DNA of 64,000 nucleotides from Aminobacter carboxidus (GTDB taxonomy: Bacteria; Pseudomonadota; Alphaproteobacteria; Rhizobiales; Rhizobiaceae), in the NCBI RefSeq assembly GCF_014863355.1, contig NZ_JACZEP010000010.1:62001-126000 (forward strand), read 5' to 3'. The notes under the pieces are model-generated. The model was not told the DNA's origin and did not search any database. It worked only from the letters and a program-made list of their open reading frames with translations. Within the stretch, counting starts at the first letter, position 1. Every line of letters starts with the position of its first letter. Positions 1 through 64,000 of this stretch are shown piece after piece. Made by a program: the position numbers and the translations under genes.

Positions 1-54
1 AAAAAAGGCTTTAAGACCGCCCCCGAAGAAAATTCGATTGCCGGCGTGGCCTGA
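1..54 (+). CDS. 3' end of an unidentified upstream gene
   Basis: An open frame runs in from the left edge and stops at a TGA at 52-54, leaving 17 C-terminal residues (ending SIAGVA). It lies 21 bases before cobS in the same direction. In many rhizobia a J-domain protein precedes cobS, but the visible tail is too short to test that, so no product is assigned. Confidence 0.4.
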   Translation, partial: KKGFKTAPEENSIAGVA

Positions 55-75
55 AGCCACGCGCGTGGAGACGCT

Positions 76-1062
76 ATGAACAAGGTCGATCGCGACATCA
101 CCAATCTGCCTGATACCACGGTGTCGGTGAAAGACACCTTCGGCTTCGATTCGAAGATGGTCGTGCCGGCCTATTCGGCCTCGTCGGAGCATGTGCCCGA
201 CATCGATCCGGACTATCTGTTCGACAAGGCAACGACCATGGCGATCCTCGCCGGCTTTGCCTACAACCGCCGCGTCATGGTGTCGGGTTATCACGGCACC
301 GGCAAGTCGACCCATATCGAGCAGGTCGCCGCCCGCCTCAACTGGCCGATGGTCCGCGTCAACCTCGACAGCCATGTCAGCCGTATCGATCTCGTCGGCA
401 AGGACGCGATCGTCGTCAAGGAAGGCATGCAGGTCACCGAATTCAAGGACGGCATCCTGCCCTGGGCCTACCAGCACAATGTCGCCTTGTGCTTCGACGA
501 ATATGATGCCGGCCGCCCCGACGTGATGTTCGTCATCCAGCGCGTGCTCGAATCCTCGGGCCGCCTGACCCTGCTCGACCAGAGCCGCGTCATCCGTCCG
601 CACCCGGCCTTCCGCCTGTTTGCCACCGCCAACACGGTTGGCCTTGGCGACACCACAGGGCTTTATCACGGCACCCAGCAGATCAACCAGGCACAGATGG
701 ACCGCTGGTCGATCGTGACGACGCTGAACTATCTGCCGCACGACAATGAAGTGAACATCGTCATTGCCAAGGCCAAGCATTACCGCGACGCCAAGGGCAA
801 GGAGATCGTCAACAAGATGGTCCGCGTCGCCGACATGACGCGTTCGGCCTTCATCAATGGCGACCTGTCGACGGTCATGAGCCCGCGTACCGTCATCACC
901 TGGGCCGAAAACGCCGAGATCTTCGGCGATGTCGGCATGGCGTTCCGGCTGACCTTCCTCAACAAGTGCGACGAGCTCGAACGTTCCGTGGTGGCCGAGT
1001 TCTACCAGCGCGCCTTCGGCGAAGACCTGCCGGAATCCGCCGCCAACGTCGTTTTGGGATAA
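76..1062 (+). CDS. cobS: Cobaltochelatase AAA+ subunit CobS
   Basis: This is the ATPase subunit of the aerobic CobNST chelatase, which inserts cobalt into hydrogenobyrinic acid a,c-diamide in late vitamin B12 synthesis in the cytoplasm. The 328 residues match the family length. A Walker A motif GYHGTGKST lies at residues 71-79, a Walker B-like segment ALCFDEYD at about 137-144, and the sensor region around FATANT follows. CobT starts 13 bases downstream in the same direction, the usual cobS-cobT pair; the large CobN subunit is not in this window. Confidence 0.97.
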
Positions 1063-1074
1063 GAACGGTCTCAG

Positions 1075-2973
1075 ATGGCGGGGCCGGGCGACAACACACG
1101 CAACAAGTCGAAGACGGGCTCGGAAGCCGACAGCTTCAAGCGCGCCATGACCGTTTGCATGCGTGCCATTTCGGGCGACAACGGGCTTGAAGTGGCCTTC
1201 GCCAAGGAGCGGCCGGCACTTGCCGGCAATCGCGCCCGCCTGCCTGAACTGCCCAAGAAGGCCTCGCCCAGTGACATTGCCGTCACCCGTGGCCTTGGCG
1301 ATTCGATGGCGCTGAAGCGCGCCTGCCACGATGCGCGCATCCACACCCGCCTGGCGCCCGAGGGCAAGCAGGCGCGTGCCGTGTTCGACGCCGTCGAGCA
1401 GGCCCGCGTCGAGGCCATCGGCAGCCGCGCCATGTCAGGCGTTGCCCAAAACATCAGCTCGATGCTCGAGGACAAATACGCCAAGGCCAATCTCGCCGAC
1501 GTCACCGAACAGTCGGAAGCGCCGCTCGAAGAAGCGCTGGCGCTGATGGTGCGCGAGAAGCTGACCGGCCAGCCGGTGCCCAAGAGCGGCGAGCGCATGG
1601 TCGCGCTCTGGCGCGAATGGGTCGACCAGAAGGCCGGCGGCGATCTCGAAGGGCTTATCGGCAGCCTCGAGGACCAGCAGGCCTTCGCCCGCGTCGTCCG
1701 CCACATGCTGGCCTCGCTCGAGATGGCCGAGGAATATGGCGACGACCAGGAAACCGAAGACAACGACGACCAGGACGACGACCAGCCGCAAGGCGAGGAA
1801 CAGAGCGAGGAGGGCGGCGAGGACGATGCCGGCTCCGACCAGTCGCAGTCCGAAGATGCCGAATCCGCCGCCGAGGACGAGCAGTCCGGCGAGATGGAAG
1901 CGTCGGATGCGACCTCCGACGAGATGTCCGACGACGATGACGTCGATTCGGAGACGCCGGGCGAAGCCCGGCGCCAGGACAACCCGTTCGCCAACCTGCC
2001 GCGGGAAATCGACTACAAGGTCTTCACCACCGCCTTCGACGAGACTGTGGGCGCCGAGGAGCTGTGCGACGAGGACGAACTCGACCGCCTGCGCGCCTTC
2101 CTCGACAAGCAGCTTGCCAATCTGTCTGGCGTCGTCGGTCGCCTCGCCAACCGGCTGCAGCGCCGCCTGATGGCGCAGCAGAACCGCTCCTGGGATTTCG
2201 ACCTCGAAGAGGGTTATCTCGATCCGGCGCGCCTTGTGCGTGTCGTCATTGACCCGATGCAGCCGCTGTCGTTCAAGCAGGAGCGCGACACCAAGTTCCG
2301 CGACACCGTGGTGACGCTGGTGCTCGACAATTCCGGCTCGATGCGCGGCCGCCCGATCACCGTTGCCGCCACCTGCGCCGATATCCTTGCGCGCACGCTG
2401 GAGCGCTGCGGCGTCTCGGTCGAGATCCTCGGCTTCACCACCCGTGCGTGGAAGGGCGGGCAGGCGCGCGAGAAGTGGCTGAAGGACGGCAAGCCTGCGA
2501 ATCCCGGCCGCCTCAACGACCTCAGGCACATCATCTACAAGAGTGCCGACGCGCCGTGGCGGCGTTCGCGCCGCAATCTCGGCCTGATGATGCGCGAAGG
2601 CCTGCTCAAGGAAAACATCGACGGCGAAGCGTTGCTGTGGGCGCACCAGCGCCTGATCGCGCGGCCCGAGCAGCGCAAGATCCTGATGATGATCTCGGAT
2701 GGCGCCCCGGTCGACGACTCGACGCTGTCGGTCAATCCGGGCAATTATCTCGAGCGCCACCTGCGCGCCGTCATCGACCTGATCGAGACACGCTCGCCGG
2801 TCGAGCTTTTGGCCATCGGCATCGGTCACGACGTCACGCGTTATTATCGCCGCGCCGTCACCATCGTCGATGCCGAAGAACTGGCCGGTGCTATGACCGA
2901 GCAGCTGGCTTCGCTGTTTGGCGAAGAGAGCGCGCGTGAGACCCGCCGCGGCGGCTTCCGGCGCGCCGGATGA
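1075..2973 (+). CDS. cobT: Cobaltochelatase subunit CobT
   Basis: This 632-residue protein is the partner of CobS in the cobalt chelatase complex. The N-terminal half is helical, residues about 220-310 form a very acidic linker rich in Asp, Glu and Ser, and the C-terminal third is a von Willebrand A domain with the MIDAS motif DNSGSM near residue 418 and ISDGAP near 542. This layout is characteristic of CobT. The start is the ATG 12 bases after cobS. The stop overlaps the next gene as ATGA, suggesting translational coupling. Confidence 0.97.
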
Positions 2974-3989
2974 TCTTGTCTCTATCCCGACTGCGGCAGT
3001 TGGCTTGCGCTGCAACGGCAGCGCTTGCGCTTTCGGCGTCGCTCAGCGCCTCGTCGCGGGCCGAGCAGCCTGACATCGAGCGCATCGAGGTCTCGGCCCG
3101 GTCGATCGCGCGCTTCCAGATCGGCCTCGAGCAGAAGATCTTCGGCCCGCTCGAATTTGTCGGCGGCCTCGAAATGACCTCGCCGTCGCGCAATCTGGGC
3201 GCGCTGTCGGCGTTCCGCTTCCTCAAGCCGGGCTCGGATTTCATCGGCGTCGCCGACACCGGCTTCTGGTATTTCGGCCGCATCGCCCGCGATTCCGCCT
3301 TGCGCCCGACCGGCGTCGAGAATTTCCGCATGGTCCAGATGCGCGACGGCTCCGGTAATGGCATCGAAAAGAAATGGCAGGCCGATGCCGAAGGCCTCGC
3401 CGTCAGGGACGGCATCGCCACCGTCGGCTTCGAGCGCACCCACCGCGTCGCCCAATACAGGATCGATCCCGACAACATGGCGGGCCCGCTGCGCGAGCTC
3501 GATTTCCTGGTGCCGCGCAACGAGCTGCGGACCAATCGCGGGTTCGAGACCGTCGCCTATTCCGCTGAAAAAGGCGGGCTGGTGGTGGTGTCGGAAAAGA
3601 GCCTCGACACATCAGGCAACATCTTCGCCGCGGTGCTCGAGGGTCCCGGCAAGGGCGTCTTCACGGTCAAGCGCAATGGCGAGTTCGACATCACCGACGG
3701 CGCTTTCCTGCCCGATGGCGACCTGCTGCTGCTCGAACGCAGCTTTTCGATGGCGTCAGGGGTGAAGATGCGGCTTCGGCGCATCGCTTCGCAAACCATC
3801 GCCAAGGGCCAGGTCGCCGACGGTCCGGTGCTGCTCGAAGCCAATATGGGCTACCAGATCGACAATATGGAAGGGCTCGACGTCTGGCAGCGTGCCGACG
3901 GCGCGCTGATGGTGTCGCTGGTCTCCGACGACAACCACTCGATCCTGCAGCGCAATCTCTATCTGGAATTCATCCTGCACGGCGATTGA
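2970..3989 (+). CDS. Secreted phytase-like (esterase-like activity) protein
   Basis: The 339-residue protein has a signal peptide of about 31 residues (Arg-containing start, Ala/Leu-rich core, cleavage near SSRA), so it is probably periplasmic. The body resembles the esterase-like activity of phytase family, a beta-propeller type fold. Typical segments are the VGGLEM region near residue 64 and the acidic [16 protein letters not shown] stretch near 245. The ATG overlaps the cobT stop by four bases, so it is probably co-transcribed with cobST. Its substrate is not known from sequence, and any link to cobalamin is only positional. Confidence 0.8.
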
Positions 3990-4037
3990 GCGGCGATTTT
4001 CCGCTATGCTCGCCGCTTGCGATGCGGGAGCCCGGCC

Positions 4038-4409
4038 ATGTCGTGCGATGTCACAGCTGTCATCGACCGCTACTGCGCGGTCTGGAACGAAGACGACCAG
4101 GAGCAGCGCAAGGCGCTGCTGGAAGCCGTCTGGGCCGAGCAGGCACGCTACACCGACCCGCGTGCGGATACTGTCGGTGCGGACGAGCTTTTGGCGCATA
4201 TCGCAAGGATCCGGGCCAGCCGCCCCGGCGCGAAAATCGTTCGCACCACAGCGGTCGACCTTCATCACGGCGTTGCCCGGTTCGGCTGGTGCGTCATCGA
4301 GGCCGACGGCACGCGGCTGCCCGACGGCATAGACTTTGTCGAACTGGCGCCTGAGGGGGAGCGCATCGCGCGCATCATCGGCTTCTTCGGGCCAATGACG
4401 GCGATCTGA
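4038..4409 (+). CDS. SnoaL/NTF2-like small protein
   Basis: The frame encodes about 123 residues from the ATG at 4038; an in-frame TTG at 4017 would add seven residues. The pattern of an N-terminal helix (VIDRYCAVWN), an RYTDPRAD segment and a final beta sheet ending in GFFGPM is typical of SnoaL-like polyketide cyclase/NTF2-fold proteins. Members of this family can be ligand-binding proteins or small isomerases, so the function is open. It follows the phytase-like gene by 48 bases. Confidence 0.75.
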   Translation: MSCDVTAVIDRYCAVWNEDDQEQRKALLEAVWAEQARYTDPRADTVGADELLAHIARIRASRPGAKIVRTTAVDLHHGVARFGWCVIEADGTRLPDGIDFVELAPEGERIARIIGFFGPMTAI

Positions 4410-4442
4410 TCGACTTGAAACGGTAGATACAACAGCCATTCA

Positions 4443-4478
4443 GGCAAAAAGAAAGCGAGGGGTCCCCCAACCCCTCGC
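4443..4478 (-). terminator. Rho-independent terminator after the saccharopine-dehydrogenase-like gene
   Basis: The perfect 8-bp stem GCGAGGGG/CCCCTCGC (4455-4462 and 4471-4478) is followed on the minus strand by a T-rich tail (TTTCTTTTT at 4446-4454). It lies about 50 bases past the end of the minus-strand gene at 4526. Confidence 0.8.
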
Positions 4479-4525
4479 TGCAAAGTCGGACCTCCGGGGT
4501 ATCCTCCCCGTAAGGTGTTGGGTGA

Positions 4526-5626
4526 TCAGGCTGCCAGATGGCTTGCCGCGGCCTGGGCGTAGTTGTGGCCGAAGCGGTTGGCGAGGAAGGCGTCGAGCGC
4601 GATGTCTTCCTGGCGGATGAAGCCCTGCTGCGGCAGCGCGCCGGAGGCCAGCATGTCGAGCACCGAGCAGATGCCGGAAGCGGTGGTGATCTGGATGGCG
4701 CTGCGCACCATCTTGCCCATCTGGCGGCTGTAGATCTTGTTGGCGTAGCTTTCCTGCAGCAGGCGCCCACCCTTGCGGCCGCTGACGGTGACGAAGATCA
4801 CCACAACGTCCTGCATGGTTGCCGGCAGCGAATTCTCCAGGATGTCCTTGAGCACTTCGCGGCGGTGGCGCAGGCCGAGGTCGTTGAGCAGCGCCTTCAT
4901 GATCGCGGCATGGCCGGGATAACGGATGGTGCGGTAGTTCAGCGTGCGCACCTTGCCCTTGTAGGTCTCGCACAGCGTGCCAAGCCCGCCCGAGGTGTTG
5001 AACGCCTCATAGGTGATGCCGTCGAGCGAGAACTCCTCGCGTTCTTCGAGCGGCGGCACCTCGACCAGCGAACCTTCGACGATCGCCTCGCAGGGCTCGC
5101 AATATTCGTTGATGACGCCGTCGGTGCTCCAGGTCAGATTGTAGTTGAGCGCGTTGGACGGGTACTGCGGCAGCGCGCCGACGCGCATGCGCACGCTTTC
5201 CAGCGTGTCGAAACGCTTGGCAAGGTCGTTGGCAACGATCGAGATGAAGCCCGGCGCAAGACCGCACTGTGGAATGAAGGCGCTCCTGGCGGTTGTTGCC
5301 AATTCCTTGACGATGCGGGTCGAAGCGACATCCTCGGTCAGATCGAGATAATGCACGCCGGCCTTGGCGGCAGCCTCGGCGATGCGCGTGGTCAGGTGGA
5401 ACGGGGCAGCCGAAAGCACGGCGAACTTGCCGGCCAGCACGGCGTCGAGCGCGCCGGCTTCCGATATCTCGACCTTCAGCGTCTCGACCGGGTTGCCGGT
5501 TTCGAGCGAATCAAGTGCCGCCTGCGAGCGGTCGACCACTGTCACCTGGTAGTCGCCCGTTTCAGCCAGCATGTCGGCGATCGTCGAGCCGATCTTGCCT
5601 GCGCCTACGACAACGATCTGTTTCAT
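4526..5626 (-). CDS. Saccharopine dehydrogenase family oxidoreductase
   Basis: The 366-residue protein starts with a Rossmann dinucleotide-binding motif (VVVGAGKIGSTIA) and continues with the saccharopine dehydrogenase-like catalytic region. A likely substrate class is a lysine-derived or carboxyaminoalkyl compound. The ATG at 5626 is preferred because AAGGGG lies about 8 bases upstream; the in-frame ATG at 5632 sits only two bases from it. The longer open frame running upstream would read through the divergent Lrp gene and is not used. The divergent Lrp-type regulator, with 123 bases between, probably controls it, as is common for amino-acid catabolic genes. Confidence 0.85.
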   Translation of the reverse strand: MKQIVVVGAGKIGSTIADMLAETGDYQVTVVDRSQAALDSLETGNPVETLKVEISEAGALDAVLAGKFAVLSAAPFHLTTRIAEAAAKAGVHYLDLTEDVASTRIVKELATTARSAFIPQCGLAPGFISIVANDLAKRFDTLESVRMRVGALPQYPSNALNYNLTWSTDGVINEYCEPCEAIVEGSLVEVPPLEEREEFSLDGITYEAFNTSGGLGTLCETYKGKVRTLNYRTIRYPGHAAIMKALLNDLGLRHRREVLKDILENSLPATMQDVVVIFVTVSGRKGGRLLQESYANKIYSRQMGKMVRSAIQITTASGICSVLDMLASGALPQQGFIRQEDIALDAFLANRFGHNYAQAAASHLAA

Positions 5627-5716
5627 GGTCATGTCCCCTTCAACTGGAATTTCGCTGCGGATTCTATGTCCGCGCCTCGTCGAAAGGCAGTATCGATATT
5701 GCCGAAAAGCCGATAT

Positions 5717-5730
5717 GTTTTGAGCAAAAC
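5717..5730. promoter_or_regulatory. Palindrome in the Lrp/saccharopine-dehydrogenase divergent promoter
   Basis: GTTTTG-AG-CAAAAC is a perfect 6-2-6 inverted repeat, 19 bases before the regulator's ATG and 90 bases before the divergent dehydrogenase. It is a plausible autoregulatory Lrp/AsnC operator. This is inferred from position and symmetry only. Confidence 0.45.
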
Positions 5731-5749
5731 GACGTATGGTATTGACGAA

Positions 5750-6178
5750 ATGACGACAGACCCTGACCGCGCCCTGCTCGCCTTGCTGCGCGACAACGCG
5801 CGCGCCTCGACCGCCGAGCTGGCACGCAAGCTCGGCGTGTCGAGAACGACGGTGCAAAGCCGCATCGAGCGGCTGGAGCAGCGTGGCGTTATCGCGGGCT
5901 ACAGCGTCAGGCTGTCGCCCGACTATGAGAAGAACCTGGTTCGCGCCCACATCCTGGTCACCGCCTTGCCCAAGGTCTCGGCGGCGGTGGAGGCGGTGCT
6001 GAAGCGCATTCCCGAGGTGCGCACGCTGCATTCGGTCAGCGGCAATTTCGACATGATCGTCGTTGTCGAGGCACCGTCGGTGCGCGACCTCGACGCGCTG
6101 ATCGACCGCATCGGTGCGCTCGAAGGCGTCGAGCGCACCTTGTCGTCGATCATCCTGTCGACGCGCATCGACAGATAG
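5750..6178 (+). CDS. Lrp/AsnC family transcriptional regulator
   Basis: The 142-residue protein has the usual Lrp layout. An N-terminal winged helix-turn-helix carries TAELARKLGVSRTTVQSRI (residues about 21-39), and a C-terminal RAM/AsnC ligand-binding domain includes the VSGNFDMIVVVEA strand. The ATG at 5750 gives the standard family length; the same frame is open far upstream but that part is antisense to the dehydrogenase. It is divergent from that gene and probably senses an amino acid that the enzyme degrades. Confidence 0.92.
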   Translation: MTTDPDRALLALLRDNARASTAELARKLGVSRTTVQSRIERLEQRGVIAGYSVRLSPDYEKNLVRAHILVTALPKVSAAVEAVLKRIPEVRTLHSVSGNFDMIVVVEAPSVRDLDALIDRIGALEGVERTLSSIILSTRIDR

Positions 6179-6180
6179 GC

Positions 6181-6813
6181 TCAGCCGCCCGGCTGGCTCG
6201 CCGCCGCCCGTTGCAGCAGGCCGACGAGCTCCGCGACCGGCTTGACCGCCGATGTCGGGGCTTGCCCGGCCAGCACCATGACAGGCACGCCCGATATGCC
6301 CCGTTCGACGGCAAGCCGCCTGTCAGCGTGCACCGCGTCGGCAAAGGCCTCGCCGGCGAGCAACGCGGCTACAGAACTTGGCGCCAGTCCGGCCTCGCGG
6401 CCAAGCCGCTCGAGCACGCCTGCGTCGGCGATGTTTTGTGCCTCGCTGTGATAGGCGCGCAGCAGGCGTTCCATCATGGCATCGGCCTTGCCGCTTGCCG
6501 CGCCGAGATGGATCAGCCGGTGCGCGTCGAAGCTGTTGACCGGGCGGGCATTTTCCAGATCGAGCCTGATGCCTTCGGCAGCCCCAAGCGCCATGATCTC
6601 GGCGATCCGTGCCGCAGCCGCATCGCCACGCCACTGCCGGATCATGTCGGCAGCACTTTCGCCCGGCATCGCGCCGCCTTCAGGCGAAAGCTCGAAGCTG
6701 CGCCAGACAATTCCGATCCGCGTGTCGCCAAGGACTGCCATTGCCGCTTCGAGGCGGCGCTTGGCGATGTAGCTCCATGGGCACAGCACGTCGGCATGGA
6801 TTTCGATCAGCAT
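6181..6813 (-). CDS. DsbA family (FrnE-like) oxidoreductase
   Basis: The 210-residue protein has a thioredoxin-like start, EIHADVLCPWSYIAKRRLE, in which the usual CxxC is CPWS. That is the pattern of FrnE/2-hydroxychromene-2-carboxylate isomerase-like DSBA proteins. The cis-Pro segment GISGVPVMVL lies near residue 178. There is no signal peptide, so it is probably cytoplasmic. It lies 14 bases after the monooxygenase-like gene at 6828 on the same strand and converges with the Lrp gene with two bases between stops. Confidence 0.85.
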   Translation of the reverse strand: MLIEIHADVLCPWSYIAKRRLEAAMAVLGDTRIGIVWRSFELSPEGGAMPGESAADMIRQWRGDAAAARIAEIMALGAAEGIRLDLENARPVNSFDAHRLIHLGAASGKADAMMERLLRAYHSEAQNIADAGVLERLGREAGLAPSSVAALLAGEAFADAVHADRRLAVERGISGVPVMVLAGQAPTSAVKPVAELVGLLQRAAASQPGG

Positions 6814-6827
6814 GACATCCTCCCGGC

Positions 6828-7190
6828 TCAGGCGTCTGTCGGGCGCGGGCCGGGCGCCACCTCGCGAACCAGCCTGTAGCGTGGCGGACCGCTCATCCTC
6901 GGCTCGGCCTTGCCCTTGAGGCTGTCGATCGCGCCCTGGATCGCGGCGATGCGGGCGGCATTGTCTGAAACGCGCTCGAATTCGCGGTGCGCTTCTTCGC
7001 TGTCCCAGTGGATGATGTTGTAGACGCGGCTGCCGTCGGTGCTGGCAAACAGATGCGCCGACTTGTAGCCGGGATAAAACCGCACCCATTTTTCCTGCAG
7101 GCCGGCAAAGGCCTCGATCAGCTCGAGCTGCGTTTGCGGACCATCCACCGTGTAGTCGATGATCGAGTAGAAACCCCTGGTGTCTTGCAT
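6828..7190 (-). CDS. Antibiotic biosynthesis monooxygenase-type (ABM) protein
   Basis: The 120-residue protein has the ferredoxin-like ABM fold pattern: FYSIIDYTVDG as first strand, FAGLQEKWVRFYPGYKSAHLF and VYNIIHWDSEEAHREF. ABM proteins are small dimeric monooxygenases or heme/quinol-handling proteins; the specific role cannot be read here. The ATG at 7190 has AAGGACAG upstream. It is followed by the DsbA-like gene, and the two are probably co-transcribed. Confidence 0.75.
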   Translation of the reverse strand: MQDTRGFYSIIDYTVDGPQTQLELIEAFAGLQEKWVRFYPGYKSAHLFASTDGSRVYNIIHWDSEEAHREFERVSDNAARIAAIQGAIDSLKGKAEPRMSGPPRYRLVREVAPGPRPTDA

Positions 7191-7291
7191 CTTTGCTGTC
7201 CTTTGTCCGGTTTGATGAGCCGAAGGTAAGGACGGGCGCACGACAGGATTAGCCGGGGATTTCCAGATGCAGCTTCCGGCGGTACGGAAGA

Positions 7292-8182
7292 TCAGTCGGC
7301 GAAAAGCCGGCGCGGAAAATGCGCAACGACATGGTCGATGAAGGTGCGCAGGCGCTTCGAGACGATGCGCTGGGCGAGATAGACGATGTGGATCGGCTGC
7401 GTCTCGCCGCGCCAGTCGTCAAGCACCGTGACAAGTTCGCCGCTGGCCAGCTCGCGCGCCAGGAATGCCGCCGGCACCAAGGCGATGCCATGACCGGCAA
7501 CGGCCTGATGCCGCAATGACGACAGCTGGTTTCCGGCGAAACGGCCCGAGACGTCGACCTCGCAGGCCTCGCCCTTGGCATGGTGGAGCTGTGCTGTGCC
7601 ATACCCGGCAAAAGACATCAGCTGTTGCGCCTCGATGTCGTTGGGATGGTCGATCGGCGGATGCGCCTTGAGATAGTCAGGCGAGGCGACAAGCTTAAGC
7701 GCAGCAGCGCCGAGCGAACGGGCAACCAGGCCCGAATCGTCGCGCAGGGCGCCGACGCGGATGGCGACGTCGATGCCGTCGGTAAACAGGTCGGTGTTGC
7801 GGCCGCTCAAATGCAGCTCCAGCGCCATATTGGGATAGGCCTCGAGATAGCCGCTCAAGACAGGCGCCAGCACATCGTCCATGGCAATCGTGCTCGCCAC
7901 CTTGAGCTTGCCGCTCAGCCCCGCTGCCGTGTCGGTCAGCTCGGCCTCGAAGCCGCGCAGTTCAGCAAGCGCGCGCGCAGCGACCGCGTGATAGCCAGCA
8001 CCGGCTTCGGTCAATGCGAGGCGTCGTGTCGTGCGCTTGAGCAAGGTGGCGCCCAGGCGCGCTTCCAGTGCTGCGATGCGCTGGCTGACGGTGGAGACGG
8101 GGATGCCGGTGGCTCTAGCGGCACCGGAAAAGCTTCCGGTGCGAACGACCTCGAGAAAAAGATCAACCGAATCGAGAGCCAT
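7292..8182 (-). CDS. LysR family transcriptional regulator
   Basis: The protein has 296 residues. The N-terminal winged helix includes SFSGAARATGIPVSTVSQRI (residues about 17-36) and ALEARLGATLLKRTTRRL. The effector domain is of the type-2 periplasmic-binding fold with the motif TDGIDVAIRVG near residue 133. It resembles the CrgA/DmlR-like subgroup. No divergent partner is present; the ABM/DsbA genes lie downstream on the same strand about 100 bases away and may or may not be targets. Confidence 0.92.
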   Translation of the reverse strand: MALDSVDLFLEVVRTGSFSGAARATGIPVSTVSQRIAALEARLGATLLKRTTRRLALTEAGAGYHAVAARALAELRGFEAELTDTAAGLSGKLKVASTIAMDDVLAPVLSGYLEAYPNMALELHLSGRNTDLFTDGIDVAIRVGALRDDSGLVARSLGAAALKLVASPDYLKAHPPIDHPNDIEAQQLMSFAGYGTAQLHHAKGEACEVDVSGRFAGNQLSSLRHQAVAGHGIALVPAAFLARELASGELVTVLDDWRGETQPIHIVYLAQRIVSKRLRTFIDHVVAHFPRRLFAD

Positions 8183-8309
8183 TATCTGCCTGTCATGCCG
8201 TGGCGCGAGCCGGCAGCCTATTCGGCGGCGCCCGACATGCAAGAGCAGCCGGTCGGCTGCTCCTGGGACGGCTGTCGTATCTGTGTGGGGCTGTCTATCT
8301 GTGTGTGGG

Positions 8310-8987
8310 TCAGGCCAGCGCCTGTTGTGTCCAGCGCGCGGCGATCAGGCGGTAGGGGATGAGCGCAAACAGCGCGATCAACAGCTTTACCGTGAGGTCG
8401 CCCAGCGCCCAGGAGACCCAGCGCGGCGCTTCCATCGACAGCACGCCGAACAGCGGGGCTGCTTCCAGCGCAAAGGCGTCCTCGGGGCCGAGGAAGACGA
8501 AGGCGGCGGCAAAGGCGACGCCGAAGAAGATCGCGGTGTCGAACACCGAACCGACAAGCGTGCCGAAGATCGGCGCGCGCCACCAGCTCTGCCGGCGCAG
8601 CCAGTTGAACACGGTGATGTCGAGCAGCTGCGCGGTCAGGAAGGCGGCACCGGAGGCAACGGCAATGCGCGCCAGGCGATCAGCAGCGGTGTCGAAGGGC
8701 ACCAGGCCGTAGCGGAACAGCAGCGGCGGGACGACGATCGAGCAGACCACGGCGGCCATGAAGCCGACAAAGACGATGCGCCGCGCCAGCCTTGGCCCGT
8801 AGCGGCGGTTGGCAAGGTCGGTGACCAAAAATGAGAAGGGGTAGGTGAAGGCGCCCCAGGTCAGGACATCGGCGAGCGCCAGAGATCCGACCTGTCCCTG
8901 CATCGGGAACTGGACGAGAATGTTGGAAGCGACGACGACAAGCGCCATGGCCGCCACGAAAGGCAGGTACTTTGAACCGGAGTTCAT
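8310..8987 (-). CDS. yhhQ: Queuosine precursor transporter (YhhQ/VUT family)
   Basis: The 225-residue integral membrane protein has about six hydrophobic segments and family signatures including ALVVVASNILVQFPM at the N-terminus, ADVLTWGAFTYPFSFLVTD near residue 38 and GSVFDTAIFFGVAF near 147. The family imports preQ1/preQ0 across the inner membrane to supply queuosine for tRNA modification. The start ATG at 8987 is preceded by AGGA seven bases away, and this ribosome-binding site lies in the 3' strand of a preQ1-I-like hairpin (separate entry). Confidence 0.9.
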   Translation of the reverse strand: MNSGSKYLPFVAAMALVVVASNILVQFPMQGQVGSLALADVLTWGAFTYPFSFLVTDLANRRYGPRLARRIVFVGFMAAVVCSIVVPPLLFRYGLVPFDTAADRLARIAVASGAAFLTAQLLDITVFNWLRRQSWWRAPIFGTLVGSVFDTAIFFGVAFAAAFVFLGPEDAFALEAAPLFGVLSMEAPRWVSWALGDLTVKLLIALFALIPYRLIAARWTQQALA

Positions 8988-9015
8988 TTTTTTATCCTGG
9001 GTAATGGAACCAGCT
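8988..9015 (-). promoter_or_regulatory. preQ1-I-like riboswitch overlapping the yhhQ ribosome-binding site
   Basis: Reading the minus strand, a short stem CTGG/CCAG (9010-9013 with 8997-9000) encloses a 9-base loop beginning TTCC and ending TTAC. It is followed by GGAT and a run of A directly before the ATG of yhhQ. This matches the small preQ1-I layout: short P1, C-containing loop, A-rich tail. The AGGA ribosome-binding site overlaps the 3' strand, suggesting translational control by preQ1. I judged this by eye; the loop is slightly shorter than in well-known examples. Confidence 0.5.
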
Positions 9016-9043
9016 TTACGGGCAGTGCCCGGGCGGATTGGGC

Positions 9044-9079
9044 GGAGCCTCCATCGTCCTTGCGGCCGTCGGAGGCTCC
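9044..9079 (-). terminator. Inverted repeat after rpmB
   Basis: GGAGCCTCC at 9044-9052 and GGAGGCTCC at 9071-9079 form a perfect 9-bp stem with an 18-base loop between the end of rpmB and the yhhQ leader. There is no T tract, so it may be a weak terminator or a processing hairpin. Confidence 0.45.
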
Positions 9080-9107
9080 AGGCGGTGTCCCCCGCCTGAA
9101 TTGACGA

Positions 9108-9404
9108 TTAGGCTGCGGCCTGCTCGGCGTTCTTCTTGGCGATCTGCTTCTTGAGCAGGCGCGCACGCTGCGACAGCTCTTCGGCATCTGCCTTGACCAG
9201 GAAGGCGTCGAGGCCACCGCGATGCTCGACCGTACGCAAGGCGTTGGCCGAAATGCGCAGGCGCACGTTCTGGTTCAGCGTCTCGGAGATGAGCGTGACA
9301 TTGACCAGGTTCGGCAGGAAGCGCCGACGGGTCTTGTTGTTGGCGTGGCTCACATTGTTGCCGGTCATGACGGCTTTGCCGGTGAGTTCGCAAGCGCGGG
9401 ACAT
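9108..9404 (-). CDS. rpmB: 50S ribosomal protein L28
   Basis: The 98-residue basic protein is a clear L28. It begins [20 protein letters not shown] and includes [12 protein letters not shown] and [17 protein letters not shown], matching the alphaproteobacterial form with a C-terminal Ala/Lys extension. It is part of the large ribosomal subunit. The gene stands alone on the minus strand, with about 250 bases to the divergent gene at 9653. Confidence 0.97.
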
Positions 9405-9652
9405 GTTACTTACCTTCAGTTCTGGCGGACCAAGCGACGATAACGCACCGATATGGCGCGCGGTCTCAGTCAGGCGGCCTCATGGAAAAAGTTGGCGTTC
9501 CATAGTTGCATTTCACGGACGCGTCAAGCGTCGTGGTGGTTTCCGGGCGTTGTCCCCAACTCCACAGAATGGCCGGAATTGGTTCTATAACCGATCGCAA
9601 GGGACACGAACAGCGCGAAGTCAGCTTCCGCTGACGATGAGGTGTTGCCGCA

Positions 9653-10435
9653 ATGCCCCGCCTTTCACCTGTTCTGCTCGCCGCCGCCCTGGCCCTGTTG
9701 CCATCGCCGCTGCTCGCCGCCAAAAAATCCTTCAGTGGCGACTATTCGCTGTCGTTCCTCGGCATTCCCGTCGCCAAGGCAACCTTCGACAGCAGCTATG
9801 AGGGCGACACCTACGTCGTTAACGGCAAGGTCTCCAGTGCCGGCCTGGCTGCCTTCTTCGACGACACGCGCGGCACGATCTCGTCGCGCGGCAGCTTTGG
9901 CGACGGCCGCAGCCAACCGCGCGCCTTCCGCGCCGACTATGTCTCGGGCAAGGTCAGCTCGCTTGTCGACATCCGCTTTTCCGGCGATCGCGTCAGCCGC
10001 ACCCAGGTCGTGCCGGCGCCCAGGAAGCGCGGCGCGACCTGGATCCCGCTTGGTGCCAACGACCTCAGCGGCGTCGCCGATCCGATCGCCGCCACCGTCA
10101 TCCGCGCGCCAAGCCTCGACAAGGTCTGCGGCCGCACCATCAGGATGTATGACGGCGAATTGCGCGCCGACCTCAAGCTGACCGAGGTGTCGCGCAAGAC
10201 GATGGCGGTCAAGGGCTTTGCCGGCGAGATGGTCACCTGCCGCATGGGCTTCCAGCCGGTTTCGGGCTACCGCACCGACAAGAAGGCGCTGACCTTCCTG
10301 CGCGACCGCTCCCGCATCATGGTGACGTTTGCGCCGCTCGGCAAAACCGGCATATATGCCCCCATCTATGCCACGGTCAGCACGCAGATCGGCACGATCA
10401 CCGTCAAGGCCCGGCGTTTCGAAGCGATCGACTAA
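9653..10435 (+). CDS. Secreted DUF3108 domain protein
   Basis: The 260-residue protein has a signal peptide (MPRLSPVLLAAALALLPSPLLA, cleavage near residue 22) and a body of alternating strands typical of DUF3108, with the start SGDYSLSFLGIPVAKATF and a later segment TFLRDRSRIMVTF. These proteins are periplasmic or outer-membrane associated and of unknown function. It is divergent from rpmB and followed 14 bases later by a DMT transporter. Confidence 0.8.
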   Translation: MPRLSPVLLAAALALLPSPLLAAKKSFSGDYSLSFLGIPVAKATFDSSYEGDTYVVNGKVSSAGLAAFFDDTRGTISSRGSFGDGRSQPRAFRADYVSGKVSSLVDIRFSGDRVSRTQVVPAPRKRGATWIPLGANDLSGVADPIAATVIRAPSLDKVCGRTIRMYDGELRADLKLTEVSRKTMAVKGFAGEMVTCRMGFQPVSGYRTDKKALTFLRDRSRIMVTFAPLGKTGIYAPIYATVSTQIGTITVKARRFEAID

Positions 10436-10449
10436 ACCGGGAGGGGTGT

Positions 10450-11346
10450 GTGGGGCGCGCGACTTTGATTGGGTTTTCGGCTGTCGCCATGTGGGCGCTG
10501 CTGGCGCTGCTCACCGACGCCTCCGGCACGGTGCCGCCGTTCCTGATGTCGGCGATCACCTTTGCCATCGGCACCGGCGTCGGCCTGGTTGCCCGCCTGT
10601 TCATGCCGAAACCCGAGACGACTGCAAAGATCCCGGCCGAGGTCTGGGTCATCGGCATCGTCGGGCTGTTCGGCTACCACTTCTTCTACTTCACCGCGCT
10701 GCGCAACGCGCCGGCGGTCGAAGCCAGCCTGATCGCTTATCTGTGGCCGCTGTTCATCGTGCTCGGCTCCGCACTGATGCCGGGCGAAAGGCTGCGCTGG
10801 AACCACATCGCCGGCGCCTTGCTTGGCCTTGCCGGCACCTTCCTGATCGTCACCAAGGGCGGCGGGCTGGCCTTCGAGCCGCGTTATGCCTTCGGCTACG
10901 CCATGGCCTTTGCCTGCGCCTTCTTGTGGGCGGGCTATTCGCTGTTGTCGCGCCGCTTTCCCTCGGTGCCGACGACTGTTGTCACCTGGTTCTGCCTGGC
11001 GACGTCGATCCTGTCGCTTGCCTGCCATCTGGCGCTCGAGGAGACGGTGCTGCCGGCCAATGCCGGCCAGTGGCTCGCCGTGCTCGGCCTTGGCCTGATG
11101 CCCGTCGGTGCGGCCTTTTATGCCTGGGATATCGGCGTCAAGCGCGGCAACATCCAGGTGCTCGGCGCCGCAAGTTATGCCGCGCCGCTGCTGTCGACTC
11201 TGGTGCTGATATCAGCCGGTTTCGCTGAACCGAGCTTGCGCATCCTCGCAGCCTGCGTGCTGATCACCGGGGGGGCGGTGCTGGCGGCCAAGTCGCTGAT
11301 CTTTGGCGGCCGCAAGGCTGCGGCAACTGACCGGGCAGGGGCCTAA
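10450..11346 (+). CDS. DMT family (EamA) transporter
   Basis: The 298-residue protein has ten predicted hydrophobic segments in two EamA repeats, for example IGFSAVAMWALLALLTDAS first and FACAFLWAGYSLLSRRF near residue 155. It is probably an inner-membrane exporter of amino acids or metabolites, similar to aromatic amino-acid exporters of the YddG kind. The start is a GTG at 10450. Its end overlaps by four bases with the convergent cupin gene. Confidence 0.85.
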   Translation: MGRATLIGFSAVAMWALLALLTDASGTVPPFLMSAITFAIGTGVGLVARLFMPKPETTAKIPAEVWVIGIVGLFGYHFFYFTALRNAPAVEASLIAYLWPLFIVLGSALMPGERLRWNHIAGALLGLAGTFLIVTKGGGLAFEPRYAFGYAMAFACAFLWAGYSLLSRRFPSVPTTVVTWFCLATSILSLACHLALEETVLPANAGQWLAVLGLGLMPVGAAFYAWDIGVKRGNIQVLGAASYAAPLLSTLVLISAGFAEPSLRILAACVLITGGAVLAAKSLIFGGRKAAATDRAGA

Positions 11347-11774
11347 CCCGGCTCCCAGCCCGGCTCGGCCAGCTCGAACTGGGCGAACTCGAAGCCGGGC
11401 GAGACGGTGCAGCCGACAAGCGTCCAGTCGCCGAGGCTGCGTGCCGTCTGCCACCAGCCTGCCGGCACCACGCATTGCGGCCGCTGGCCGGCTGTGATGT
11501 CGATGCCGAGCGTGTGGGCGACGATGTCGCCGCCGTCATGGAACAGCCTGAGCTCGATCGGCGCCCCGGCATGGAAAAGCCAGATCTCGGCGGCATCCCT
11601 GACACGGTGCCAGTGCGAGACGTCGCCGTGCTCGAGCAGGAAATAGATCGCCGTCTGGTTGCCGCGCCGACCATGCGGCCCGCCTTCAGCGCTGTCGCGA
11701 AAGGTCTCGACATACCAGCCGCCCTCGGGGTGGCGCTGCATGCCGAGCGTGGCGACGATCTGTTGAGCCCTCAT
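11343..11774 (-). CDS. Cupin DUF985 family protein
   Basis: The 143-residue protein is of the DUF985/cupin_5 kind. The start HPEGGWYVETFRDS, then TAIYFLLEHGDVSHWHRV and EIWLFHAGAPIELRLF are typical of this group of small beta-barrel proteins. The reaction is unknown. It starts two bases after the end of gloB on the same strand and is probably in one transcript with it. Confidence 0.85.
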   Translation of the reverse strand: MRAQQIVATLGMQRHPEGGWYVETFRDSAEGGPHGRRGNQTAIYFLLEHGDVSHWHRVRDAAEIWLFHAGAPIELRLFHDGGDIVAHTLGIDITAGQRPQCVVPAGWWQTARSLGDWTLVGCTVSPGFEFAQFELAEPGWEPG

Positions 11775-11776
11775 GG

Positions 11777-12544
11777 TCAGAAATTGTCCTTGCGCTTGCG
11801 GATTTCAGCAAAGACGTCGACATCAGCCGCCTGTTCCATGCCGAGGTGCCTGCGGACACCAGGATCGGCCCAGCGCAGGAACGGGTTGGTGGCGAGCTCC
11901 TCGCCGATGGTGGTGGGCAGCGTCGGCTTGCCTTCGGTGCGCAATGCCTCGATCTTTGCAGCGCGGGCGCGCAGGGCTGCATTGTCGGGGTCGATGGTCA
12001 GCGCAAAACGCGCATTGGACAGCGTGTATTCATGGCCGCAATAGACCACCGTCTCAGGCGGCAAGGCGGCGAGCTTGCGCAGCGATTCGAACATCACAGG
12101 TGCCGGGCGCTCGAACAGCCGGCCGCAGCCGAGCGCAAACAGCGTGTCGGCGGTGAACGCCACTTTCGATTTCGGCAGGTAATAGCAGACATGGCCGGCG
12201 GTGTGGCCGGGGGTCTCGATGACCTCGATGGTCTCATTGCCGAAGGGAACCACCGAGCCCTGCTCGACGGTGTCGTCGATGCCGGGGATCTTGTCGCGCT
12301 CGGCCTCGGGCCCGACGATGCGCAGCTTGAAACGCTGCTTGAGCGCGACATTGGCCTCGACATGGTCGGCATGGTGATGCGTCGTCAGGATCATCGACGG
12401 CGTCCAGCCGCTCTGTTCGATCGCCGCCAGGATCGGGCCTTCCTCGGGCGCATCGATGATCGCCGTCTCGCCGGTTTCACGGTCGTGCAGCAGGGCGCCG
12501 AAATTGTCGGTGCGGCACATGAAAAGCTTGATCTCGACAGCCAT
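11777..12544 (-). CDS. gloB: Hydroxyacylglutathione hydrolase (glyoxalase II)
   Basis: The 255-residue metallo-beta-lactamase fold protein carries the metal motif THHHADH near residue 56. The metal-binding [10 protein letters not shown] segment lies near 113, and the C-terminal glutathione-binding [14 protein letters not shown] region and the R-K-KDNF end are also present. It hydrolyses S-D-lactoylglutathione to D-lactate and glutathione, the second step of methylglyoxal detoxification. It is divergent from the methyltransferase gene at 12651. Confidence 0.95.
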
Positions 12545-12650
12545 GACAGGACTCCATTTTGCCGGGAACGATAGGGCGCGCCGCCAAGGCTGTCACGCCA
12601 AATGGGCCGGGGTCGTTGAAGTCGGCCTCGGCCGCGTCTACCTTTTGCGG

Positions 12651-13421
12651 ATGAATTCCGACATCGTCGACCTTCGCTCCTTCTACTCGACGCCGCTTGG
12701 CCGCCTCGCCGAGCAGTCGATCACTATGGCGCTGTCGTCGGTGTGGGCCGGCCTGCCCAATGAACGGCTTGTCGGGCTCGGCTACACCTTGCCCTGGCTC
12801 GACCGCTTCGGCAGCGATGCCGAGCGTGTCTTTGCCTTCATGCCGGCGACGCAAGGAGCCGTGGTGTGGCCGGCCAACGGGCCGTCCTCGACGGCACTTG
12901 TCTTCGACGAGGAACTGCCGCTTGTCGATTCGTCGATCGACCGGGTGCTGCTCGTCCATTCGCTCGAACATGCCGAAAGCCCGCGCGAGACGCTGAAGGA
13001 GATCTGGCGCGTGCTGTCGCCGGCCGGGCGCATCGTCATCGTCGTGCCCAACCGGCGCGGCGTGTGGGCGCGTTTCGAGCATACGCCGTTCGGCACCGGG
13101 CGACCGTTTTCGTCGGGCCAGCTCAACGAACTGTTGCGCGAGGCGAATTTCACCGTCTCGGCATGGTCGGATGCGCTGCATTTCCCGCCGTCGCGGCGCA
13201 AATGGATGATGAAGTTCGACCATCTGTTCGAGCGTGCCGGCCGCCGCTTCTGGCCGATCTTTTCCGGCGTCATCGTCGTTGAGGCGCAAAAGCGTGTCTA
13301 CCAGGGCATTCCGGTGGCGCAGCGCGCCTCGCGCCGCGTCTTCGTGCCGGTGCTGTCGCCGAGCGGCGCTTCGCGCGGCTTTCCGGCGCTGCGGCGCGGC
13401 AATGGCGAAAGCGGCGGCTGA
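12651..13421 (+). CDS. Class I SAM-dependent methyltransferase
   Basis: The 256-residue protein has a methyltransferase_11-like core: VGLGYTLPWLDRF in the SAM-binding region (the glycine motif is weak), LPLVDSSIDRVLLVHSLEHAE as motif II/III, and LKEIWRVLSPAGRIVIVVPNRRG. Genes of this type next to gloB are common in Rhizobiales. The ATG at 12651 is used; the frame is open further upstream but that part is antisense to gloB. Its substrate is unknown. Confidence 0.82.
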   Translation: MNSDIVDLRSFYSTPLGRLAEQSITMALSSVWAGLPNERLVGLGYTLPWLDRFGSDAERVFAFMPATQGAVVWPANGPSSTALVFDEELPLVDSSIDRVLLVHSLEHAESPRETLKEIWRVLSPAGRIVIVVPNRRGVWARFEHTPFGTGRPFSSGQLNELLREANFTVSAWSDALHFPPSRRKWMMKFDHLFERAGRRFWPIFSGVIVVEAQKRVYQGIPVAQRASRRVFVPVLSPSGASRGFPALRRGNGESGG

Positions 13422-13477
13422 GCCCGACCTCACGAAGGGGTGAAGGGGCGCCACTTCCATTCCGCCGCTATTGCGAC

Positions 13478-13523
13478 GACACTGGGCCGTGACACTGGGC
13501 CGTGACACTGGGCCGCGACACTG
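13478..13523. repeat. Tandem GACACTGGGCCG repeat before the DUF1194 gene
   Basis: Three tandem copies of a 13-base unit, (T)GACACTGGGCCG, plus a partial fourth lie just upstream of the chosen start at 13549. If the upstream TTG start were used they would be translated; the repeat argues for the later start. Confidence 0.6.
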
Positions 13524-13548
13524 GCTGATCCGAGCGGAGAGCCTGCCG

Positions 13549-14352
13549 ATGCTGGGCGTGCTGGCCATTATCTCATGTCTGGGTTGCGAGCTGCCCGGCC
13601 CGGTCGCCATGCCGGTGGCCGGTGTCATGGTCGATGTCGAGCTGGTGCTGGCGGTCGACGTGTCCAGGTCGATGGACCTGGAAGAATTCACCCTGCAGCG
13701 CGCCGGTTATGTCGAGGCACTGCGCCACAGCGATTTCGTCGATGCGGTGCTGTCGGGCCGGCATGGCCGCATCGCCATCACCTATTTCGAATGGGCCGGC
13801 ACGGTGCGCGCGGAATCGGTGGTGCCGTGGCAGATCATCGACGGGCCACAAAGTGCCGCAGCCTTTGCCGCCCGGCTCGAGACGCGGCCGTTCAGCGGCT
13901 ATCGCGGCACCTCGATCTCCGGTGCGGTCACCTATGGTGCGTCCCTGTTCGACGACAACGATGCCGATGATTTTCGCCGCGTCATCGACATTTCAGGCGA
14001 CGGACCAAACAATTTCGGCAATCCGGTGATCCCGGCGCGTGATGCCGCCTTGGCCCAGGGCATCGTCATCAACGGCCTGCCGATCCTGATCAGGCCGTCG
14101 CGAACCGCAGCTTCGCTCGACCGTTATTACGCCGAATGCGTCACCGGCGGCCCCGGCTCGTTCGTGTTGCCGATCAAGGCGGCGTCGGAGTTCGCCACCG
14201 CGATCCGGCGCAAGCTGGTGCTCGAAGTCAGCGGCGACACCGATGCCGTGCCGGTGATCAGGATCGACACTGGGGCCGCGGTCGACTGCATGGCCGGCGA
14301 GCGCGACCGGCTGAGATACTCCGACCCTTATTTTCCCGAGCTCGACAGGTAG
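13549..14352 (+). CDS. DUF1194 von Willebrand A-like exported protein
   Basis: The protein has about 267 residues from the ATG at 13549, which has GGAG about 9 bases upstream; an in-frame TTG at 13471 would add 26 residues. A hydrophobic N-terminus with Cys residues (LAIISCLGC) may be a lipoprotein or signal segment. A vWA-like domain follows with LAVDVSRSMD (MIDAS type) and IDISGDGPNN, which defines DUF1194. Function is unknown. The 50 bases before the start hold near-tandem copies of GACACTGGGCCG. Confidence 0.78.
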   Translation: MLGVLAIISCLGCELPGPVAMPVAGVMVDVELVLAVDVSRSMDLEEFTLQRAGYVEALRHSDFVDAVLSGRHGRIAITYFEWAGTVRAESVVPWQIIDGPQSAAAFAARLETRPFSGYRGTSISGAVTYGASLFDDNDADDFRRVIDISGDGPNNFGNPVIPARDAALAQGIVINGLPILIRPSRTAASLDRYYAECVTGGPGSFVLPIKAASEFATAIRRKLVLEVSGDTDAVPVIRIDTGAAVDCMAGERDRLRYSDPYFPELDR

Positions 14353-14481
14353 GTTTTGTAGCTTGTGTTTGCTGGCGCATCTTAAAATAGTGCCGATTGC
14401 ACCCTAGATGACGCGGGCAACAACCCGTTTTACATCACAGGGATTTTCCTCCTGACCGACGTTATCCACCAAAAGCGCGCC

Positions 14482-15369
14482 GTGCAGCAGTCCAAAGGCA
14501 AGCGCGCGATGCTGATCGTCAATCCGCGCGCCCGCCGCGGCGGCGGGTCGATCGATGCCGCGCGCCAGGTGCTCGTCGATGCCGGCCTCCAGATTGAGGA
14601 GATGGCGACCAGCAAGGACGAAAACGCCTCCGAGCTGATCTCGCGCAACGCCGATCATTTCGACATCGCCATCGTCGGCGGCGGCGACGGCACGCTCAAC
14701 AACGCGGCAGCCGGGCTTGCCCATACCGGCCTGACGCTTGGCGTGCTGCCGCTTGGTACCGCCAATGATTTCGCCCGCACCATGGGCATATCGCCGGACC
14801 CGATCAAGGCGGCGGAAGTGATCGCCGCCGGCCACCAGACGGCTGTCGATCTCGGCGAGGTCAACGGCCATCTGTTCTTCAACGTCGCCAGCATCGGCTT
14901 CAGCGCCGACATGGCCGCCGAGCTGACCGAACATGCCAAGAAGCGCTGGGGTACGCTCGGTTATGGCATCGTCGCGGCCCGGCTGTTGATGCGCTCGCGC
15001 CTGTTCACCTGTTATGTCGATCATGACGACACCACCGAAAAGATCCGCACCATGCAGGTCTCGGTGGGCAATGGCCGCCACTATGGCGGCGGCATGACGG
15101 TTGCGGAAACCGCGACCGCCGACGATGGCTGGCTCGATCTCTACAGCCTCGAGGTTGACCACTGGTGGCGGCTGCTCAGGCTTCTGCCCAGCTTGCGTAA
15201 GGGCACGCACGGCCAGTGGGACGACGTCCGCGCCTTCAAGACCACTGAAGTGACGATCCGCACCAAGCAGCCGCGCCCCGTCAACACCGACGGCGAGCTG
15301 GTGACATGGACGCCGGCGCATTTCCGCATCAGGCCCAAATCGGTCAACGTGTTCGTGCCGAAGGGCTGA
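14482..15369 (+). CDS. YegS/BmrU-like lipid kinase (diacylglycerol kinase family)
   Basis: The 295-residue protein has the diacylglycerol kinase catalytic domain: MLIVNPRARRGGG at the start, the nucleotide motif VGGGDGTLNNAAAG at about residue 68 and PLGTANDFARTMG at about 90. The C-terminal half has the beta-sandwich with NVASIGFSADMA and a VNTDGELV motif. It is expected to phosphorylate a lipid such as diacylglycerol or a related headgroup. The start is a GTG at 14482; an ATG at 14509 is an alternative. Confidence 0.88.
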   Translation: MQQSKGKRAMLIVNPRARRGGGSIDAARQVLVDAGLQIEEMATSKDENASELISRNADHFDIAIVGGGDGTLNNAAAGLAHTGLTLGVLPLGTANDFARTMGISPDPIKAAEVIAAGHQTAVDLGEVNGHLFFNVASIGFSADMAAELTEHAKKRWGTLGYGIVAARLLMRSRLFTCYVDHDDTTEKIRTMQVSVGNGRHYGGGMTVAETATADDGWLDLYSLEVDHWWRLLRLLPSLRKGTHGQWDDVRAFKTTEVTIRTKQPRPVNTDGELVTWTPAHFRIRPKSVNVFVPKG

Positions 15370-15473
15370 CACTGCAGGCTCAAGCTGCGCGAGGGGCTGA
15401 CGCTCGACCTGATCACCGAATGGCTGCGGCCGGGGTTCAGAACCATGCCCGCTTCCTGCACCGACGCACTCCG

Positions 15474-15514
15474 TCCCGTCCCGCTCTGTCCGGCAGGACA
15501 GAGGGGGGCGGGAA
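15474..15514. repeat. Solo half of the rhizobial palindromic repeat
   Basis: A hairpin CTCTGTCC-GGCA-GGACAGAG (15484-15503) is flanked by C-rich and G-rich arms. It matches, in reverse orientation, the inner hairpin of the large inverted repeat at 59882-60060. The stretch 15370-15592 otherwise holds no gene. Confidence 0.6.
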
Positions 15515-15592
15515 GAAACGCGGGGCCAAAAATGCAAGGCTGTTTCATCGCCAGTGGTGGGTCCTGCACGATGCGGACCCGGCTCTGACAGG

Positions 15593-17146
15593 TCAGATCA
15601 CCTGCGACTCGGTTTTCGGTCGCGGCTCGCCGCTCACTGTCCTGGCCGGCCCGAAGATGACGAAGCTGAGCGCGGCCAGGACCCAGACGCCGACACCGCC
15701 ATAAAGCAGCGTCCAGCCGAAGCCATCGACGAGTGCGGCGTGCGCCACCGCCGCTGGCACCTCCAGCGTCGTTTGGCCTGAAAGCGCATGCGGTGTCGCA
15801 GCACCGCCGGCGGCGATGCGCTCGGCCAGCCCGCGCAACTGCGCCGCGTCAGTTGCTTCAGGCAGCGCCTGGCGCAGCGTGTGGAGAATGCCTTCGACAA
15901 GCACCAGGCCCATCACCGCGATGTTGACGGCAAGGGCGATCAGCCTGGCGCTGGCGTCGATGCCCGAGGCCATGCCGGCACGGCTGGCCGGCACCGCGCC
16001 TGTGGTCATGTTGGTGGCGGGCGTCGTCGTCAGGCCAAGTCCGATGCCCGAGACCAGGGCGCCGGCCAGCACCGTCGCTCCAGCTGCCTGCCCGAGCGTG
16101 CTGCCGAACCACATCACGATGAAGCCGAGGCCGATGGTGAACAGGCCGAGCGGGATGATGGTGCGGGCGCTGGAGCGCAACAAGAGATACTGGGCGACAG
16201 GCGACATCACCAGGAAAGGCACGGTGTAGGCTAAAAGCGCCAGCCCGGTCGTTGCGCTGTCATAACCGAGGCCGACGGTGAAATAGATCGGCAGGTAGAT
16301 CATCAGCGGCCAGTAGCTGAAGTTCATGCCGATGCAGCCGATGATGGCGCCGGAGAAATCGCGGACCGCAAACACCGAAAAGTCGAACATCGGATGCGGA
16401 TGCCGCCGCTCGGCGGCAACGAAGGCGATCAGGCCGGCGATGGTAGCTGCTGCGATGGCCAGTGCGGCCGGGCTGAGGAAGCCGAGGTCGGCGCCGCCGG
16501 TGATGTAATAGGTCAGGCCGAACACCGATGCGCTCAAGATGACGATGCCGGCGATATCAAGCTTCCGTGCCTGCGGATCGCGCGATTCGCTGACGCTGCC
16601 ATAGGTCAGGACAAGGCACAGCACGGCGAGCGGCGCATGGACCAAAAACACCCATTGCCAGGTCGACAGCGAGACGATCAGGCCGCCGATGAGCGGCCCG
16701 AAACCCAGGCCAATGCCCGAGATGACGCCCCAGATGGCAAAGGCGCTGCTGCGCGCTTTGGCGTCCTGGAACTGGTGCGACAGAATGGCGATCGAGCAGA
16801 TGAACATCGCGCCGCCGGCCATGCCTTGCAGGAAGCGGCTGATGATCAGCACGGTGGTGTTGGGGGCGAGGCCGCACATCAGCGAGGTCAGACCGAAGGC
16901 TCCAACCGTGATGGCAAAGACCAGCCGGCGGCCATAGCGGTCGGCAAGCGTTCCCGTCGCCATCAGCACCGTGGTGCAGGCGATGGTGTAGGCGTTCATG
17001 ATCCACTGCATGTCCTTGAAGTCGGCCTGCAGCACATGTTCGAGCGTCGGCAGGATCACCGGCACGCTCGAGATCTCGAGGCCGAACATCAGCGCCGACA
17101 GGCAGATCGCCCCCAGCGCCAGACTGTCTCTCATCGTCAACTTCAT
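15593..17146 (-). CDS. MFS transporter, DHA2 (14-TM) family
   Basis: The 517-residue integral membrane protein is of the EmrB/QacA type. Signatures are the MFS motif A-like GTLADRYGRRLVFAI near residue 66, RFLQGMAGGAMF near 104 and the DHA2-type second half. It probably exports drugs or toxic metabolites by proton antiport. The start at 17146 (MKLTM) has GGAG about 10 bases upstream; an in-frame ATG at 17185 is possible. A LysR regulator diverges from it, a standard efflux pump/regulator pair. Confidence 0.9.
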   Translation of the reverse strand: MKLTMRDSLALGAICLSALMFGLEISSVPVILPTLEHVLQADFKDMQWIMNAYTIACTTVLMATGTLADRYGRRLVFAITVGAFGLTSLMCGLAPNTTVLIISRFLQGMAGGAMFICSIAILSHQFQDAKARSSAFAIWGVISGIGLGFGPLIGGLIVSLSTWQWVFLVHAPLAVLCLVLTYGSVSESRDPQARKLDIAGIVILSASVFGLTYYITGGADLGFLSPAALAIAAATIAGLIAFVAAERRHPHPMFDFSVFAVRDFSGAIIGCIGMNFSYWPLMIYLPIYFTVGLGYDSATTGLALLAYTVPFLVMSPVAQYLLLRSSARTIIPLGLFTIGLGFIVMWFGSTLGQAAGATVLAGALVSGIGLGLTTTPATNMTTGAVPASRAGMASGIDASARLIALAVNIAVMGLVLVEGILHTLRQALPEATDAAQLRGLAERIAAGGAATPHALSGQTTLEVPAAVAHAALVDGFGWTLLYGGVGVWVLAALSFVIFGPARTVSGEPRPKTESQVI

Positions 17147-17248
17147 CCCGTGTCTCCGGCTGGCGGCATCGGTGAGCGGTGCCACTGGTTATCTGGAAAC
17201 AGCTGAGATAGATGAAGCTTGTTCATGCATAAATGCCATGCAAACCTA

Positions 17249-17259
17249 TATCAGTGATA
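17249..17259. promoter_or_regulatory. LysR-type palindrome in the MFS/LysR divergent promoter
   Basis: TATCA-G-TGATA is a perfect 11-base palindrome, 20 bases before the LysR start. A second TATC/GATA pair lies at 17190-17193 and 17207-17210 nearer the MFS gene. Together they are plausible LysR binding sites. Confidence 0.4.
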
Positions 17260-17278
17260 ACAAATTGGGATAGATGAA

Positions 17279-18148
17279 ATGCTGTGGCTCGACGCCGAGG
17301 CCGTCCGCAACTTCGTCATGGTGGCGGAGCTCAAGAGTTTCACCCGTGCCGCCGACGCCATGGGCTCGACCCAGGCGGCGGTCTCGGTCAAGCTCAAGCG
17401 GCTGGAGGAGCGGGTCGGGCGCAAGCTGATCGAGCGCACCCCGCGCCGTGTCAGGCTGTCGGCCGACGGCGCGCTGTTCATCGAATCGGCGCGCGCCTTC
17501 CTGACCGCGCATGACAATGCGGTCGCCGGCCTGTCATGTTCGGCGCGGCGCTTCACGCTCGGCATTGCCGGCCATGTCGCCGGACCGGAGGTGACGACGC
17601 TGCTCGCCCGCCTCAGCCAGCATGACCCGGCCCTGACCATCGAGGTCCAGGTCGACAATTCGACCTTGCTGCTCGACGCCTTCGACCGCGGCAAGCTCGA
17701 TGCGGCGATCGTCCGGCGCGAGGATGACCGCCGCGACGGCGAGGTGCTGGGACCGGAGCATTTCGGCTGGTTTGCGACACCCGAATTCGATCATCGCCCC
17801 GGCGAGCCGATCCGGCTGGCAACGCTGTCGCGGCTGTGCGGCGTGCGCGACCTCGCCACGCGCGCGCTCGACGATGCCAATATTGCCTGGGTCGAGGTGT
17901 TTGTCGGCGGCGGCTCGTCGCTGGTCACCGCGGCCGTCTCGGCCGGGCTTGCCACCGCGGTCTTCCCCAGCCGCCTGGCGCCGCCCGGCACGGTCGAGGT
18001 CAGCCGCAAGTTTGGCCTGCCCGACGTGCCGTCAACCGAGATCGTGCTGCACTCGACGCTGACCGACCGGCGCTCGCGCGAAGCCCTGCGCATCCTTGCC
18101 TGCGCCTTCCACGAGCACCGGGCAAAGGCGGGCCAGGGCCTCTCTTGA
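17279..18148 (+). CDS. LysR family transcriptional regulator (divergent to the MFS pump)
   Basis: The 289-residue LysR protein has an N-terminal helix-turn-helix (SFTRAADAMGSTQAAVSVKL) followed by LEERVGRKLIERTPRRVRL, and an effector domain with GKLDAAIVRRED near residue 138. It is divergent from the MFS transporter with 132 bases between, so it most likely controls that pump. Its 3' end overlaps the remains of a parD gene on the same strand. Confidence 0.92.
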   Translation: MLWLDAEAVRNFVMVAELKSFTRAADAMGSTQAAVSVKLKRLEERVGRKLIERTPRRVRLSADGALFIESARAFLTAHDNAVAGLSCSARRFTLGIAGHVAGPEVTTLLARLSQHDPALTIEVQVDNSTLLLDAFDRGKLDAAIVRREDDRRDGEVLGPEHFGWFATPEFDHRPGEPIRLATLSRLCGVRDLATRALDDANIAWVEVFVGGGSSLVTAAVSAGLATAVFPSRLAPPGTVEVSRKFGLPDVPSTEIVLHSTLTDRRSREALRILACAFHEHRAKAGQGLS

Positions 18149-18260
18149 GGCGCTGCGCCAGGCGATCCGCGAGGGCATCGAAAGCGGAGCGCCCGAGCCG
18201 TTCGATTTCCAGTCATTGATGAACGAGCTTGGCTGTGGCTCGGGCAAACGTGGCGCGTAG
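18144..18260 (+). pseudogene. ParD antitoxin remnant (C-terminal part)
   Basis: An open stretch in another frame from the LysR end reads LEALRQAIREGIESG, then APEPFDFQSLMNEL, and stops at 18258-18260. The REGIESG.PEPFDF pattern is the C-terminal half of ParD/RHH antitoxins. The N-terminal ribbon-helix-helix is absent, so it is a remnant fused against the end of the LysR gene. Confidence 0.65.
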
Positions 18261-18313
18261 GCTCCGCCTTGCGCCGAAAGCCCGATCTGACCTCAGGCAG
18301 ATCCGCGATGACC
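18251..18313 (+). pseudogene. ParE toxin remnant (N-terminal part)
   Basis: Starting from a GTG that overlaps the parD stop, the frame reads RRLRLAPKARSDLRQIRDD, which resembles the beginning of ParE toxins (RLS..A..DL..I). After about 20 residues the similarity is lost. The parD-parE overlap is the normal gene arrangement, so this is a decayed toxin-antitoxin pair. Confidence 0.6.
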
Positions 18314-19187
18314 GGCAAGATCCGACCTCATCTTGGCCGTTTGCGGTCAGTCCGGTTTTGGCGAATTCTCGCAATAACCCGCCATCCGGCAGCCGACCCC
18401 ATTTCAGCCGTCAGCGCATCGCTCCAGCAATGGCGGCTTCCTCGCCCAAAGCGGACGGCCACTGATCTCGCCAGCTTGCTTTGGCAAACCTCTACGGTTG
18501 GCAAACTACGGAACCGGTAGCGCCAACCTCGGTGCAAGCCGAGAAGAAAGATTGCAGGAGCCAGTGCAACTGAACGAAGGTATGGCTCGGTCTTTGCCAA
18601 GTCTATATCGCAGCAAAGGCATCCGCGAACGCTTGCTTGCTAAGTGAGGACATGATGAGGGCACGCCGCAACGCATCCGGTGCTGCCCTGGCACTCGCAA
18701 ACGTGTCGGCCAAGGTTGCTCCATTTGACCGCACGGTTTTCGGAATCTGTGTTGCCTGCCCTGGGCCGTTGTACGTCCCGCCCCACCCTTGGATTCTTGC
18801 GGCCATTCGTTCCTTCTGGGAAACTCATGTTTCCAAGGTTTTTGTTCGCCTGGCTAACGGACACGTGGAACGACGCTACACTACTTCGAGAGCACCATGC
18901 TTAGCATGGTAAAAGGAAAACTGCGTTAGACCCCCTATTCTCTGATCCCGACGAAATCCGCCCATTCGTCGCCACTCGAATGCTCCAAACCCAGCTAGTC
19001 TAGCGTAGCGCGGCGAGCAGCCCTGCGAGCGGATTATCGGGCCATAACGCGTGACCCTCGGATCGCGAGGCTCCAAGAGAACTTAGCGGCCGGTGATAGT
19101 GTAGGCAGAATGGCCAAGCAGCGCGGCCCCCAAAACGTGTCTGACGAAAGCCGAAGCTGCCAGTGATGGGCTACCCGCCTATTTGCA
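18314..19187. other. 874-base stretch without a recognisable gene
   Basis: No frame here has convincing coding character; the open frames are short, mutually overlapping and without recognised motifs. It is probably decayed DNA at the left side of the accessory region, following the parDE remnant. Confidence 0.5.
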
Positions 19188-19802
19188 TCATCTGCCTTGA
19201 CCGCAGGTCATAATGGACAAGCAGCGGATAGGTAGTTCGGTCAGTTCGTCGACACCATGCTGGGTCGCGGCGTCGAAGAACAGGCTGTCTCCCGGTGTGA
19301 TCCGATAGAGGCTGTCGCCGTGGCGGTACGCGAATTCACCTTGCAGCATGTAAAGGAAAACCATGCCTTGACTGCTGACTGCCGGGAAGACGTCCGTGCA
19401 ACGGGTAAGGGTGATCAAACAGGGCTCGATCTGAAGGCCACCGGCGTTGATGTCGCCGTGGCCCAGATGCTTGTGCCGCTGGCTGGCCGAAGCGTTGTGT
19501 CCACCAGCCCTGACGAATACGGCAGTGCGCTCAGCTTCGAAGCGGCTCACCAACCAGGTAATTGGCACGGCAAGGCCGCGCGATATTGCCTGCAAGGTTG
19601 TCAATGACGGCGAAATGCCGCCGTTTTCGATCTTCGACAGCATTCCAACCGACAGGTTTGTCGCCGCGGCCAGGTCGCTGACCTTCATGCCGTGCCGCGT
19701 TCGAAAGGCGCGGACCTCCCGACCAATTGCGTTGTGCAGCAATGGTTCTCTGGCTTTTTTCACGGCTGTCGCAGTTTGATGAGGTTGGGGGATCACGGTC
19801 AT
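19188..19802 (-). CDS. XRE-cupin transcriptional regulator
   Basis: The 204-residue protein has an N-terminal XRE helix-turn-helix (VSDLAAATNLSVGMLSKIEN, residues about 41-60) and a C-terminal cupin domain (MVFLYMLQGEFAYRHGD and ITPGDSLFFDAATQHG). This layout is typical of regulators of polyamine, amino-acid or nucleobase catabolism such as PuuR. It is the last gene after the NCS1 permease on the same strand (88-base gap), so it probably controls that uptake operon. Confidence 0.88.
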   Translation of the reverse strand: MTVIPQPHQTATAVKKAREPLLHNAIGREVRAFRTRHGMKVSDLAAATNLSVGMLSKIENGGISPSLTTLQAISRGLAVPITWLVSRFEAERTAVFVRAGGHNASASQRHKHLGHGDINAGGLQIEPCLITLTRCTDVFPAVSSQGMVFLYMLQGEFAYRHGDSLYRITPGDSLFFDAATQHGVDELTELPIRCLSIMTCGQGR

Positions 19803-19890
19803 TGTGGCCGCGAAGGCAAATACGCACTCGCGCCGCGGTAGAACGAACTGGGATGATCCGTCAGCTCGGACGGATCATCCCATGTAAAGA

Positions 19891-21303
19891 TCAATATCCG
19901 CCGAGCTTCGCCGGCATCACAACTGACTTTGTCAGTACATAGTGTAGGAGCGCCGCCACCAGGCAGGCGGGAACGGATGCACTGATCCAAATGAACGGAC
20001 CATGCGCGGCAAGTGACTGTGGATCGAACAAGCCGTAGTAGACAAGCCCACCGCCTGCCAGTGCCAGGAACGCGGCTGGGTTGATGCCGCGCCAGAAAGC
20101 GTAGTCTGAATCGGCCCCGTCGTTGAAGACGTCGCATTGTTTGATTCGACCACGGCGCAGGATCAGATAATCCACTGCGGTTACGCCGGAAAGCGGAGCA
20201 AATCCGAGTGCTGTCCAGGCCAGGAACTTGAAGAAGTTGTCGTAGATCTGGCCCGGGAAGAAGGCGATGACGATCACCGGCACAAACAGCGCACCGGTCA
20301 ACAATCCCCATGGCAGTCCTTCGAAGTAGCGTCCGCCAGCCTGCCGCATCGCCAGGCACATGCCATAGAAGATACTGACGATGGCGGTGATGTTTGCCAG
20401 TCCGACAAACAGCAGTGCCGTTACCCCAACGAAAGCTCCACCGAGCGGGATCATCCAGGCGGTCGGGTCATGCGATCCCAGGCTGAGGGCGGCAAACAAT
20501 CCAACCAGTTCGCCGAGCACGGCAGCGGCGAAGATGCCGATCAGATTGGGCCAAAGTGCTGCACGGGGCGTGCGCGTGAAGCGCGAGATGTTGCCCAGCA
20601 CCGGCCACCAGCCAAAACCGGCGGCCAGATTGAATTCGACCGCGATCATGAAGTTGATCCGCTTGTCATCAAACGGGGCAAGAGGCGCGGCGTTGGCGAT
20701 GTCGCTCCAGCTCTTGTGGCTGAAGATGAGAAACAGGATGCCGAAGCATAAGATGAGCTTGCCGGGGCCGACAAAGCGGTTGAGCCATTTGACGGCGGTT
20801 GGGCCCTTCCACAGCAAGAGCCACGAGATCGCGATCGCGAGGATCGCGAACAGCGTGACCCCGAGGTCGTTTTCGCCGATATGCGTGCTGCCGACCTGGT
20901 TCATGACGCCGCTGATCGCTCGCCCAAACATGATCGACAATATGGCGGACCAACCAACACCATAGATGGCCAGGAAAAACCCGACCAGGATCAGAATGCC
21001 GATCGGCCCGAAGACGCTGCGCATCAAGGTAAATTGTTCGATCCCGAACTTTCCAGTTGAGATGCAAACGCTGACGGCCATGATCGACACGCCGATCACG
21101 TTGCCGATGATGATCGCGTAGATGCCGTCGCGGGCACCCACGACCAGTGCTGTGCTGCCACCGAGCAAGAATGCCCAGGTAGCGATAGCGAGGCCAATAT
21201 TGATCCAGGAGTGGTCGAGGAAGCCGAGTTCGCGTTCTTCCTTCAGTACGGGAAGAGTGCCGAAGGCAGCACTTGCACCGGTAAATTTGGGTGGGGAGGC
21301 CAT
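19891..21303 (-). CDS. NCS1/cytosine-permease family transporter
   Basis: The 470-residue inner-membrane protein has about 12 hydrophobic segments and NCS1 features: the LGFLDHSWINIGLAI start, WAFLLGGSTALVVGARDG, GFGWWPVLGNISRFTR near residue 240, and the C-terminal APLSGVTAVDYLILRRGRI. NCS1 proteins import nucleobases, hydantoins, allantoin and related nitrogen-rich compounds by Na+ or H+ symport. The ATG shares a base with the stop of the small gene upstream (TGATG), so the two are translationally coupled. The substrate is unknown; the guanidine-type enzyme cluster nearby makes a guanidine derivative possible (inference). Confidence 0.88.
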   Translation of the reverse strand: MASPPKFTGASAAFGTLPVLKEERELGFLDHSWINIGLAIATWAFLLGGSTALVVGARDGIYAIIIGNVIGVSIMAVSVCISTGKFGIEQFTLMRSVFGPIGILILVGFFLAIYGVGWSAILSIMFGRAISGVMNQVGSTHIGENDLGVTLFAILAIAISWLLLWKGPTAVKWLNRFVGPGKLILCFGILFLIFSHKSWSDIANAAPLAPFDDKRINFMIAVEFNLAAGFGWWPVLGNISRFTRTPRAALWPNLIGIFAAAVLGELVGLFAALSLGSHDPTAWMIPLGGAFVGVTALLFVGLANITAIVSIFYGMCLAMRQAGGRYFEGLPWGLLTGALFVPVIVIAFFPGQIYDNFFKFLAWTALGFAPLSGVTAVDYLILRRGRIKQCDVFNDGADSDYAFWRGINPAAFLALAGGGLVYYGLFDPQSLAAHGPFIWISASVPACLVAALLHYVLTKSVVMPAKLGGY

Positions 21304-21494
21304 CAGTTGCCTCCGATCCACATGGCGATCGTGATCGTCAGGATGGCTAATGTGACCGCAAACCAGATGCCGATCTCGCGGCCCGATATGTCGGCTCGCG
21401 CAGGATCATCATATTTCGGATCGGCAATGATGCTCAGTCGTCGGTTCAACTCCCGACGCATTTCATTGTCGGGGCTTGTTGAAGCTATAGTCAT
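21303..21494 (-). CDS. Small single-span membrane protein coupled to the NCS1 permease
   Basis: The 63-residue protein has a soluble N-terminal half with RRELNRRLSIIADPKYDDPA, then one hydrophobic helix (IGIWFAVTLAILTITIAMWI) at the C-terminus. The ATG at 21494 has a strong GGAGGAGG site. Its stop overlaps the permease start. I do not recognise the family. The tight coupling suggests an accessory subunit of the transporter, as in other two-component secondary carriers with a tiny membrane partner. Confidence 0.7.
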   Translation of the reverse strand: MTIASTSPDNEMRRELNRRLSIIADPKYDDPARADISGREIGIWFAVTLAILTITIAMWIGGN

Positions 21495-21789
21495 TTCATC
21501 CTCCTCCAAAGATTAAATGAATACCGATGCTTTCGCGCCGAAGTGACTTCGACGCTTGGGCTCGGGGTAGTCTTATGTGCCAGGCAGATCGGAATCGCAG
21601 GCGCCCGTTAGGGCGTGAGTGGACCCGCCCGAAGTTTGCAGCTGATCCGTTGGGAACTCGCAAGCGGGGTTCTCCTATCTGAACGACCCCATGTTCCGGC
21701 AGATTTTGGATGTGCGGCACGCCTCTCGTCACCTCATTCGAGGCAGTCTCCCATCAGGTCATTACGGTGCGGCAGTTTGATTTCGGTGT

Positions 21790-21947
21790 CAAACATTTTT
21801 CCTGACATGGCTGTAAAAACATTAGCAGGTACGCACATAGATGGCGCTGCGCATCTGATCGGGGCCACGAAAATTGCAGCTGAGAACGGGGATGGCATGG
21901 CGAGATCAGTGTGCCTGGAGCTGATCGAGTTTGGCATTAAATCGTGA
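21790..21947 (+). pseudogene. Possible remnant of a cyclase/kynurenine-formamidase family gene
   Basis: The frame reads MAVKTLAGTHIDGAAHLIG. The GTHID.AAH pattern is the metal-binding motif of the cyclase family (HxGTHxDxxxH). About 50 residues remain before a stop, and no intact domain surrounds them. I call it a remnant with low confidence. Confidence 0.3.
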
Positions 21948-22065
21948 ATTTTCAATAACTTGAAAATCTTCGGCCTATGTTCTGCCGATCCCGAAAGGAC
22001 GAAAGCAGACAGAATGCAGTTGGTCCGTTTTCGCCTGGAAGCGTCGAAACGGCTAAAAACGACTG

Positions 22066-22092
22066 TTGACACAGATGTCAAAGCTACGTAGC
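22066..22092. promoter_or_regulatory. Operator-like palindromes upstream of the tetR-hyp-ureohydrolase operon
   Basis: TTGACA-CAGA-TGTCAA (22066-22081) is a perfect 6-4-6 inverted repeat, and GCTACGTAGC (22083-22092) is a perfect 10-base palindrome directly after it. They lie about 135 bases before tetR and are plausible binding sites for the TetR-type regulator; TTGACA could also serve as a -35 box. Confidence 0.45.
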
Positions 22093-22224
22093 GTCAAGGT
22101 CGAAAGAGCAAACAACTGTCCCACAACCTCGACATCTGAAGCGGCAACTTGGCCTTCTTTCAGATGCTGAACGACGCTGCTGCGTCGAGCCTTTCAGGCA
22201 ATGCTCAAAGTCAGGAAGTCATCA

Positions 22225-22929
22225 ATGGAATTCGCCGCTCTCATCCATCTTGAAGATCGCGTGAAATCGGTCAAACGGGCCAAGACGCGCTTCTTCCGCA
22301 ATCCTGGCGTTCGGGCGGAGTCTCTGCTGGAAGCAGCGCTCGAATGCTTCGCCGAGGAAGATTACGAGAGCGTCACGATCCCACTTATCGCCAAGAGACT
22401 GGGTGTTGCTCATTCTCTTATCTATTATTACTTCAAGAACAAAGACTCGCTGTACCAGTCCTCCGTGCTTCACGCGCTCGACCGCCTGATGACCAACTAT
22501 GGCGAAGTCGTCGCGCGGCATGAAAGCCCAGCCGAACTGCTTAGCGCCTATCTGGACCTCAATGTCGAGATGTCGGAGACGCTGCGCAGCCTCGTGCGCA
22601 TCATGTTCGTCAATGCCGGTGGTGCCAAGGACGCCGGCCCCAGGTTCATCGATAGCTTCGTCGAGGACTTCTATGAGTCCGAAAAGAGGGTTCTCGCCGA
22701 TTGCATCCGCAAGGGCGTCGAGGTCGGCATGTTCGCCTGCCCGGATCCCGACGAGATGGCTGCATTCATCTCGCGCAATATCGACGGCATCTACTTCGGC
22801 AGCTTCATGCCACATGGAGCGCCGATCCCTGCGGCGATGCGCTACCTCAAGGAGGTGACTTGGGGGCTGCTGCACTATGCCGGCGATCCCTCCGCCAAAA
22901 GCTCGTCCACAAACAAAAACGGGAGATAG
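22225..22929 (+). CDS. TetR/AcrR family transcriptional regulator
   Basis: The 234-residue protein has an N-terminal TetR domain: AALECFAEEDYESVTIPLIAK, then RLGVAHSLIYYYFKNKDSLY. A helical effector domain with a KEVTWGLLHYAG end follows. The ATG at 22225 has AGGAAG six bases upstream; an in-frame ATG at 22201 is weaker. The hypB start is two bases after its stop, so the regulator heads the ureohydrolase operon and probably controls it in response to the substrate or product. Confidence 0.88.
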   Translation: MEFAALIHLEDRVKSVKRAKTRFFRNPGVRAESLLEAALECFAEEDYESVTIPLIAKRLGVAHSLIYYYFKNKDSLYQSSVLHALDRLMTNYGEVVARHESPAELLSAYLDLNVEMSETLRSLVRIMFVNAGGAKDAGPRFIDSFVEDFYESEKRVLADCIRKGVEVGMFACPDPDEMAAFISRNIDGIYFGSFMPHGAPIPAAMRYLKEVTWGLLHYAGDPSAKSSSTNKNGR

Positions 22930-22931
22930 CC

Positions 22932-23900
22932 ATGTGCCAGGTATGCGGCTGCGGGCCTGAGAACATTCGCATCGATGGCAAGGGCGATGTCGAGCTCGAT
23001 GGAAGCCATGAGCACCAGCATCACCATCATCATGATGGGCACGACCACGGTCATTCCCATCATCATGGTCATGATGGCGATCATCATCACGACCATGATC
23101 ACCGCCCAGTCGAAAATCCGCGCCACAGCGACCTGCATTTCGGCAAGGACGCTGCCAAGACCCACGTGCCGGGCATGAGCCAGAAGCGGCTGGTGCAGAT
23201 CGAGCAGGAGATTCTGGCCAAGAACGGCATGTTTGCCGACGCCGTCCGAGGCGAACTCTGTGGCCAAGCCGTGCTTGGGCTCAATCTGATCGCCAGCCCC
23301 GGAGCGGGCAAGACCACCTTGCTGGTCGAAACGCTGCAGCGCTTGAAAGGCACGTTCCCGACCTGGGTGATCGAGGGCGATCAGGAAACCTCCAACGACG
23401 CCGACCGCATTCGCGCCACCGACACCCAGGCGGTGCAGATCAACACCGGCAAGGGCTGCCATCTCGACGCCGACATGATCCAGCGCGCGCTTGCATCGCT
23501 TTCGCTGCAGCAGGGCGGAGTACTGTTCATCGAAAACGTCGGCAATCTGGCGTGCCCAGCCGGCTTCGATCTTGGCGAAGCGCACAAGGTGGTCATCTTG
23601 TCGGTGACCGAAGGCGACGACAAACCGGTCAAATATCCGGAGGCGTTCGCCGCGGCCGACCTTTTGGTCATCTCGAAATCGGATCTGGCGCCTTACTGCG
23701 ATTTCGACATCGAGGCCTGCATCGCTCGCGCTCGTGAAGTCAACCCGTTGATCGAAACCATCGTCGTTTCGGCGCGTGACGGCACGGGAATGACGGAATG
23801 GCTCGACTGGATTGTCCGCGCCCGCCAACAGCAATTGCAGGACCTCGCGCGAGACCTGCAGGCACGGGTCGCATCCATCCGTAACACATTGCACGCGTGA
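22932..23900 (+). CDS. hypB: HypB-like nickel-insertion GTPase with His-rich tract
   Basis: The 322-residue SIMIBI-class GTPase has the N-terminal CxxCGC motif (MCQVCGCG, high-affinity nickel site), a His-rich tract of about 30 residues (residues about 26-57), Walker A SPGAGKTTLL and the Walker B/ENVGNLACPAGFDLGE segment. HypB delivers Ni2+ with HypA in hydrogenase maturation. Here there are no hydrogenase or other hyp genes. It lies between tetR and hypA and directly before two ureohydrolase genes, so it most likely loads nickel into that enzyme, as reported for guanidine-hydrolase accessory proteins. The gene symbol is by family. Confidence 0.92.
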   Translation: MCQVCGCGPENIRIDGKGDVELDGSHEHQHHHHHDGHDHGHSHHHGHDGDHHHDHDHRPVENPRHSDLHFGKDAAKTHVPGMSQKRLVQIEQEILAKNGMFADAVRGELCGQAVLGLNLIASPGAGKTTLLVETLQRLKGTFPTWVIEGDQETSNDADRIRATDTQAVQINTGKGCHLDADMIQRALASLSLQQGGVLFIENVGNLACPAGFDLGEAHKVVILSVTEGDDKPVKYPEAFAAADLLVISKSDLAPYCDFDIEACIARAREVNPLIETIVVSARDGTGMTEWLDWIVRARQQQLQDLARDLQARVASIRNTLHA

Positions 23901-23910
23901 GATTGGCGTC

Positions 23911-24300
23911 ATGCACGAACTCACTATCGCCTCAAGCATGATCGATCTCGCCAGCGATCACGCATCGCGCAACGGCAGCGCGCGGGTCACCGGAATGCAT
24001 GTGCGCCTTGGCGTCATGTGCGGCATCGCCCGCTCGCTCTATTTCTGCTTTGGCCCGGCGACGCGCGGCACGCTTTGCGAAGGCGCCAAGCTGCACATCG
24101 AAGAGGTGCCGCTGACAATATTCTGCGAGCACTGCGCCGAGGCGCGCTCGCCGATCTCTCTTTCCAATCTTCGCTGTCCCGACTGCGGGAGGCCTTCACG
24201 CAAGGTGCTGTCGGGGCGCGAGATGGAACTGACTCACATCGAGCTTGAGGAAGAAGCTCCAATTCCGGCGTTGGCCCCGCTTGGGCAAACACTTCAGTAG
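23911..24300 (+). CDS. hypA: HypA-like nickel chaperone
   Basis: The 129-residue protein begins MHELTIASSMIDLA, with the conserved Met-His-Glu nickel-binding start of HypA. It has two zinc-binding CxxC pairs (CEHC near residue 73 and CPDC near 90). In known systems HypA passes nickel to the target enzyme with HypB. It starts 10 bases after hypB and 21 bases before the alpha ureohydrolase gene. The absence of hydrogenase or urease genes supports a dedicated role for the ureohydrolase. Confidence 0.92.
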   Translation: MHELTIASSMIDLASDHASRNGSARVTGMHVRLGVMCGIARSLYFCFGPATRGTLCEGAKLHIEEVPLTIFCEHCAEARSPISLSNLRCPDCGRPSRKVLSGREMELTHIELEEEAPIPALAPLGQTLQ

Positions 24301-24321
24301 TTACCTGTTGGGAGGAACAGC

Positions 24322-25395
24322 ATGCTTGATCGAAAAGCAGACATAGCGAAGTGGCAGTTCACGCCACATCAACATCGTGGCCCTGCCGAGCAGTTCGGCG
24401 AGAACGACCACATCTATTCCCCGAAGCTGCATAACGGCTCGTTCAAATCCCGTGGTCTCGCTACCTTCATGGGCGCCCCCTACTGTCCGCCGGACCGCCA
24501 CAAGATCCGCGAAATGGGCGCGAAGATCTGCTTTCTGGCCGTGCCTTGGGATCAAGGCCAGATCGTGCGCGCCGGCGCTTCGCAGGGTGCTTCAGGTCTG
24601 CGTGAGGCAACGACGCAGTACTTCCCCTATATGTTCGAATACGACGTCGACCTGCTGAGCTATTTCCGCATCGTCGACTGCGGAGATGTGCCGACAGTGC
24701 CCGGCAACAACGTCAAGTCGCAGGAATATACCACCGACTACGTCACCGAATGCCTCGAAGGTGGCGCCAAGGTGATCCTGTTCGGCGGCGATCACTCACT
24801 GCCGATCCCCGGCGCCAAGGCGCTGTCGCGTTTCACCGGCGCTGGCAAGATGGGGTATCTGCATGTCGACAGCCATCTCGACGCCGGACCCGACTGGGCA
24901 GGCAATCTGATCACCAACTGTTCCGGCGCGCCGCGCGCACTCGACCTGCCCAACTGCAATGCCAGGAACATGGCGCATATGGGCTCGCGCAACGGCCTCA
25001 ATCCCAAGGATTGGTGGGATTTCTATGTCGACAACGAAATCCGCGTCGTCACCATGCCCGAGATGATCGAGCGCGGGCTTGAAGTGTGCGCCAACGAGAT
25101 CTTCGAACGGGTGAAGAAGGACGCTGACACGCTCTACTTCACCTGGGACACCGACTCGATCGACATGAGCTGCATGCCCGGCTCGACTTCGCCGGAATGC
25201 TACGGCCTGAAGGGGCGGGAGGCGATCCAGTTCGCGCGCATCGCCGGCCGCCACGGCTGCGACATTCTCGATGTCGTCGAGCTCTGCCCCTACTTCGACT
25301 CGAGCCAGATCAGCGCCAAGATGACGGTCAACATGATCTACCACTATCTCGGCTCACGTGCTCAGACCCTGCGCCAGCAGGGCAAGCAACCGTAA
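24322..25395 (+). CDS. Ureohydrolase catalytic (alpha) subunit, metformin/dimethylguanidine hydrolase-like
   Basis: The 357-residue ureohydrolase (arginase/agmatinase superfamily) keeps the metal-binding residues: GGDHS near residue 155, DSHLD near 178 and WDTDSID near 276. These give the His and five Asp/His ligands for a binuclear site. The N-terminal extension of about 60 residues is longer than in agmatinases. The next gene is a paralogue lacking the ligands, and HypB/HypA precede it. This combination was reported for the Ni-dependent metformin hydrolase (metformin to guanylurea and dimethylamine) and its dimethylguanidine-hydrolysing relative. I infer a substituted guanidine as substrate; agmatine or arginine is less likely. 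A GGGAGG site precedes the ATG. Confidence 0.88.
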   Translation: MLDRKADIAKWQFTPHQHRGPAEQFGENDHIYSPKLHNGSFKSRGLATFMGAPYCPPDRHKIREMGAKICFLAVPWDQGQIVRAGASQGASGLREATTQYFPYMFEYDVDLLSYFRIVDCGDVPTVPGNNVKSQEYTTDYVTECLEGGAKVILFGGDHSLPIPGAKALSRFTGAGKMGYLHVDSHLDAGPDWAGNLITNCSGAPRALDLPNCNARNMAHMGSRNGLNPKDWWDFYVDNEIRVVTMPEMIERGLEVCANEIFERVKKDADTLYFTWDTDSIDMSCMPGSTSPECYGLKGREAIQFARIAGRHGCDILDVVELCPYFDSSQISAKMTVNMIYHYLGSRAQTLRQQGKQP

Positions 25396-25420
25396 GAATT
25401 CTCAGGGAGGAGATACAGTC

Positions 25421-26467
25421 ATGAACCCAGCAAAATCCTACGCCCATCTATTCTCGCCGCTCGGCGGCGACGCCGGCGATAACTACCGGGCACCCGGCCT
25501 GATCACATTTCTGCGTTCGGCCCACGTGCCGCTGAACGCCGAAGCGCTGAAAGCCTGCGGCGCCAAATATGCCTTCGTCGGCGTGCCCTTCGACGAAGGC
25601 AATGTCGGCAAGCCGGGGTCGGAGGACGGCCCGCGCGAATTCCGCCTCGTCTCGCAGGAATACTTCTCCTACTGGTTCGAATACAATGTCGACCTGCACG
25701 GCGCGGCTGTCGATTGCGGCGACGTTTCGATGCCGAAGGTCAGCCCCGAAGTGGCGCACGAGCGCATCTATCGTGCGGTCCGCGAAGTGCTGAAGTCCGG
25801 CCTGACACCGATCATCTGCGGTGGCGACCGCTCGATCTCGATCGCCGCGGCGCGCGCGCTTTCCGACCATATCGGCGCAAACAAGAAGATGGGCTACATG
25901 CATTTCAGCGCCCAGCTCGACATGGCCGACAGCTGGGCCGGCGAGCGCAATCTCGCCCCTTGCGCCATGGCCCGCATCACAGAGCTGCCCAATCTCGACA
26001 TCAAGAATGTCGCGCATCTGGGTGCTCGCAACGCCATGAACCCGAAGGACCATATCGACCTGTCGAAGGAGAGAGGCCTCGAGTTCGACTCGATGTTCGA
26101 CCTGTTCGATGGGGGCATCTACCCGTTGGTCGAGCGCTCGATCGAGCGGGTCTGGGGCGATACCGACGCGCAATATCTCAGCTTCAATTTCAACGTCATG
26201 GATTCGTCGGCAGCACCCGGCGTCACCTCGACGGAACCAGGCGGCATCGAGTCGCGGGAGATGATGCGCATCGCCGACATGATCGCCAAGCGAGGCAGTG
26301 TCAGCGTCATCGATCTCACCGAGCTTTGCCCGATCTTCGACATCAGCGGCACGGCGGCACGGCTCGCGGCGTGCGTCATCATGCGGTTGATGGCGTCGTT
26401 GGCGGCACAAAATGGCGACGTGATCGACGCCAACCTGCGCCGCACTGATCTTGTCGCCGCAGAGTAA
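25421..26467 (+). CDS. Ureohydrolase non-catalytic (beta) subunit
   Basis: The 348-residue ureohydrolase paralogue has lost the metal site: GGDRS (His to Arg), SAQLD instead of DAHxD, and NFNVMD instead of DxD. Only one of six ligands remains. The rest of the fold is intact (for example ELCPIFDISGTAARLAA), so it is not a decayed gene. In the metformin/dimethylguanidine hydrolases the beta subunit is likewise metal-free and needed for the heteromeric complex (alpha4beta2 for metformin hydrolase). The gene lies 25 bases after alpha with a GGGAGGAG site, fitting co-expression. Confidence 0.88.
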   Translation: MNPAKSYAHLFSPLGGDAGDNYRAPGLITFLRSAHVPLNAEALKACGAKYAFVGVPFDEGNVGKPGSEDGPREFRLVSQEYFSYWFEYNVDLHGAAVDCGDVSMPKVSPEVAHERIYRAVREVLKSGLTPIICGGDRSISIAAARALSDHIGANKKMGYMHFSAQLDMADSWAGERNLAPCAMARITELPNLDIKNVAHLGARNAMNPKDHIDLSKERGLEFDSMFDLFDGGIYPLVERSIERVWGDTDAQYLSFNFNVMDSSAAPGVTSTEPGGIESREMMRIADMIAKRGSVSVIDLTELCPIFDISGTAARLAACVIMRLMASLAAQNGDVIDANLRRTDLVAAE

Positions 26468-26514
26468 CAGACAACCACTTGGATAAGGCCGGCTGCGGCC
26501 GGCCACAGGAGTTG

Positions 26515-27135
26515 ATGGTGAACACGACAACTAACACGAAGAAGATGACGCGGTTCGCTGCAGCGGTTGCTGTTGCCTATGTCGCATCGACGATGCCGAG
26601 CTACGCGCATTTTCTGCCCGAGGCCGGCGGCCTTGGAGCGGGACTGTCTCACCCGCTGTCCGGGCTCGACCATATCCTTGCCATGGCCGGGGTCGGCATC
26701 TGGGCCGGGCAGAACGCCGAAAACGAGCCGGTATTCCGTTGGCTGCCGCTTGGCTTCGTCATCGGCATGATTGTTGGCGCGGTGTTTGGCATGACCGGTC
26801 TCTCGCTTCCCTTCGTCGAGCTGGGCATTGCCGGGTCGGTCGTCCTGCTTGGGGCAATCGTTGCACTGGGCAGCCGAGTGCCGTTCGCCGCGGCCTTTGC
26901 GATAACTGTTGTCTTTGGCAGCCTGCATGGCTTTGCCCATGGTCAGGAGCTGCCTATCGCAAGCAATGCATTCCTCTATGGGCTGGGCTTTGTCGCTTCG
27001 ACCGTGGTTCTGCATGCGATGGGCTTCTCGCTTGCGTCCTTCATTGCTCGGTTGTCCTGGCGCTCCGCGCTCAAGGTGGGCGGTGGCGGCATCGCCGCAG
27101 CGGGCGTTGCCCTGGCCGCCGGCTTGGCTGGCTGA
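26515..27135 (+). CDS. HupE/UreJ family nickel permease
   Basis: The 206-residue membrane protein has a signal-like N-terminus ending near SYAHF, then six hydrophobic segments. The family signature HPLSGLDHILAMAGVG lies near residue 46, and a second His motif GSLHGFAHGQE lies near 136. HupE/UreJ proteins import Ni2+ in hydrogenase and urease clusters. Here it follows the ureohydrolase pair by 47 bases, so it probably supplies nickel for that enzyme. ATG at 26515 with AGGAG upstream is chosen. Confidence 0.88.
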   Translation: MVNTTTNTKKMTRFAAAVAVAYVASTMPSYAHFLPEAGGLGAGLSHPLSGLDHILAMAGVGIWAGQNAENEPVFRWLPLGFVIGMIVGAVFGMTGLSLPFVELGIAGSVVLLGAIVALGSRVPFAAAFAITVVFGSLHGFAHGQELPIASNAFLYGLGFVASTVVLHAMGFSLASFIARLSWRSALKVGGGGIAAAGVALAAGLAG

Positions 27136-27183
27136 TCGGTCGAAACAGGTGATCGGCGGAGCCGGCGCGGCCGCGCTCCGCCT

Positions 27184-27211
27184 GGCCTGAGCGTTGGAGG
27201 GCGCTCAGGCC
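27184..27211 (+). terminator. Hairpin between hupE and the GcvT-like gene
   Basis: GGCCTGAGCG (27184-27193) pairs perfectly with CGCTCAGGCC (27202-27211) across an 8-base loop. There is no T run downstream, so it may be a partial terminator that lowers expression of the next gene or a mRNA-stabilising hairpin. Confidence 0.5.
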
Positions 27212-27339
27212 CATCGCCTCCACAAAAAACCCTGAAATTCTGTCGCTGGCCATACTCATGGGGAGCGACGGACGAAAGTTCTGGCGCATGTCTGCCGCGC
27301 CGGCACGAAATCTGTTTGGCAAAATTACCGGAGGATACA

Positions 27340-28473
27340 ATGACTTTGAGCTGGCGCTTTACAGCCCTCGGCGACCGCCATCGCGCGCTGGGTTCCAATC
27401 TCGAGGATTGGAGCGGCATGGGCACCGCGTGGACCTACGATGCCGACCCGTTCGACCAACATGTTGCGATCCGTACCAAGGCCGGCCTGATGGACGTGTC
27501 GGGCTTGCGCAAGATGCACTTGATTGGCCCGCATGCGATCGCGGTTCTTGAATACGTCACGACGCGCAGCGTCGCAAAGATCCAGCCGGGTCGTTCGGTC
27601 TATGCCGCGATGCTCAACGAGCGCGGCCATCTGATCGACGATTGCGTGATCTATCGCAACGGCCCCAACTCATGGATGCTGGTCTCCGGCACCGGCACCG
27701 CGCATGAAGAGATCATCAAGCAGGCGGCAGGCCGCAACTGCGCCGTGCTGTTCGACGACGATCTGCACGATCTTTCGCTGCAAGGGCCGGTGGCGGTCGA
27801 TTTCCTTGCCAAGCACGTGCCGGGCATTCGCGACCTCAACTATTTCAACCACATACACACCACGCTGTTTGGTGCTCCAGTGACGATTTCGCGGACCGGC
27901 TACACTGGCGAACGCGGCTACGAAATCTTCGTACGCGGCCAGGATGCACGCCTTGTCTGGGACACCATCTTGTCCGAGGGCAAGGAGATGGGCATCATTC
28001 CGTGCTGCTTCAGCACGCTCGACCTGCTGCGCGTCGAGAGCTACCTGCTGTTTTTCCCCTATGACAACTCGCAGATGTACCCGCTTCCCGGTCAGCCGGC
28101 CGGCGACAGCCTGTGGGAACTCGGCCTCGACTTCACAGTTTCGCCTGGCAAGACCGGCTTCCGCGGTGCCGAGGAACATTACCGCCAGAAGGACAACGAG
28201 CGCTTCAAGATCTTCGGCATGCTGATCGAAGGCGACAAGATGGCCGATCTCGGCGACGAGGTCTGGGCCGATGGAAAGAAGGTCGGCGTCATCACCTGCC
28301 CGTCCTATTCGAAGCTGACCAAGCGTTCGATGGCGATAGCCCGACTCGACGTGCCCTACGCCAGGCAAGGCGTGAAGCTCGAGGTGCGCGGCAAGTCGCT
28401 CAAGGCCAGTGCCATCGCCCACACGCTGACCTTCGACGACCCGGAAAAGAAAAAGCGCACCGCAAAGGGCTGA
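27340..28473 (+). CDS. GcvT-like aminomethyltransferase/demethylase
   Basis: The 377-residue protein has the GcvT folate-binding fold: DPFDQHVAIRTKAGLMDVSG, YAAMLNERGHLIDDCVIY, SRTGYTGERGYEIFV near residue 185 and the GLDFTVSPGKTGFRGAE region. The family transfers a one-carbon unit to tetrahydrofolate in glycine cleavage, dimethylglycine/sarcosine oxidation or DMSP demethylation. No gcvH, gcvP or oxidase gene is nearby, so a stand-alone role is likely. Because the upstream enzyme is predicted to release a methylated amine, I infer salvage of its methyl carbon. Start at 27340 is fixed by GGAGG five bases upstream. Confidence 0.85.
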   Translation: MTLSWRFTALGDRHRALGSNLEDWSGMGTAWTYDADPFDQHVAIRTKAGLMDVSGLRKMHLIGPHAIAVLEYVTTRSVAKIQPGRSVYAAMLNERGHLIDDCVIYRNGPNSWMLVSGTGTAHEEIIKQAAGRNCAVLFDDDLHDLSLQGPVAVDFLAKHVPGIRDLNYFNHIHTTLFGAPVTISRTGYTGERGYEIFVRGQDARLVWDTILSEGKEMGIIPCCFSTLDLLRVESYLLFFPYDNSQMYPLPGQPAGDSLWELGLDFTVSPGKTGFRGAEEHYRQKDNERFKIFGMLIEGDKMADLGDEVWADGKKVGVITCPSYSKLTKRSMAIARLDVPYARQGVKLEVRGKSLKASAIAHTLTFDDPEKKKRTAKG

Positions 28474-28507
28474 TGCGCCATACATGATGCTGTGATCGCT
28501 GCGCTGA

Positions 28508-28529
28508 CACGATCACCGGGTTGATCGTG
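28508..28529. terminator. Symmetric hairpin between convergent operons
   Basis: CACGATCA-CCGGGT-TGATCGTG forms a perfect 8-bp stem in the gap between the end of the GcvT-like gene and the end of the minus-strand DUF59 gene. It is a plausible bidirectional terminator without a strong T tract. Confidence 0.45.
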
Positions 28530-28577
28530 GCGTGGTCTGATAGCGAAACAGGCACGTCGACCTCGAAGTGCACCTTG

Positions 28578-28928
28578 CTATGCCTCCGGGTAGCCAATCC
28601 GCGGACCGCTGAGGGTCGCGCGATAGGACGGGGCCATGTGGCCCGGGGTCCAGTCGATCTCCGGGGAGATGGTCACCTCGACCGAACAGATGCCGGGCAG
28701 GCTCATGAGCCTGTCCTTGGCTTGCGCCGTGAAGCTGGGGCCCATCATGCAGCAGGGCGACGTCACGCGCAGCTGCAATCTTACTGCTACAGCGTCGCCC
28801 TCCATCGCAAGATCGAGTTCCTTGATCAGCCCCATCCTGACAAGCCCGACCGGCTTGCCGATGCCGGCGCTGCAGGGATCGATGATCTGATCCAGGGCGT
28901 CCTCGACCGCGCTACGCATATCCATCAT
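28578..28928 (-). CDS. DUF59/MIP18 family protein
   Basis: The 116-residue protein is of the DUF59 (FeS-assembly, PaaD-like) family: AVEDALDQIIDPCSAGIGKPVGLV at the start, and the conserved loop TSPCCMMGPS near residue 57, which has two Cys where many relatives have one. Its ATG overlaps the amidohydrolase stop (ATGATG), so the pair is translationally coupled. In some soluble diiron monooxygenase clusters an amidohydrolase and a DUF59 protein also travel together, but no monooxygenase is seen here. Confidence 0.8.
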   Translation of the reverse strand: MMDMRSAVEDALDQIIDPCSAGIGKPVGLVRMGLIKELDLAMEGDAVAVRLQLRVTSPCCMMGPSFTAQAKDRLMSLPGICSVEVTISPEIDWTPGHMAPSYRATLSGPRIGYPEA

Positions 28929-30076
28929 TTCGTCCCCCTGCCGCTTGTCCACGGTTCGGCGAGCCGGTCGCGTTTCGCAAACTCGTCGGTTGCGGCAACC
29001 CGCTTTAGATTTTCCACGTCGAGGTTGAGGATACGCGCCTGTGTCCCTCCAAGCATCATGCGCTTGATCTCGGGAGTCAGCGCTGGATAGGCATAACCTT
29101 CCTGCATGCTGAGCGGGATCTGGAAATTCCAGAAAGCCTCCAAGAACGGCTGGGGATGGATGACCGGCACGCCGGTTCCCCAAACGATGCGATCCGCAGC
29201 GCCCGCCTGAACCAGAGACCCCAGTATGTGGGCCAGCCGTTCCGGGGCGTAGAAGATCAGGGCGCTTGTGCCCTCAAGGTTGATCGTCACGTTGGAATTG
29301 TAGGTCGCCTTCAGCACGGTATCTTCGAGGAAGGCAAAGCCACCGTGGAAGATTTCGAAGTTCATCTCCGGGAAACTGGTCGCGGCATCGTTGACATCGT
29401 CGACCATGAAATACTCGTGGCCGACGTTACCGAACGGGATTGCCTTGTGCATGGCAACGGTCTTGATGCCGCGCTTGAGCATCCGCTCGTAAAGCGGAAA
29501 CATCAGTTTCTCGTCGTCCATCCTGGTGCCGCGCACCGTGCCGCCCACGAGATCAAGCGGGTAGAACTTGAAGCCCGACACTTTGTCCTCGTCCAGGAAG
29601 CGGTCGATCTCATCCAGCACGTTGTCGTGATAGGGGCTGATACCGCCATAGATGACGACGCGTCCGGGCCACCGCTCGCGCATCTCCTTGCCGACATAGA
29701 GCGGACCGCCGCCATCCTTGAACAGGTTGAAGATCGGCAGGTGGTGATAGACGCAGGCATCGACCTGGCTCTCGCCGAAGAGCGAATGGCCGATCAGATC
29801 GGCATCCTGCATGATCCGATGCTGTTGCGGGACAAGCCATTTGGGCGTGTCGCGCGGCGTGTAGAACTCGTGGATCCCCCACAACATCTGCGTCATCATG
29901 GGGGCATATGAGCCGGGTATCAGGTTGTCGGGCGCATGATTGTAGGTATGCGCTACCCCATCTATGACGAAGATGTCGTCGGGAAGCGGTTCCCAGGCTT
30001 TTCCGTCGGATATCCGGGCGGCGATCTTCGGGTCGATTCCGGTCTTCCCGCCGAATTTCGCTGTTTGTTCTGGCAT
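28925..30076 (-). CDS. Amidohydrolase_2 family protein with altered metal site
   Basis: The 383-residue TIM-barrel amidohydrolase-like protein has a metal region near the N-terminus (IDGVAHTYNHAPD), MHKAIPFGNVGHEYF near residue 209 and FEIFHGGFAF near 243. The usual GSDxP metal-ligand Asp after the eighth strand appears as WGTGVP, so the site may be changed or the Asp replaced. Family members hydrolyse or decarboxylate cyclic and aromatic acids. It is coupled to a DUF59 gene and lies 40 bases after an alpha/beta hydrolase gene in the ABC importer operon. The substrate is unknown. Confidence 0.8.
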   Translation of the reverse strand: MPEQTAKFGGKTGIDPKIAARISDGKAWEPLPDDIFVIDGVAHTYNHAPDNLIPGSYAPMMTQMLWGIHEFYTPRDTPKWLVPQQHRIMQDADLIGHSLFGESQVDACVYHHLPIFNLFKDGGGPLYVGKEMRERWPGRVVIYGGISPYHDNVLDEIDRFLDEDKVSGFKFYPLDLVGGTVRGTRMDDEKLMFPLYERMLKRGIKTVAMHKAIPFGNVGHEYFMVDDVNDAATSFPEMNFEIFHGGFAFLEDTVLKATYNSNVTINLEGTSALIFYAPERLAHILGSLVQAGAADRIVWGTGVPVIHPQPFLEAFWNFQIPLSMQEGYAYPALTPEIKRMMLGGTQARILNLDVENLKRVAATDEFAKRDRLAEPWTSGRGTK

Positions 30077-30116
30077 CGTTTTTCCCCTGGCTCTCTGGCG
30101 TGGATCTGGCCGACCT

Positions 30117-30938
30117 TTATGTCTGCTTGTGGCGAAGCAGGAAGTTCAGCGCGGCATTGTTGAAAGCTGCCGGATTCTCGATGTTGAGAAGATGGCCGGC
30201 ATCCGGCACCACGGTCAGCGTCGCATGCGCAATGAGCTGCGCGATCTCCTTGGACATGGAGAGCGGGGTGAGCGGATCGTCCGCCCCGCACATCACATGG
30301 ACGGGCACGCTCATGTGGTCGAGGCCCGCATGAGTGTCGAGATTCACCAGCGCCTCGATGCTCTTGATGTAGCTGTGCTTGTGCAGTCTCGACATGCTGT
30401 CTACGAGTTGCGCCAACGCCGCCTCGGACGCCTTCGGGCCCATCAGCGATCGCGCTACGGGTTCGGCGATGTCAGCTGGTTCCTTGCCACTCATCAGCGG
30501 TTCTTTGCGGGACCGGATGAACTCCGCTCGGGCCTGCGGCGTGAAGCGGGAAAAACCAGTGTTGGTCGCGCACAAGGTAATCGTACTAAGCCTGTGAGGG
30601 TAGGCATGAGCGAAATCCATAGCGATGCGCCCCCCCATCGACAGCCCGATGATATGCGCGCGCTCCTCGCCAAAATGATCGAGGACTCTGGCCAGGTCGT
30701 CGGCAAAATCCCTGAACCGCAACGCCGCTTCGTAGTCGTCGCTGTCGCCATAACCCCTGGCGTCCCAGGCGACGGCGCGGAAATGCTCTCCGAAAACCGG
30801 CAGATTGTCACGCCAGTTCCGCCGGTTGCCGCCGATGCCGTGCATGAAGACGACAAGCTCTCCCTTGCCGACGCTCTCCACCGCTATCCGGGGCGATGAC
30901 CCGACGAAACTCGTTTCGATTGTAGCGAGACCAGGCAT
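30117..30938 (-). CDS. Alpha/beta hydrolase (3-oxoadipate enol-lactonase-like)
   Basis: The 273-residue alpha/beta hydrolase has an oxyanion motif FMHGIGGNRRNW near residue 31, the nucleophile elbow GLSMGG with Ser near 99, an Asp in GADDPLTP near 222 and the catalytic His in PDAGHLLN near 252. It resembles enol-lactonases and C-C hydrolases of aromatic catabolism. The gene is eight bases after the ABC permease gene and before the amidohydrolase gene, so it probably acts on the imported compound. Confidence 0.85.
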   Translation of the reverse strand: MPGLATIETSFVGSSPRIAVESVGKGELVVFMHGIGGNRRNWRDNLPVFGEHFRAVAWDARGYGDSDDYEAALRFRDFADDLARVLDHFGEERAHIIGLSMGGRIAMDFAHAYPHRLSTITLCATNTGFSRFTPQARAEFIRSRKEPLMSGKEPADIAEPVARSLMGPKASEAALAQLVDSMSRLHKHSYIKSIEALVNLDTHAGLDHMSVPVHVMCGADDPLTPLSMSKEIAQLIAHATLTVVPDAGHLLNIENPAAFNNAALNFLLRHKQT

Positions 30939-30946
30939 GACAGACT

Positions 30947-31945
30947 TCACTTGCGCAGCAGGTGGCGGACGCGTGAGCCACCGGTCGCAGCGATAAGCAC
31001 GGCTCCCGCGAACAGTTGCTGCGAATAGGCCGGAGCGCCGATCAGAAGCAGGCCGAGCGTTCCGGTCCCGATGATATAAACGCCGATTACCGTGCCGAGG
31101 ATGTGGAAGCGCCGGTTGGCAAGGGTCACGTATCCAAGGAATGCCGCGGCATAGGCCGGGAGCATCATCGACGTGCCGAACAAAGGGGTAAGCGAACCCT
31201 GCCTGGCGGTGTACATGAAGCCGGTGATGCTCGCCAGGACGGCGCAGGCAACGAAGGCGAGAAGTACGTTTCGGTTGACCCGAATTCCGGCCATACGGCT
31301 GGCCGCCCGATTGCCGCCTGTCGCGTATAGATGACGCCCTGTCACCGTATAGCGCAGCGCTATGGCGATCAGTATCGCCAAAGCCAGGAGATAGAAGAAG
31401 GGCGCCTGCAACCCGGCGATGCGCCAGGAACCGTACCATATGAATGCGTCGGTGAAGCCCATGAAAATAACCGAATTACCGGTCACCCAGAGGGTCGCGC
31501 CGTCAAGCAGGCTTGCCGTGCCGATTGTCGCAACCAGGGCCGGGATTTCGAGCACCGTTACGAGGATGCCGTTGAAGGCTCCAATGATCAGCGCGCTGGC
31601 GAGAACCACAAGGAACGCTGTCGGGACCGGCCATCCGAGCTGCGTAATCAGGACAGTTGCAAGCGCGCCCGCCAAGGATGCGGTCGCAGCGATGGAAAGA
31701 TCGAATTCGCCGACGATCAGGACCAACGTCAGGCCGCACGCAAGCAGGGCGAGCAGCGCTCCGTCGTTGAGGATCGTCACGAAATTTTCGCGCGTGGGAA
31801 AATAGGCAGGTTCGGCGATCGAAAAGCCGACGATCAGCAGCACGAGGAAAATTACGGGTGCCGCGGATGCGGTGTCAAAACTGCCAATCCATGACGAGCG
31901 CGCCGATGTTTTGGGCGGTGTGTCGGTGATTTCGGGAATCGTCAT
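30947..31945 (-). CDS. Sugar-type ABC transporter permease (RbsC-like)
   Basis: The 332-residue protein of the BPD_transp_2 family has about nine hydrophobic segments. It includes GLTLVLIVGEFDLSIAATASL (the typical GxxxDLSxGS segment) near residue 78 and the YATGGNRAASRMAGI loop near 232. It forms the membrane channel of a ribose/simple-sugar-type importer. It overlaps the ATPase stop by four bases. Confidence 0.9.
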   Translation of the reverse strand: MTIPEITDTPPKTSARSSWIGSFDTASAAPVIFLVLLIVGFSIAEPAYFPTRENFVTILNDGALLALLACGLTLVLIVGEFDLSIAATASLAGALATVLITQLGWPVPTAFLVVLASALIIGAFNGILVTVLEIPALVATIGTASLLDGATLWVTGNSVIFMGFTDAFIWYGSWRIAGLQAPFFYLLALAILIAIALRYTVTGRHLYATGGNRAASRMAGIRVNRNVLLAFVACAVLASITGFMYTARQGSLTPLFGTSMMLPAYAAAFLGYVTLANRRFHILGTVIGVYIIGTGTLGLLLIGAPAYSQQLFAGAVLIAATGGSRVRHLLRK

Positions 31946-33456
31946 ACGGCGACCTTTGTGCTGTCAGAGGAAGACAGGAGGCGATGCAGCATCGCATCCT
32001 TGGAAATATCGGCGCCCCTGAGTTCGTCGATGATCGTCCCGTCCTTCAGCAGAAGGACTCGATCGCACAGGGCTTGCAGTTCCTCCAGTTCGGAAGACAC
32101 CACCAGAATGCCGCGCCCTTCATGGGCAAGCTCGCGAATGGCGCCATAGATCTGGGTCTTCGAGCCGATATCGACGCCATGCGTCGGCTCGTCGAGCAGG
32201 AGCAGGCGAACCGGACCCAGCACCCAGCGCGAGAAGATCACCTTTTGTTGGTTTCCCCCGGATAGCGCCAGCATCGAGGCGTTCATCGAGGGCATCCGTA
32301 CGGAGAACCGTCGCGTCGCTTCCTCGGTTTTGCGCTGCTCGACGCGAAGGTTCAAAAAGCCCCTTGTTTTAAAACGGCTTCCCCAAGGCAGCGATACGTT
32401 CTGCCAGATAGGCAGCGTTTCGACGAAACCGTCATGGCTGCGCTCTTCCGTCACGAGGGCGATGCCCTCCTGCAACGCCTGCCGCACCGAGCCGATTGCG
32501 GCAGGCCTGCCTTCAACAAGGACATCGCCGGCAGTTCGCGGCGATGCGCCCGCAATCATCCGCAGTATGCGCGACCGGCCCGAGCCTCCAAGGCCGGCTA
32601 TCCCGACGATCTCGCCCTTGGCAATGTCGAAGCTTATGTCGGTAAGTCTGTTGTCGCTGAGCCCCTGAACTGAAACCAGCGTTTCCCGTTTCTGGCCGAC
32701 CGGTCCGTCTTCGCGCGCAAACAGGTCCTGCATGTCGGAGCCGACGATGTCGCGCACCAGTCCGGCCTCGGTCATCTCGTCCAGCCGCGTGGTCGATATG
32801 CGCCGACCGTCGCGCAACACGGTCACGCGATCGGCGATCCGGAAGACCTCTTCAAGGCGATGGCTGACATAGATGACGCTGACGCCCCGCTGCCTCAGTT
32901 TGTGGATGGTGTCGAGGAGGGTGCGGACCTCCGGTTCGGACAGGGACGCCGTGATCTCGTCGAGCACCAGGAGTCTGGGCTTGCGGAGCAACGCCCTTGC
33001 CAATGCCACCATCTGGCGTTGATGCGCGCTCAGCGAGGCGAGAGGCGTCCGCGGATCGACGGACAGTCCCAGCGACGCCAGGCTTGCCTCACACTCGCGA
33101 TGCTGGGCTTTCCAGTCGATCAGGCCGGCCCGACGATGTTGATATGGAAGGCCGAGGAGAAAGTTCTCGGTAATTGAAAGATCGGCAATGAAGGGCGGCC
33201 TCTGATGGACAAAGCCGATCCCTGCAGCCAGCGCATCGCTGGGATGCAGGAGCCGCAGCGGACTTCCGGCCAGCATCATGGAACCCGTATCAGGTAGGAA
33301 ATCTCCCGCGAGTATGCGGATGAGAGTCGATTTCCCCGCGCCATTCTCACCGACCAGCGCGTGGATTTCGCCCTCGCGCACATCGAAATCCACTCCCTTC
33401 AGTGCACGGGTCTCACCGAAGGTCTTCGAGATATTGGAGAACTGGAGAAGGGACAT
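31942..33456 (-). CDS. Sugar-type ABC transporter ATP-binding protein (RbsA-like, two ABC domains)
   Basis: The 504-residue protein has two fused ATPase domains. The first has Walker A GENGAGKST near residue 36 and signature LSAHQRQM near 141. The second has the usual degenerate Walker A GLGGSGRSR near 296 and signature LSGGNQQK near 400. It powers uptake with the adjacent permease and substrate-binding protein. The substrate class is ribose, xylose, inositol or another small polar ligand such as an autoinducer or aromatic derivative. Confidence 0.92.
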   Translation of the reverse strand: MSLLQFSNISKTFGETRALKGVDFDVREGEIHALVGENGAGKSTLIRILAGDFLPDTGSMMLAGSPLRLLHPSDALAAGIGFVHQRPPFIADLSITENFLLGLPYQHRRAGLIDWKAQHRECEASLASLGLSVDPRTPLASLSAHQRQMVALARALLRKPRLLVLDEITASLSEPEVRTLLDTIHKLRQRGVSVIYVSHRLEEVFRIADRVTVLRDGRRISTTRLDEMTEAGLVRDIVGSDMQDLFAREDGPVGQKRETLVSVQGLSDNRLTDISFDIAKGEIVGIAGLGGSGRSRILRMIAGASPRTAGDVLVEGRPAAIGSVRQALQEGIALVTEERSHDGFVETLPIWQNVSLPWGSRFKTRGFLNLRVEQRKTEEATRRFSVRMPSMNASMLALSGGNQQKVIFSRWVLGPVRLLLLDEPTHGVDIGSKTQIYGAIRELAHEGRGILVVSSELEELQALCDRVLLLKDGTIIDELRGADISKDAMLHRLLSSSDSTKVAV

Positions 33457-33539
33457 ATCGATGCTTGCTCCGCGAGCGAATGAAGCCGGCGGCGGACTGC
33501 ATGTCCGCCGCGACGGCCCTGACGCGTCTGTTCCGCAGG

Positions 33540-34667
33540 CTACTCAGCCGCCGCCCAGCTCTCACGGAACTTCGCCTTGAAATCGAAGCCCGGATCGTAG
33601 CGCTTGCCCGGCGCGGCATTCGACTGGATGGTCAGTTGAAGCGGGAAGTCCTTGTTCACGCCGACCTCGGCCTTGTTGATGGCGCGATTGCATTCGTCGA
33701 TACCGGCCCAGGCCACCCATTCCAGGCCCCAGCTGATCGTCGCGACCTGACCGCCGCCGGAAACGATCGAGTCCAGCGCGACAGGTTCGCCGTCGAAGCC
33801 CAACGCCTTGATCTCGGTCCGGTCACGTTGCCGCGCGGTTGCGAGCACCGGAACGAGCGCTTCGTCATACGGTCCCAGCACCCACTGGATGCTATCCTTT
33901 GGATGCTTAGTCAGCAGCGCCTGTGTCTTGGTGATCAGGTCGGAAGCGCCCGCGCCTACATTGAACTCCACGTCTTCCACGACCTTGGCGACGTCGCCGC
34001 CATGTTCTGCGAGATAATCCTTGAACCCCTGGAGACGCTGCCCGAGTTGCGGAAAGGCGGAGGCGGTAAACATGACGACGTTGCCGCCACCATTGGCAAC
34101 CACATAAGCCGCAAGAAGCTTGCCCGCTGCGGTCTGATCGATGCCGAAGCCGATGTCGCCGCCAAACTCCCTCGGGTCGTCGGCGAAGCCCGTCACGAAG
34201 GCAATCCCCTTTTCCTTCCCGCGCTGGATCTGGGCGCGGATATCTCGCGAAGGTGAGCCGATGGTAAGCACGCAACTCACATCGCGGTTGATTGCCGCCT
34301 CGACGGCTTTTTGAGCGACGGCGGGATCGCCTTTCGAATCTATTGGTATGACTTTCCACCCTATGGCTTCGGCGGCGGCTGTGGCGTCGGCAAGAGCGGT
34401 CTGGCAGACCGAGAGTGCGAGAGGACATGGAACAACCGCGATCGTCGCGTCCTTCACGGGTTTCGGTGAAGTCTCGGCGCCGGTCCAGCGCGACGAGCCC
34501 GCACCGAGCGGGTCGCGCGACATCACCGTGTTGGTGGCCTGATCGACCACCTTCCTGGCGAAATCGATGGCGCCCTGATCTACGGCCGAGGCCGGCAAGG
34601 CGGTGGTCGCGGCCAATGCGAACGCAATCAGCGCGACTCCTGTCATTTTCCGTGAAGTACCGTTCAT
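33540..34667 (-). CDS. Sugar-type ABC transporter substrate-binding protein
   Basis: The 375-residue periplasmic-binding protein (PF13407-like) has a signal peptide (VALIAFALAATTALPASA, cleavage near residue 29). Its fold has two lobes: IAVVPCPLALSVCQTAL, GFADDPREFGGDIGFGIDQ and VLGPYDEALVPVLATAR. Cys residues in the CPLALSVC segment are unusual for the family. It is the first gene of the minus-strand operon and is divergent from the AraC regulator. The ATG at 34667 is used; longer frames upstream would read through the promoter. Confidence 0.9.
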   Translation of the reverse strand: MNGTSRKMTGVALIAFALAATTALPASAVDQGAIDFARKVVDQATNTVMSRDPLGAGSSRWTGAETSPKPVKDATIAVVPCPLALSVCQTALADATAAAEAIGWKVIPIDSKGDPAVAQKAVEAAINRDVSCVLTIGSPSRDIRAQIQRGKEKGIAFVTGFADDPREFGGDIGFGIDQTAAGKLLAAYVVANGGGNVVMFTASAFPQLGQRLQGFKDYLAEHGGDVAKVVEDVEFNVGAGASDLITKTQALLTKHPKDSIQWVLGPYDEALVPVLATARQRDRTEIKALGFDGEPVALDSIVSGGGQVATISWGLEWVAWAGIDECNRAINKAEVGVNKDFPLQLTIQSNAAPGKRYDPGFDFKAKFRESWAAAE

Positions 34668-34736
34668 CCCGTTGTTCCCCAATGCGTGGTTGTGATCACC
34701 ACTGCTTGGCCTTAGTAAAGCGTCGGCGCGGACAAA

Positions 34737-34761
34737 TGTCGTGGTGCAATCGTGCACGACA
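34737..34761. promoter_or_regulatory. Nested palindromic operator between the ABC importer and the AraC regulator
   Basis: TGTCGTG (34737-34743) and CACGACA (34755-34761) are perfect inverted arms. Inside them GTGCA-ATCG-TGCAC (34744-34757) is a second perfect inverted repeat. The site lies 70 bases before the substrate-binding protein and 90 bases before araC, and is a strong candidate for AraC-family binding. Confidence 0.5.
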
Positions 34762-34850
34762 AATGCTGCGTTTGTGCACTCCCATGGGTAGCGTTGCGGG
34801 CTTGTGAGAGACCAATCGCTGCGGTAACGTATCCAGGGTTGTTGGTGCCG

Positions 34851-35798
34851 ATGATTACTGTCTTATCCACCGATGCGGTCGATCCGACCGCCCGATTTAC
34901 GAGCTTCCAGCAGGCAATCTGCCAGATCGCTGATTTGTCGGCGCATCGGTCCGAAACCGACGCCTACCACGCCAAGATTCGAAAGAGCCGGGTTGGTTTC
35001 CTCGACTGTTCGTTCGTCGACTGCGAATCCGTCGTGATCGAACGAAGCCTTGCCAATATCGGGCGGGACAATGGCAAGGATTATCTGCTGGCATTGCAGA
35101 TAGACGGGAGCGGTGTAACCCGCCACATAGGCCGCGATGTCCGGCTGACGCCCGGGGACTTCACCATCGTTGACGCCACTCTGCCCTATTCTGTCGAGTT
35201 CGACGGTCCAGTTCGGCGGATCGTCGTCCGGTTTCCGCGCAACGAGTTCGTCCACCGGGGGCTGAGTACCGACAGGCTGTGCGGACATGTATTCCGTGGG
35301 CAAAGCGGTGCCAGCGGCCTAGCCTCCCAGATACTTGGCTCGCTCGCTGCCGATCCCGCAGGTGTCGGCCCGCAGGCCGGATACTCGCTGGCCGCCGCCA
35401 TTCTCGACCTCATAGCCGATTCCGAGCCCAATGACGGTTCATCGCGCGGCAATGACCTCACGCAATCCCACGATCATCTCATCCGCCGCATTCGCAGCAT
35501 CGTGCTGGTCAACCTCTCGGATCCGGAGCTTTCGGTTTCTTTGGTTGCGGCAAAGGCGGGTATTTCTGTTCGCTACCTGCACAAGCTTTTCAGCGCCACA
35601 GGAACGTCACTTCATAAATGGATCGAAAACGAGCGTCTCGATCGCTGCTACCGCGCGCTCCAACGCCTAAATCAGCGCAGCCAGACGATACAGGACATAG
35701 CATTCGCGAACGGTTTCAACGATCCCGGCTACTTCAGTCATCGCTTTACCCGCAAATATGGGAAGAGTCCGCGTCAGGTGCGAATGAAGGCGCTTTAG
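34851..35798 (+). CDS. AraC family transcriptional regulator
   Basis: The 315-residue protein has an N-terminal AraC-binding-like beta domain (FLDCSFVDCESVVIERS, DVRLTPGDFTIVDAT) and a C-terminal AraC helix-turn-helix pair (SVSLVAAKAGISVRYLHKLF near residue 227 and IQDIAFANGFNDPGYFSHRF near 280). It belongs to the FeaR-like group. It diverges from the ABC importer operon with a nested palindrome between, so it is probably that operon's activator. Confidence 0.9.
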   Translation: MITVLSTDAVDPTARFTSFQQAICQIADLSAHRSETDAYHAKIRKSRVGFLDCSFVDCESVVIERSLANIGRDNGKDYLLALQIDGSGVTRHIGRDVRLTPGDFTIVDATLPYSVEFDGPVRRIVVRFPRNEFVHRGLSTDRLCGHVFRGQSGASGLASQILGSLAADPAGVGPQAGYSLAAAILDLIADSEPNDGSSRGNDLTQSHDHLIRRIRSIVLVNLSDPELSVSLVAAKAGISVRYLHKLFSATGTSLHKWIENERLDRCYRALQRLNQRSQTIQDIAFANGFNDPGYFSHRFTRKYGKSPRQVRMKAL

Positions 35799-35956
35799 CT
35801 GCTTGTTCGGCCAGAAACTCGCGCTTGTTCTGCTTTCTTGAATACAATCTCCAGAAACCGCGGTCCGATTTCGGCCCCTAATTCGCTAACCCACAATGTC
35901 TGCTTTTCCTGGAGACTCTTCCAAAAGCCGACAGCCGCTACCCACTCCTGACCTGC

Positions 35957-36190
35957 CCTAAGCGTCGGCTACCAGGCGTCAGGCTTTCACCACCAGCGTG
36001 TGCTTGGGCACGCGGTGGAAATGCCACGCCGCTGCCATCGCGCGCCAGCAGATGAAGAATGGCGAGTGCACGTTGGTCGTCGTCCAGTCCATGATCTGCT
36101 TGAGTTCGTCCCAATAGGTGACCTCTTCGAAGGGCAGCAGCTCGATCGGCGCGCCGGTGATGATGAAGCCGTCGAACTTGCGATGCCTGA
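35957..36190 (-). pseudogene. metA: Partial metA copy with internal deletion
   Basis: On the minus strand, 35985-36190 is nearly identical to the middle of metA (45424-45617), encoding [35 protein letters not shown] and [17 protein letters not shown] (the Gly after CW is Arg here). The next 30 bases (35957-36000) match instead the sequence downstream of metA (44758-44805). The join falls at a near-identical stretch, CCAGCGnGTGCT, present at both places. So this is a fragment of a metA region that lost its C-terminal coding part by recombination. It cannot be functional. Confidence 0.85.
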
Positions 36191-36350
36191 CCCGACCTCG
36201 TTCCGGCCGTTCCCGGCCAGAATGCGAACTCCTAAAAACTGCCATTTGGCGCACGATGCCGTCCGGCTTGGTCGGGGCCGACAACGGACAGTCAGGTTTT
36301 TAGACGAATTTCGTGGTAAGCCGCCATTCGTCAGCCCAGCTAATTTGAAC

Positions 36351-37121
36351 TCAGTCCCACCTTGTACTTCCTTCCTTTTTTTCAAGAATGTCTTCCGCGT
36401 AAGCACAGGATGTAAATTTCAGAACCATATTTTTTATGTCGCGCCAACGTCCCGCAAGACCGGCGTCATAGGACACGTCTACGTCCAAATTTCTGTGGTC
36501 AAAAGAATGCTCGCATTGGGGAGATATGCCAGGATCTGGCTTTCGACACTCAATTATGTCGGTAACCTTTCCATTAGATTCCGAAAAGAATAGATACTTA
36601 TTATCGTATGTAGAAATCTTCTTGTTCGTTATCTCAACAAGCCCGTCTATTGCGGTAGCTTGTGTAGTGATGGGGACCATCTCGAACGACCAAACTTGGC
36701 CTGTGACAATGCGCACCCTGATTGCAAGCAGCTTTTCCAGGCTATACCTGTCATGAAGCAAAAAGCGGACCGTTGGGGGAAGGTCACGTGGCTTGATTGG
36801 CTTGCCTGACAAAGTGTGCCTCATGGACAGTGGCAGCGGCCCACCATCCAAGCGCATCAAAAAGTTCTCACCATCTTGGTACAAGACCGCTTTCCCAGCA
36901 CCTTCGGATCTTGGGAAGGTGCGGTAGTCGCCGGGGTAAACAAGTCGAACGCTATAGGCGGGATCCGACGATGCTGGGGGCGAAGTCCTTGGACCCTCAT
37001 CCTCTATGATTACTTCTATCGGCGATCCTGCATCCTCGAAAATGGAGCAATCGGCACTGTCAGCAGCAAATCCCAAGTTCGGGACAACGAGGCTGATTAC
37101 CGCGAATAGGCCGAACCGCAT
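36351..37121 (-). CDS. Hypothetical secreted protein of low-GC type
   Basis: From the ATG at 37121 the frame encodes 256 residues with a signal peptide (MRFGLFAVISLVVPNLGFAA). The mature part has several Cys (CSIFEDAG, IECRKPDPGISPQCEHSF, FTSCAYAED), suggesting disulfides in the periplasm. No family is recognised. Codon and base use are more AT-rich than in the flanking core genes, fitting a transferred gene. A longer frame to 37214 is possible. Confidence 0.55.
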   Translation of the reverse strand: MRFGLFAVISLVVPNLGFAADSADCSIFEDAGSPIEVIIEDEGPRTSPPASSDPAYSVRLVYPGDYRTFPRSEGAGKAVLYQDGENFLMRLDGGPLPLSMRHTLSGKPIKPRDLPPTVRFLLHDRYSLEKLLAIRVRIVTGQVWSFEMVPITTQATAIDGLVEITNKKISTYDNKYLFFSESNGKVTDIIECRKPDPGISPQCEHSFDHRNLDVDVSYDAGLAGRWRDIKNMVLKFTSCAYAEDILEKKEGSTRWD

Positions 37122-37632
37122 TGCCTTGATCACGCCGATTCTTGACGAGTACTGTCGCGTCGATCGCGACCTGATCTGCTGGTCAGACAAAATAGAAATT
37201 CCAGTTTCTTCCATATAATCCAGATATTCTGAAATTTATTCAGAAACGTCCATGGCCGATTCGGAAATCGCGTATAGCTCAGGCCCGCTGACCCACTCTC
37301 ATCGCAGCGTTGACAGCCCCGCCAGGCAGGCTCACCATGAGCTTGGGCAAGAGCCTTTCGGCCATGGGCAGCTGGCCACTTCCACGTCGATTGCAGGCTT
37401 CTTCCGGCACTGTAAACGGAGGCTCGAAAACGCCGTTTGGTGAGAACCGGGATGCCCACCCTTTTGGGGTAATGCCGCCTTGTCGGGCAGCGGTTTCGGA
37501 TATATGCGAAAGGCCGCATGGGACGGATCGAGCAGCGGGCTACCATGCCGTCCCACCCTAGCTTACACCATCGTTAAAATTGCTCGACCCGTATTTGCCG
37601 ATATGTCAGCAAGGCCGCGCTACGGTGCGCCC
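37122..37632. other. 511-base stretch without a recognisable gene
   Basis: It lies between a divergent hypothetical gene and a small plus-strand gene. Short overlapping frames occur on both strands; none has a motif or good start. It presumably contains the promoters of the two flanking genes. Confidence 0.45.
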
Positions 37633-37929
37633 ATGAGACGCTCACGACATCAGATCAGCGTACCGTTCACTTTGGCGCTCCTGGGCTCGGCCGGCGTCGG
37701 ATACTTCATTGACGAAATCTCCATTCCGAGCTTCGCGACGGCGCCAACTAGGTTATCCCGCAACTGCGATATCAATGGAAACGTAAGCATAGACACTGGT
37801 GAGCGTATATTTCACGTGCCCGGCCAAGAATATTACGACGAGACAATCATCCGGCCTGAGTTCGGTGAGAGATGGTTCTGCTCGGAAAGCGAAGCCCGCT
37901 CGGCAGGTTGGCGAAAGTCCAAGTCCTGA
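37633..37929 (+). CDS. Sunset-domain-like small exported protein
   Basis: The 98-residue protein has a short basic N-terminus and hydrophobic segment (FTLALLGSAGVGYFI), followed by a compact Cys-containing domain: CDINGNVSIDTGERIFHVPG and GERWFCSESEARSAGWR. The GERI.H.PG..YY and GERWFCSE.EA...GW pattern is that of sunset-domain or thermonuclease-associated small proteins common in rhizobia. Function is unknown. In-frame ATG at 37603 is an alternative start. Confidence 0.65.
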   Translation: MRRSRHQISVPFTLALLGSAGVGYFIDEISIPSFATAPTRLSRNCDINGNVSIDTGERIFHVPGQEYYDETIIRPEFGERWFCSESEARSAGWRKSKS

Positions 37930-37987
37930 ACAAATCACCCCGCCCGCTTAACGGATGCCCTTCGAACTAGAAGTCTAGGGAGATGCC

Positions 37988-38055
37988 GGGGCTTGGCATC
38001 GGCTGGCCGCCAGTGATTGGCGTACGTCACCGAAAATATCTGTTCTGGGGCCGAA
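37988..38055 (+). repeat. Duplicated 68-base block, left copy
   Basis: This block is about 90% identical to 44641-44709 in the same orientation; weaker similarity extends about 60 bases upstream (37930-37987 with 44588-44640). Both copies contain GCCAGTGATTGGCG and ATATCTGTTCTGGGGCCGAA. They mark duplicated DNA inside the accessory region. Confidence 0.75.
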
Positions 38056-38107
38056 ACCGGACTGTCGGCTCCTGCGCTAGCAACGCGGATAGAAGACGTT
38101 CGGCTAC

Positions 38108-38215
38108 CTAGCGTACAGCCGCGCCTGCATCGTCTTATACGCGTCCTTGATGAAGTTGAGATCGCCAAGCATGGCCTTGCCTTCGCCGATGCTGCCGTAG
38201 CGCGCCGTGAGGTAC
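38108..38215 (-). pseudogene. C-terminal fragment of an unidentified gene
   Basis: The minus strand reads YLTARYGSIGEGKAMLG, then DLNFIKDAYKTMQARLYAR and a stop at 38108-38110. It looks like genuine coding sequence cut off at about 38215, where a LysR fragment begins on the opposite strand. The parent family is not recognised. Confidence 0.45.
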
Positions 38216-38216
38216 C

Positions 38217-38636
38217 GTCCGCATTGGGCCGGATTGGCGAATGGTGGCCGTCGCCGCGCCAGGCTATGTCGCCGCGCACGGCGCGCCGCAGCACCCGCAG
38301 GAGCTGATTGGACACAACTGCATCAACATGCGCCACGAGACGCGTGGCGGGCTCTATGCGTGGGAGTTCGAGAAGGACGGCCAGGAACTGCGTGTGCGCG
38401 TGAATGGCCAGCTGACCTTCAACAAATCGGAGCCAATGATGGATGCGGTGTTGAACGGGCTGGGCATCGCCTTCGTGCCGAACAGCCTGGCCGATCAGCT
38501 GGTAGCATCGGGCGAACTAGTGCTTCTGCTCGATGACTGGTCGCCCTTCTTCGACGGCTATTTCCTCTATTACCCAAGCCGTCACCAGAACCTGCCGGCA
38601 TTCCGGATTGTCGTTGATGCTCTGAGGCAGAAGTAG
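38217..38636 (+). pseudogene. LysR regulator C-terminal fragment
   Basis: About 139 residues of a LysR effector domain remain: VRIGPDWRMVAVAAPGYVAA, then the RGGLYAWEFEKDGQELRVRV region and GLGIAFVPNSLADQLVASGE. The DNA-binding half and most of the first effector lobe are missing, and the left end abuts an unrelated fragment. It is a truncated pseudogene in the rearranged part of the accessory region. Confidence 0.8.
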
Positions 38637-38929
38637 CGGATTCCTGACTTTGGCGGGTCGGATTTTCCGCCAAGACCGCGATTGGATCGCGTTGCTGTCG
38701 AACTGCCGTAGGATTCAAGCGACCGCTCATTCGAGAGCCAGTCTAAGAGCGGACCGTCTCAGTCAAATTTCCGGCTGCATCGGGGCCGGTTCCTGACCGT
38801 CCGGTTACGGGATGAGCTGGCCAACAAGCGGTCATTCTGGAACCGCCTTTTCATGCGCTCGTCGTTCAGATGAGAAGCCGTGGTTCTTACGCTTATGCGG
38901 AAGACCGGCTGTTGATGCGAACTGGCCTG
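38637..38929. other. Gap with no recognised gene
   Basis: This 293-base gap lies between the LysR fragment and the end of the GntR gene. No coding or structured element is visible apart from short, non-convincing frames. Confidence 0.4.
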
Positions 38930-39754
38930 TCAAAGCAGCGAGTAGAACCTGCTGTAAACATCGTAAGTCGAGGCGATGTGCGCTCTGGCGTGCTTTTCAG
39001 CCAGCAACGGGGCGCGGCTTTGAATGGCAGCGGTGATATAATCATGTTCTGTCTGAAACAGCGTCGACTCCGAAACCGAAATCAGGTGAGCGAACTTGTA
39101 AGAGAAATAATACTGCGTATGCTTTCGTATCATCGAGACCAGCCGGGCGTTGTACGACGCCTTGAATATCCGATTGTGGAAGTCGCGATTGGACGTCAGG
39201 CGGGCGAGGACGTCTCCGTGTTGGATTTCCGATCTTAGCGAGTTTGCATCGACAATGGCCCGGATGTCTTCATCGGTGGCTCGGATGGCAGCCTGCGCGG
39301 TTGCAAAGCTTTCAAGTGCCATCCGAACCTCATAACTTTCCCTCAATTGATCCCTGTCGAGACGCCTTACTTCCCAACCGCGCTTGCGACGGGACAACAG
39401 ACCGTCCGATACAAGCCTTTGAAGCGCTTCGCGCACCGGTGTCCGACTGACGCCCATGACGTCTGCGATGTCATTCTCGATCAACGGCATGCCAGTTCCG
39501 AGCGATCCAATCGAAATGCCAAGATGCAGGCAACGATAGGCAGCATCAGCGAATGCCTGGCTGGATCGACCTTCGACGGCAACCTTGGCAATAGCCGGAA
39601 TAGTCTCCCAAAAGTCAGCTCCCGAAATCAAAGCCCGTTCAAGAGTGTCGATCCAGGCTGGTCGTGTGCAAGGCGTGTTGTGGGGGGCGAGAGATCTATC
39701 GTCCCCTTGGATCACCCAGTCTTTGTCGACTTCCGTCATCCCAGGCGCGTCCAT
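38930..39754 (-). CDS. GntR family (FCD) transcriptional regulator
   Basis: The protein has about 274 residues from the ATG at 39754 (39739 is an alternative). The winged helix has ENDIADVMGVSRTPVREALQ and RLVSDGLLSRRKRGWEVRRL. A C-terminal FCD ligand-binding helical domain follows, with the conserved RMALESFATAQAAIRATD, NRDFHNRIFKASYNARL and HDYITAAIQSR. It is divergent from the fumarylacetoacetase gene, with a perfect GntR-like palindrome between, so it most likely represses that operon and itself. Confidence 0.88.
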   Translation of the reverse strand: MDAPGMTEVDKDWVIQGDDRSLAPHNTPCTRPAWIDTLERALISGADFWETIPAIAKVAVEGRSSQAFADAAYRCLHLGISIGSLGTGMPLIENDIADVMGVSRTPVREALQRLVSDGLLSRRKRGWEVRRLDRDQLRESYEVRMALESFATAQAAIRATDEDIRAIVDANSLRSEIQHGDVLARLTSNRDFHNRIFKASYNARLVSMIRKHTQYYFSYKFAHLISVSESTLFQTEHDYITAAIQSRAPLLAEKHARAHIASTYDVYSRFYSLL

Positions 39755-39841
39755 CAATAATATCTTCTTTCGTCGGAGTTCGCTTCGACAAACCATCGCA
39801 CACAATTTGGCCGCGTTGAACTCCTTGACGGATGTAAATTC

Positions 39842-39859
39842 GCATGCAAGTTTGCATGC
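39842..39859. promoter_or_regulatory. GntR operator-like palindrome before the fah operon
   Basis: GCATGCAA-GT-TTGCATGC is a perfect 8-2-8 inverted repeat, 39 bases before the fumarylacetoacetase ATG and 87 bases before the divergent GntR start. A half site CATGCAAAT covers the start codon itself. It is a strong candidate for the GntR regulator's binding site. Confidence 0.6.
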
Positions 39860-39898
39860 AATACGAACGCTAACAATCGCATACCCATTGGGACTTTC

Positions 39899-41206
39899 AT
39901 GCAAATAGCCAACAGCACCCACGATCCTCTTCTCCGAAGCTGGGTGGCATCGGCCGATCACCATGCGGATTTTCCGATTCAAAATCTGCCATTCGGCGTC
40001 GTTTGTTCGATTGGTGAATCAGACCCTGACCCACGGATTGCGGTGGCGATCGGAAACTTCGCACTGGATTTGCGGTCTTGTTACCGAGCTGGCCTGCTTC
40101 GTTCCCTGGACGGGTCCAAAGAGAGCGTGTTTGAGGCACGGGTCTTGAACCCATTGATGAACGAGGGGCCGAAGTTCTGGTCTACATTGAGAAACTGGCT
40201 GAGCTTGGCGCTCCGCGAAGGTTCAGCTCTCCAAGCAGAGCTTGAACCCCACTTGATTTCGCGATCAGCCGTCAATCTGAGCGTTCCGGTGGATATTCCC
40301 GATTACACGGATTTCTACTGCTCGATCGAACACGCGACCAACGTCGGCAAGATTTTTCGCCCGGACGAGCCGTTACTCCCGAATTTCAAGAACCTGCCAA
40401 TAGCATATCATGGTCGCTCCTCATCGATCGTTATCAGCGGCACTCCGGTTACAAGGCCAAAGGGCCAGCGGCTTGAGGCTGGGACTATCGTATTCGGCCC
40501 CACCTCGATGCTGGATTACGAGGTCGAACTTGGTGCGTTCTTGGGCGGTCCCACCGCTTTGGGAGACACGATCTGCCTGGAGGAAGCCCATAGCCATCTT
40601 TTCGGCATCTGCCTACTCAATGACTGGAGTGCTCGCGATATCCAGGCTTGGGAATATCGGCCGCTGGGGCCTTTCTTGTCGAAGAGTTTTGCCACCTCGA
40701 TCTCTGGTTGGGTTGTCACGTTGGAGGCCTTGGCTCCCTTCCGCGTGCCTGCCGCTCATCGCGCCGCCGACGACCCGAAACTGTTGCCCTATCTCGATGG
40801 AGCGGCTCTGTCGTCAGCAGGCCTCAACATCGAGGTGGAAGCGTTTATCCAAACAGTTGCCATGCGGTCCGCAAGTGTCGAGGCCCAGCCCGTTTCAAGC
40901 GTCAACGCGCGGGGGCTGTATTGGACATTTGCGCAGATGATTACGCATCACAGCTCGAATGGCTGTCCTATGCAGACGGGTGATCTTCTGGGCAGCGGCA
41001 CGATTTCGGGATCAGAGCCCGGTACCCAGGGAAGCTTGCTGGAAATCACTGGGCGGGGTGCGCAAGAGCTGCAATTGAGCGGTGAGCGGCGAAGATTCCT
41101 GCAGGACGGCGACACAGTGATCTTGCGAGGGAGGTGCCACGCCCCCGGCGCACGCTCCATCGGATTTGGGGAAAGCGTTGGCGTCATCATGCCCGCTCGC
41201 ATCTGA
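39899..41206 (+). CDS. fahA: Fumarylacetoacetase
   Basis: The 435-residue protein has an N-terminal FAA domain and a C-terminal catalytic domain with the metal ligands in DYTDFYCSIEHATNVG (residues about 138-153), DYEVELGAF near 206 and LLNDWSARDIQAWEYRPLGP near 240. The enzyme splits 4-fumarylacetoacetate into fumarate and acetoacetate at the end of tyrosine/homogentisate breakdown. No hmgA or maiA lies beside it, and instead an ABC importer follows, so the true substrate may be another acylpyruvate-type compound. Confidence 0.9.
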   Translation: MQIANSTHDPLLRSWVASADHHADFPIQNLPFGVVCSIGESDPDPRIAVAIGNFALDLRSCYRAGLLRSLDGSKESVFEARVLNPLMNEGPKFWSTLRNWLSLALREGSALQAELEPHLISRSAVNLSVPVDIPDYTDFYCSIEHATNVGKIFRPDEPLLPNFKNLPIAYHGRSSSIVISGTPVTRPKGQRLEAGTIVFGPTSMLDYEVELGAFLGGPTALGDTICLEEAHSHLFGICLLNDWSARDIQAWEYRPLGPFLSKSFATSISGWVVTLEALAPFRVPAAHRAADDPKLLPYLDGAALSSAGLNIEVEAFIQTVAMRSASVEAQPVSSVNARGLYWTFAQMITHHSSNGCPMQTGDLLGSGTISGSEPGTQGSLLEITGRGAQELQLSGERRRFLQDGDTVILRGRCHAPGARSIGFGESVGVIMPARI

Positions 41207-41268
41207 TCGCATCGTCCGGTGCTAGGCACCTCGAACATCTTTTTTCGTTCACACCAAGGGAGGAAGAC

Positions 41269-42306
41269 ATGGAATTCAGCATTCGGAATATTAAGCTGCT
41301 GGGCAGTCGTTTGACGCGCCGAACTTTGTTCGGTGCAGCTATCGGGGCGACAGTCCTTGCGGTGGGGCTGACCGGTGCTCAGGCTCAGACCAAGGATGTA
41401 ACGGTTGTCTTGCCGGGATCCTCGGCGCTTGCCTGGTACCCGATGATTGTTGCCAAACAGCAGGGCTTCTTTGCCGAGGAAGGCTTGAATGTCTCAATCC
41501 AAAGCCTCGACGGTTCGGGTGCCGTCATTCAGGCGATGGAAGCAGGACGTGCCGAATTCGGCGCACCTGGGCCTGGGCCAGCCCTCAACGCACACGCTCG
41601 TGGCGCAGATATCAAGTATTTTTACAATCTGTTCTCCCGCGGTCTCTTCGTGCTGGCAGGGGAGCGCGGCGACAATCTCGGGGGTGCCGGCGACCTGAAG
41701 GGGAAACAGATCGGCGTCTCCACGTCAGACGGTGCGGAGGTCTCCTTTACGCGTTCGGCGTTGGCCTCGGTTGGCGTGAAGCCCGAAGACTACAAATTTG
41801 TCACGATCGGGCAGGAGGGCATGGCAGTTACGGCGTTCCAGCGCGACACAATCCACGCCTTTGCTGCTTCATTCACCGGAATTGCGGTGCTGAAGGACCG
41901 CGGCGTCGACATTGTGGACCTCACACCTCCGGGCCTGAAGCTTTTTGGCAATGGTCTGGCTGTTCGCGGAAGCATCTATCGCGACAATCCTGAGATGGTC
42001 GCCGCCTTCACCCGGGCAATCCACAAGGCGTCCCTTTGGGGGCAGAAAAACTCTGAAGGCGTTCTCGATGATGGCGAGACGTACAATCCGCAGGAAATCG
42101 AACGTCGGGAATATGCCAGGGCACTTCTCGCCAGCGTGATCGAGCAGTACAAGCCTTTTGAGGGGAACGCGTTGGGCTTCCTGCCGGAAGACGGTTGGCA
42201 AGCTTGGCACGAGAGCCTTCTTGCGACCAAAGAACTCGACAAGCCGATTGCGGATTTGTCCGCAATCTACACAAACGAATTTGTCGAGAAGCTGGAAAGC
42301 GAGTGA
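41269..42306 (+). CDS. NitT/TauT-type ABC transporter substrate-binding protein
   Basis: The 345-residue protein has a Tat-like leader (LTRRTLFGAAIGATVLAVGL, cleavage near AQAQ) and an SBP_bac/NMT1-like fold: ALAWYPMIVAKQQGFFAEEG, GSGAVIQAMEAGRAEFG and AVTAFQRDTIHAFAAS. It binds small organic ions such as sulfonates, nitriles or pyrimidine precursors in related systems. A strong AGGGAGG site precedes the ATG. Its stop overlaps the ATPase start (TGATG). Confidence 0.9.
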   Translation: MEFSIRNIKLLGSRLTRRTLFGAAIGATVLAVGLTGAQAQTKDVTVVLPGSSALAWYPMIVAKQQGFFAEEGLNVSIQSLDGSGAVIQAMEAGRAEFGAPGPGPALNAHARGADIKYFYNLFSRGLFVLAGERGDNLGGAGDLKGKQIGVSTSDGAEVSFTRSALASVGVKPEDYKFVTIGQEGMAVTAFQRDTIHAFAASFTGIAVLKDRGVDIVDLTPPGLKLFGNGLAVRGSIYRDNPEMVAAFTRAIHKASLWGQKNSEGVLDDGETYNPQEIERREYARALLASVIEQYKPFEGNALGFLPEDGWQAWHESLLATKELDKPIADLSAIYTNEFVEKLESE

Positions 42307-43127
42307 TGAACCAGCAGCCAAATGTGGCTGGTAACACCCCAGCCAAGCCCTTTCTTTCCCTCACTCGCATCAACAAGCATTACCGAGGCGCACGTGAACC
42401 GGTTCACGCCGCAAAGGATGTTTCCTTCGAGTTAGAGAGGGGCCAAACGGCCTCTCTCGTCGGAGCCAGCGGCTGTGGCAAATCCACGGTTCTCAAGATG
42501 ATCGCTGGTTTGCTTCGGCCTTCCAGCGGTGAGATTCATCTGGACGGCAGGAGGTTGACTGGACCCGACAAGGGCGTCGGCATCATGTTCCAGCAGCCTA
42601 CCCTGTTGCCATGGCGGACGGTGACCGACAACGTCTTGTTGCCGATTGAGATCAGACAGGGCAAAGCGGCTGCAAAACTTGCCGCTGAACGAGCCAAGTC
42701 GCTCATTCACATGGCTGGTTTGACCGGATTTGAAGAAGCGCTGCCTGGCGAACTGTCGGGCGGCATGGCGCAACGTGCTGCCGTTTGCCGGATGCTCGTC
42801 AACGAGCCCGACCTTCTGCTCCTGGATGAGCCCTTTGGCGCGCTCGATGAATTCACGCGCGAACAAATGAATGTCGAATTCCAACGCATCTGCTCGGCGC
42901 GGAAAGCAACGGCAATTGTCGTAACGCACTCCATTCAAGAGGCCGTCTTCTTATCTGACGTCGTGTTTGTGATGTCGCCTCGGCCTGGCCGCATTTCCAA
43001 GCGGATCGACATTGACCTCCCTCGACCGAGAACTCCTGACATGGTCACCAGTTCTGCCTTCAACGAATACGTGCGCGAAATTCACCACTGCCTCTTCGTG
43101 CGGAACAGCGAGGCCAATCATGGCTGA
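42306..43127 (+). CDS. NitT/TauT-type ABC transporter ATP-binding protein
   Basis: The 273-residue ATPase has Walker A GASGCGKST near residue 52, a Q-loop in FQQPTLLPWR, signature LSGGMAQR near 148 and Walker B LLLLDEPFGALD. It energises the adjacent importer. Its start overlaps the binding-protein stop, and the permease start lies inside its last codons, so the three genes are coupled. Confidence 0.93.
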   Translation: MNQQPNVAGNTPAKPFLSLTRINKHYRGAREPVHAAKDVSFELERGQTASLVGASGCGKSTVLKMIAGLLRPSSGEIHLDGRRLTGPDKGVGIMFQQPTLLPWRTVTDNVLLPIEIRQGKAAAKLAAERAKSLIHMAGLTGFEEALPGELSGGMAQRAAVCRMLVNEPDLLLLDEPFGALDEFTREQMNVEFQRICSARKATAIVVTHSIQEAVFLSDVVFVMSPRPGRISKRIDIDLPRPRTPDMVTSSAFNEYVREIHHCLFVRNSEANHG

Positions 43128-43974
43128 AACCTCAGTAATCCCATCAAGCGAACAGGCCGGAATGTTGATCGAAGAGGATGACGCTCATCGATCCTTCGTG
43201 GAAAGGACGCCTCAATGGGTCCTGGTGCTTGCCTTCGGTGTAATTCTGGTCACTTTCTGGCAGGCAGCGGTCGATTTGTCGGGTGTATCTCCACTCGTGC
43301 TCCCCGGACCATATGAGGTTTTGCAGGATCTCATCTTCACAGTGACGAACCTCTTCAGCGGAGGCTATGTTCTTGATGCCACTATTGTCACCGTCGTTGA
43401 AGTTATCTTCGGTTTCTCCCTGGCATGCGTCATTGGCCTAACCCTGGGAGCCATCATCGGTGCGACCGAGATCGGGCGAAAAGCAATCATGCCTTACGTG
43501 GTCGCCGTCAACACGATGCCAAAGGTCGCCTTTGCGCCACTGTTTGTCGCCTGGTTTGGGTTCGGCGTTGAATCAAAAATCATGATGGCTGCGTTCATTT
43601 CCTTCTTCCCAGTCACCATAAACACTGCTGCGGGCCTTGGAGCGACGAGTGGCGACCTTCTCATGTTGTTCCGATCGCTCGAGGCCAAGCGATGGCAGAC
43701 CCTTTTGAAGCTGCAGCTTCCCTTCGCACTTCCCTACATCTTTGCAGGCTTAAAGCTGGCGGCGGTGTGGAGTGTCATCGGCGTTGTAGTGGGTGAATAC
43801 ATGGGCGGTGGCGAGGGCATCGGGGAGTTGGTGCGCATCGCCGCAAGCCAGCTACGCGTGGGCCGCGTCTTTGCCCAAATCCTGCTTCTTAGCATGATCG
43901 GCTTGTCACTGTTCAGCCTAGTGTCGTTGGTCGAAGCCTATTTCACCAAATGGAAACAACGCGATAACCATTGA
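43120..43974 (+). CDS. NitT/TauT-type ABC transporter permease
   Basis: The 284-residue membrane protein of the binding-protein-dependent transport family has about six hydrophobic segments and the EAA loop, where RSLEAKRWQTLLKLQLPFALPYIFAG occupies residues about 184-209. It forms the channel for the fah-linked importer. It overlaps the ATPase gene by eight bases. Confidence 0.93.
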   Translation: MAETSVIPSSEQAGMLIEEDDAHRSFVERTPQWVLVLAFGVILVTFWQAAVDLSGVSPLVLPGPYEVLQDLIFTVTNLFSGGYVLDATIVTVVEVIFGFSLACVIGLTLGAIIGATEIGRKAIMPYVVAVNTMPKVAFAPLFVAWFGFGVESKIMMAAFISFFPVTINTAAGLGATSGDLLMLFRSLEAKRWQTLLKLQLPFALPYIFAGLKLAAVWSVIGVVVGEYMGGGEGIGELVRIAASQLRVGRVFAQILLLSMIGLSLFSLVSLVEAYFTKWKQRDNH

Positions 43975-44294
43975 GTTGAATCAGGAATCGAATTTCGAAC
44001 CCTCTTTAGCTGCGGCATTTCGGGCGCTTACAGACAAGCGTTCGAAATGCCTGCCGCCTCTAGAGATGTATCTTGCCCTGGATGTTTCCCAGGTAGCCGA
44101 GGGCCTGGCTGTCCTCTCCAATTGGGGTCTTCGCGGTCAAGCTGCTCCTCATAGGCGTGAAGCCTGCAGACTTAGCCCGCGCGATGCAGCACCTCAACGG
44201 CAGCCTGGCCCGCTGGGTGTCGGAGGGAGGACGGCGACTTGTAGCCACGTAGCCTTGCCCTCACGGGCCTTTGCCTCGTCCGTCCGCCTCGATC
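43975..44294. other. 320-base stretch between the ABC importer and the tRNA remnant
   Basis: Short frames occur on both strands without recognised families or good starts. It appears to be decayed DNA at the right border of the accessory region. Confidence 0.4.
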
Positions 44295-44339
44295 TGGTTG
44301 CAGGGGCAAGATTTGAGCCTGCGTCCTCAAGCTTATGAG
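44295..44339 (-). tRNA. Decayed 3' half of a tRNA-fMet gene (likely integration-site remnant)
   Basis: The minus strand reads anticodon loop CTCATAA, stem 3' side GCTTG, variable loop AGGAC, T arm GCAGG-CTCAAAT-CTTGC, acceptor 3' strand CCCTGCA and ACCA. All spacings are canonical for initiator tRNA-Met, but the 5' half is missing and several bases differ from a good tRNA (T-loop starts C, a G-T pair in the stem). Such a 3' half is what site-specific integration at a tRNA leaves behind. Confidence 0.7.
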
Positions 44340-44352
44340 TCAAACGAGCGTT

Positions 44353-44550
44353 TCAGAAGGCCGCGTACAATATGATATTGCCGATGCCGATCTCTTGCCA
44401 GCGCCGTGATGGCGACCAGATGGTGCAAGCAAAGCACACGACCAGAAACCAACCTATAGGTCCCAAAAGCCAGCCGATGGTTATAACCACGGTGGCTACG
44501 GCAACTATCACGCCAATAATCCTGGAAATGAACTCGCGGCTTTCTATCAT
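44353..44550 (-). CDS. Hypothetical small membrane protein
   Basis: The 65-residue frame from ATG 44550 has two hydrophobic segments (ISRIIGVIVAVATVVITIGW and GPIGWFLVVCFACTIW). No family is recognised and no clear ribosome-binding site is seen. It lies beside the tRNA remnant in a rearranged area, so it may be a chance frame or a small accessory gene. Confidence 0.35.
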   Translation of the reverse strand: MIESREFISRIIGVIVAVATVVITIGWLLGPIGWFLVVCFACTIWSPSRRWQEIGIGNIILYAAF

Positions 44551-44640
44551 GGTGCCAAGCAAGACATAATAGCGACACTCGGCAACGTCATCACGCCCGC
44601 ATAACGGGTGCCCCTTGATCCAGACATTCAGTGAGGTTTT

Positions 44641-44709
44641 GGGGCTTAGCATCGGCAGCGCGCCAGTGATTGGCGGTACGTCACCGAAGATATCTGTTCT
44701 GGGGCCGAA
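44641..44709 (+). repeat. Duplicated 69-base block, right copy
   Basis: This block matches 37988-38055 in the same orientation with a few substitutions and one inserted base. The sequence that follows it (44711-44937) contains the 3'-flank of metA that was also copied at 35957-36000, and a minus-strand coding-like remnant (ELAVIDIAMAVENAHNIG, ending at 44812). Confidence 0.75.
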
Positions 44710-44937
44710 TTCAGTCTAGGGAACCGGAGCTGGAAAAGCTGACATTCGCGGGGACCTAGGCGTCGGGTACCAAGCGTCAGGCTTTCACCGCCAGCGCGTG
44801 CTCGATCGGATCAAGCGTCTTCCGTTTGCTTGCCGATGTTGTGCGCGTTCTCGACGGCCATAGCGATATCGATGACGGCAAGTTCGCGTCCATCGCCGGC
44901 TGCAGACGAAGGGTTTCCAGGACCAGCAGGGCATCAA

Positions 44938-44967
44938 AGGACCGCGCCCGGCGTCGAGCGCGGTCCT
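44938..44967 (-). terminator. metA terminator hairpin
   Basis: AGGACCGCGC (44938-44947) pairs perfectly with GCGCGGTCCT (44958-44967) just past the metA stop. On the minus strand it is followed by a short TTTG tail, so it is a likely terminator of moderate strength. Confidence 0.65.
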
Positions 44968-44978
44968 GTTCGGGGAGG

Positions 44979-45902
44979 CTAGCGACCCTCGCCGATTGTT
45001 TCCAGATCATACTCGGTGGTCTGGTAGACCCGGTTGATCCAGTTGCCGAACAACAGATGGGCGTGTGAGCGCCAGCGGTTGAGCGGCTTACGCTGCGGGT
45101 CGTCGTCGGGGTAATATTCGTGCGGCACGGCGATGGTCACCCCTGCCGCGACGTCGCGGTCGTACTCTTCCTTGAGCGAGGTCGAGTCGTATTCGATGTG
45201 GTTGAACATGTAGAGCCGGTTGCCGGTTTCCTCAGACAAAAGGCTCGGCCCGGTGTCTTCCGATTCCATCAAAAGTTCGAGACCGGAATCCTTGGGGATG
45301 TCTGCGGCGCGGACTTCCGTCCAGCGCGACACCGGAATGGCGAAATCGTCGGAGAAGCCGGCAAGGTAAGGCGAGGCCGGTGCGTTGTTGTTGTGGCGGT
45401 AGACGCCGAACGCCTTTTGTTCCAGCGTGTGCTTGGGCACGCGGTGGAAATGCCAGGCCGCTGCCATCGCGCCCCAGCAGATGAAGAACGGCGAGTGCAC
45501 GTTGGTCGTCGTCCAGTCCATGATCTGCTTGAGTTCGTCCCAATAGGTGACCTCTTCGAAGGGCAGAAGCTCGATCGGCGCGCCGGTGATGATGAAGCCG
45601 TCGAACTTGCGATGCCTGACCTCTTCCCAGGTCTGGTAGAAGGCGATGAGGTGATCCTCTGACGTATTCTTGGCCTTGTGGGTGCCGATGCGCACCAGGG
45701 TCAGCTCGACCTGCAGCGGACTTGCGCCGATCAGCCGTGCGATCTGCGTTTCGGTCCTGACCTTGTTGGGCATCAGGTTGAGCAGGCCGATCTGCAGCGG
45801 ACGGATGTCCTGGCGAAGAGCGGTCTGCTCGTCCATGACGGACACGCCCTCTTTGACCAGCACTTCGCGGGCGGGGAGTTGATCCGGGATCTTGATCGGC
45901 AC
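44979..45902 (-). CDS. metA: Homoserine O-acyltransferase MetA
   Basis: The 307-residue protein starts [20 protein letters not shown] and has the catalytic Cys in [14 protein letters not shown] near residue 142, with the Glu/His of the glutamine-amidotransferase-like fold ([10 protein letters not shown] at about 280). It activates homoserine for methionine synthesis. Many alphaproteobacterial members use acetyl-CoA rather than succinyl-CoA, so the donor is left open. The start is a GTG at 45902 with GGAG upstream. It is preceded by a SAM-II riboswitch and a terminator. Confidence 0.95.
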
Positions 45903-45911
45903 TGTGCGAAC

Positions 45912-45954
45912 TCCAAAAAACAAAAAACCGGCATTGCTGTCGCAAAGCCGGTTT
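45912..45954 (-). terminator. Attenuator terminator in the metA leader
   Basis: AAACCGGC and GCCGGTTT (45925-45932 and 45947-45954) form an 8-bp stem, followed on the minus strand by TTTTTTG and TTTTTT. It lies between the SAM-II aptamer and the metA GTG, so SAM binding probably acts through transcription termination. Confidence 0.85.
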
Positions 45955-45969
45955 ACGGATCGCAAACGG

Positions 45970-46022
45970 CCCTTTAGCGACTTGTTTAACGTGGCTGCAA
46001 GCCGACCGGCCAAATCACCACG
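45970..46022 (-). promoter_or_regulatory. SAM-II riboswitch upstream of metA
   Basis: The minus strand contains the SAM-II (metA motif) aptamer. It begins CGTGGTGATTTGGCCGGTCG, continues with GCTTGCAGCCACGTTAAA and ends CAAGTCGCTAAAGGG. P1 pairs CGTGG with CCACG, and the TAAA..GCTAAAGGG pseudoknot strand is present. This class is typical of alphaproteobacterial metA and represses it when S-adenosylmethionine is abundant. Confidence 0.92.
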
Positions 46023-46184
46023 GGTCTATGCCCTGCTCTTACGCCCGGGCGCCTATTGCGTCAACTCCGCCTCAATCGTGCGGCCACAACAGCTGTATCT
46101 GCCGGTTTTCCTCGACATTATACGCACCGGGCGGTATTTCCGCTGCGGCCTCCGGCCGGAGGCGCCAATCCAGGATATTTCGAA

Positions 46185-47297
46185 ATGACCAAGGCACCCG
46201 AGCAGATTCGCCCCGAACCCCGCGCCGGCATCATGGACATCGCAGCCTATGTGCCCGGCAAGAGTGCAGCTCCGGCAGGCGTCGCCAAGGTCCATAAGCT
46301 GTCGTCGAACGAAAATCCGCTGGGTGCCTCGCCGCATGCGATCGAAGCCGTCCAGAGGCTGTCGCATAAGATGGAGTATTATCCCGACGGGTCGGCGTCA
46401 CGCCTGAGGCAGGCGATCGCTACGACCCATGGGCTCAACCCTGCCAACATCCTGTGCACCAACGGCTCCGACGAGGTGCTGGGGCTGTTGTCGCAGAGCT
46501 ATCTCTCGCCCGGCGACGAGGCCGTCTACACCGAGCACGGCTTCATGGTCTACAAGATCTACACCCAGGCCGCCGGTGCCACGCCGGTCGTTGCCAAGGA
46601 AGATGCCGAAAAGGCCAGCGTCGACAGCATCATCGCCGCGCTGACGCCGAAGACCAGGATCGTCTTCCTCGCCAATCCGAACAATCCGACCGGCACCTAT
46701 CTGCCGTTCGAGGAAGTGCGCCGCCTGCATGCCGCCCTGCCGAAGAACGTGCTTCTGGTGCTCGATGCGGCCTATGCCGAATATGTCCGCCGCAACGACT
46801 ACGAGTCGGGTGTCGAGCTGGTCGCGGCCAATGAAAACGTCGTCATGACGCGGACCTTCTCCAAGATCCACGGCCTTGGCGGCATGCGCATCGGCTGGAT
46901 CTATGCGCCGGCGCACGTTATCGACGTGCTCGAGCGCATGCGTGGTCCCTTCAACGTCAATGCCGCGGCGATCGAAGCCGGCGTCGCGGCGATGGAAGAT
47001 CGCGGCCATGTCGACCGCACGGTTGCGCACAACGCCCAATGGGCGGAGTGGCTGGTTGGTGAGTTCGAAAAGCTCGGCCTGCGCGTTACGCCTTCGGTCG
47101 GCAACTTCCTGCTGGTGCACTTCCCCGATGAGGCCAGGCACACGGCTGCTGCCGCCGACGACTATCTCTCGGCACGCGGCTATATCCTGCGCAGGGTCAC
47201 CGGCTACGGTTTTCCCAATGCGCTGCGCATGACCATCGGCACCGAAGAGGCCAATCGCGGCGTGATAACCGCACTCACCGATTTCCTGAAAAGTTGA
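46185..47297 (+). CDS. hisC: Pyridoxal-phosphate aminotransferase, histidinol-phosphate type
   Basis: The 370-residue fold-type I aminotransferase has the substrate motif [15 protein letters not shown] near residue 36, NPNNPTGTY near 165, and the PLP lysine motif [17 protein letters not shown] near 221. It is followed four bases later by tyrA. In Rhizobiales this pair suggests aromatic amino-acid transamination as much as histidine synthesis, so hisC names the family. The ATG at 46185 is used; earlier in-frame codons lie in the leader opposite metA. Confidence 0.9.
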
Positions 47298-47300
47298 CCC

Positions 47301-48236
47301 ATGTCTGAACCCCTGTTTGAAAAGATCGCCCTGATCGGCATCGGCCTGATCGGCTCCTCGCTCGCCCGGGTCATCCGGCGCGAGGGCCTGGCCCGCCACA
47401 TCGCCATTTCGACACGCAGTGCTGCGACGCTGGCGCGTGCCGAAGACCTTGGCCTCGGCGACAGCTATGCGACCGACGCCAAGCTTGCGGTGAAAGATGC
47501 CGACCTGATCATCGTTTCGGTGCCGGTCGGCTCGTCGGGTGTCGTTGCCGCCGACATTGCCGCAGCACTGAAGCCGGGCGCCATCCTCACCGATGTCGGC
47601 TCGACCAAGGCTTCGGTGATTGCCCAGATGGCGCCCTTCATCCCTGAAGGCGTGCATTTCATCCCCGGCCACCCGCTGGCCGGTACCGAAAAGTCGGGCC
47701 CCGACGCCGGCTTTGCCGAACTGTTCGAAAACCGCTGGTGCATCTTCACGCCGCTGCCCGATACCGATGCGGCAGCGCTTGAAAAACTGTCGGAGTTCTG
47801 GCGCCGCTGCGGCTCCAACATCGACACGATGGACCCCGAGCATCACGACATGACGCTCGCCATCGTTTCGCATCTGCCGCACATCATCGCCTACAACATC
47901 GTCGGCACCGCCGACGACCTGGAGTCGGTGACCAAGTCGGAAGTGATCAAATATTCGGCCTCGGGTTTCCGTGACTTCACCCGACTTGCCGCTTCCGATC
48001 CGACGATGTGGCGCGACGTGTGCCTGCACAACAAGGATGCGATCCTGGAAATGCTGGCGCGCTTTTCCGAGGATCTGGCGTCGCTGCAACGCGCGATCCG
48101 CTGGGGCGACGGCGACAAGCTGTTCGAGATGTTCACCCGCACCCGCGCCATCCGCCGCTCGATCATCGACGCCGGCCAGGAAGTCGACGTGCCGAACTTC
48201 GGCCGCGAGGCGATCGAGCATCCGGTGAAGGGGTAG
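47301..48236 (+). CDS. tyrA: Prephenate/arogenate dehydrogenase
   Basis: The 311-residue NAD(P)-dependent dehydrogenase has a Rossmann motif IGIGLIGSSLARV near residue 13. Typical TyrA segments follow: VGSTKASVI, PGHPLAGTEKSGP near 125 and PEHHDMTLAIVSHLPH near 180. It makes 4-hydroxyphenylpyruvate or tyrosine from prephenate or arogenate. It is in an operon with the preceding aminotransferase. Confidence 0.93.
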   Translation: MSEPLFEKIALIGIGLIGSSLARVIRREGLARHIAISTRSAATLARAEDLGLGDSYATDAKLAVKDADLIIVSVPVGSSGVVAADIAAALKPGAILTDVGSTKASVIAQMAPFIPEGVHFIPGHPLAGTEKSGPDAGFAELFENRWCIFTPLPDTDAAALEKLSEFWRRCGSNIDTMDPEHHDMTLAIVSHLPHIIAYNIVGTADDLESVTKSEVIKYSASGFRDFTRLAASDPTMWRDVCLHNKDAILEMLARFSEDLASLQRAIRWGDGDKLFEMFTRTRAIRRSIIDAGQEVDVPNFGREAIEHPVKG

Positions 48237-48338
48237 GGGATTAGGGCAGTAAGGTAGTAAGGTAGTAAGGCATAGGGCAGTAAGGCAGCAATGTGTGCTT
48301 GTTCACATACTGCCCTACTCCCTTAATCCCCTACTGCC
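48237..48338. repeat. Tandem AGGGCAGTAAGG-type repeat with a hairpin after tyrA
   Basis: Several 8-base variants of AAGGTAGT/AGGGCAGT run in tandem after the tyrA stop. TAGGGCAG (48273-48280) pairs with CTGCCCTA (48310-48317). It sits between convergent genes and may act as a bidirectional terminator. Confidence 0.6.
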
Positions 48339-48650
48339 TTAGTCCACGACTTCGCTGATCTGCACGATGGGGGCGATGTCGGTATAGTTGGCGACATCCG
48401 CGGCGATCTCCGCGCGGTGGGGACCCAACGCCTCCTGGAATGTCGCCAGGTCAGGCGAGTAGACGTGGCACGCCGCGACGAACTCCGGCGCGCTTCCAGC
48501 TTCGCGACCCGCAAGGCCCTTATCGATCTCGTAGCGCAGGCAGGCATCGCCGAGCCGTTGCTGGAGCAGTGGCATATGGCGGGTGCGGTAGTAGTCGTGA
48601 TCGAACTTGGTGCCGCCATCGGCCCGATAGTAGACGCTCATCTTGATCAT
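48339..48650 (-). CDS. EthD domain protein
   Basis: The 103-residue protein has the EthD/dimeric alpha-beta barrel pattern: MSVYYRADGGTKFDHDYYRT, then RHMPLLQQRLGD and a C-terminal NYTDIAPIVQISEV. EthD proteins accompany ether or catechol degradation but many are uncharacterised. It is a single gene on the minus strand, convergent with tyrA. Confidence 0.82.
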   Translation of the reverse strand: MIKMSVYYRADGGTKFDHDYYRTRHMPLLQQRLGDACLRYEIDKGLAGREAGSAPEFVAACHVYSPDLATFQEALGPHRAEIAADVANYTDIAPIVQISEVVD

Positions 48651-49030
48651 GGTCGAACTCCTGCCTGAAACGCCTCTTCCGGGCGTGCGAGGAGCCTTTC
48701 TAGTTCACCGGCTGGTAAAGCGCATCCAGATTTTGGCTGAAGCGCGTTTGACGAGAGCAAGGTAGCTTTCGCTGTGCTTTCGAAGCGGGCGGCGGCGGCA
48801 CCAAGGTGCTTGAGTTTGCTACCGCTCGAAATCCGTCAACTCGTAGCGAGCTTGGCCCATCATCAGCTCCCGTCAAGAAGCCTGAATCAGAACCTTGCAA
48901 CTACGGCCGGCAGTTCATGAGTGCGTATCCTAGAGCAATTCCAGGAAAAGTGCGTAGCGGTTTTCCCTAGGAATTGTGCAAAAACAAGAAGATAGAGAGA
49001 TTCCGCGATTCGAAGAAAAGCGGAAATTCT
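48651..49030. other. Intergenic region containing a rhizobial palindromic element
   Basis: No gene is supported here. The right part (48929-49030) is the repeat listed separately; the left part shows nothing recognisable apart from the ethD promoter area. Confidence 0.5.
48929..49030. repeat. Rhizobial intergenic palindromic element
   Basis: A known-looking rhizobial repeat: CAATTCCAGGAAAA pairs with TTTTCCCTAGGAATTG (with a short bulge), followed by ACAAGAAGATAGAG and a second imperfect hairpin GATTCCGC/GCGGAAAT. It lies directly after the DUF2125 gene end and may serve as its terminator. Confidence 0.7.
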
Positions 49031-50029
49031 CTAATCCACCGCCGGCACCATGCCGAGCGGAATGAAGCCGAGTGTCGCTTTGCCCTTGACGATCTTCAGC
49101 GGCAGGGTCGGTGCGTCGCCGAGCAGAGCGAGGCCGGTGAATGCGGTCTCGAACTGCTTCTTCTGCTCGGGAATGACCTCAGACAGGATGCGCGACAGTT
49201 CGCGCGGGTTTTGGATCGTCACCTTGAGGTCGGCATCGACCAGTCCGTCGGCTGCGACCGACCATGGGCCGCTCAGCGCCACGCCTGATGTGCCGCCCGA
49301 GGTCAGCGTCAGCGAGCGTATGGTGCCCGACTGGCCGCGCAATGCCGGCTGCCTGCTTTCGATGAGGGCAACGCCATTGTTCAGCGTGGTGTCGGCGCTG
49401 CCGTCGAGCCTGGGCAGCGTACGGCCGCCGATCGCCTGCGGATCGATCTGGAGGCCGGTGAAGGTGCCGGCAAGATCGATATTGGTGCCGTTGGGGCGCA
49501 GATGGGTCTGGGTTTCGTCAGCGCTGAACAAGGGCTTGGCGACGCCGTCGATGAACGCTGCCTTGCCGGAAAGCATCCTGGTTTCGACCGAGATCCGCTC
49601 GGGCAGGGGCCGGGCGATGCGGGCGCTGGCACGCAAAAGCTCCCAGTCGAACTGCAATTGCGGCAGGTCGGGTGCGCTGAGCCTGAGCGGGCCGTCGATC
49701 TCGAGCACCGAGTGCATCGGCTGGTAGATCTGGGCGGCGGTGCGGAAATTGCCGGCGCTGGCCGAAAGCCTGCGCCCCGAATCCTCATAGTCGAGGCGGT
49801 CGCAGAACAGGCCGATGCGGAACGGAAAACCCTTGATTTGAGGGTTGGCGCATTCGAGCGACACGCCGTCGCGGTTGACGCCGGCAATCGCCTTGCGCAC
49901 CTCGCTCTCGGCCCTGCCGGCGAACCAGAACCAGCCGGCGCTGTAGCCGCCGAACAAAAGCACGATGAAAAGCCCGAGCCACAAGAAGCGGCGGCTGGAA
50001 TTCGGTTTCGGTTGCTGACTTGACGGCAT
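49031..50029 (-). CDS. DUF2125 domain protein
   Basis: The 332-residue protein has an N-terminal membrane anchor (FLWLGLFIVLLFGGYSAGWF) and a long beta-rich periplasmic region: CANPQIKGFPFRIGLFCDRL near residue 58 and LGFIPLGMVPAVD at the end. It is the DUF2125 family, restricted to alphaproteobacteria, of unknown function. It is divergent from chaC. Confidence 0.88.
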   Translation of the reverse strand: MPSSQQPKPNSSRRFLWLGLFIVLLFGGYSAGWFWFAGRAESEVRKAIAGVNRDGVSLECANPQIKGFPFRIGLFCDRLDYEDSGRRLSASAGNFRTAAQIYQPMHSVLEIDGPLRLSAPDLPQLQFDWELLRASARIARPLPERISVETRMLSGKAAFIDGVAKPLFSADETQTHLRPNGTNIDLAGTFTGLQIDPQAIGGRTLPRLDGSADTTLNNGVALIESRQPALRGQSGTIRSLTLTSGGTSGVALSGPWSVAADGLVDADLKVTIQNPRELSRILSEVIPEQKKQFETAFTGLALLGDAPTLPLKIVKGKATLGFIPLGMVPAVD

Positions 50030-50085
50030 GCTCGGGCTCTCGCTAACGCGGTGATGTTCACCGCGATCACCAACAGGCTGGCGAT

Positions 50086-50610
50086 ATGGGCGATTTTTGG
50101 GTTTTTGGCTACGGTTCGCTGATGTGGCGGCCAGGTTTCGCGCATATCGAGACGCGCCGCGCCCGGCTGATGGGTTTTCGCCGTTCCTTGTGCATCCGCT
50201 CCTGGGTGCATCGCGGCACCGAAAAGCGCCCCGGGCTGGTGCTCGGCCTCGACCGTGGCGGCTCCTGCGTCGGCCTCGCCTTTTGCGTGCCCGGTGATCT
50301 TCGGAACGAGGTGCTGGCCTATCTGCGCGCGCGCGAACTTGTCACCAGCGTCTATCTCGAACGGCAATTGGCGATAAAGCTCGACCGGGGCGAAAAGGTC
50401 GAGGCGGTGTGCTACATCGCCGACCGCAAGCATCACCAATATGCCGGCAATCTCGACGCGGCACACGCCGCGCAAATCGTCACCGGCGCTGTCGGCCAAT
50501 CGGGCCGCAACGAAGACTATGTGCTGACGACGGTCGAACATCTCCAGGCGCTCGGCATTCGCGACCACTGGCTCGAAGAGGTGGCGCGGCGCATCAGTCA
50601 GCAGGCCTGA
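50086..50610 (+). CDS. chaC: ChaC-like gamma-glutamylcyclotransferase
   Basis: The 174-residue protein has the family start FWVFGYGSLMWRPGF, the catalytic-Glu region and DAAHAAQIVTGAVGQSGRN with DYVLTTVEHL near the end. Members release 5-oxoproline from gamma-glutamyl peptides such as glutathione. A 19-codon frame (MSAAEIDARFSAARRTVWR) overlaps its stop as TGATG and is probably not a gene. Confidence 0.9.
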   Translation: MGDFWVFGYGSLMWRPGFAHIETRRARLMGFRRSLCIRSWVHRGTEKRPGLVLGLDRGGSCVGLAFCVPGDLRNEVLAYLRARELVTSVYLERQLAIKLDRGEKVEAVCYIADRKHHQYAGNLDAAHAAQIVTGAVGQSGRNEDYVLTTVEHLQALGIRDHWLEEVARRISQQA

Positions 50611-50678
50611 TGTCAGCAGCCGAGATCGACGCCCGATTTTCGGCGGCGCGGCGAACGGTTTGGCGCTAAGGATCAGCC

Positions 50679-51744
50679 ATGCTGTTTCAACGCCCCGATG
50701 ACGATACGCTCTATGACGCACTGATAACCCGCGATGCAGCTTATGACGGTTTTGCCTATGTCGGCGTGCGCACGACCGGCATCTTCTGCCGGCTGACCTG
50801 CACCGCCCGCAAACCCAGGCGCGAGAACGTGCAGTTCTTCGACACGACAGTCGAATGCCTGCATGCCGGCTTCAGGCCCTGCCTGCGCTGCCGGCCGATT
50901 GGGCTCGGGCGAGCCGGAGCCGCTGGTGGCGACGCTGGTCGATGCGCTCGAGCGTGCGCCGGAGCGGCGCTGGCTCGAAGCCGACATTATTGCCATGGGC
51001 CTCGATGCCTCGACGGTCCGCCGCGCCTTCAAGCGCCGCTTCGGCATGAGTTTCCTCGAAATGGCGCGGCTGCGCCGGCTCGGGCAGGCGGCACAACGGC
51101 TGGCCTCCGGCGACAGCGTTTTGGAGACGCAGGTCGAGGCGGGTTTTGATTCCGGCAGCGGTTTTCGTGCCGCTGTCACAAGGCTGCTTGGCGAGGCGCC
51201 AGCCAAATTGCGCGGCAAGACCATGCTTTGGGCGGACTGGATCGAAACGCCGATCGGGCCGATGATCGCCATTGCCGACCAGCATGCGCTGCACATTCTC
51301 GAATTTCTCGAACGCAAGGCACTGGCGAGCGAGGTCGCCAAGCTCAAGGCTGCCACCGGCTCGGCCATCGCCTTCGGCCGGGCGGCCCCCATCGACAAGA
51401 TCGAGGCCGAGCTTGGGGCTTATTTTGCCGGTGATACGGCTGAGTTCACCACCCGGCTTTCGCCGCAAGGCACCGCCTTCGAACGCCAGGTCTGGGACGG
51501 GTTGCGGCGCATCCCGGCGGGCGTTGCTGCGACCTATTCGGGCCTTGCCGCCGAGATCGGCAATCCCGCTGCGGTGCGTGCCGTTGGCCGCGCCAATGGC
51601 GCCAACCCGATCGCCATCGTCATTCCCTGCCACCGCGTGGTCGGGGTCAGCGGCGATCTCACCGGTTATGGCGGTGGGCTGTGGCGCAAGCGCTGGCTGC
51701 TCGAACATGAGCGGCGGATGGCTGAAGCGCTAGCCAGCCGCTAG
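50679..51744 (+). pseudogene. ada: Ada methyltransferase/regulator with a frameshift
   Basis: The N-terminal zinc/methyl-acceptor domain is present up to FRPCLRCRPIG (Cys in TTGIFC, LTC and PCLRC). The frame then shifts at the GGG at 50901-50903. Removing one G restores the reading RPIGSGEPEPLVATLVDAL and the rest: an AraC helix-turn-helix and the alkyltransferase domain with PCHRVVG. The complete protein would have about 354 residues. Either this is a real one-base insertion that disables the adaptive response regulator, or it is a sequencing error in a G run. Confidence 0.88.
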
Positions 51745-52532
51745 CTCGCGACCTCTACGCCGAGTTCCTTCAGTCGCTTTGCTGCCGTCGGCGGCATTGG
51801 CGGCGGGTTTTTCGAAGTTGCCGCTTCGATCAGGTATGCGTCGCAGGCGGCTTCGGTCTCCGAGATCAGGCGCTGCATGAATTCCTCGCGTGACAGGCCG
51901 GCCGGGATCGGCTTGAGGAAACGCGCCTTGATGGTGCCGGGGAAGCGCAGGAACTTGCGGCGCGGCCAGTACAGGCCGGCGACATGGGCGACCGGCACCA
52001 CCGGCATGTTGAGTGCGGCGTAAAGTTCGGCGATGCCCCATTTGTAGGCCGGTTCGTCGCCGGGCGCGCGGCGCGTGCCTTCGGGATAGATGATCAGCTG
52101 GCGGTCGTTCTGCATTTCGCGGCGTGTCGCCACCACCACCGCCTTCAGCGCTGCCGAGCGTTTGCCGCGGTTGACCGGGATCATCTTCATCTTGGCGATG
52201 TACCAGCCGAAGAACGGAATCCACATCAGCTCGCGCTTGAGGATGTAGAGCGGGTCGCGCAGATAGGGGAAAAAGGCGATGGCGTCCCAGAACGACTGGT
52301 GCTTGGGCGCCAGGATGAACGAACCCTCGGGCAGGTTTTCGAGCCCTGTCACCTCGCTTCTGGTTCCGGCGATCTTTTCCTGCAGCCACAGGCTCGAACG
52401 GGCCCAGAACTTGGGCACCAGCCAGGCGCGATGGCGCGGCGACAGGAAGTAGTAGGGCGTCCACAGGATCATCTGGACGATCAGGCTGACATAAAAGACG
52501 AAGTTGAATGCCAGCGAGCGGATAATGAGCAT
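51741..52532 (-). CDS. plsC: 1-acyl-sn-glycerol-3-phosphate acyltransferase
   Basis: The 263-residue protein has an N-terminal hydrophobic anchor (LAFNFVFYVSLIVQMILW), the acyltransferase motif NLPEGSFILAPKHQSFWDAI (HxxxxD as HQSFWD near residue 78) and YPEGTRRAPG near 150. It makes phosphatidic acid in phospholipid synthesis at the inner membrane. The ATG at 52532 is used. It is the last gene of the ftsE-ftsX-ydcF-plsC run and overlaps the ada end by four bases (convergent). Confidence 0.92.
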   Translation of the reverse strand: MLIIRSLAFNFVFYVSLIVQMILWTPYYFLSPRHRAWLVPKFWARSSLWLQEKIAGTRSEVTGLENLPEGSFILAPKHQSFWDAIAFFPYLRDPLYILKRELMWIPFFGWYIAKMKMIPVNRGKRSAALKAVVVATRREMQNDRQLIIYPEGTRRAPGDEPAYKWGIAELYAALNMPVVPVAHVAGLYWPRRKFLRFPGTIKARFLKPIPAGLSREEFMQRLISETEAACDAYLIEAATSKNPPPMPPTAAKRLKELGVEVAS

Positions 52533-52644
52533 GGGTGAGGCGCGCCTGAGGACTAAATGTCGCCGTTGGTTACACCAAGCCGCCCAAAAAGGAAAACGGC
52601 GGCGCGCACAGGATCCGGCTTTTGCGGGCCCGCTTGTGCGGAAG

Positions 52645-53355
52645 CTATTCGGCGGCCGCCTGGACGACGACGATGCCGTCTGTCGTCGGCTTGACCGGCA
52701 CGATGCCACGCGCCAGCGCCAGCAGGTACTTGTTGTATTCGGTAAACAGCACGCGGAACGCCTCGGGCTTGGTCAGCCAGCGGCCCTCGCCAAGCTTGGA
52801 ATTGACCACCGGATAGGGCTCGAGGCTGGCCTTGCGCAGCAGCCGGCCCATTTCCAGCATGCTGCGCGGCATGTGGTAGTTGTTGGTGACCAGGATGACG
52901 CGGGCATAATCGTGGCTTTCGACCCACTTGGCGCTTTCTTCGGCATTGCCGATGGTGTCGAGCGCGGCGCGGTCGATGTCGACGCGGTTGAACAGCGACT
53001 TGTCGCTGCGCGTCGCCAGCTGCAGCTGCCGGCGCGTCGCTGCGGGGTGCACGCCGCTGATCAGCAGGCGGTCGCCCTTGCCGGCCTTGAGCAGGTCGAG
53101 TGCCGCGTCCAGCCGCGACTGGCCGCCGGTCAGGACGATGATGGCGTCGGCTTTTTCAGGGTTGGCGGGCGTGGTCAGGCTGCTGACATGGGTGGCAAAC
53201 AGCGCGAAACCGCCGGTGAAGATGAAGGCGGCCGCGACGAGGATGAACAATAGGCGGCGCAAAAAAATCATTCTCCGGCGCGGCTTGAGCCCGGCCGGGT
53301 AGAATTTCCTTTCCGAAACCGATCCCGATGCGGCGAGCGTGTTCTGACCCATCAC
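52645..53355 (-). CDS. YdcF/ElyC-like DUF218 protein
   Basis: The 236-residue protein has a membrane anchor (LLFILVAAAFIFTGGFALF) and the DUF218 domain (ADAIIVLTGGQSRLDAALDL near residue 68, LLISGVHPAA, VILVTNNYHMPRSMLEM near 153). Related proteins act in envelope carbohydrate metabolism and vancomycin-type sensitivity. It is positioned between ftsX and plsC on the same strand, a conserved alphaproteobacterial order. Confidence 0.88.
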   Translation of the reverse strand: MMGQNTLAASGSVSERKFYPAGLKPRRRMIFLRRLLFILVAAAFIFTGGFALFATHVSSLTTPANPEKADAIIVLTGGQSRLDAALDLLKAGKGDRLLISGVHPAATRRQLQLATRSDKSLFNRVDIDRAALDTIGNAEESAKWVESHDYARVILVTNNYHMPRSMLEMGRLLRKASLEPYPVVNSKLGEGRWLTKPEAFRVLFTEYNKYLLALARGIVPVKPTTDGIVVVQAAAE

Positions 53356-53435
53356 GAAACCATGGTTACGCAGGGATTGAGGCTTTTGCAGCGCCTATCT
53401 AAGCACATTCTGCAACATTGTGACATCATCGGTGA

Positions 53436-54461
53436 TCACATCCTCTCCGGATGCTGCACGTCGATGTCGCCGAGATAGTTGACGACGGTGAAATGCGAGG
53501 TCGCAGCCGTCAGCGCGCCGATCACCGCAACGATGACGGCGACGCCGAGATAGCCGTTCACCCCGATGGCGAAGTTGCCGAACAGGGCTGTCGCCTGGTC
53601 GGCTTCTGGTGTGGCGAGGTTGAGCGACGACCACCAGGAAAAGATGATGAACACCAGCACCGCAGCGACGCCGCCGGCGGCAGCGCCCTTCATGCCGGTG
53701 AGCAGGAAATGGCGGCGGAACTCGCTGGCGATGAAACCGGCCTCGGCGCCGACGAAATGCAGCACCTCGATGATGTGGCCGTTGCCGGCCATGGCGCCGC
53801 GCGTTGCAAACACCACCGACAGCACGGTCGCCGCCAGCATCAGCACCAGCACGCCGGTGCCGATGGTGACGGTGGTGCGCGCCATTGCCACCAGCCGGTC
53901 GACCCAGGTGCGGTGATCGTCGAGGGTTGCGGTCGCCACCTTGGGCGTGATCGCCGCGCGCATGGCGCCGAAATCGGGCGGGCTCGTCTGGTCGATGGTG
54001 ACGATCACCAGCCGCGGCACCGGCAGCTCGTCGATGTTCAGCCCCGAGCCGAGCCAGGGTTCGAGCAGTCGGGCGGTGGCGGCGCGGTCGACGATCCTGG
54101 TCGAGCTTACGCCGGCAAACTCGCCGGCGATGCGGGCCGCCGTCTCCAGTGCCGCCTCCATGTCGAGCCCTTCGGCCGGCTTGATCTGGATCGTTGCCTC
54201 GCGCGAAATCTGGTTCTCCCACACCGAGGCGGTGTCGCGCACCAAAGTGACCGCGCCCAATGTCAGGCACGACAAAAAGGTCATGATGGCGATGACCAGC
54301 ACCAAAGCACGGCCGGCGATGTTCTGCGACGGCACGATGGGCGCGGTCTTGCGCTGCAAGCGCGGTGCCGGCTGCTGTTGGCCGGCGCCTCCCAACTCGT
54401 CTTCGAACTCGTCTTCGAGTTCGTCGTCGTGGGCGCGGGTGTCGGTCAGGGCCTCAGTCAT
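53436..54461 (-). CDS. ftsX: Cell division protein FtsX
   Basis: The 341-residue protein has an N-terminal cytoplasmic Glu-rich tail, one transmembrane segment (ALVLVIAIMTFLSCLTLGAV), a periplasmic domain and three C-terminal transmembrane segments, ending with MAGNGHIIEVLHFVGAEAGF and ITDDV-like stretches. FtsE-FtsX is an ABC-like complex that activates septal peptidoglycan hydrolases. Its start overlaps the ftsE stop by eight bases. Confidence 0.93.
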   Translation of the reverse strand: MTEALTDTRAHDDELEDEFEDELGGAGQQQPAPRLQRKTAPIVPSQNIAGRALVLVIAIMTFLSCLTLGAVTLVRDTASVWENQISREATIQIKPAEGLDMEAALETAARIAGEFAGVSSTRIVDRAATARLLEPWLGSGLNIDELPVPRLVIVTIDQTSPPDFGAMRAAITPKVATATLDDHRTWVDRLVAMARTTVTIGTGVLVLMLAATVLSVVFATRGAMAGNGHIIEVLHFVGAEAGFIASEFRRHFLLTGMKGAAAGGVAAVLVFIIFSWWSSLNLATPEADQATALFGNFAIGVNGYLGVAVIVAVIGALTAATSHFTVVNYLGDIDVQHPERM

Positions 54462-55119
54462 AGATGTCGAGCCTCCCGCCGGCGAGGATCATGCGGCGCG
54501 CGTCGACCTGGTCCATCAGGCCGAGATCGTGGGTGGCGATGACGACGGCGGTGCCAAGCCGGTTGAGCTCGATGAACAGCCTGAGCAGGCGTCGCGCCAG
54601 CGGCGGATCGACATTGCCGGTCGGCTCGTCGGCGAGCAGGATTTCGGGTTGCTCGATCAGCGCCCGGGCGATCGCGGCGCGCTGCTTTTCACCGCCCGAC
54701 AGCACCGGCGGCAGCACATGCATGCGCTCGCCGAGGCCGACCCATTTGAGCAGCTCGGTGACGTCGGTGCGGTAGCTGGCCTCCTCGCGCCCGCGCACGC
54801 GCAGCGGCAGCGCCACATTCTCGTAGGTGGTCATGTGGTCGAGCAGGCGGAAATCCTGGAACACCACACCGATGCGCCGGCGCATCAGCGGCAGTTCGGT
54901 GCGCGTGATGCGCGAGCGGTCCTTGCCAAAGACGCTGATCAGGCCGCGTGTCGGCTTGAGCGACAAGAACAGCAGCCTGAGCAAGGTGGTCTTGCCGGCA
55001 CCGGAAGGCCCGCTCAGGAACTGGAACGAGCGCTCGGGGATGTGGAAGGAGATGTCACGAAGGATCTCCGGTCCCATCCCGTATCTGAGGCCGACATTCT
55101 CGAAGCGGATCACGTGCAA
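54454..55119 (-). CDS. ftsE: Cell division ATP-binding protein FtsE
   Basis: The 221-residue ABC ATPase has Walker A GPSGAGKTT near residue 39, signature LSGGEKQR near 141 and Walker B ILLADEPTGNVD near 161. It works with FtsX at the division septum. Its upstream region holds four tandem 18-base repeats and a CtrA-like box. Confidence 0.95.
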   Translation of the reverse strand: MHVIRFENVGLRYGMGPEILRDISFHIPERSFQFLSGPSGAGKTTLLRLLFLSLKPTRGLISVFGKDRSRITRTELPLMRRRIGVVFQDFRLLDHMTTYENVALPLRVRGREEASYRTDVTELLKWVGLGERMHVLPPVLSGGEKQRAAIARALIEQPEILLADEPTGNVDPPLARRLLRLFIELNRLGTAVVIATHDLGLMDQVDARRMILAGGRLDIYD

Positions 55120-55133
55120 CAGACCTTGAAGTG

Positions 55134-55205
55134 GCGAAACCCTGGGAACTGGCGAAACCCCGGGAACTTACGAAACCATGGGAACTTGCGAATCCACGGA
55201 GATTC
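55134..55205. repeat. Four tandem 18-base repeats upstream of ftsE
   Basis: Units GCGAAACCCTGGGAACTG, GCGAAACCCCGGGAACTT, ACGAAACCATGGGAACTT and a degenerate fourth run head to tail at 55134, 55152, 55170 and 55188. They lie 15 bases before the ftsE start, probably inside its 5' untranslated region. Confidence 0.8.
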
Positions 55206-55255
55206 ATCGGGACCCTGGCTGCCCGTTTCTACGAAACGACCATGGGTCCGCATGG

Positions 55256-55270
55256 TTAACGGACGGTTAA
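55256..55270. promoter_or_regulatory. CtrA-like box between ftsE and a DUF3426-like gene
   Basis: TTAA (55256-55259), seven bases, TTAA (55267-55270) is the consensus for the cell-cycle regulator CtrA, TTAA-N7-TTAA. It lies 137 bases before ftsE and 94 bases before the divergent gene. By analogy to other alphaproteobacteria it could time division-gene expression. Confidence 0.55.
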
Positions 55271-55363
55271 GTTTCCGTCCGGGGTGGGGCGCTGTGGCAC
55301 CTCGGTGGCGAAGCATTAACCATTTCCGTTTACCCCCTCTCAGCAAAATGTCTAAGGGGTCTG

Positions 55364-56002
55364 ATGGCTGAGCAGCGGAAAGCACGCCCGGTTTCCGGCG
55401 AAATCATGACCGATGACGGCCGCGACACTTCCGCCCAGCTCCAGCGCGTGCATGCTTGTGACATCATCGACGCCGATTTCGAGGTCGTGACGCCTGCCGA
55501 GCGCCAAAACGAATCATCTGCCGCCCAGCCCGTTTTCGCCAACCCGTCCGCCAATGTCGGCGGCATGGAGATGTTGCGTTCGGCGCGACTGCGCCCTGAG
55601 GCCGGGCCGGTGCGCGGGGGGCCGATCTTCTGGCTTGCCGGTATCTCCTTGGCAGCAGTGGCGTTTTGGGTCGCCGGCGGGCACCAGCTTGTACATGCGG
55701 CAGCGTTGCCGCTGCCCTGGCAGGCGCCTGATCTGCGCATCGCCGAGATCAGTTCGCGCATCGACAGCTCCGGGGTCAGGCCGCTGCTGCTGGTCGACGG
55801 TGCCGCCTTCAACGATGGTCAAAGCCCGGCCCTGTTGCCGCCGATCGACGTGGCCGTGACAGGCAATGACGGCAAAACCTTGCGCTACAGGCTGGGGACA
55901 GGGGCCGTTCCGGTGGCGCCGGGCGCAAGTTGGGCCTTTTCGAGCCGGCTCGACGTGCCTATGAACGGGATAAAGACCGTCACGGTCGCTTTTTCGGAAT
56001 AG
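55364..56002 (+). CDS. DUF3426-like single-span membrane protein
   Basis: The 212-residue protein has a soluble N-terminal region of about 85 residues, one transmembrane segment (IFWLAGISLAAVAFWVAG) and a periplasmic beta domain resembling FxLYD/DUF3426 (DLRIAEISSRIDSSGVRPLL). Many relatives carry an N-terminal zinc ribbon; none is seen here. It lies between ftsE and hpt, a typical place in Rhizobiales, and is of unknown function. Confidence 0.7.
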   Translation: MAEQRKARPVSGEIMTDDGRDTSAQLQRVHACDIIDADFEVVTPAERQNESSAAQPVFANPSANVGGMEMLRSARLRPEAGPVRGGPIFWLAGISLAAVAFWVAGGHQLVHAAALPLPWQAPDLRIAEISSRIDSSGVRPLLLVDGAAFNDGQSPALLPPIDVAVTGNDGKTLRYRLGTGAVPVAPGASWAFSSRLDVPMNGIKTVTVAFSE

Positions 56003-56011
56003 GATGCTGTC

Positions 56012-56554
56012 ATGCCTGTTGTGCGCGACAAGGAAATCGAAGTGCTGTTCTCCGCCTCGGCGATCGCGCGGCGCAATCTCGAACTGGCCAAGGACATCGC
56101 GGCGCACGACTACACCGACCTTTTGGTCATCTCGGTGCTGAAGGGCTCGTTCATCTTTGCCGCCGACCTGATCCGCGCCATGCACGATGTCGGCCTGTCG
56201 CCGGAAGTCGAGTTCATCTTCATCTCCAGCTACGGCGCGGGCACCACCAGCGGCGAGGTCCGTGTGCTGCGCGACATCGACAACGAGGTTGCCGGCCGCG
56301 ACGTGCTGTTGATCGACGACATTCTCGAATCGGGCAAGACGCTGAAGTTCACCCGCGAGCTGATGATGTCGCGCGGCGCCAAGAGCTGCTCGATCGCCGT
56401 GCTACTCGACAAGCGCATGCGCCGCAAGACCGACCTCGACGCCGATTATGTCGGCTTCGACTGCCCCGATTATTTCGTCGTCGGCTACGGCATGGACGTG
56501 GCGCACGCCTTCCGCGAGCTGCCTTTCGTCGGCGTGGTCAAAGGCGAAGCCTGA
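56012..56554 (+). CDS. hpt: Hypoxanthine phosphoribosyltransferase
   Basis: The 180-residue protein has the PRPP-binding motif DVLLIDDILESGKTLKF near residue 98, YGAGTTSGEVRVL near 71 and the C-terminal VGYGMDVAHAFRELPFVG. It converts hypoxanthine (and possibly guanine) to IMP/GMP in purine salvage. It begins 9 bases after the preceding gene. Confidence 0.93.
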   Translation: MPVVRDKEIEVLFSASAIARRNLELAKDIAAHDYTDLLVISVLKGSFIFAADLIRAMHDVGLSPEVEFIFISSYGAGTTSGEVRVLRDIDNEVAGRDVLLIDDILESGKTLKFTRELMMSRGAKSCSIAVLLDKRMRRKTDLDADYVGFDCPDYFVVGYGMDVAHAFRELPFVGVVKGEA

Positions 56555-56617
56555 GCGGCGATCACAAATTTTGCGGCGTTCAGAAATCGTCAACCAGTCG
56601 CGGCAAATATCGCCGCC

Positions 56618-57013
56618 ATGGCAAAACTTCTGATCGTTGAGGACGATGAGTCCGTCCGTACCCTCGCTGCCCGCGCGCTCGAACGCTTGGGCCACAAGGT
56701 CGATGTCGCGTGCGATGGTGCTGAAGGGCTCGACCGCATCCTTCAGGCGCGCGGCTGTTATGACCTCGTCGTCTCCGACATCCGCATGCCGGAGATGGAC
56801 GGCATCGAGATGGCGCAGAATGCGGCGCGCGCCTATCCCGGCCTGCCGATCCTGTTGATGACCGGTTATGCCGACCAGCGCGAACGCGCCGAGGAACTCG
56901 ACGCGATCATCATCGATGTCGTGCAAAAGCCGTTCACTCTGTCGGAGATCCGCGACCGCGTCTCGCTGGCGCTCGCCGCTCAGTCGAGCGTGGCGCTTGC
57001 CGGTGCTGCCTGA
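56618..57013 (+). CDS. cpdR: Single-domain response regulator CpdR
   Basis: The 131-residue protein is a receiver domain: LLIVEDDESVRTLAARALERL at the start, the phosphorylated Asp in VVSDIRMPEMDG near residue 53, LLMTGYADQRERA and VVQKPFTLSEI (conserved Lys). It resembles CpdR, which directs ClpXP proteolysis of CtrA-pathway targets during the alphaproteobacterial cell cycle. Its end overlaps the convergent DMT gene by 34 bases. Confidence 0.88.
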   Translation: MAKLLIVEDDESVRTLAARALERLGHKVDVACDGAEGLDRILQARGCYDLVVSDIRMPEMDGIEMAQNAARAYPGLPILLMTGYADQRERAEELDAIIIDVVQKPFTLSEIRDRVSLALAAQSSVALAGAA

Positions 57014-57924
57014 GGCGGCCGCGTCCCGACATTGAGCGCAAAGATGCCGGCGCCGACGATCAGCAAGGCGCCGATGACAGTGCCTGAGCCGGGGACCTCG
57101 GCGAAGAACAGGAAGCCCCATAACGGCGCCCACAGCAGCCCGGTATATTCGAAGGTCGCCGCCTTGTTGGCCGGGGTCAGCCGGTAGGCCTGGCCGAGCA
57201 GCACCATGCCGGCAGCGGCAATGACGCCGCAGGCGCCCATCATCAGGAAATCGCTGAGGCTTGGCCAGAGCCATGGCCGCATCAGGAAATCGAGGCTGGG
57301 ATGCCCGGTCTGCTGGAAGCCGGTGGCGGCAAAGACCGTGGTGATGACCACCGCGCCGAGGAGATAGGCGGCGTTCTGGTAAAAGGCCATGGTCGTTGCA
57401 CTTTCGCTGACGCCGACCTTGCGCGCCATCAGCTGCGAGAAGCTGTAGAGAAACGCCGAGGCCAGCGACAGCAGGGCTGCCCATTCGAAGATGCCGGCAC
57501 CGGGATTGACCATGACGATGACGCCGAAAAGGCCGACGGTGCCGGCACAAAGGCTTTGCCACGGCAGGCGCTCGCCGAGATAGGGGCCGGCCATGGTCAT
57601 GATCAAAAGCGGTGCGAGGAAGAAAAGGGCTGCCGCATCGGCGATCGGCAGTGCCGGGATCGCCAGGTAATAGGCGCAGTAGGACACAAACAGGATCGCC
57701 GAGCGCGTGGCAAGGAAACGCCAGTTGGGCGAGGCCAGTGCCGCCAGCCCGACATCGCGATGCACCAGCACAAGCAGGATCGGCAGCGCCACGACAGCGC
57801 GTATCAGCAGCGCCTCGCTGACCGGGTAGGTGCCTGAAACCGCCTTGATCAGCGCGTCCTGGATCGAAAACACCAGCACGCCCAGGCATAGGCAAAGGAT
57901 GCCGACAAGCGTTCTGTTGCGCAT
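56980..57924 (-). CDS. DMT family (EamA) transporter
   Basis: The 314-residue membrane protein has ten hydrophobic segments in two EamA repeats, starting VGILCLCLGVLVFSIQDALI and with ALLSLASAFLYSFSQLMARK near residue 150. It probably exports a metabolite such as an amino acid or S-adenosylmethionine. Start at 57924 is chosen as the first ATG giving family length. Confidence 0.85.
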   Translation of the reverse strand: MRNRTLVGILCLCLGVLVFSIQDALIKAVSGTYPVSEALLIRAVVALPILLVLVHRDVGLAALASPNWRFLATRSAILFVSYCAYYLAIPALPIADAAALFFLAPLLIMTMAGPYLGERLPWQSLCAGTVGLFGVIVMVNPGAGIFEWAALLSLASAFLYSFSQLMARKVGVSESATTMAFYQNAAYLLGAVVITTVFAATGFQQTGHPSLDFLMRPWLWPSLSDFLMMGACGVIAAAGMVLLGQAYRLTPANKAATFEYTGLLWAPLWGFLFFAEVPGSGTVIGALLIVGAGIFALNVGTRPPQAAPASATLD

Positions 57925-58069
57925 GTTATGGGGGTGCCCAGCTGTGAGGTCGTCCTGACGATTGTAGCCTGAGATCGGGCGGCGCGAGAGCGCTTGCCGG
58001 CGCTGCCTGTTGGGCCAGCGGCGGGCGTCCGGTCTTCGGAGCATTCGGCCAAAAACGATGCGCCGAGCC

Positions 58070-58152
58070 AAAAAAAACCCGCCGGCAAAGTCGCGGCGGG
58101 TGAGTAACTACCAGTCGGCAGCCGCATCTGACGGCCACCTTCCAATGGGTAG
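58070..58152 (-). ncRNA. Small RNA candidate with its own promoter and terminator (suhB/MmgR-like)
   Basis: A minus-strand promoter TTTGCA-17-GAATAG (58181-58186, 58158-58163) precedes a folded segment. CTACC (58148-58152) pairs with GGTAG (58108-58112) around a GCCG/CGGC inner stem. A strong terminator follows: ACCCGCC..GGCGGGT (58077-58101) and eight T. The RNA would be about 82 bases, lies between the divergent LysR gene and the DMT gene, and by memory resembles the alphaproteobacterial suhB/MmgR class. Confidence 0.55.
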
Positions 58153-58220
58153 CGGGACTATTCTCCGCCGTTTGACACGATGCAAACGAATTGAAATGAT
58201 GACAGTCATTAGATTTTTTC

Positions 58221-59099
58221 ATGGCTGAAAACGTTTTCATGACCGCCCGCCTCGACAGCGACCTGTTGCGCACATTTCTCGCGGTGGCCGAGAGCGGCAA
58301 TTTCACCCGCGCGGCCGAAGGCGTCGGCCGCACCCAGTCGGCGATCTCGATGCAGATCAAGCGGCTCGAACAGATCGTCGGCGACACATTGTTTGCGCGC
58401 GGCGCACGCGGCGTCGCACTGACCGAGCGCGGCACCGAGCTTGTCGCCAATGCCCGCCGCATCGTTGCCCTGCTCGACGAAACCGCCTCGGCGATGCGCG
58501 CGGCACCGCTGGGCGGGCCGGTGCGGATCGGCCTGCCCGAGGAATATGGCCAGCCCGTGCTGTCGCGTGCGCTCGGAGCGTTTGCCAAGCGCCATTCCCA
58601 GGTCGAGGTCACCGTCCGCTTCGGTTATTCGGTGTCGCAGCTGGCCGCCCTTGCGGCGGGAGAGCTTGATCTGGCGGTGGTGTTCGAATGGCAGCATCCC
58701 TCAGGCGCCGAAGTGCTAATGAGCGACCCGACCGTCTGGGTGACCTCGATCCATCATCATCTGCACATGCTGCGGCCGCTGCCGATCGCCATGTACACCC
58801 GCCATGGCTGGTCGCGCGATTATGCGCTGCGCTCGCTCGAACGGCGCGGCATCGACTACCGCTTCGCCTACACCAGCGACACCACCAACGGGCTGTCGCT
58901 GGCCGTCACCGCCGGCCTTGCCGTGGCGCCGATGGCGCGCTCCAACATTCCCCTGGACTGCCGCGAACTGACCGAAACAGAAGGTTTTGGGGCGATCGAC
59001 ACGACAAGGGTGGTGCTGCACCGCAATCCGCGCGCCACCAGCGAAGCCGTCGACGCCATGGCCGATGCCATCCGCGAGGCGTTTCATCAACGGCGCTGA
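58221..59099 (+). CDS. LysR family transcriptional regulator
   Basis: The 292-residue LysR protein has a helix-turn-helix NFTRAAEGVGRTQSAISMQI near residue 27 and an effector domain with GELDLAVVFEWQ near 147. The predicted small RNA promoter is just upstream on the other strand. The glutathione S-transferase gene 94 bases downstream is a possible target. Confidence 0.92.
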   Translation: MAENVFMTARLDSDLLRTFLAVAESGNFTRAAEGVGRTQSAISMQIKRLEQIVGDTLFARGARGVALTERGTELVANARRIVALLDETASAMRAAPLGGPVRIGLPEEYGQPVLSRALGAFAKRHSQVEVTVRFGYSVSQLAALAAGELDLAVVFEWQHPSGAEVLMSDPTVWVTSIHHHLHMLRPLPIAMYTRHGWSRDYALRSLERRGIDYRFAYTSDTTNGLSLAVTAGLAVAPMARSNIPLDCRELTETEGFGAIDTTRVVLHRNPRATSEAVDAMADAIREAFHQRR

Positions 59100-59193
59100 A
59101 TGCGAAACTGAATCGACCTCCTGCCAACGCTCCTGACAAAATGGTGTCAGGATGGCGGTGCTATTCTGGCACCCTCAGAACGAGGAGAGAGCC

Positions 59194-59820
59194 ATGATCA
59201 CCTTCTATCACGCCCCTTGGTCGCGCGCGTCCAACATGCTTTGGCTGCTCGAGGAACTCGGCGCGCCTTATGAGATCGAGACTGTCGACATCCGCGCGCC
59301 TGGCGGGGTGGCGGAAGAATACCGCGCGATCCAGCCCAACAAGAAGGTGCCGGCGATCGTCCATGACGGCGTGGTGGTCACCGAGCGGGCGGCGATCTGC
59401 ACCTATCTGTGCGATGCCTTTCCCGAAGCCGGCCTTGCGCCCGCCATCGGCGACAAGATGCGCGCGCCTTATCTGACCTGGCTGGTCTATGCCGATGCGG
59501 TGTTCGACCCTACGCTTGCGGCCAAGGCGCATGGCCACGAATTCATGGGTGGCGGCTATTCCTATGGCTCGTTCAGCGAGATGGTCGCCAATCTCGAAAA
59601 GACGCTGGCCTCGCGCCCTTACATCGCCGGCGACCGCTTCACCGCGGCCGACACCCAGATCGGCGGCGGCATCAATTTCGGCATCCGCGTGCTCAAGACC
59701 TTGCCCGAAAAGCCGGTGTTCCTCGACTATGTCGAGCGCCTCGCAGCACGCCCCGCCTTCCAGCGCGCCAGCCAGAAGGATTATGCCATGGCGCAAGAGG
59801 CGGGCATGGTTGCGGGGTGA
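59194..59820 (+). CDS. Glutathione S-transferase
   Basis: The 208-residue protein has a thioredoxin-like N-terminal domain with the glutathione site (FYHAPWSRASNMLWLLEELG, PNKKVPAIV, TERAAICTYL) and an all-helical C-terminal domain. It conjugates glutathione to electrophiles or acts as a peroxidase/isomerase; the class is not resolved. The ATG at 59194 has CGAGGAGAG upstream. Confidence 0.9.
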   Translation: MITFYHAPWSRASNMLWLLEELGAPYEIETVDIRAPGGVAEEYRAIQPNKKVPAIVHDGVVVTERAAICTYLCDAFPEAGLAPAIGDKMRAPYLTWLVYADAVFDPTLAAKAHGHEFMGGGYSYGSFSEMVANLEKTLASRPYIAGDRFTAADTQIGGGINFGIRVLKTLPEKPVFLDYVERLAARPAFQRASQKDYAMAQEAGMVAG

Positions 59821-60127
59821 AGGGAGGGGGCGGCTGAAGGGCAGAGCGGGACCTTGCACTTTCGGCCTCGCGCTTCTTCACACCCCTCTCTGTCCTGCCG
59901 GACATCTCCCCCGCAAGGGGGGAGATCAGGCCGTCATCGGCGCCGAAGCCAATCACTAACGCCGCAAAGCTGGTTCTACGTCGTCACAGGATGAGCGCCG
60001 TCGGCGGCAAGATTAATCTCCCCCCTTGCGGGGGAGATGGCCGGCAGGCCAGAGAGGGGTGGGACGGAGAGCGCCGGTGCAGTAAGGGCGCACGAATCAA
60101 GGCAGCTCCCGCCGCCGCTAAAACCGC
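59821..60127. other. Intergenic region dominated by a palindromic repeat
   Basis: The gap between the GST gene and the end of the TIGR02302-type gene contains no coding frame of interest; most of it is the large inverted repeat listed separately. Confidence 0.6.
59882..60060. repeat. RIME-like rhizobial intergenic element with 45-base inverted arms
   Basis: Arms at 59882-59926 and 60016-60060 are inverted and match at 43 of 45 positions. Each arm begins ACCCCTCTCTG and contains CCCCCGCAAGGGGGG. Each arm also contains its own small hairpin: TGTCC-TGCC-GGACA in the left, TGGCC-GGCA-GGCCA in the right. The two arm differences compensate within those local hairpins. It resembles the Rhizobium-specific intergenic mosaic elements. 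Confidence 0.8.
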
Positions 60128-62725
60128 CTATCTCAGCTCCAGCAGCCGCTCGAGATAGCTGCGTTCCAGTTCGGGGCTGAGCGCGTTGCCCAGGCGCTTG
60201 CGGATGGCGTCGAGGATCTGGCGGGCGCGCTGGACGTCGATCTCGTCGGGCACCTTGGTCGAGTCGCCGAAATCGGGGCCGGTGGTGGCGCGCGGCCGGC
60301 CGAGCGGGTCGCGGTCGGCATTCTGCTGGCGGCCGCCTTCGCCGCTGCCGCCCTGGTCGCCCTGCATCGCCTGCATCTGCTGCATCATGTCCTGGGCGCC
60401 CTGGCGCAGCGCTTCGAGCGCACGGCCCTGATGGCCGACGGCGCGGTCGCCTTCGCCCTTGCCGAGCGAACCCTCGGCCTGGTTCATCGATTCACCGGCG
60501 TCGCCAAAACCTTTGCCGGGCTTGATGCCAAGGCCCTCGAGCCCCTTCATCAGCGCTTCGAGATCCTTTTCGAGCTGGCCCTGGCCCTGCTGCAACTGCT
60601 TCAGCGCATCGGCGAATTCCTGCGGCGTCATCGGCCGGCCCTGCTGGCCCTTGCCCTGCTCGTCCTTGCCTTGCTCGCCCTGTTGCTGCTGCTGGCCGGG
60701 CTCGCCGCTGTCGCCGAACGGATCGCTCTGCTGGTCGCCCTGCTGGCCGCGCTGCATCTGGTCCATGCGGAAGGTCTCGTTCATCATCTCCTGCTGGCGC
60801 CGCATGATCTCGCCGAGCTTGTCCATCTGTTGGCGCATCTCGGAATTCTGCTGGCCCTGCTGTCCCTGCTGGCGCTTGCCGGCCTGCAGGTTGTTCATCA
60901 TGTCCTGCAATTGCGACAAAAGCTCACGCGCCTGGTCGCGATTGCCCGACTTGGCCAGGTTCTCGATCTGGTCGAGCATGCGCTGCAGGTCGCTCTGGCG
61001 CAGCTCCTGGCCCGGCGACTGGTCCTGGGTGGTCTGGTTTTGCTGGTTGCGTTCGGCGAATTCGCGCAGGAATTCGTTCATCGCCTCGCGCAGCTCGGCC
61101 ATCAGCTTGTCGATCTCTTCATCGCTGGCGCCGCGTTCAAGCGCGTCCTGCAAGGCCTGCTGGGCCTGGCGCAGGCGCTTTTCCGCCGCCGACAGGTCGC
61201 CGTCCTCGATGCCGAGCGCCACCTGCCAGAGGTAGGTTGCGACCTCGCGCAGCTGATCGTCGGAGCCGGCCATCTTGAGCCGGGTGCGGGCGCTCATCAA
61301 GGCGAGGTAATGCGACAGGTTGTCGATCGTATCTTCGGGCCTGAGCGTGATCGCGTCCATCAGCTCGAGCACGCGCGCCCTGGCATTGGCGTCGAGCGAA
61401 AGCAGCCGCCTTTGCTCGATCACCGCGCGGGCGAGGGGGTTGGTGAAGGGTTTTTCGGGCAGGATGATGGTCTTGGTTTCGCTTTTGGCTTGCTGGCCGG
61501 CGTCGTCGGTGGCGTGCAAGGTGAGCTTCACCGAAGCCCCGGCCCAGACATGCTCGGTCAGGTCGCGTGTCGCCTTGATGGGCTTCTTGGCGGCATTGCG
61601 GCGCGGCAAGGACAGCGGCATTTCGGGCGGGCCGTAGAGCGGGCGGGCATTCGGCGCCTGTTGTTCGGCCAAGGCGAAGTCGGCCTTGGCCGAGGCTGCG
61701 CCATAGTCGTCCTCGATAGTGTAGTTCAGCTCCAGCGTGCCGTTGACGGCGCGCTTGGGCTCGCCGGCAAAGCTGATCTTGGGTGGCGTGTCGGCAATGA
61801 CGGTGAAGGCCCAGCTGTCGAGCTCGTCGTCGCCGGACTTCAGCGTAAGCTTACCCTCGGTGGTGAGCTTGTCGGCAAACTGCCTGACAGTGGCGACAGG
61901 CCCCGAAGTCACGGGTGCTGCGGGATCGGCTTTTGGGCCCATCGGGGCGATGTCGCGCACCGTGCCTGAAGCATCGGTGAAGGCGAGGGTTTCTTCGCCC
62001 GAGCCGCCGGTGACACGCAGCGACAATTCACTGCCCTCGGGCACACTGACGACGCCAGCATCCTTGCTGGCATCGGCGGTCAGGAAGATCGGTGCCTTGC
62101 CGGTATAGGTCGGCGGCGTCACCCAGGCGTCGATGCGCGGCGGAACGAGGTCATGCGCCGCATGCGCCCTGAAGGCGTCGCCCAAGCGGCCGCCGCTCGG
62201 ACCGAACGAGAGGGCAAAGGCTGAGACAAACAGCAAGGCGGCCCCAGCGCGCAGCGCCCATGGATCGCGCTCGGGCACACGCGTCCTGGGCAGGTCGCCG
62301 CCAAGGCTGCCGAGCCGTTCGGCCATGCGCTTCTGGTGTTCGCGCCACAAGGCGTCGGCAAAGCCGTCGGGCTTGCCCGAGGGCCGGTCGGTCTGAACCT
62401 GCACCGGGGTGTGCAGCAGCTGGTTGGCACGTTCGAGACGGCTGTCGATCTCGACCCATGTCGGCAAGCGGAAAAAGCGCAACGGATAAAGTGCGGCAAG
62501 CCCGGCAAGGCCGAAGGCAATGGCCAGCGCCAGCCGCGCCATGTCGGGCAGCACCCTGAACAGGCCAAGCCATGACAGGCTGACGAACAGGCTCACGACA
62601 ACGATTGCCGGCAGCACCAGCGGCCAGCCGCGCTCGACGACCATGGCCGCCGATATGGCCAGGCGCGTCCGGCCCAGGCTGGCGGCGAGTTTGCGGTGCA
62701 AAGCTGGTCTTGTCGGTTCCGTCAT
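60128..62725 (-). CDS. TIGR02302 family protein (DUF4175-like), large membrane-anchored
   Basis: The 865-residue protein has two to three N-terminal hydrophobic segments (VLPAIVVVSLFVSLSWLGLF, ALAIAFGLAGLAALYPL), a periplasmic beta region, then a helical section and a very Gln-rich, coiled-coil-like C-terminal region (residues about 600-800). It is the TIGR02302 family of alphaproteobacteria, of unknown function and probably envelope-related. The ATG at 62725 has GGAAAGG upstream; the in-frame ATG at 62755 is an alternative. Confidence 0.9.
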   Translation of the reverse strand: MTEPTRPALHRKLAASLGRTRLAISAAMVVERGWPLVLPAIVVVSLFVSLSWLGLFRVLPDMARLALAIAFGLAGLAALYPLRFFRLPTWVEIDSRLERANQLLHTPVQVQTDRPSGKPDGFADALWREHQKRMAERLGSLGGDLPRTRVPERDPWALRAGAALLFVSAFALSFGPSGGRLGDAFRAHAAHDLVPPRIDAWVTPPTYTGKAPIFLTADASKDAGVVSVPEGSELSLRVTGGSGEETLAFTDASGTVRDIAPMGPKADPAAPVTSGPVATVRQFADKLTTEGKLTLKSGDDELDSWAFTVIADTPPKISFAGEPKRAVNGTLELNYTIEDDYGAASAKADFALAEQQAPNARPLYGPPEMPLSLPRRNAAKKPIKATRDLTEHVWAGASVKLTLHATDDAGQQAKSETKTIILPEKPFTNPLARAVIEQRRLLSLDANARARVLELMDAITLRPEDTIDNLSHYLALMSARTRLKMAGSDDQLREVATYLWQVALGIEDGDLSAAEKRLRQAQQALQDALERGASDEEIDKLMAELREAMNEFLREFAERNQQNQTTQDQSPGQELRQSDLQRMLDQIENLAKSGNRDQARELLSQLQDMMNNLQAGKRQQGQQGQQNSEMRQQMDKLGEIMRRQQEMMNETFRMDQMQRGQQGDQQSDPFGDSGEPGQQQQQGEQGKDEQGKGQQGRPMTPQEFADALKQLQQGQGQLEKDLEALMKGLEGLGIKPGKGFGDAGESMNQAEGSLGKGEGDRAVGHQGRALEALRQGAQDMMQQMQAMQGDQGGSGEGGRQQNADRDPLGRPRATTGPDFGDSTKVPDEIDVQRARQILDAIRKRLGNALSPELERSYLERLLELR

Positions 62726-62957
62726 CGGCCTTTCCGCATGGGTGGCGCGGGCCACCTGCCTTTTGGCAGAATAGCATCAATCACGGCGAAGGCGAGGCGA
62801 CCTACGTAATCGTGAAGCTTGGCAGCCACGCTGCCAGCAGATGCGCCGGGCCTGTAGCACGACCTTTCGATGGGCGCGATTGCGCACGTTGGCATCAGTT
62901 GCCGATCGATTGCCGTGAACGCCGAAAGGCATGTCCATCGCCCGAAAGGCGATGCGG

Positions 62958-64000
62958 CTATTTTGTCGTCATGCCTTGCGGCACCGGTAACCTGCCTCGG
63001 CGCCGCCAGCCGATGGCAGCGAAGGCGAGGGCTGCGGCGATGCCGAGCACGATGGCAACCGCAAGGGCGGCCCAGGTGCCGACATGGGCCATCAGCATGG
63101 AAAAAATGAACGGTGCCAGCGCCGAGACGATCAGCCTGATGGCGGAAATCCGGCCCAGCATGGCGCCGTAGCCTTCAGAACCAAACAGCGCCAGCGGCAA
63201 GGCGCCCTGGACGATGCTGGTCAGGCCGGAACCCAAGCCAAAGACAATGGCAAATACCACGGCGCCGGCGAACCAGGGCGCTGTGGCCACCAGCATCGTC
63301 AGGCCCGCGACCAGCAATGTTGCGGAGATGACCGCCAGCATCAAAGGCGAAAGCCCACGTCCTGCAAGCATATTGATAAAACGGCTGAACACCTGGGCAG
63401 GACCAAACAGTGTGCCCACCAATACGGCACTGGCTCCAAGCCCAACGGCCGTGAGCAGCGGCACCATGTGGACAAGCAGGGCCGAGAGAACAAAACCTTC
63501 GAGGGCGAAGCCGAGGCCCATCAATGCGAAGGCTCGCCGCCGATCGGAAAAAGCTATGCTTGCCTCTACTGGTGCGACTTTCCTGTCTTTCGCTGGGTCC
63601 TGTCGCTTGCTCTCAGCCGCCATCGCCCGTGCTAGCCAATAGTGGACAGGCAGGCACACAGCGAGGTGGAGGACGGCAAAAACGAGGTAGACCTCACGCC
63701 AGGTCAGATACTTGTGGAGCTCGGACGTAATTGGCCAAAAAATGGTCGAAGCAAAGCCTGCAATAAGGGTCAGATGCGTAATGCTTCTCTGCCCGGTTTG
63801 CGGGGTGATCTGCACCAATGCCGCAAAGGCAGCGTTGTAAAGGACAAAAGCCGAGGCAATCTCCATGACAACCATTCCCGCAATGAAGGGAATGCGACCA
63901 GGGGCCATTGCGCACACAGTCAACGCGCAGGCAGCGACCACGGAGCCGAGCGCCATCATTTGACCTGCACCATGCTGGTCGATCCGGCGGCCAATAGTTG
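62958..64000 (-). CDS. MFS transporter, N-terminus beyond the right edge
   Basis: The minus-strand frame continues to the right edge of the window without a start and reads TIGRRIDQHGAGQMMALGSV at the edge, which is the MFS motif A-like loop after the second helix. Ten further transmembrane segments follow, ending ALAFAAIGWRRRGRLP. About 345 residues are visible, so roughly 50-60 N-terminal residues are missing. The substrate is unknown. Confidence 0.85.
   Translation of the reverse strand, partial: TIGRRIDQHGAGQMMALGSVVAACALTVCAMAPGRIPFIAGMVVMEIASAFVLYNAAFAALVQITPQTGQRSITHLTLIAGFASTIFWPITSELHKYLTWREVYLVFAVLHLAVCLPVHYWLARAMAAESKRQDPAKDRKVAPVEASIAFSDRRRAFALMGLGFALEGFVLSALLVHMVPLLTAVGLGASAVLVGTLFGPAQVFSRFINMLAGRGLSPLMLAVISATLLVAGLTMLVATAPWFAGAVVFAIVFGLGSGLTSIVQGALPLALFGSEGYGAMLGRISAIRLIVSALAPFIFSMLMAHVGTWAALAVAIVLGIAAALAFAAIGWRRRGRLPVPQGMTTK

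Follow-up and report, generated by a model that had tools for sequence, protein, structure and literature searches.

Paired nickel ureohydrolases that act on alkylguanidines have been described from Aminobacter and Pseudomonas. The dmgH operon was amplified from Aminobacter niigataensis DSM 7050, and the recombinant dimethylguanidine hydrolase (DmgH) converts dimethylguanidine to urea and dimethylamine but does not hydrolyze metformin, requires Ni2+, HypA/HypB and both subunits, and has a millimolar Km for dimethylguanidine, a compound that supports growth of the strain (PMC11399263). For metformin hydrolase (MefH, MetCaCb or MfmAB), the nickel ligands were named as H158, D183, H185, D187, D276 and D278, with four of six counted as replaced in the beta subunit by residues not prone to bind metal (PMC11399263). 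The same study contrasted S184/S288/T289/S290 of the DmgH alpha subunit with C184/N288/S289/A290 of the MefH alpha, introduced the 288-290 changes individually and jointly and then S184C on top of the three, obtained some metformin activity by combining all four changes, and assigned specificity to alpha from subunit swaps. At the time of that report, dimethylguanidine was not yet known from any biological system, and the reason why bacteria keep an enzyme for it was left open (PMC11399263). A separate survey described 56 alpha/beta-type gene pairs, mostly near nickel chaperone genes, in which three to five beta ligands were lost (PMC11271267). The two reports differ on the chaperones, since activation depended on HypA/HypB in one (PMC11399263), whereas they were seemingly inessential for MefH in vitro in the other (PMC11271267). 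The guanidine hydrolase GdmH likewise belongs to the ureohydrolase family, uses nickel and is served by nickel chaperones (PMC11399263).

This study examined a 64-kb stretch of DNA (the window) from Aminobacter anthyllidis LMG 26462 that carries an alpha/beta pair of this kind. The pair is, with high confidence, a nickel-dependent dimethylguanidine hydrolase accompanied by its supply genes, an assignment that relies on orthology to the published DSM 7050 enzyme. A. anthyllidis thereby joins the Aminobacter species with a proposed metformin hydrolase precursor, its substrate class being fixed from sequence, and the main value of the locus is as an anchor for a comparison of three active-site classes across the family.

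Gene organization of the locus

Gene content, identities, ligands, specificity residues and genomic pathway genes were read directly from the DNA (Table 1). Two tandem ureohydrolase genes, as originally predicted, were confirmed on the forward strand; the start of beta was set at 25421, although a longer listed ORF begins at an upstream GTG (25358). The subunits share 34% identity across 331 residues (E 7e-57), and therefore their likeness is not due to chance. Genes for a regulator and a nickel supply, also anticipated, surround the pair: hypB and hypA sit directly upstream of alpha, with TetR in front of them and hupE behind beta. Gaps are short from TetR to hupE (TetR-hypB 2 bases, hypB-hypA 10, hypA-alpha 21, alpha-beta 25, beta-hupE 47), and therefore these genes look like a single operon; the gap from hupE to the DmmD-like gene is 204 bases. 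The NCS1 permease and XRE-cupin regulator genes lie upstream of the operon on the opposite strand.

Table 1. Genes of the dmgH locus, with positions in the window and the evidence for each assignment.
Feature	Position	Strand	Evidence
XRE-type regulator with cupin domain	19188..19802	-	Pfam HTH_3 and Cupin_2
NCS1-family permease, MetT-7050 counterpart	19891..21321	-	Pfam Transp_cyt_pur
TetR-family regulator, first operon gene	22201..22929	+	Pfam TetR_N
HypB nickel chaperone, His-rich	22932..23900	+	Pfam CobW/HypB/UreG domain
HypA nickel metallochaperone	23911..24300	+	Pfam HypA
Predicted DmgH alpha (catalytic, intact dinickel site)	24322..25395	+	357 aa; identities; ligands HDHDDD; S184; STS at 288-290
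Predicted DmgH beta (metal-free partner)	25421..26467	+	348 aa; identities; R, S, Q, D, N, N at the ligand places
HupE/UreJ nickel transporter	26515..27135	+	Pfam HupE_UreJ, 157 bits
DmmD-like stand-alone GcvT-domain (tetrahydrofolate-binding) protein	27340..28473	+	Pfam GCV_T, GCV_T_C

A chromosomal location had also been proposed. It fits the placement of the three repC genes found in the draft assembly (contigs C3, C23 and C27, none on C2, the contig of the window), a pattern that is consistent with the chromosome and falls short of proof. No guanidine riboswitch was found in the window with Rfam at the gathering threshold; the sole match at that threshold was an alphaproteobacterial SAM riboswitch (RF00521) at 45954-46031 on the minus strand (79.6 bits).

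Beyond the DmmD-like gene, a minus-strand cluster at 28578-35798 encodes an iron-sulfur assembly domain protein, an amidohydrolase, an alpha/beta hydrolase and a ribose-like ABC transporter (models below cut-off), and an ORF on the opposite strand at 34752-35798 resembles an AraC-type regulator by eye. This cluster occupies the position of other genes in DSM 7050, which by eye form a urea-type ABC transporter.

Metal ligands and family placement

Alignment to the crystal-structure ligand positions bore out the predicted contrast between the subunits: alpha carries all six ligands (H158, D183, H185, D187, D276, D278), whereas five of the six places are changed in beta. Among solved structures, the metformin hydrolase subunits matched best, at 805-815 bits for alpha and 740 bits for beta, and five PDB entries contain close relatives of both subunits (8RYI, 8X3G, 8SNF, 8SNK, 8SP2). 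Outside the metformin hydrolase family, the best scores fell to 138 bits for alpha and 136 bits for beta, both with single-gene type enzymes. GdmH, itself a single-gene enzyme, reaches only 138 bits against the window alpha; its presumed PDB entries are 7ESR and 7OI1, which bear the name 'Probable agmatinase 2'.

A rival reading takes the pair for an agmatinase or arginase whose second copy has decayed, in that the plasmid copies are annotated 'agmatinase family protein' and both subunits match agmatinase models below cut-off. However, the agmatinase equivalog TIGR01230 (cut-off 174.3 bits) scores just 118.1 for alpha and 122.7 for beta, and a tree that combined the five other ureohydrolases of the window's genome with 36 alphas and 35 betas (a quick method, with long outgroup branches) placed alphas and betas in two clades of their own (SH-aLRT 100 and 99) apart from those five. 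The grouping with agmatinases that would have spoken against the original prediction was thus not seen. Three of these other stretches pass the agmatinase cut-off and one the arginase cut-off, and the fifth, a partial stretch, has agmatinase as its best match below cut-off. The degenerate beta site is also conserved: of 35 betas, 33 have N in place of both D276 and D278, and 31 have R in place of H158, which argues against decay. The chance of an agmatinase or arginase is accordingly judged negligible, agmatinase being ruled out by the scores and the tree. The structure matches, tree and sub-cut-off agmatinase scores instead uphold the predicted heteromeric nickel ureohydrolase, and by sequence the DmgH/MefH family is the right placement for the pair.

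The four remaining betas (L039, L051, L054, L055) keep H at the H158 place and form the deepest branches among betas; therefore, the beta metal site was probably lost in steps.

Substrate specificity

Both subunits are 98% identical to the DSM 7050 pair, with 6 residue differences in alpha and 8 in beta as derived from the identities, and are 92% (alpha) and 93% (beta) identical to MefH of the Pseudomonas metformin plasmid. The window alpha has S184 and S288-T289-S290, all four of the DmgH specificity residues, and the C184 and N288-S289-A290 of MefH, seen in the plasmid alpha and in the three PDB alphas compared, do not occur in it. The original prediction named dimethylguanidine or metformin as substrate and held that the choice could not be made from sequence. 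That reservation is contradicted by the near-identity to DSM 7050 and the four residues, and the substrate can therefore be called as dimethylguanidine; the metformin half of the prediction falls on the same evidence.

The alternative of a metformin hydrolase draws on the Pseudomonas plasmid, which shares the TetR-to-hupE operon and the adjoining permease and XRE genes, along with the 92-93% identity of the pair. Moreover, trace metformin activity, about 20,000-fold below MetCaCb, was reported for two natural pairs with 93.8% and 71.2% identity to MetCa (PMC11271267), and such a trace would be possible in the window enzyme. The permease evidence points the other way: the window copy is closer to that of DSM 7050 (95%) than to that of the plasmid (91%), and the DSM 7050 permease failed to restore growth on metformin, with low expression as a possible cause (PMC13390362). 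Together with four residues of the DmgH type and a 98% identical enzyme inactive on metformin (PMC11399263), this leaves metformin hydrolysis as the main activity very improbable; the residues and the assayed orthologue rule it out.

A subtler alternative is that dimethylguanidine is a good mimic of the natural substrate, another small N,N-disubstituted guanidine. The millimolar Km and the lack of a natural dimethylguanidine source known to the authors of PMC11399263 favor this reading, against which stand the growth of DSM 7050 on dimethylguanidine (PMC11399263) and the DmmD-like gene behind the operon, which fits dimethylamine as the product. We regard a different natural guanidine as possible but unlikely, and dimethylguanidine is retained as the predicted substrate.

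As in the pair itself, the TetR regulator is closer to DSM 7050 (95%) than to the metformin plasmid (84%), and 72-73% identical copies of the XRE-cupin regulator occur in DSM 7050, AP02 and the Pseudomonas metformin plasmid. Within the window's genome, XRE-cupin paralogues were found in a 20-kb stretch with the dimethylamine cluster (55%) and with the C23 urease (52%). When the MetT pocket residues W43, F47, W117, W231 and T260 were mapped onto the window permease, the numbering was not consistent at every position. In the metformin-plasmid permease, a Trp is followed four residues later by a Phe, which is Leu in the window (19891-21321, minus strand) and in DSM 7050 (L012, 17868-19295); this Phe may correspond to MetT F47 after W43, the numbering of the other pocket residues being mismatched.

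Proposed downstream pathway and mechanism

The DmmD-like protein has as its best NCBIfam match the last part of a TMAO demethylase (228 bits, against a whole-protein cut-off of 1100) and is 69% identical to a GcvT-domain gene on contig C26. The latter heads a cluster (L083) ordered as GcvT-domain protein, DmmA family protein (NF041259, 114.7 bits, cut-off 60), ferredoxin-type reductase and HODM-like protein, which by sequence is taken for dmmDABC. DmmD has a tetrahydrofolate-binding GcvT domain; normal growth with methylated amines depends on it, and its probable role is to capture formaldehyde (PMC5520151). Whereas the C26 paralogue adjoins dmmABC, the window copy adjoins dmgH, and it is therefore named DmmD-like only. 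It follows the dmgH operon in all four Aminobacter loci compared, and no match was found in the 15 kb of the Pseudomonas metformin plasmid compared (0 of 1). The breakdown of metformin-derived dimethylamine via dmmDABC in Aminobacter is already known, and in strain NyZ550 tmd-tmm-dmmDABC occupies a cluster separate from the hydrolase cluster (review PMC11446756). No mention of an extra DmmD-like gene beside the hydrolase was found in the texts examined on metformin hydrolase with aminomethyltransferase or dmmD, and neither 'aminomethyltransferase' nor 'dmmD' appears in the main text of PMC9699525, PMC11399263, PMC13390362 or PMC11271267.

The window's genome also holds two urease alpha genes (contigs C28 and C23) and two HODM-like genes. 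No urease was found beside its dmgH locus, whereas one is encoded 12 kb downstream of dmgH in DSM 7050. On contig C23, which also carries a repC gene, the urease alpha gene stands near a HupE-like gene and an XRE-cupin paralogue (L085, 14447-19082).

In the mechanism that we propose, alpha would hold the sole dinickel site of the complex, and beta, a degenerate metal-free ureohydrolase, would be needed for assembly of the active complex, which in MefH is alpha2-beta4. HupE would import nickel, HypA and HypB would load it into the enzyme, the NCS1 permease would probably take up the guanidine substrate, and the TetR and XRE-cupin proteins would act as regulators. DmgH would split 1,1-dimethylguanidine into urea and dimethylamine; the latter would be demethylated by the monooxygenase encoded on another contig, with DmmD-type proteins, including the one encoded immediately after the operon, trapping the formaldehyde on tetrahydrofolate, and the urea would pass to the ureases encoded elsewhere in the genome. 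Here the substrate and the need for nickel and beta come from assays of the orthologue with 98% identity, and the stoichiometry comes from MefH crystals; for the window strain we infer the roles of the permease (from the uptake function of MetT, PMC13390362), the regulators, HupE and the DmmD-like protein.

Occurrence

A scan of one genome for each of 84,980 species, in which candidates were chosen by two peptide patterns and thus form a sample, yielded 37 loci with an alpha relative. The 100% match was A. anthyllidis LMG 26462 (L030, the window itself), followed by DSM 7050. At E 1e-80 or better, an alpha was found in 5 of 394 genomes from the window's family, namely 4 of 8 in its own genus and one other, and in 5 of 397 from its order, the window's genome included. 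DSM 7050 has the same gene set as the window (NCS1, XRE-cupin, TetR, HypB, HypA, alpha, beta, HupE and DmmD-like) with the same ligands and specificity residues; it differs in the urease beside the locus, and A. anthyllidis is a root-nodule isolate (PMC8235418). The word anthyllidis is absent from the main texts of PMC11399263, PMC13390362 and PMC11271267, supplements and figures aside; 10 strains with both metT and metCaCb homologues were reported (PMC13390362), and A. anthyllidis may be among them.

Active-site classes across the family

The active sites of 36 alphas were tabulated, 34 of them from the 37 scan loci, together with those of the window and of the plasmid MefH (L030 is the window, and L065 and L066 end inside alpha at a contig end). 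All 36 have the ligands HDHDDD. Residues 288-290 read TSC in 14, TTA in 13, STS in 7, TTY in 1 and NSA in 1 (MefH), and residue 184 is Cys in 29 (all TTA, TSC and TTY alphas and MefH), Ser in 5 and Ala in 2, the Ser and Ala alphas all being STS. The rows are not independent, as L047 and L055 come from the same contig and L063 is closely related to L064; a MAG bin can also be mixed.

A beta lies downstream of alpha in 34 of 37 loci, with the beta of L038 1.9 kb away. In L042 (4757-5794), an alpha with six ligands has no beta within nearly 5 kb on each side, and its MAG holds another alpha with a beta (L048). The Methyloceanibacter marginalis beta (L062, 8959-10000) is in two pieces, through a frameshift or a sequencing fault.

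The classes differ in their neighbors. Counts were made by tblastn with representatives from the same loci (each matching itself), most rows are MAGs, contig ends are uncorrected, and hypA was left out because its representative held a stop codon; on this basis, all 14 TSC loci have a polyamine-type binding protein, each permease occurs in 13 and hypB in 12, and neither UreC nor the taurine-type permease was found (0/14 each). TTA loci have a taurine/nitrate-type permease (9/13), a glutamine-synthetase-like ligase at about 58% identity or above (8/13), hypB (8/13), UreF (7/13) and UreC (5/13), and the same search found no polyamine type (0/13); two TTA rows on short contigs showed none of these genes (L042) or hypB only (L048). 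The TTA ligase has glutamate-methylamine ligase 9QUR as its best PDB match (232 bits) and type III glutamate-ammonia ligase as its best NCBIfam model (363 bits, against a cut-off of 470). All seven STS loci have hypB, and NCS1, HupE and DmmD-like genes occur in four, all Aminobacter; UreC occurs in one (DSM 7050) and the polyamine type in another (L034), so that an importer of the polyamine type is not confined to TSC. In the lone TTY row, only hypB and a possible nickel transporter were seen. Weaker matches were obtained to the glutamine-synthetase-like query in L034, L036, L043 and the plasmid (29-39%) and to the DmmD-like query in L050 (40%) and L049 (26%).

Six genomes have two alphas (OFTM207, OFTM97, Bin_16_5, jk18x7bins.3, KW1-S11_145 and SI074_bin150). 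In five, the alphas belong to two different classes, each with a beta, and in KW1-S11_145 both are TTA, one without a beta. A single MAG contig, JABJGO010000013.1, carries two alpha/beta pairs of classes TSC and TTA (L047 and L055).

Combined, these patterns give roughly even odds to a broader reading, in which DmgH is a branch of an old paired nickel ureohydrolase family with at least three active-site classes, each probably splitting a different alkylguanidine and wired to its own transporter and follow-up enzymes, and in which MefH is partly a return to old states. A Hyphomicrobium homologue 70% identical to the DmgH alpha is active on dimethylguanidine and not on metformin (PMC11399263); if it is TTA, that class would also act on dimethylguanidine, counting against three different substrates. 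The neighbors of the other classes, a urease with an amine ligase and a polyamine-type importer, are leads to natural alkylguanidines. The comparison yields testable predictions, namely the activities of TTA and TSC pairs in mostly uncultured bacteria and the membership of the DmmD-like protein in a dimethylguanidine pathway.

Origin of metformin hydrolase

A further testable prediction concerns the path to metformin hydrolase, along which Cys184 and Ala290 would have been recovered and not newly gained. In an alpha tree rooted on four betas and built after masking of the four residues, parsimony gave C, T, T, A at positions 184/288/289/290 at the base of the alphas and S, S, T, S at the Aminobacter node that includes MefH, which itself has C, N, S, A; this relies on one MefH row, with which three PDB alphas agree, support at the base of the STS branch is weak (87/48), and residue 184 at the STS node is S or A. 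Each of the 13 TTA alphas has both C184 and A290, and S289 is shared with the TSC class; across the 36 alphas, N288 occurs in MefH alone. Since C184 and A290 are the states reconstructed at the base, two of the four changes invoked for the rise of MefH resemble reversions to an older condition.
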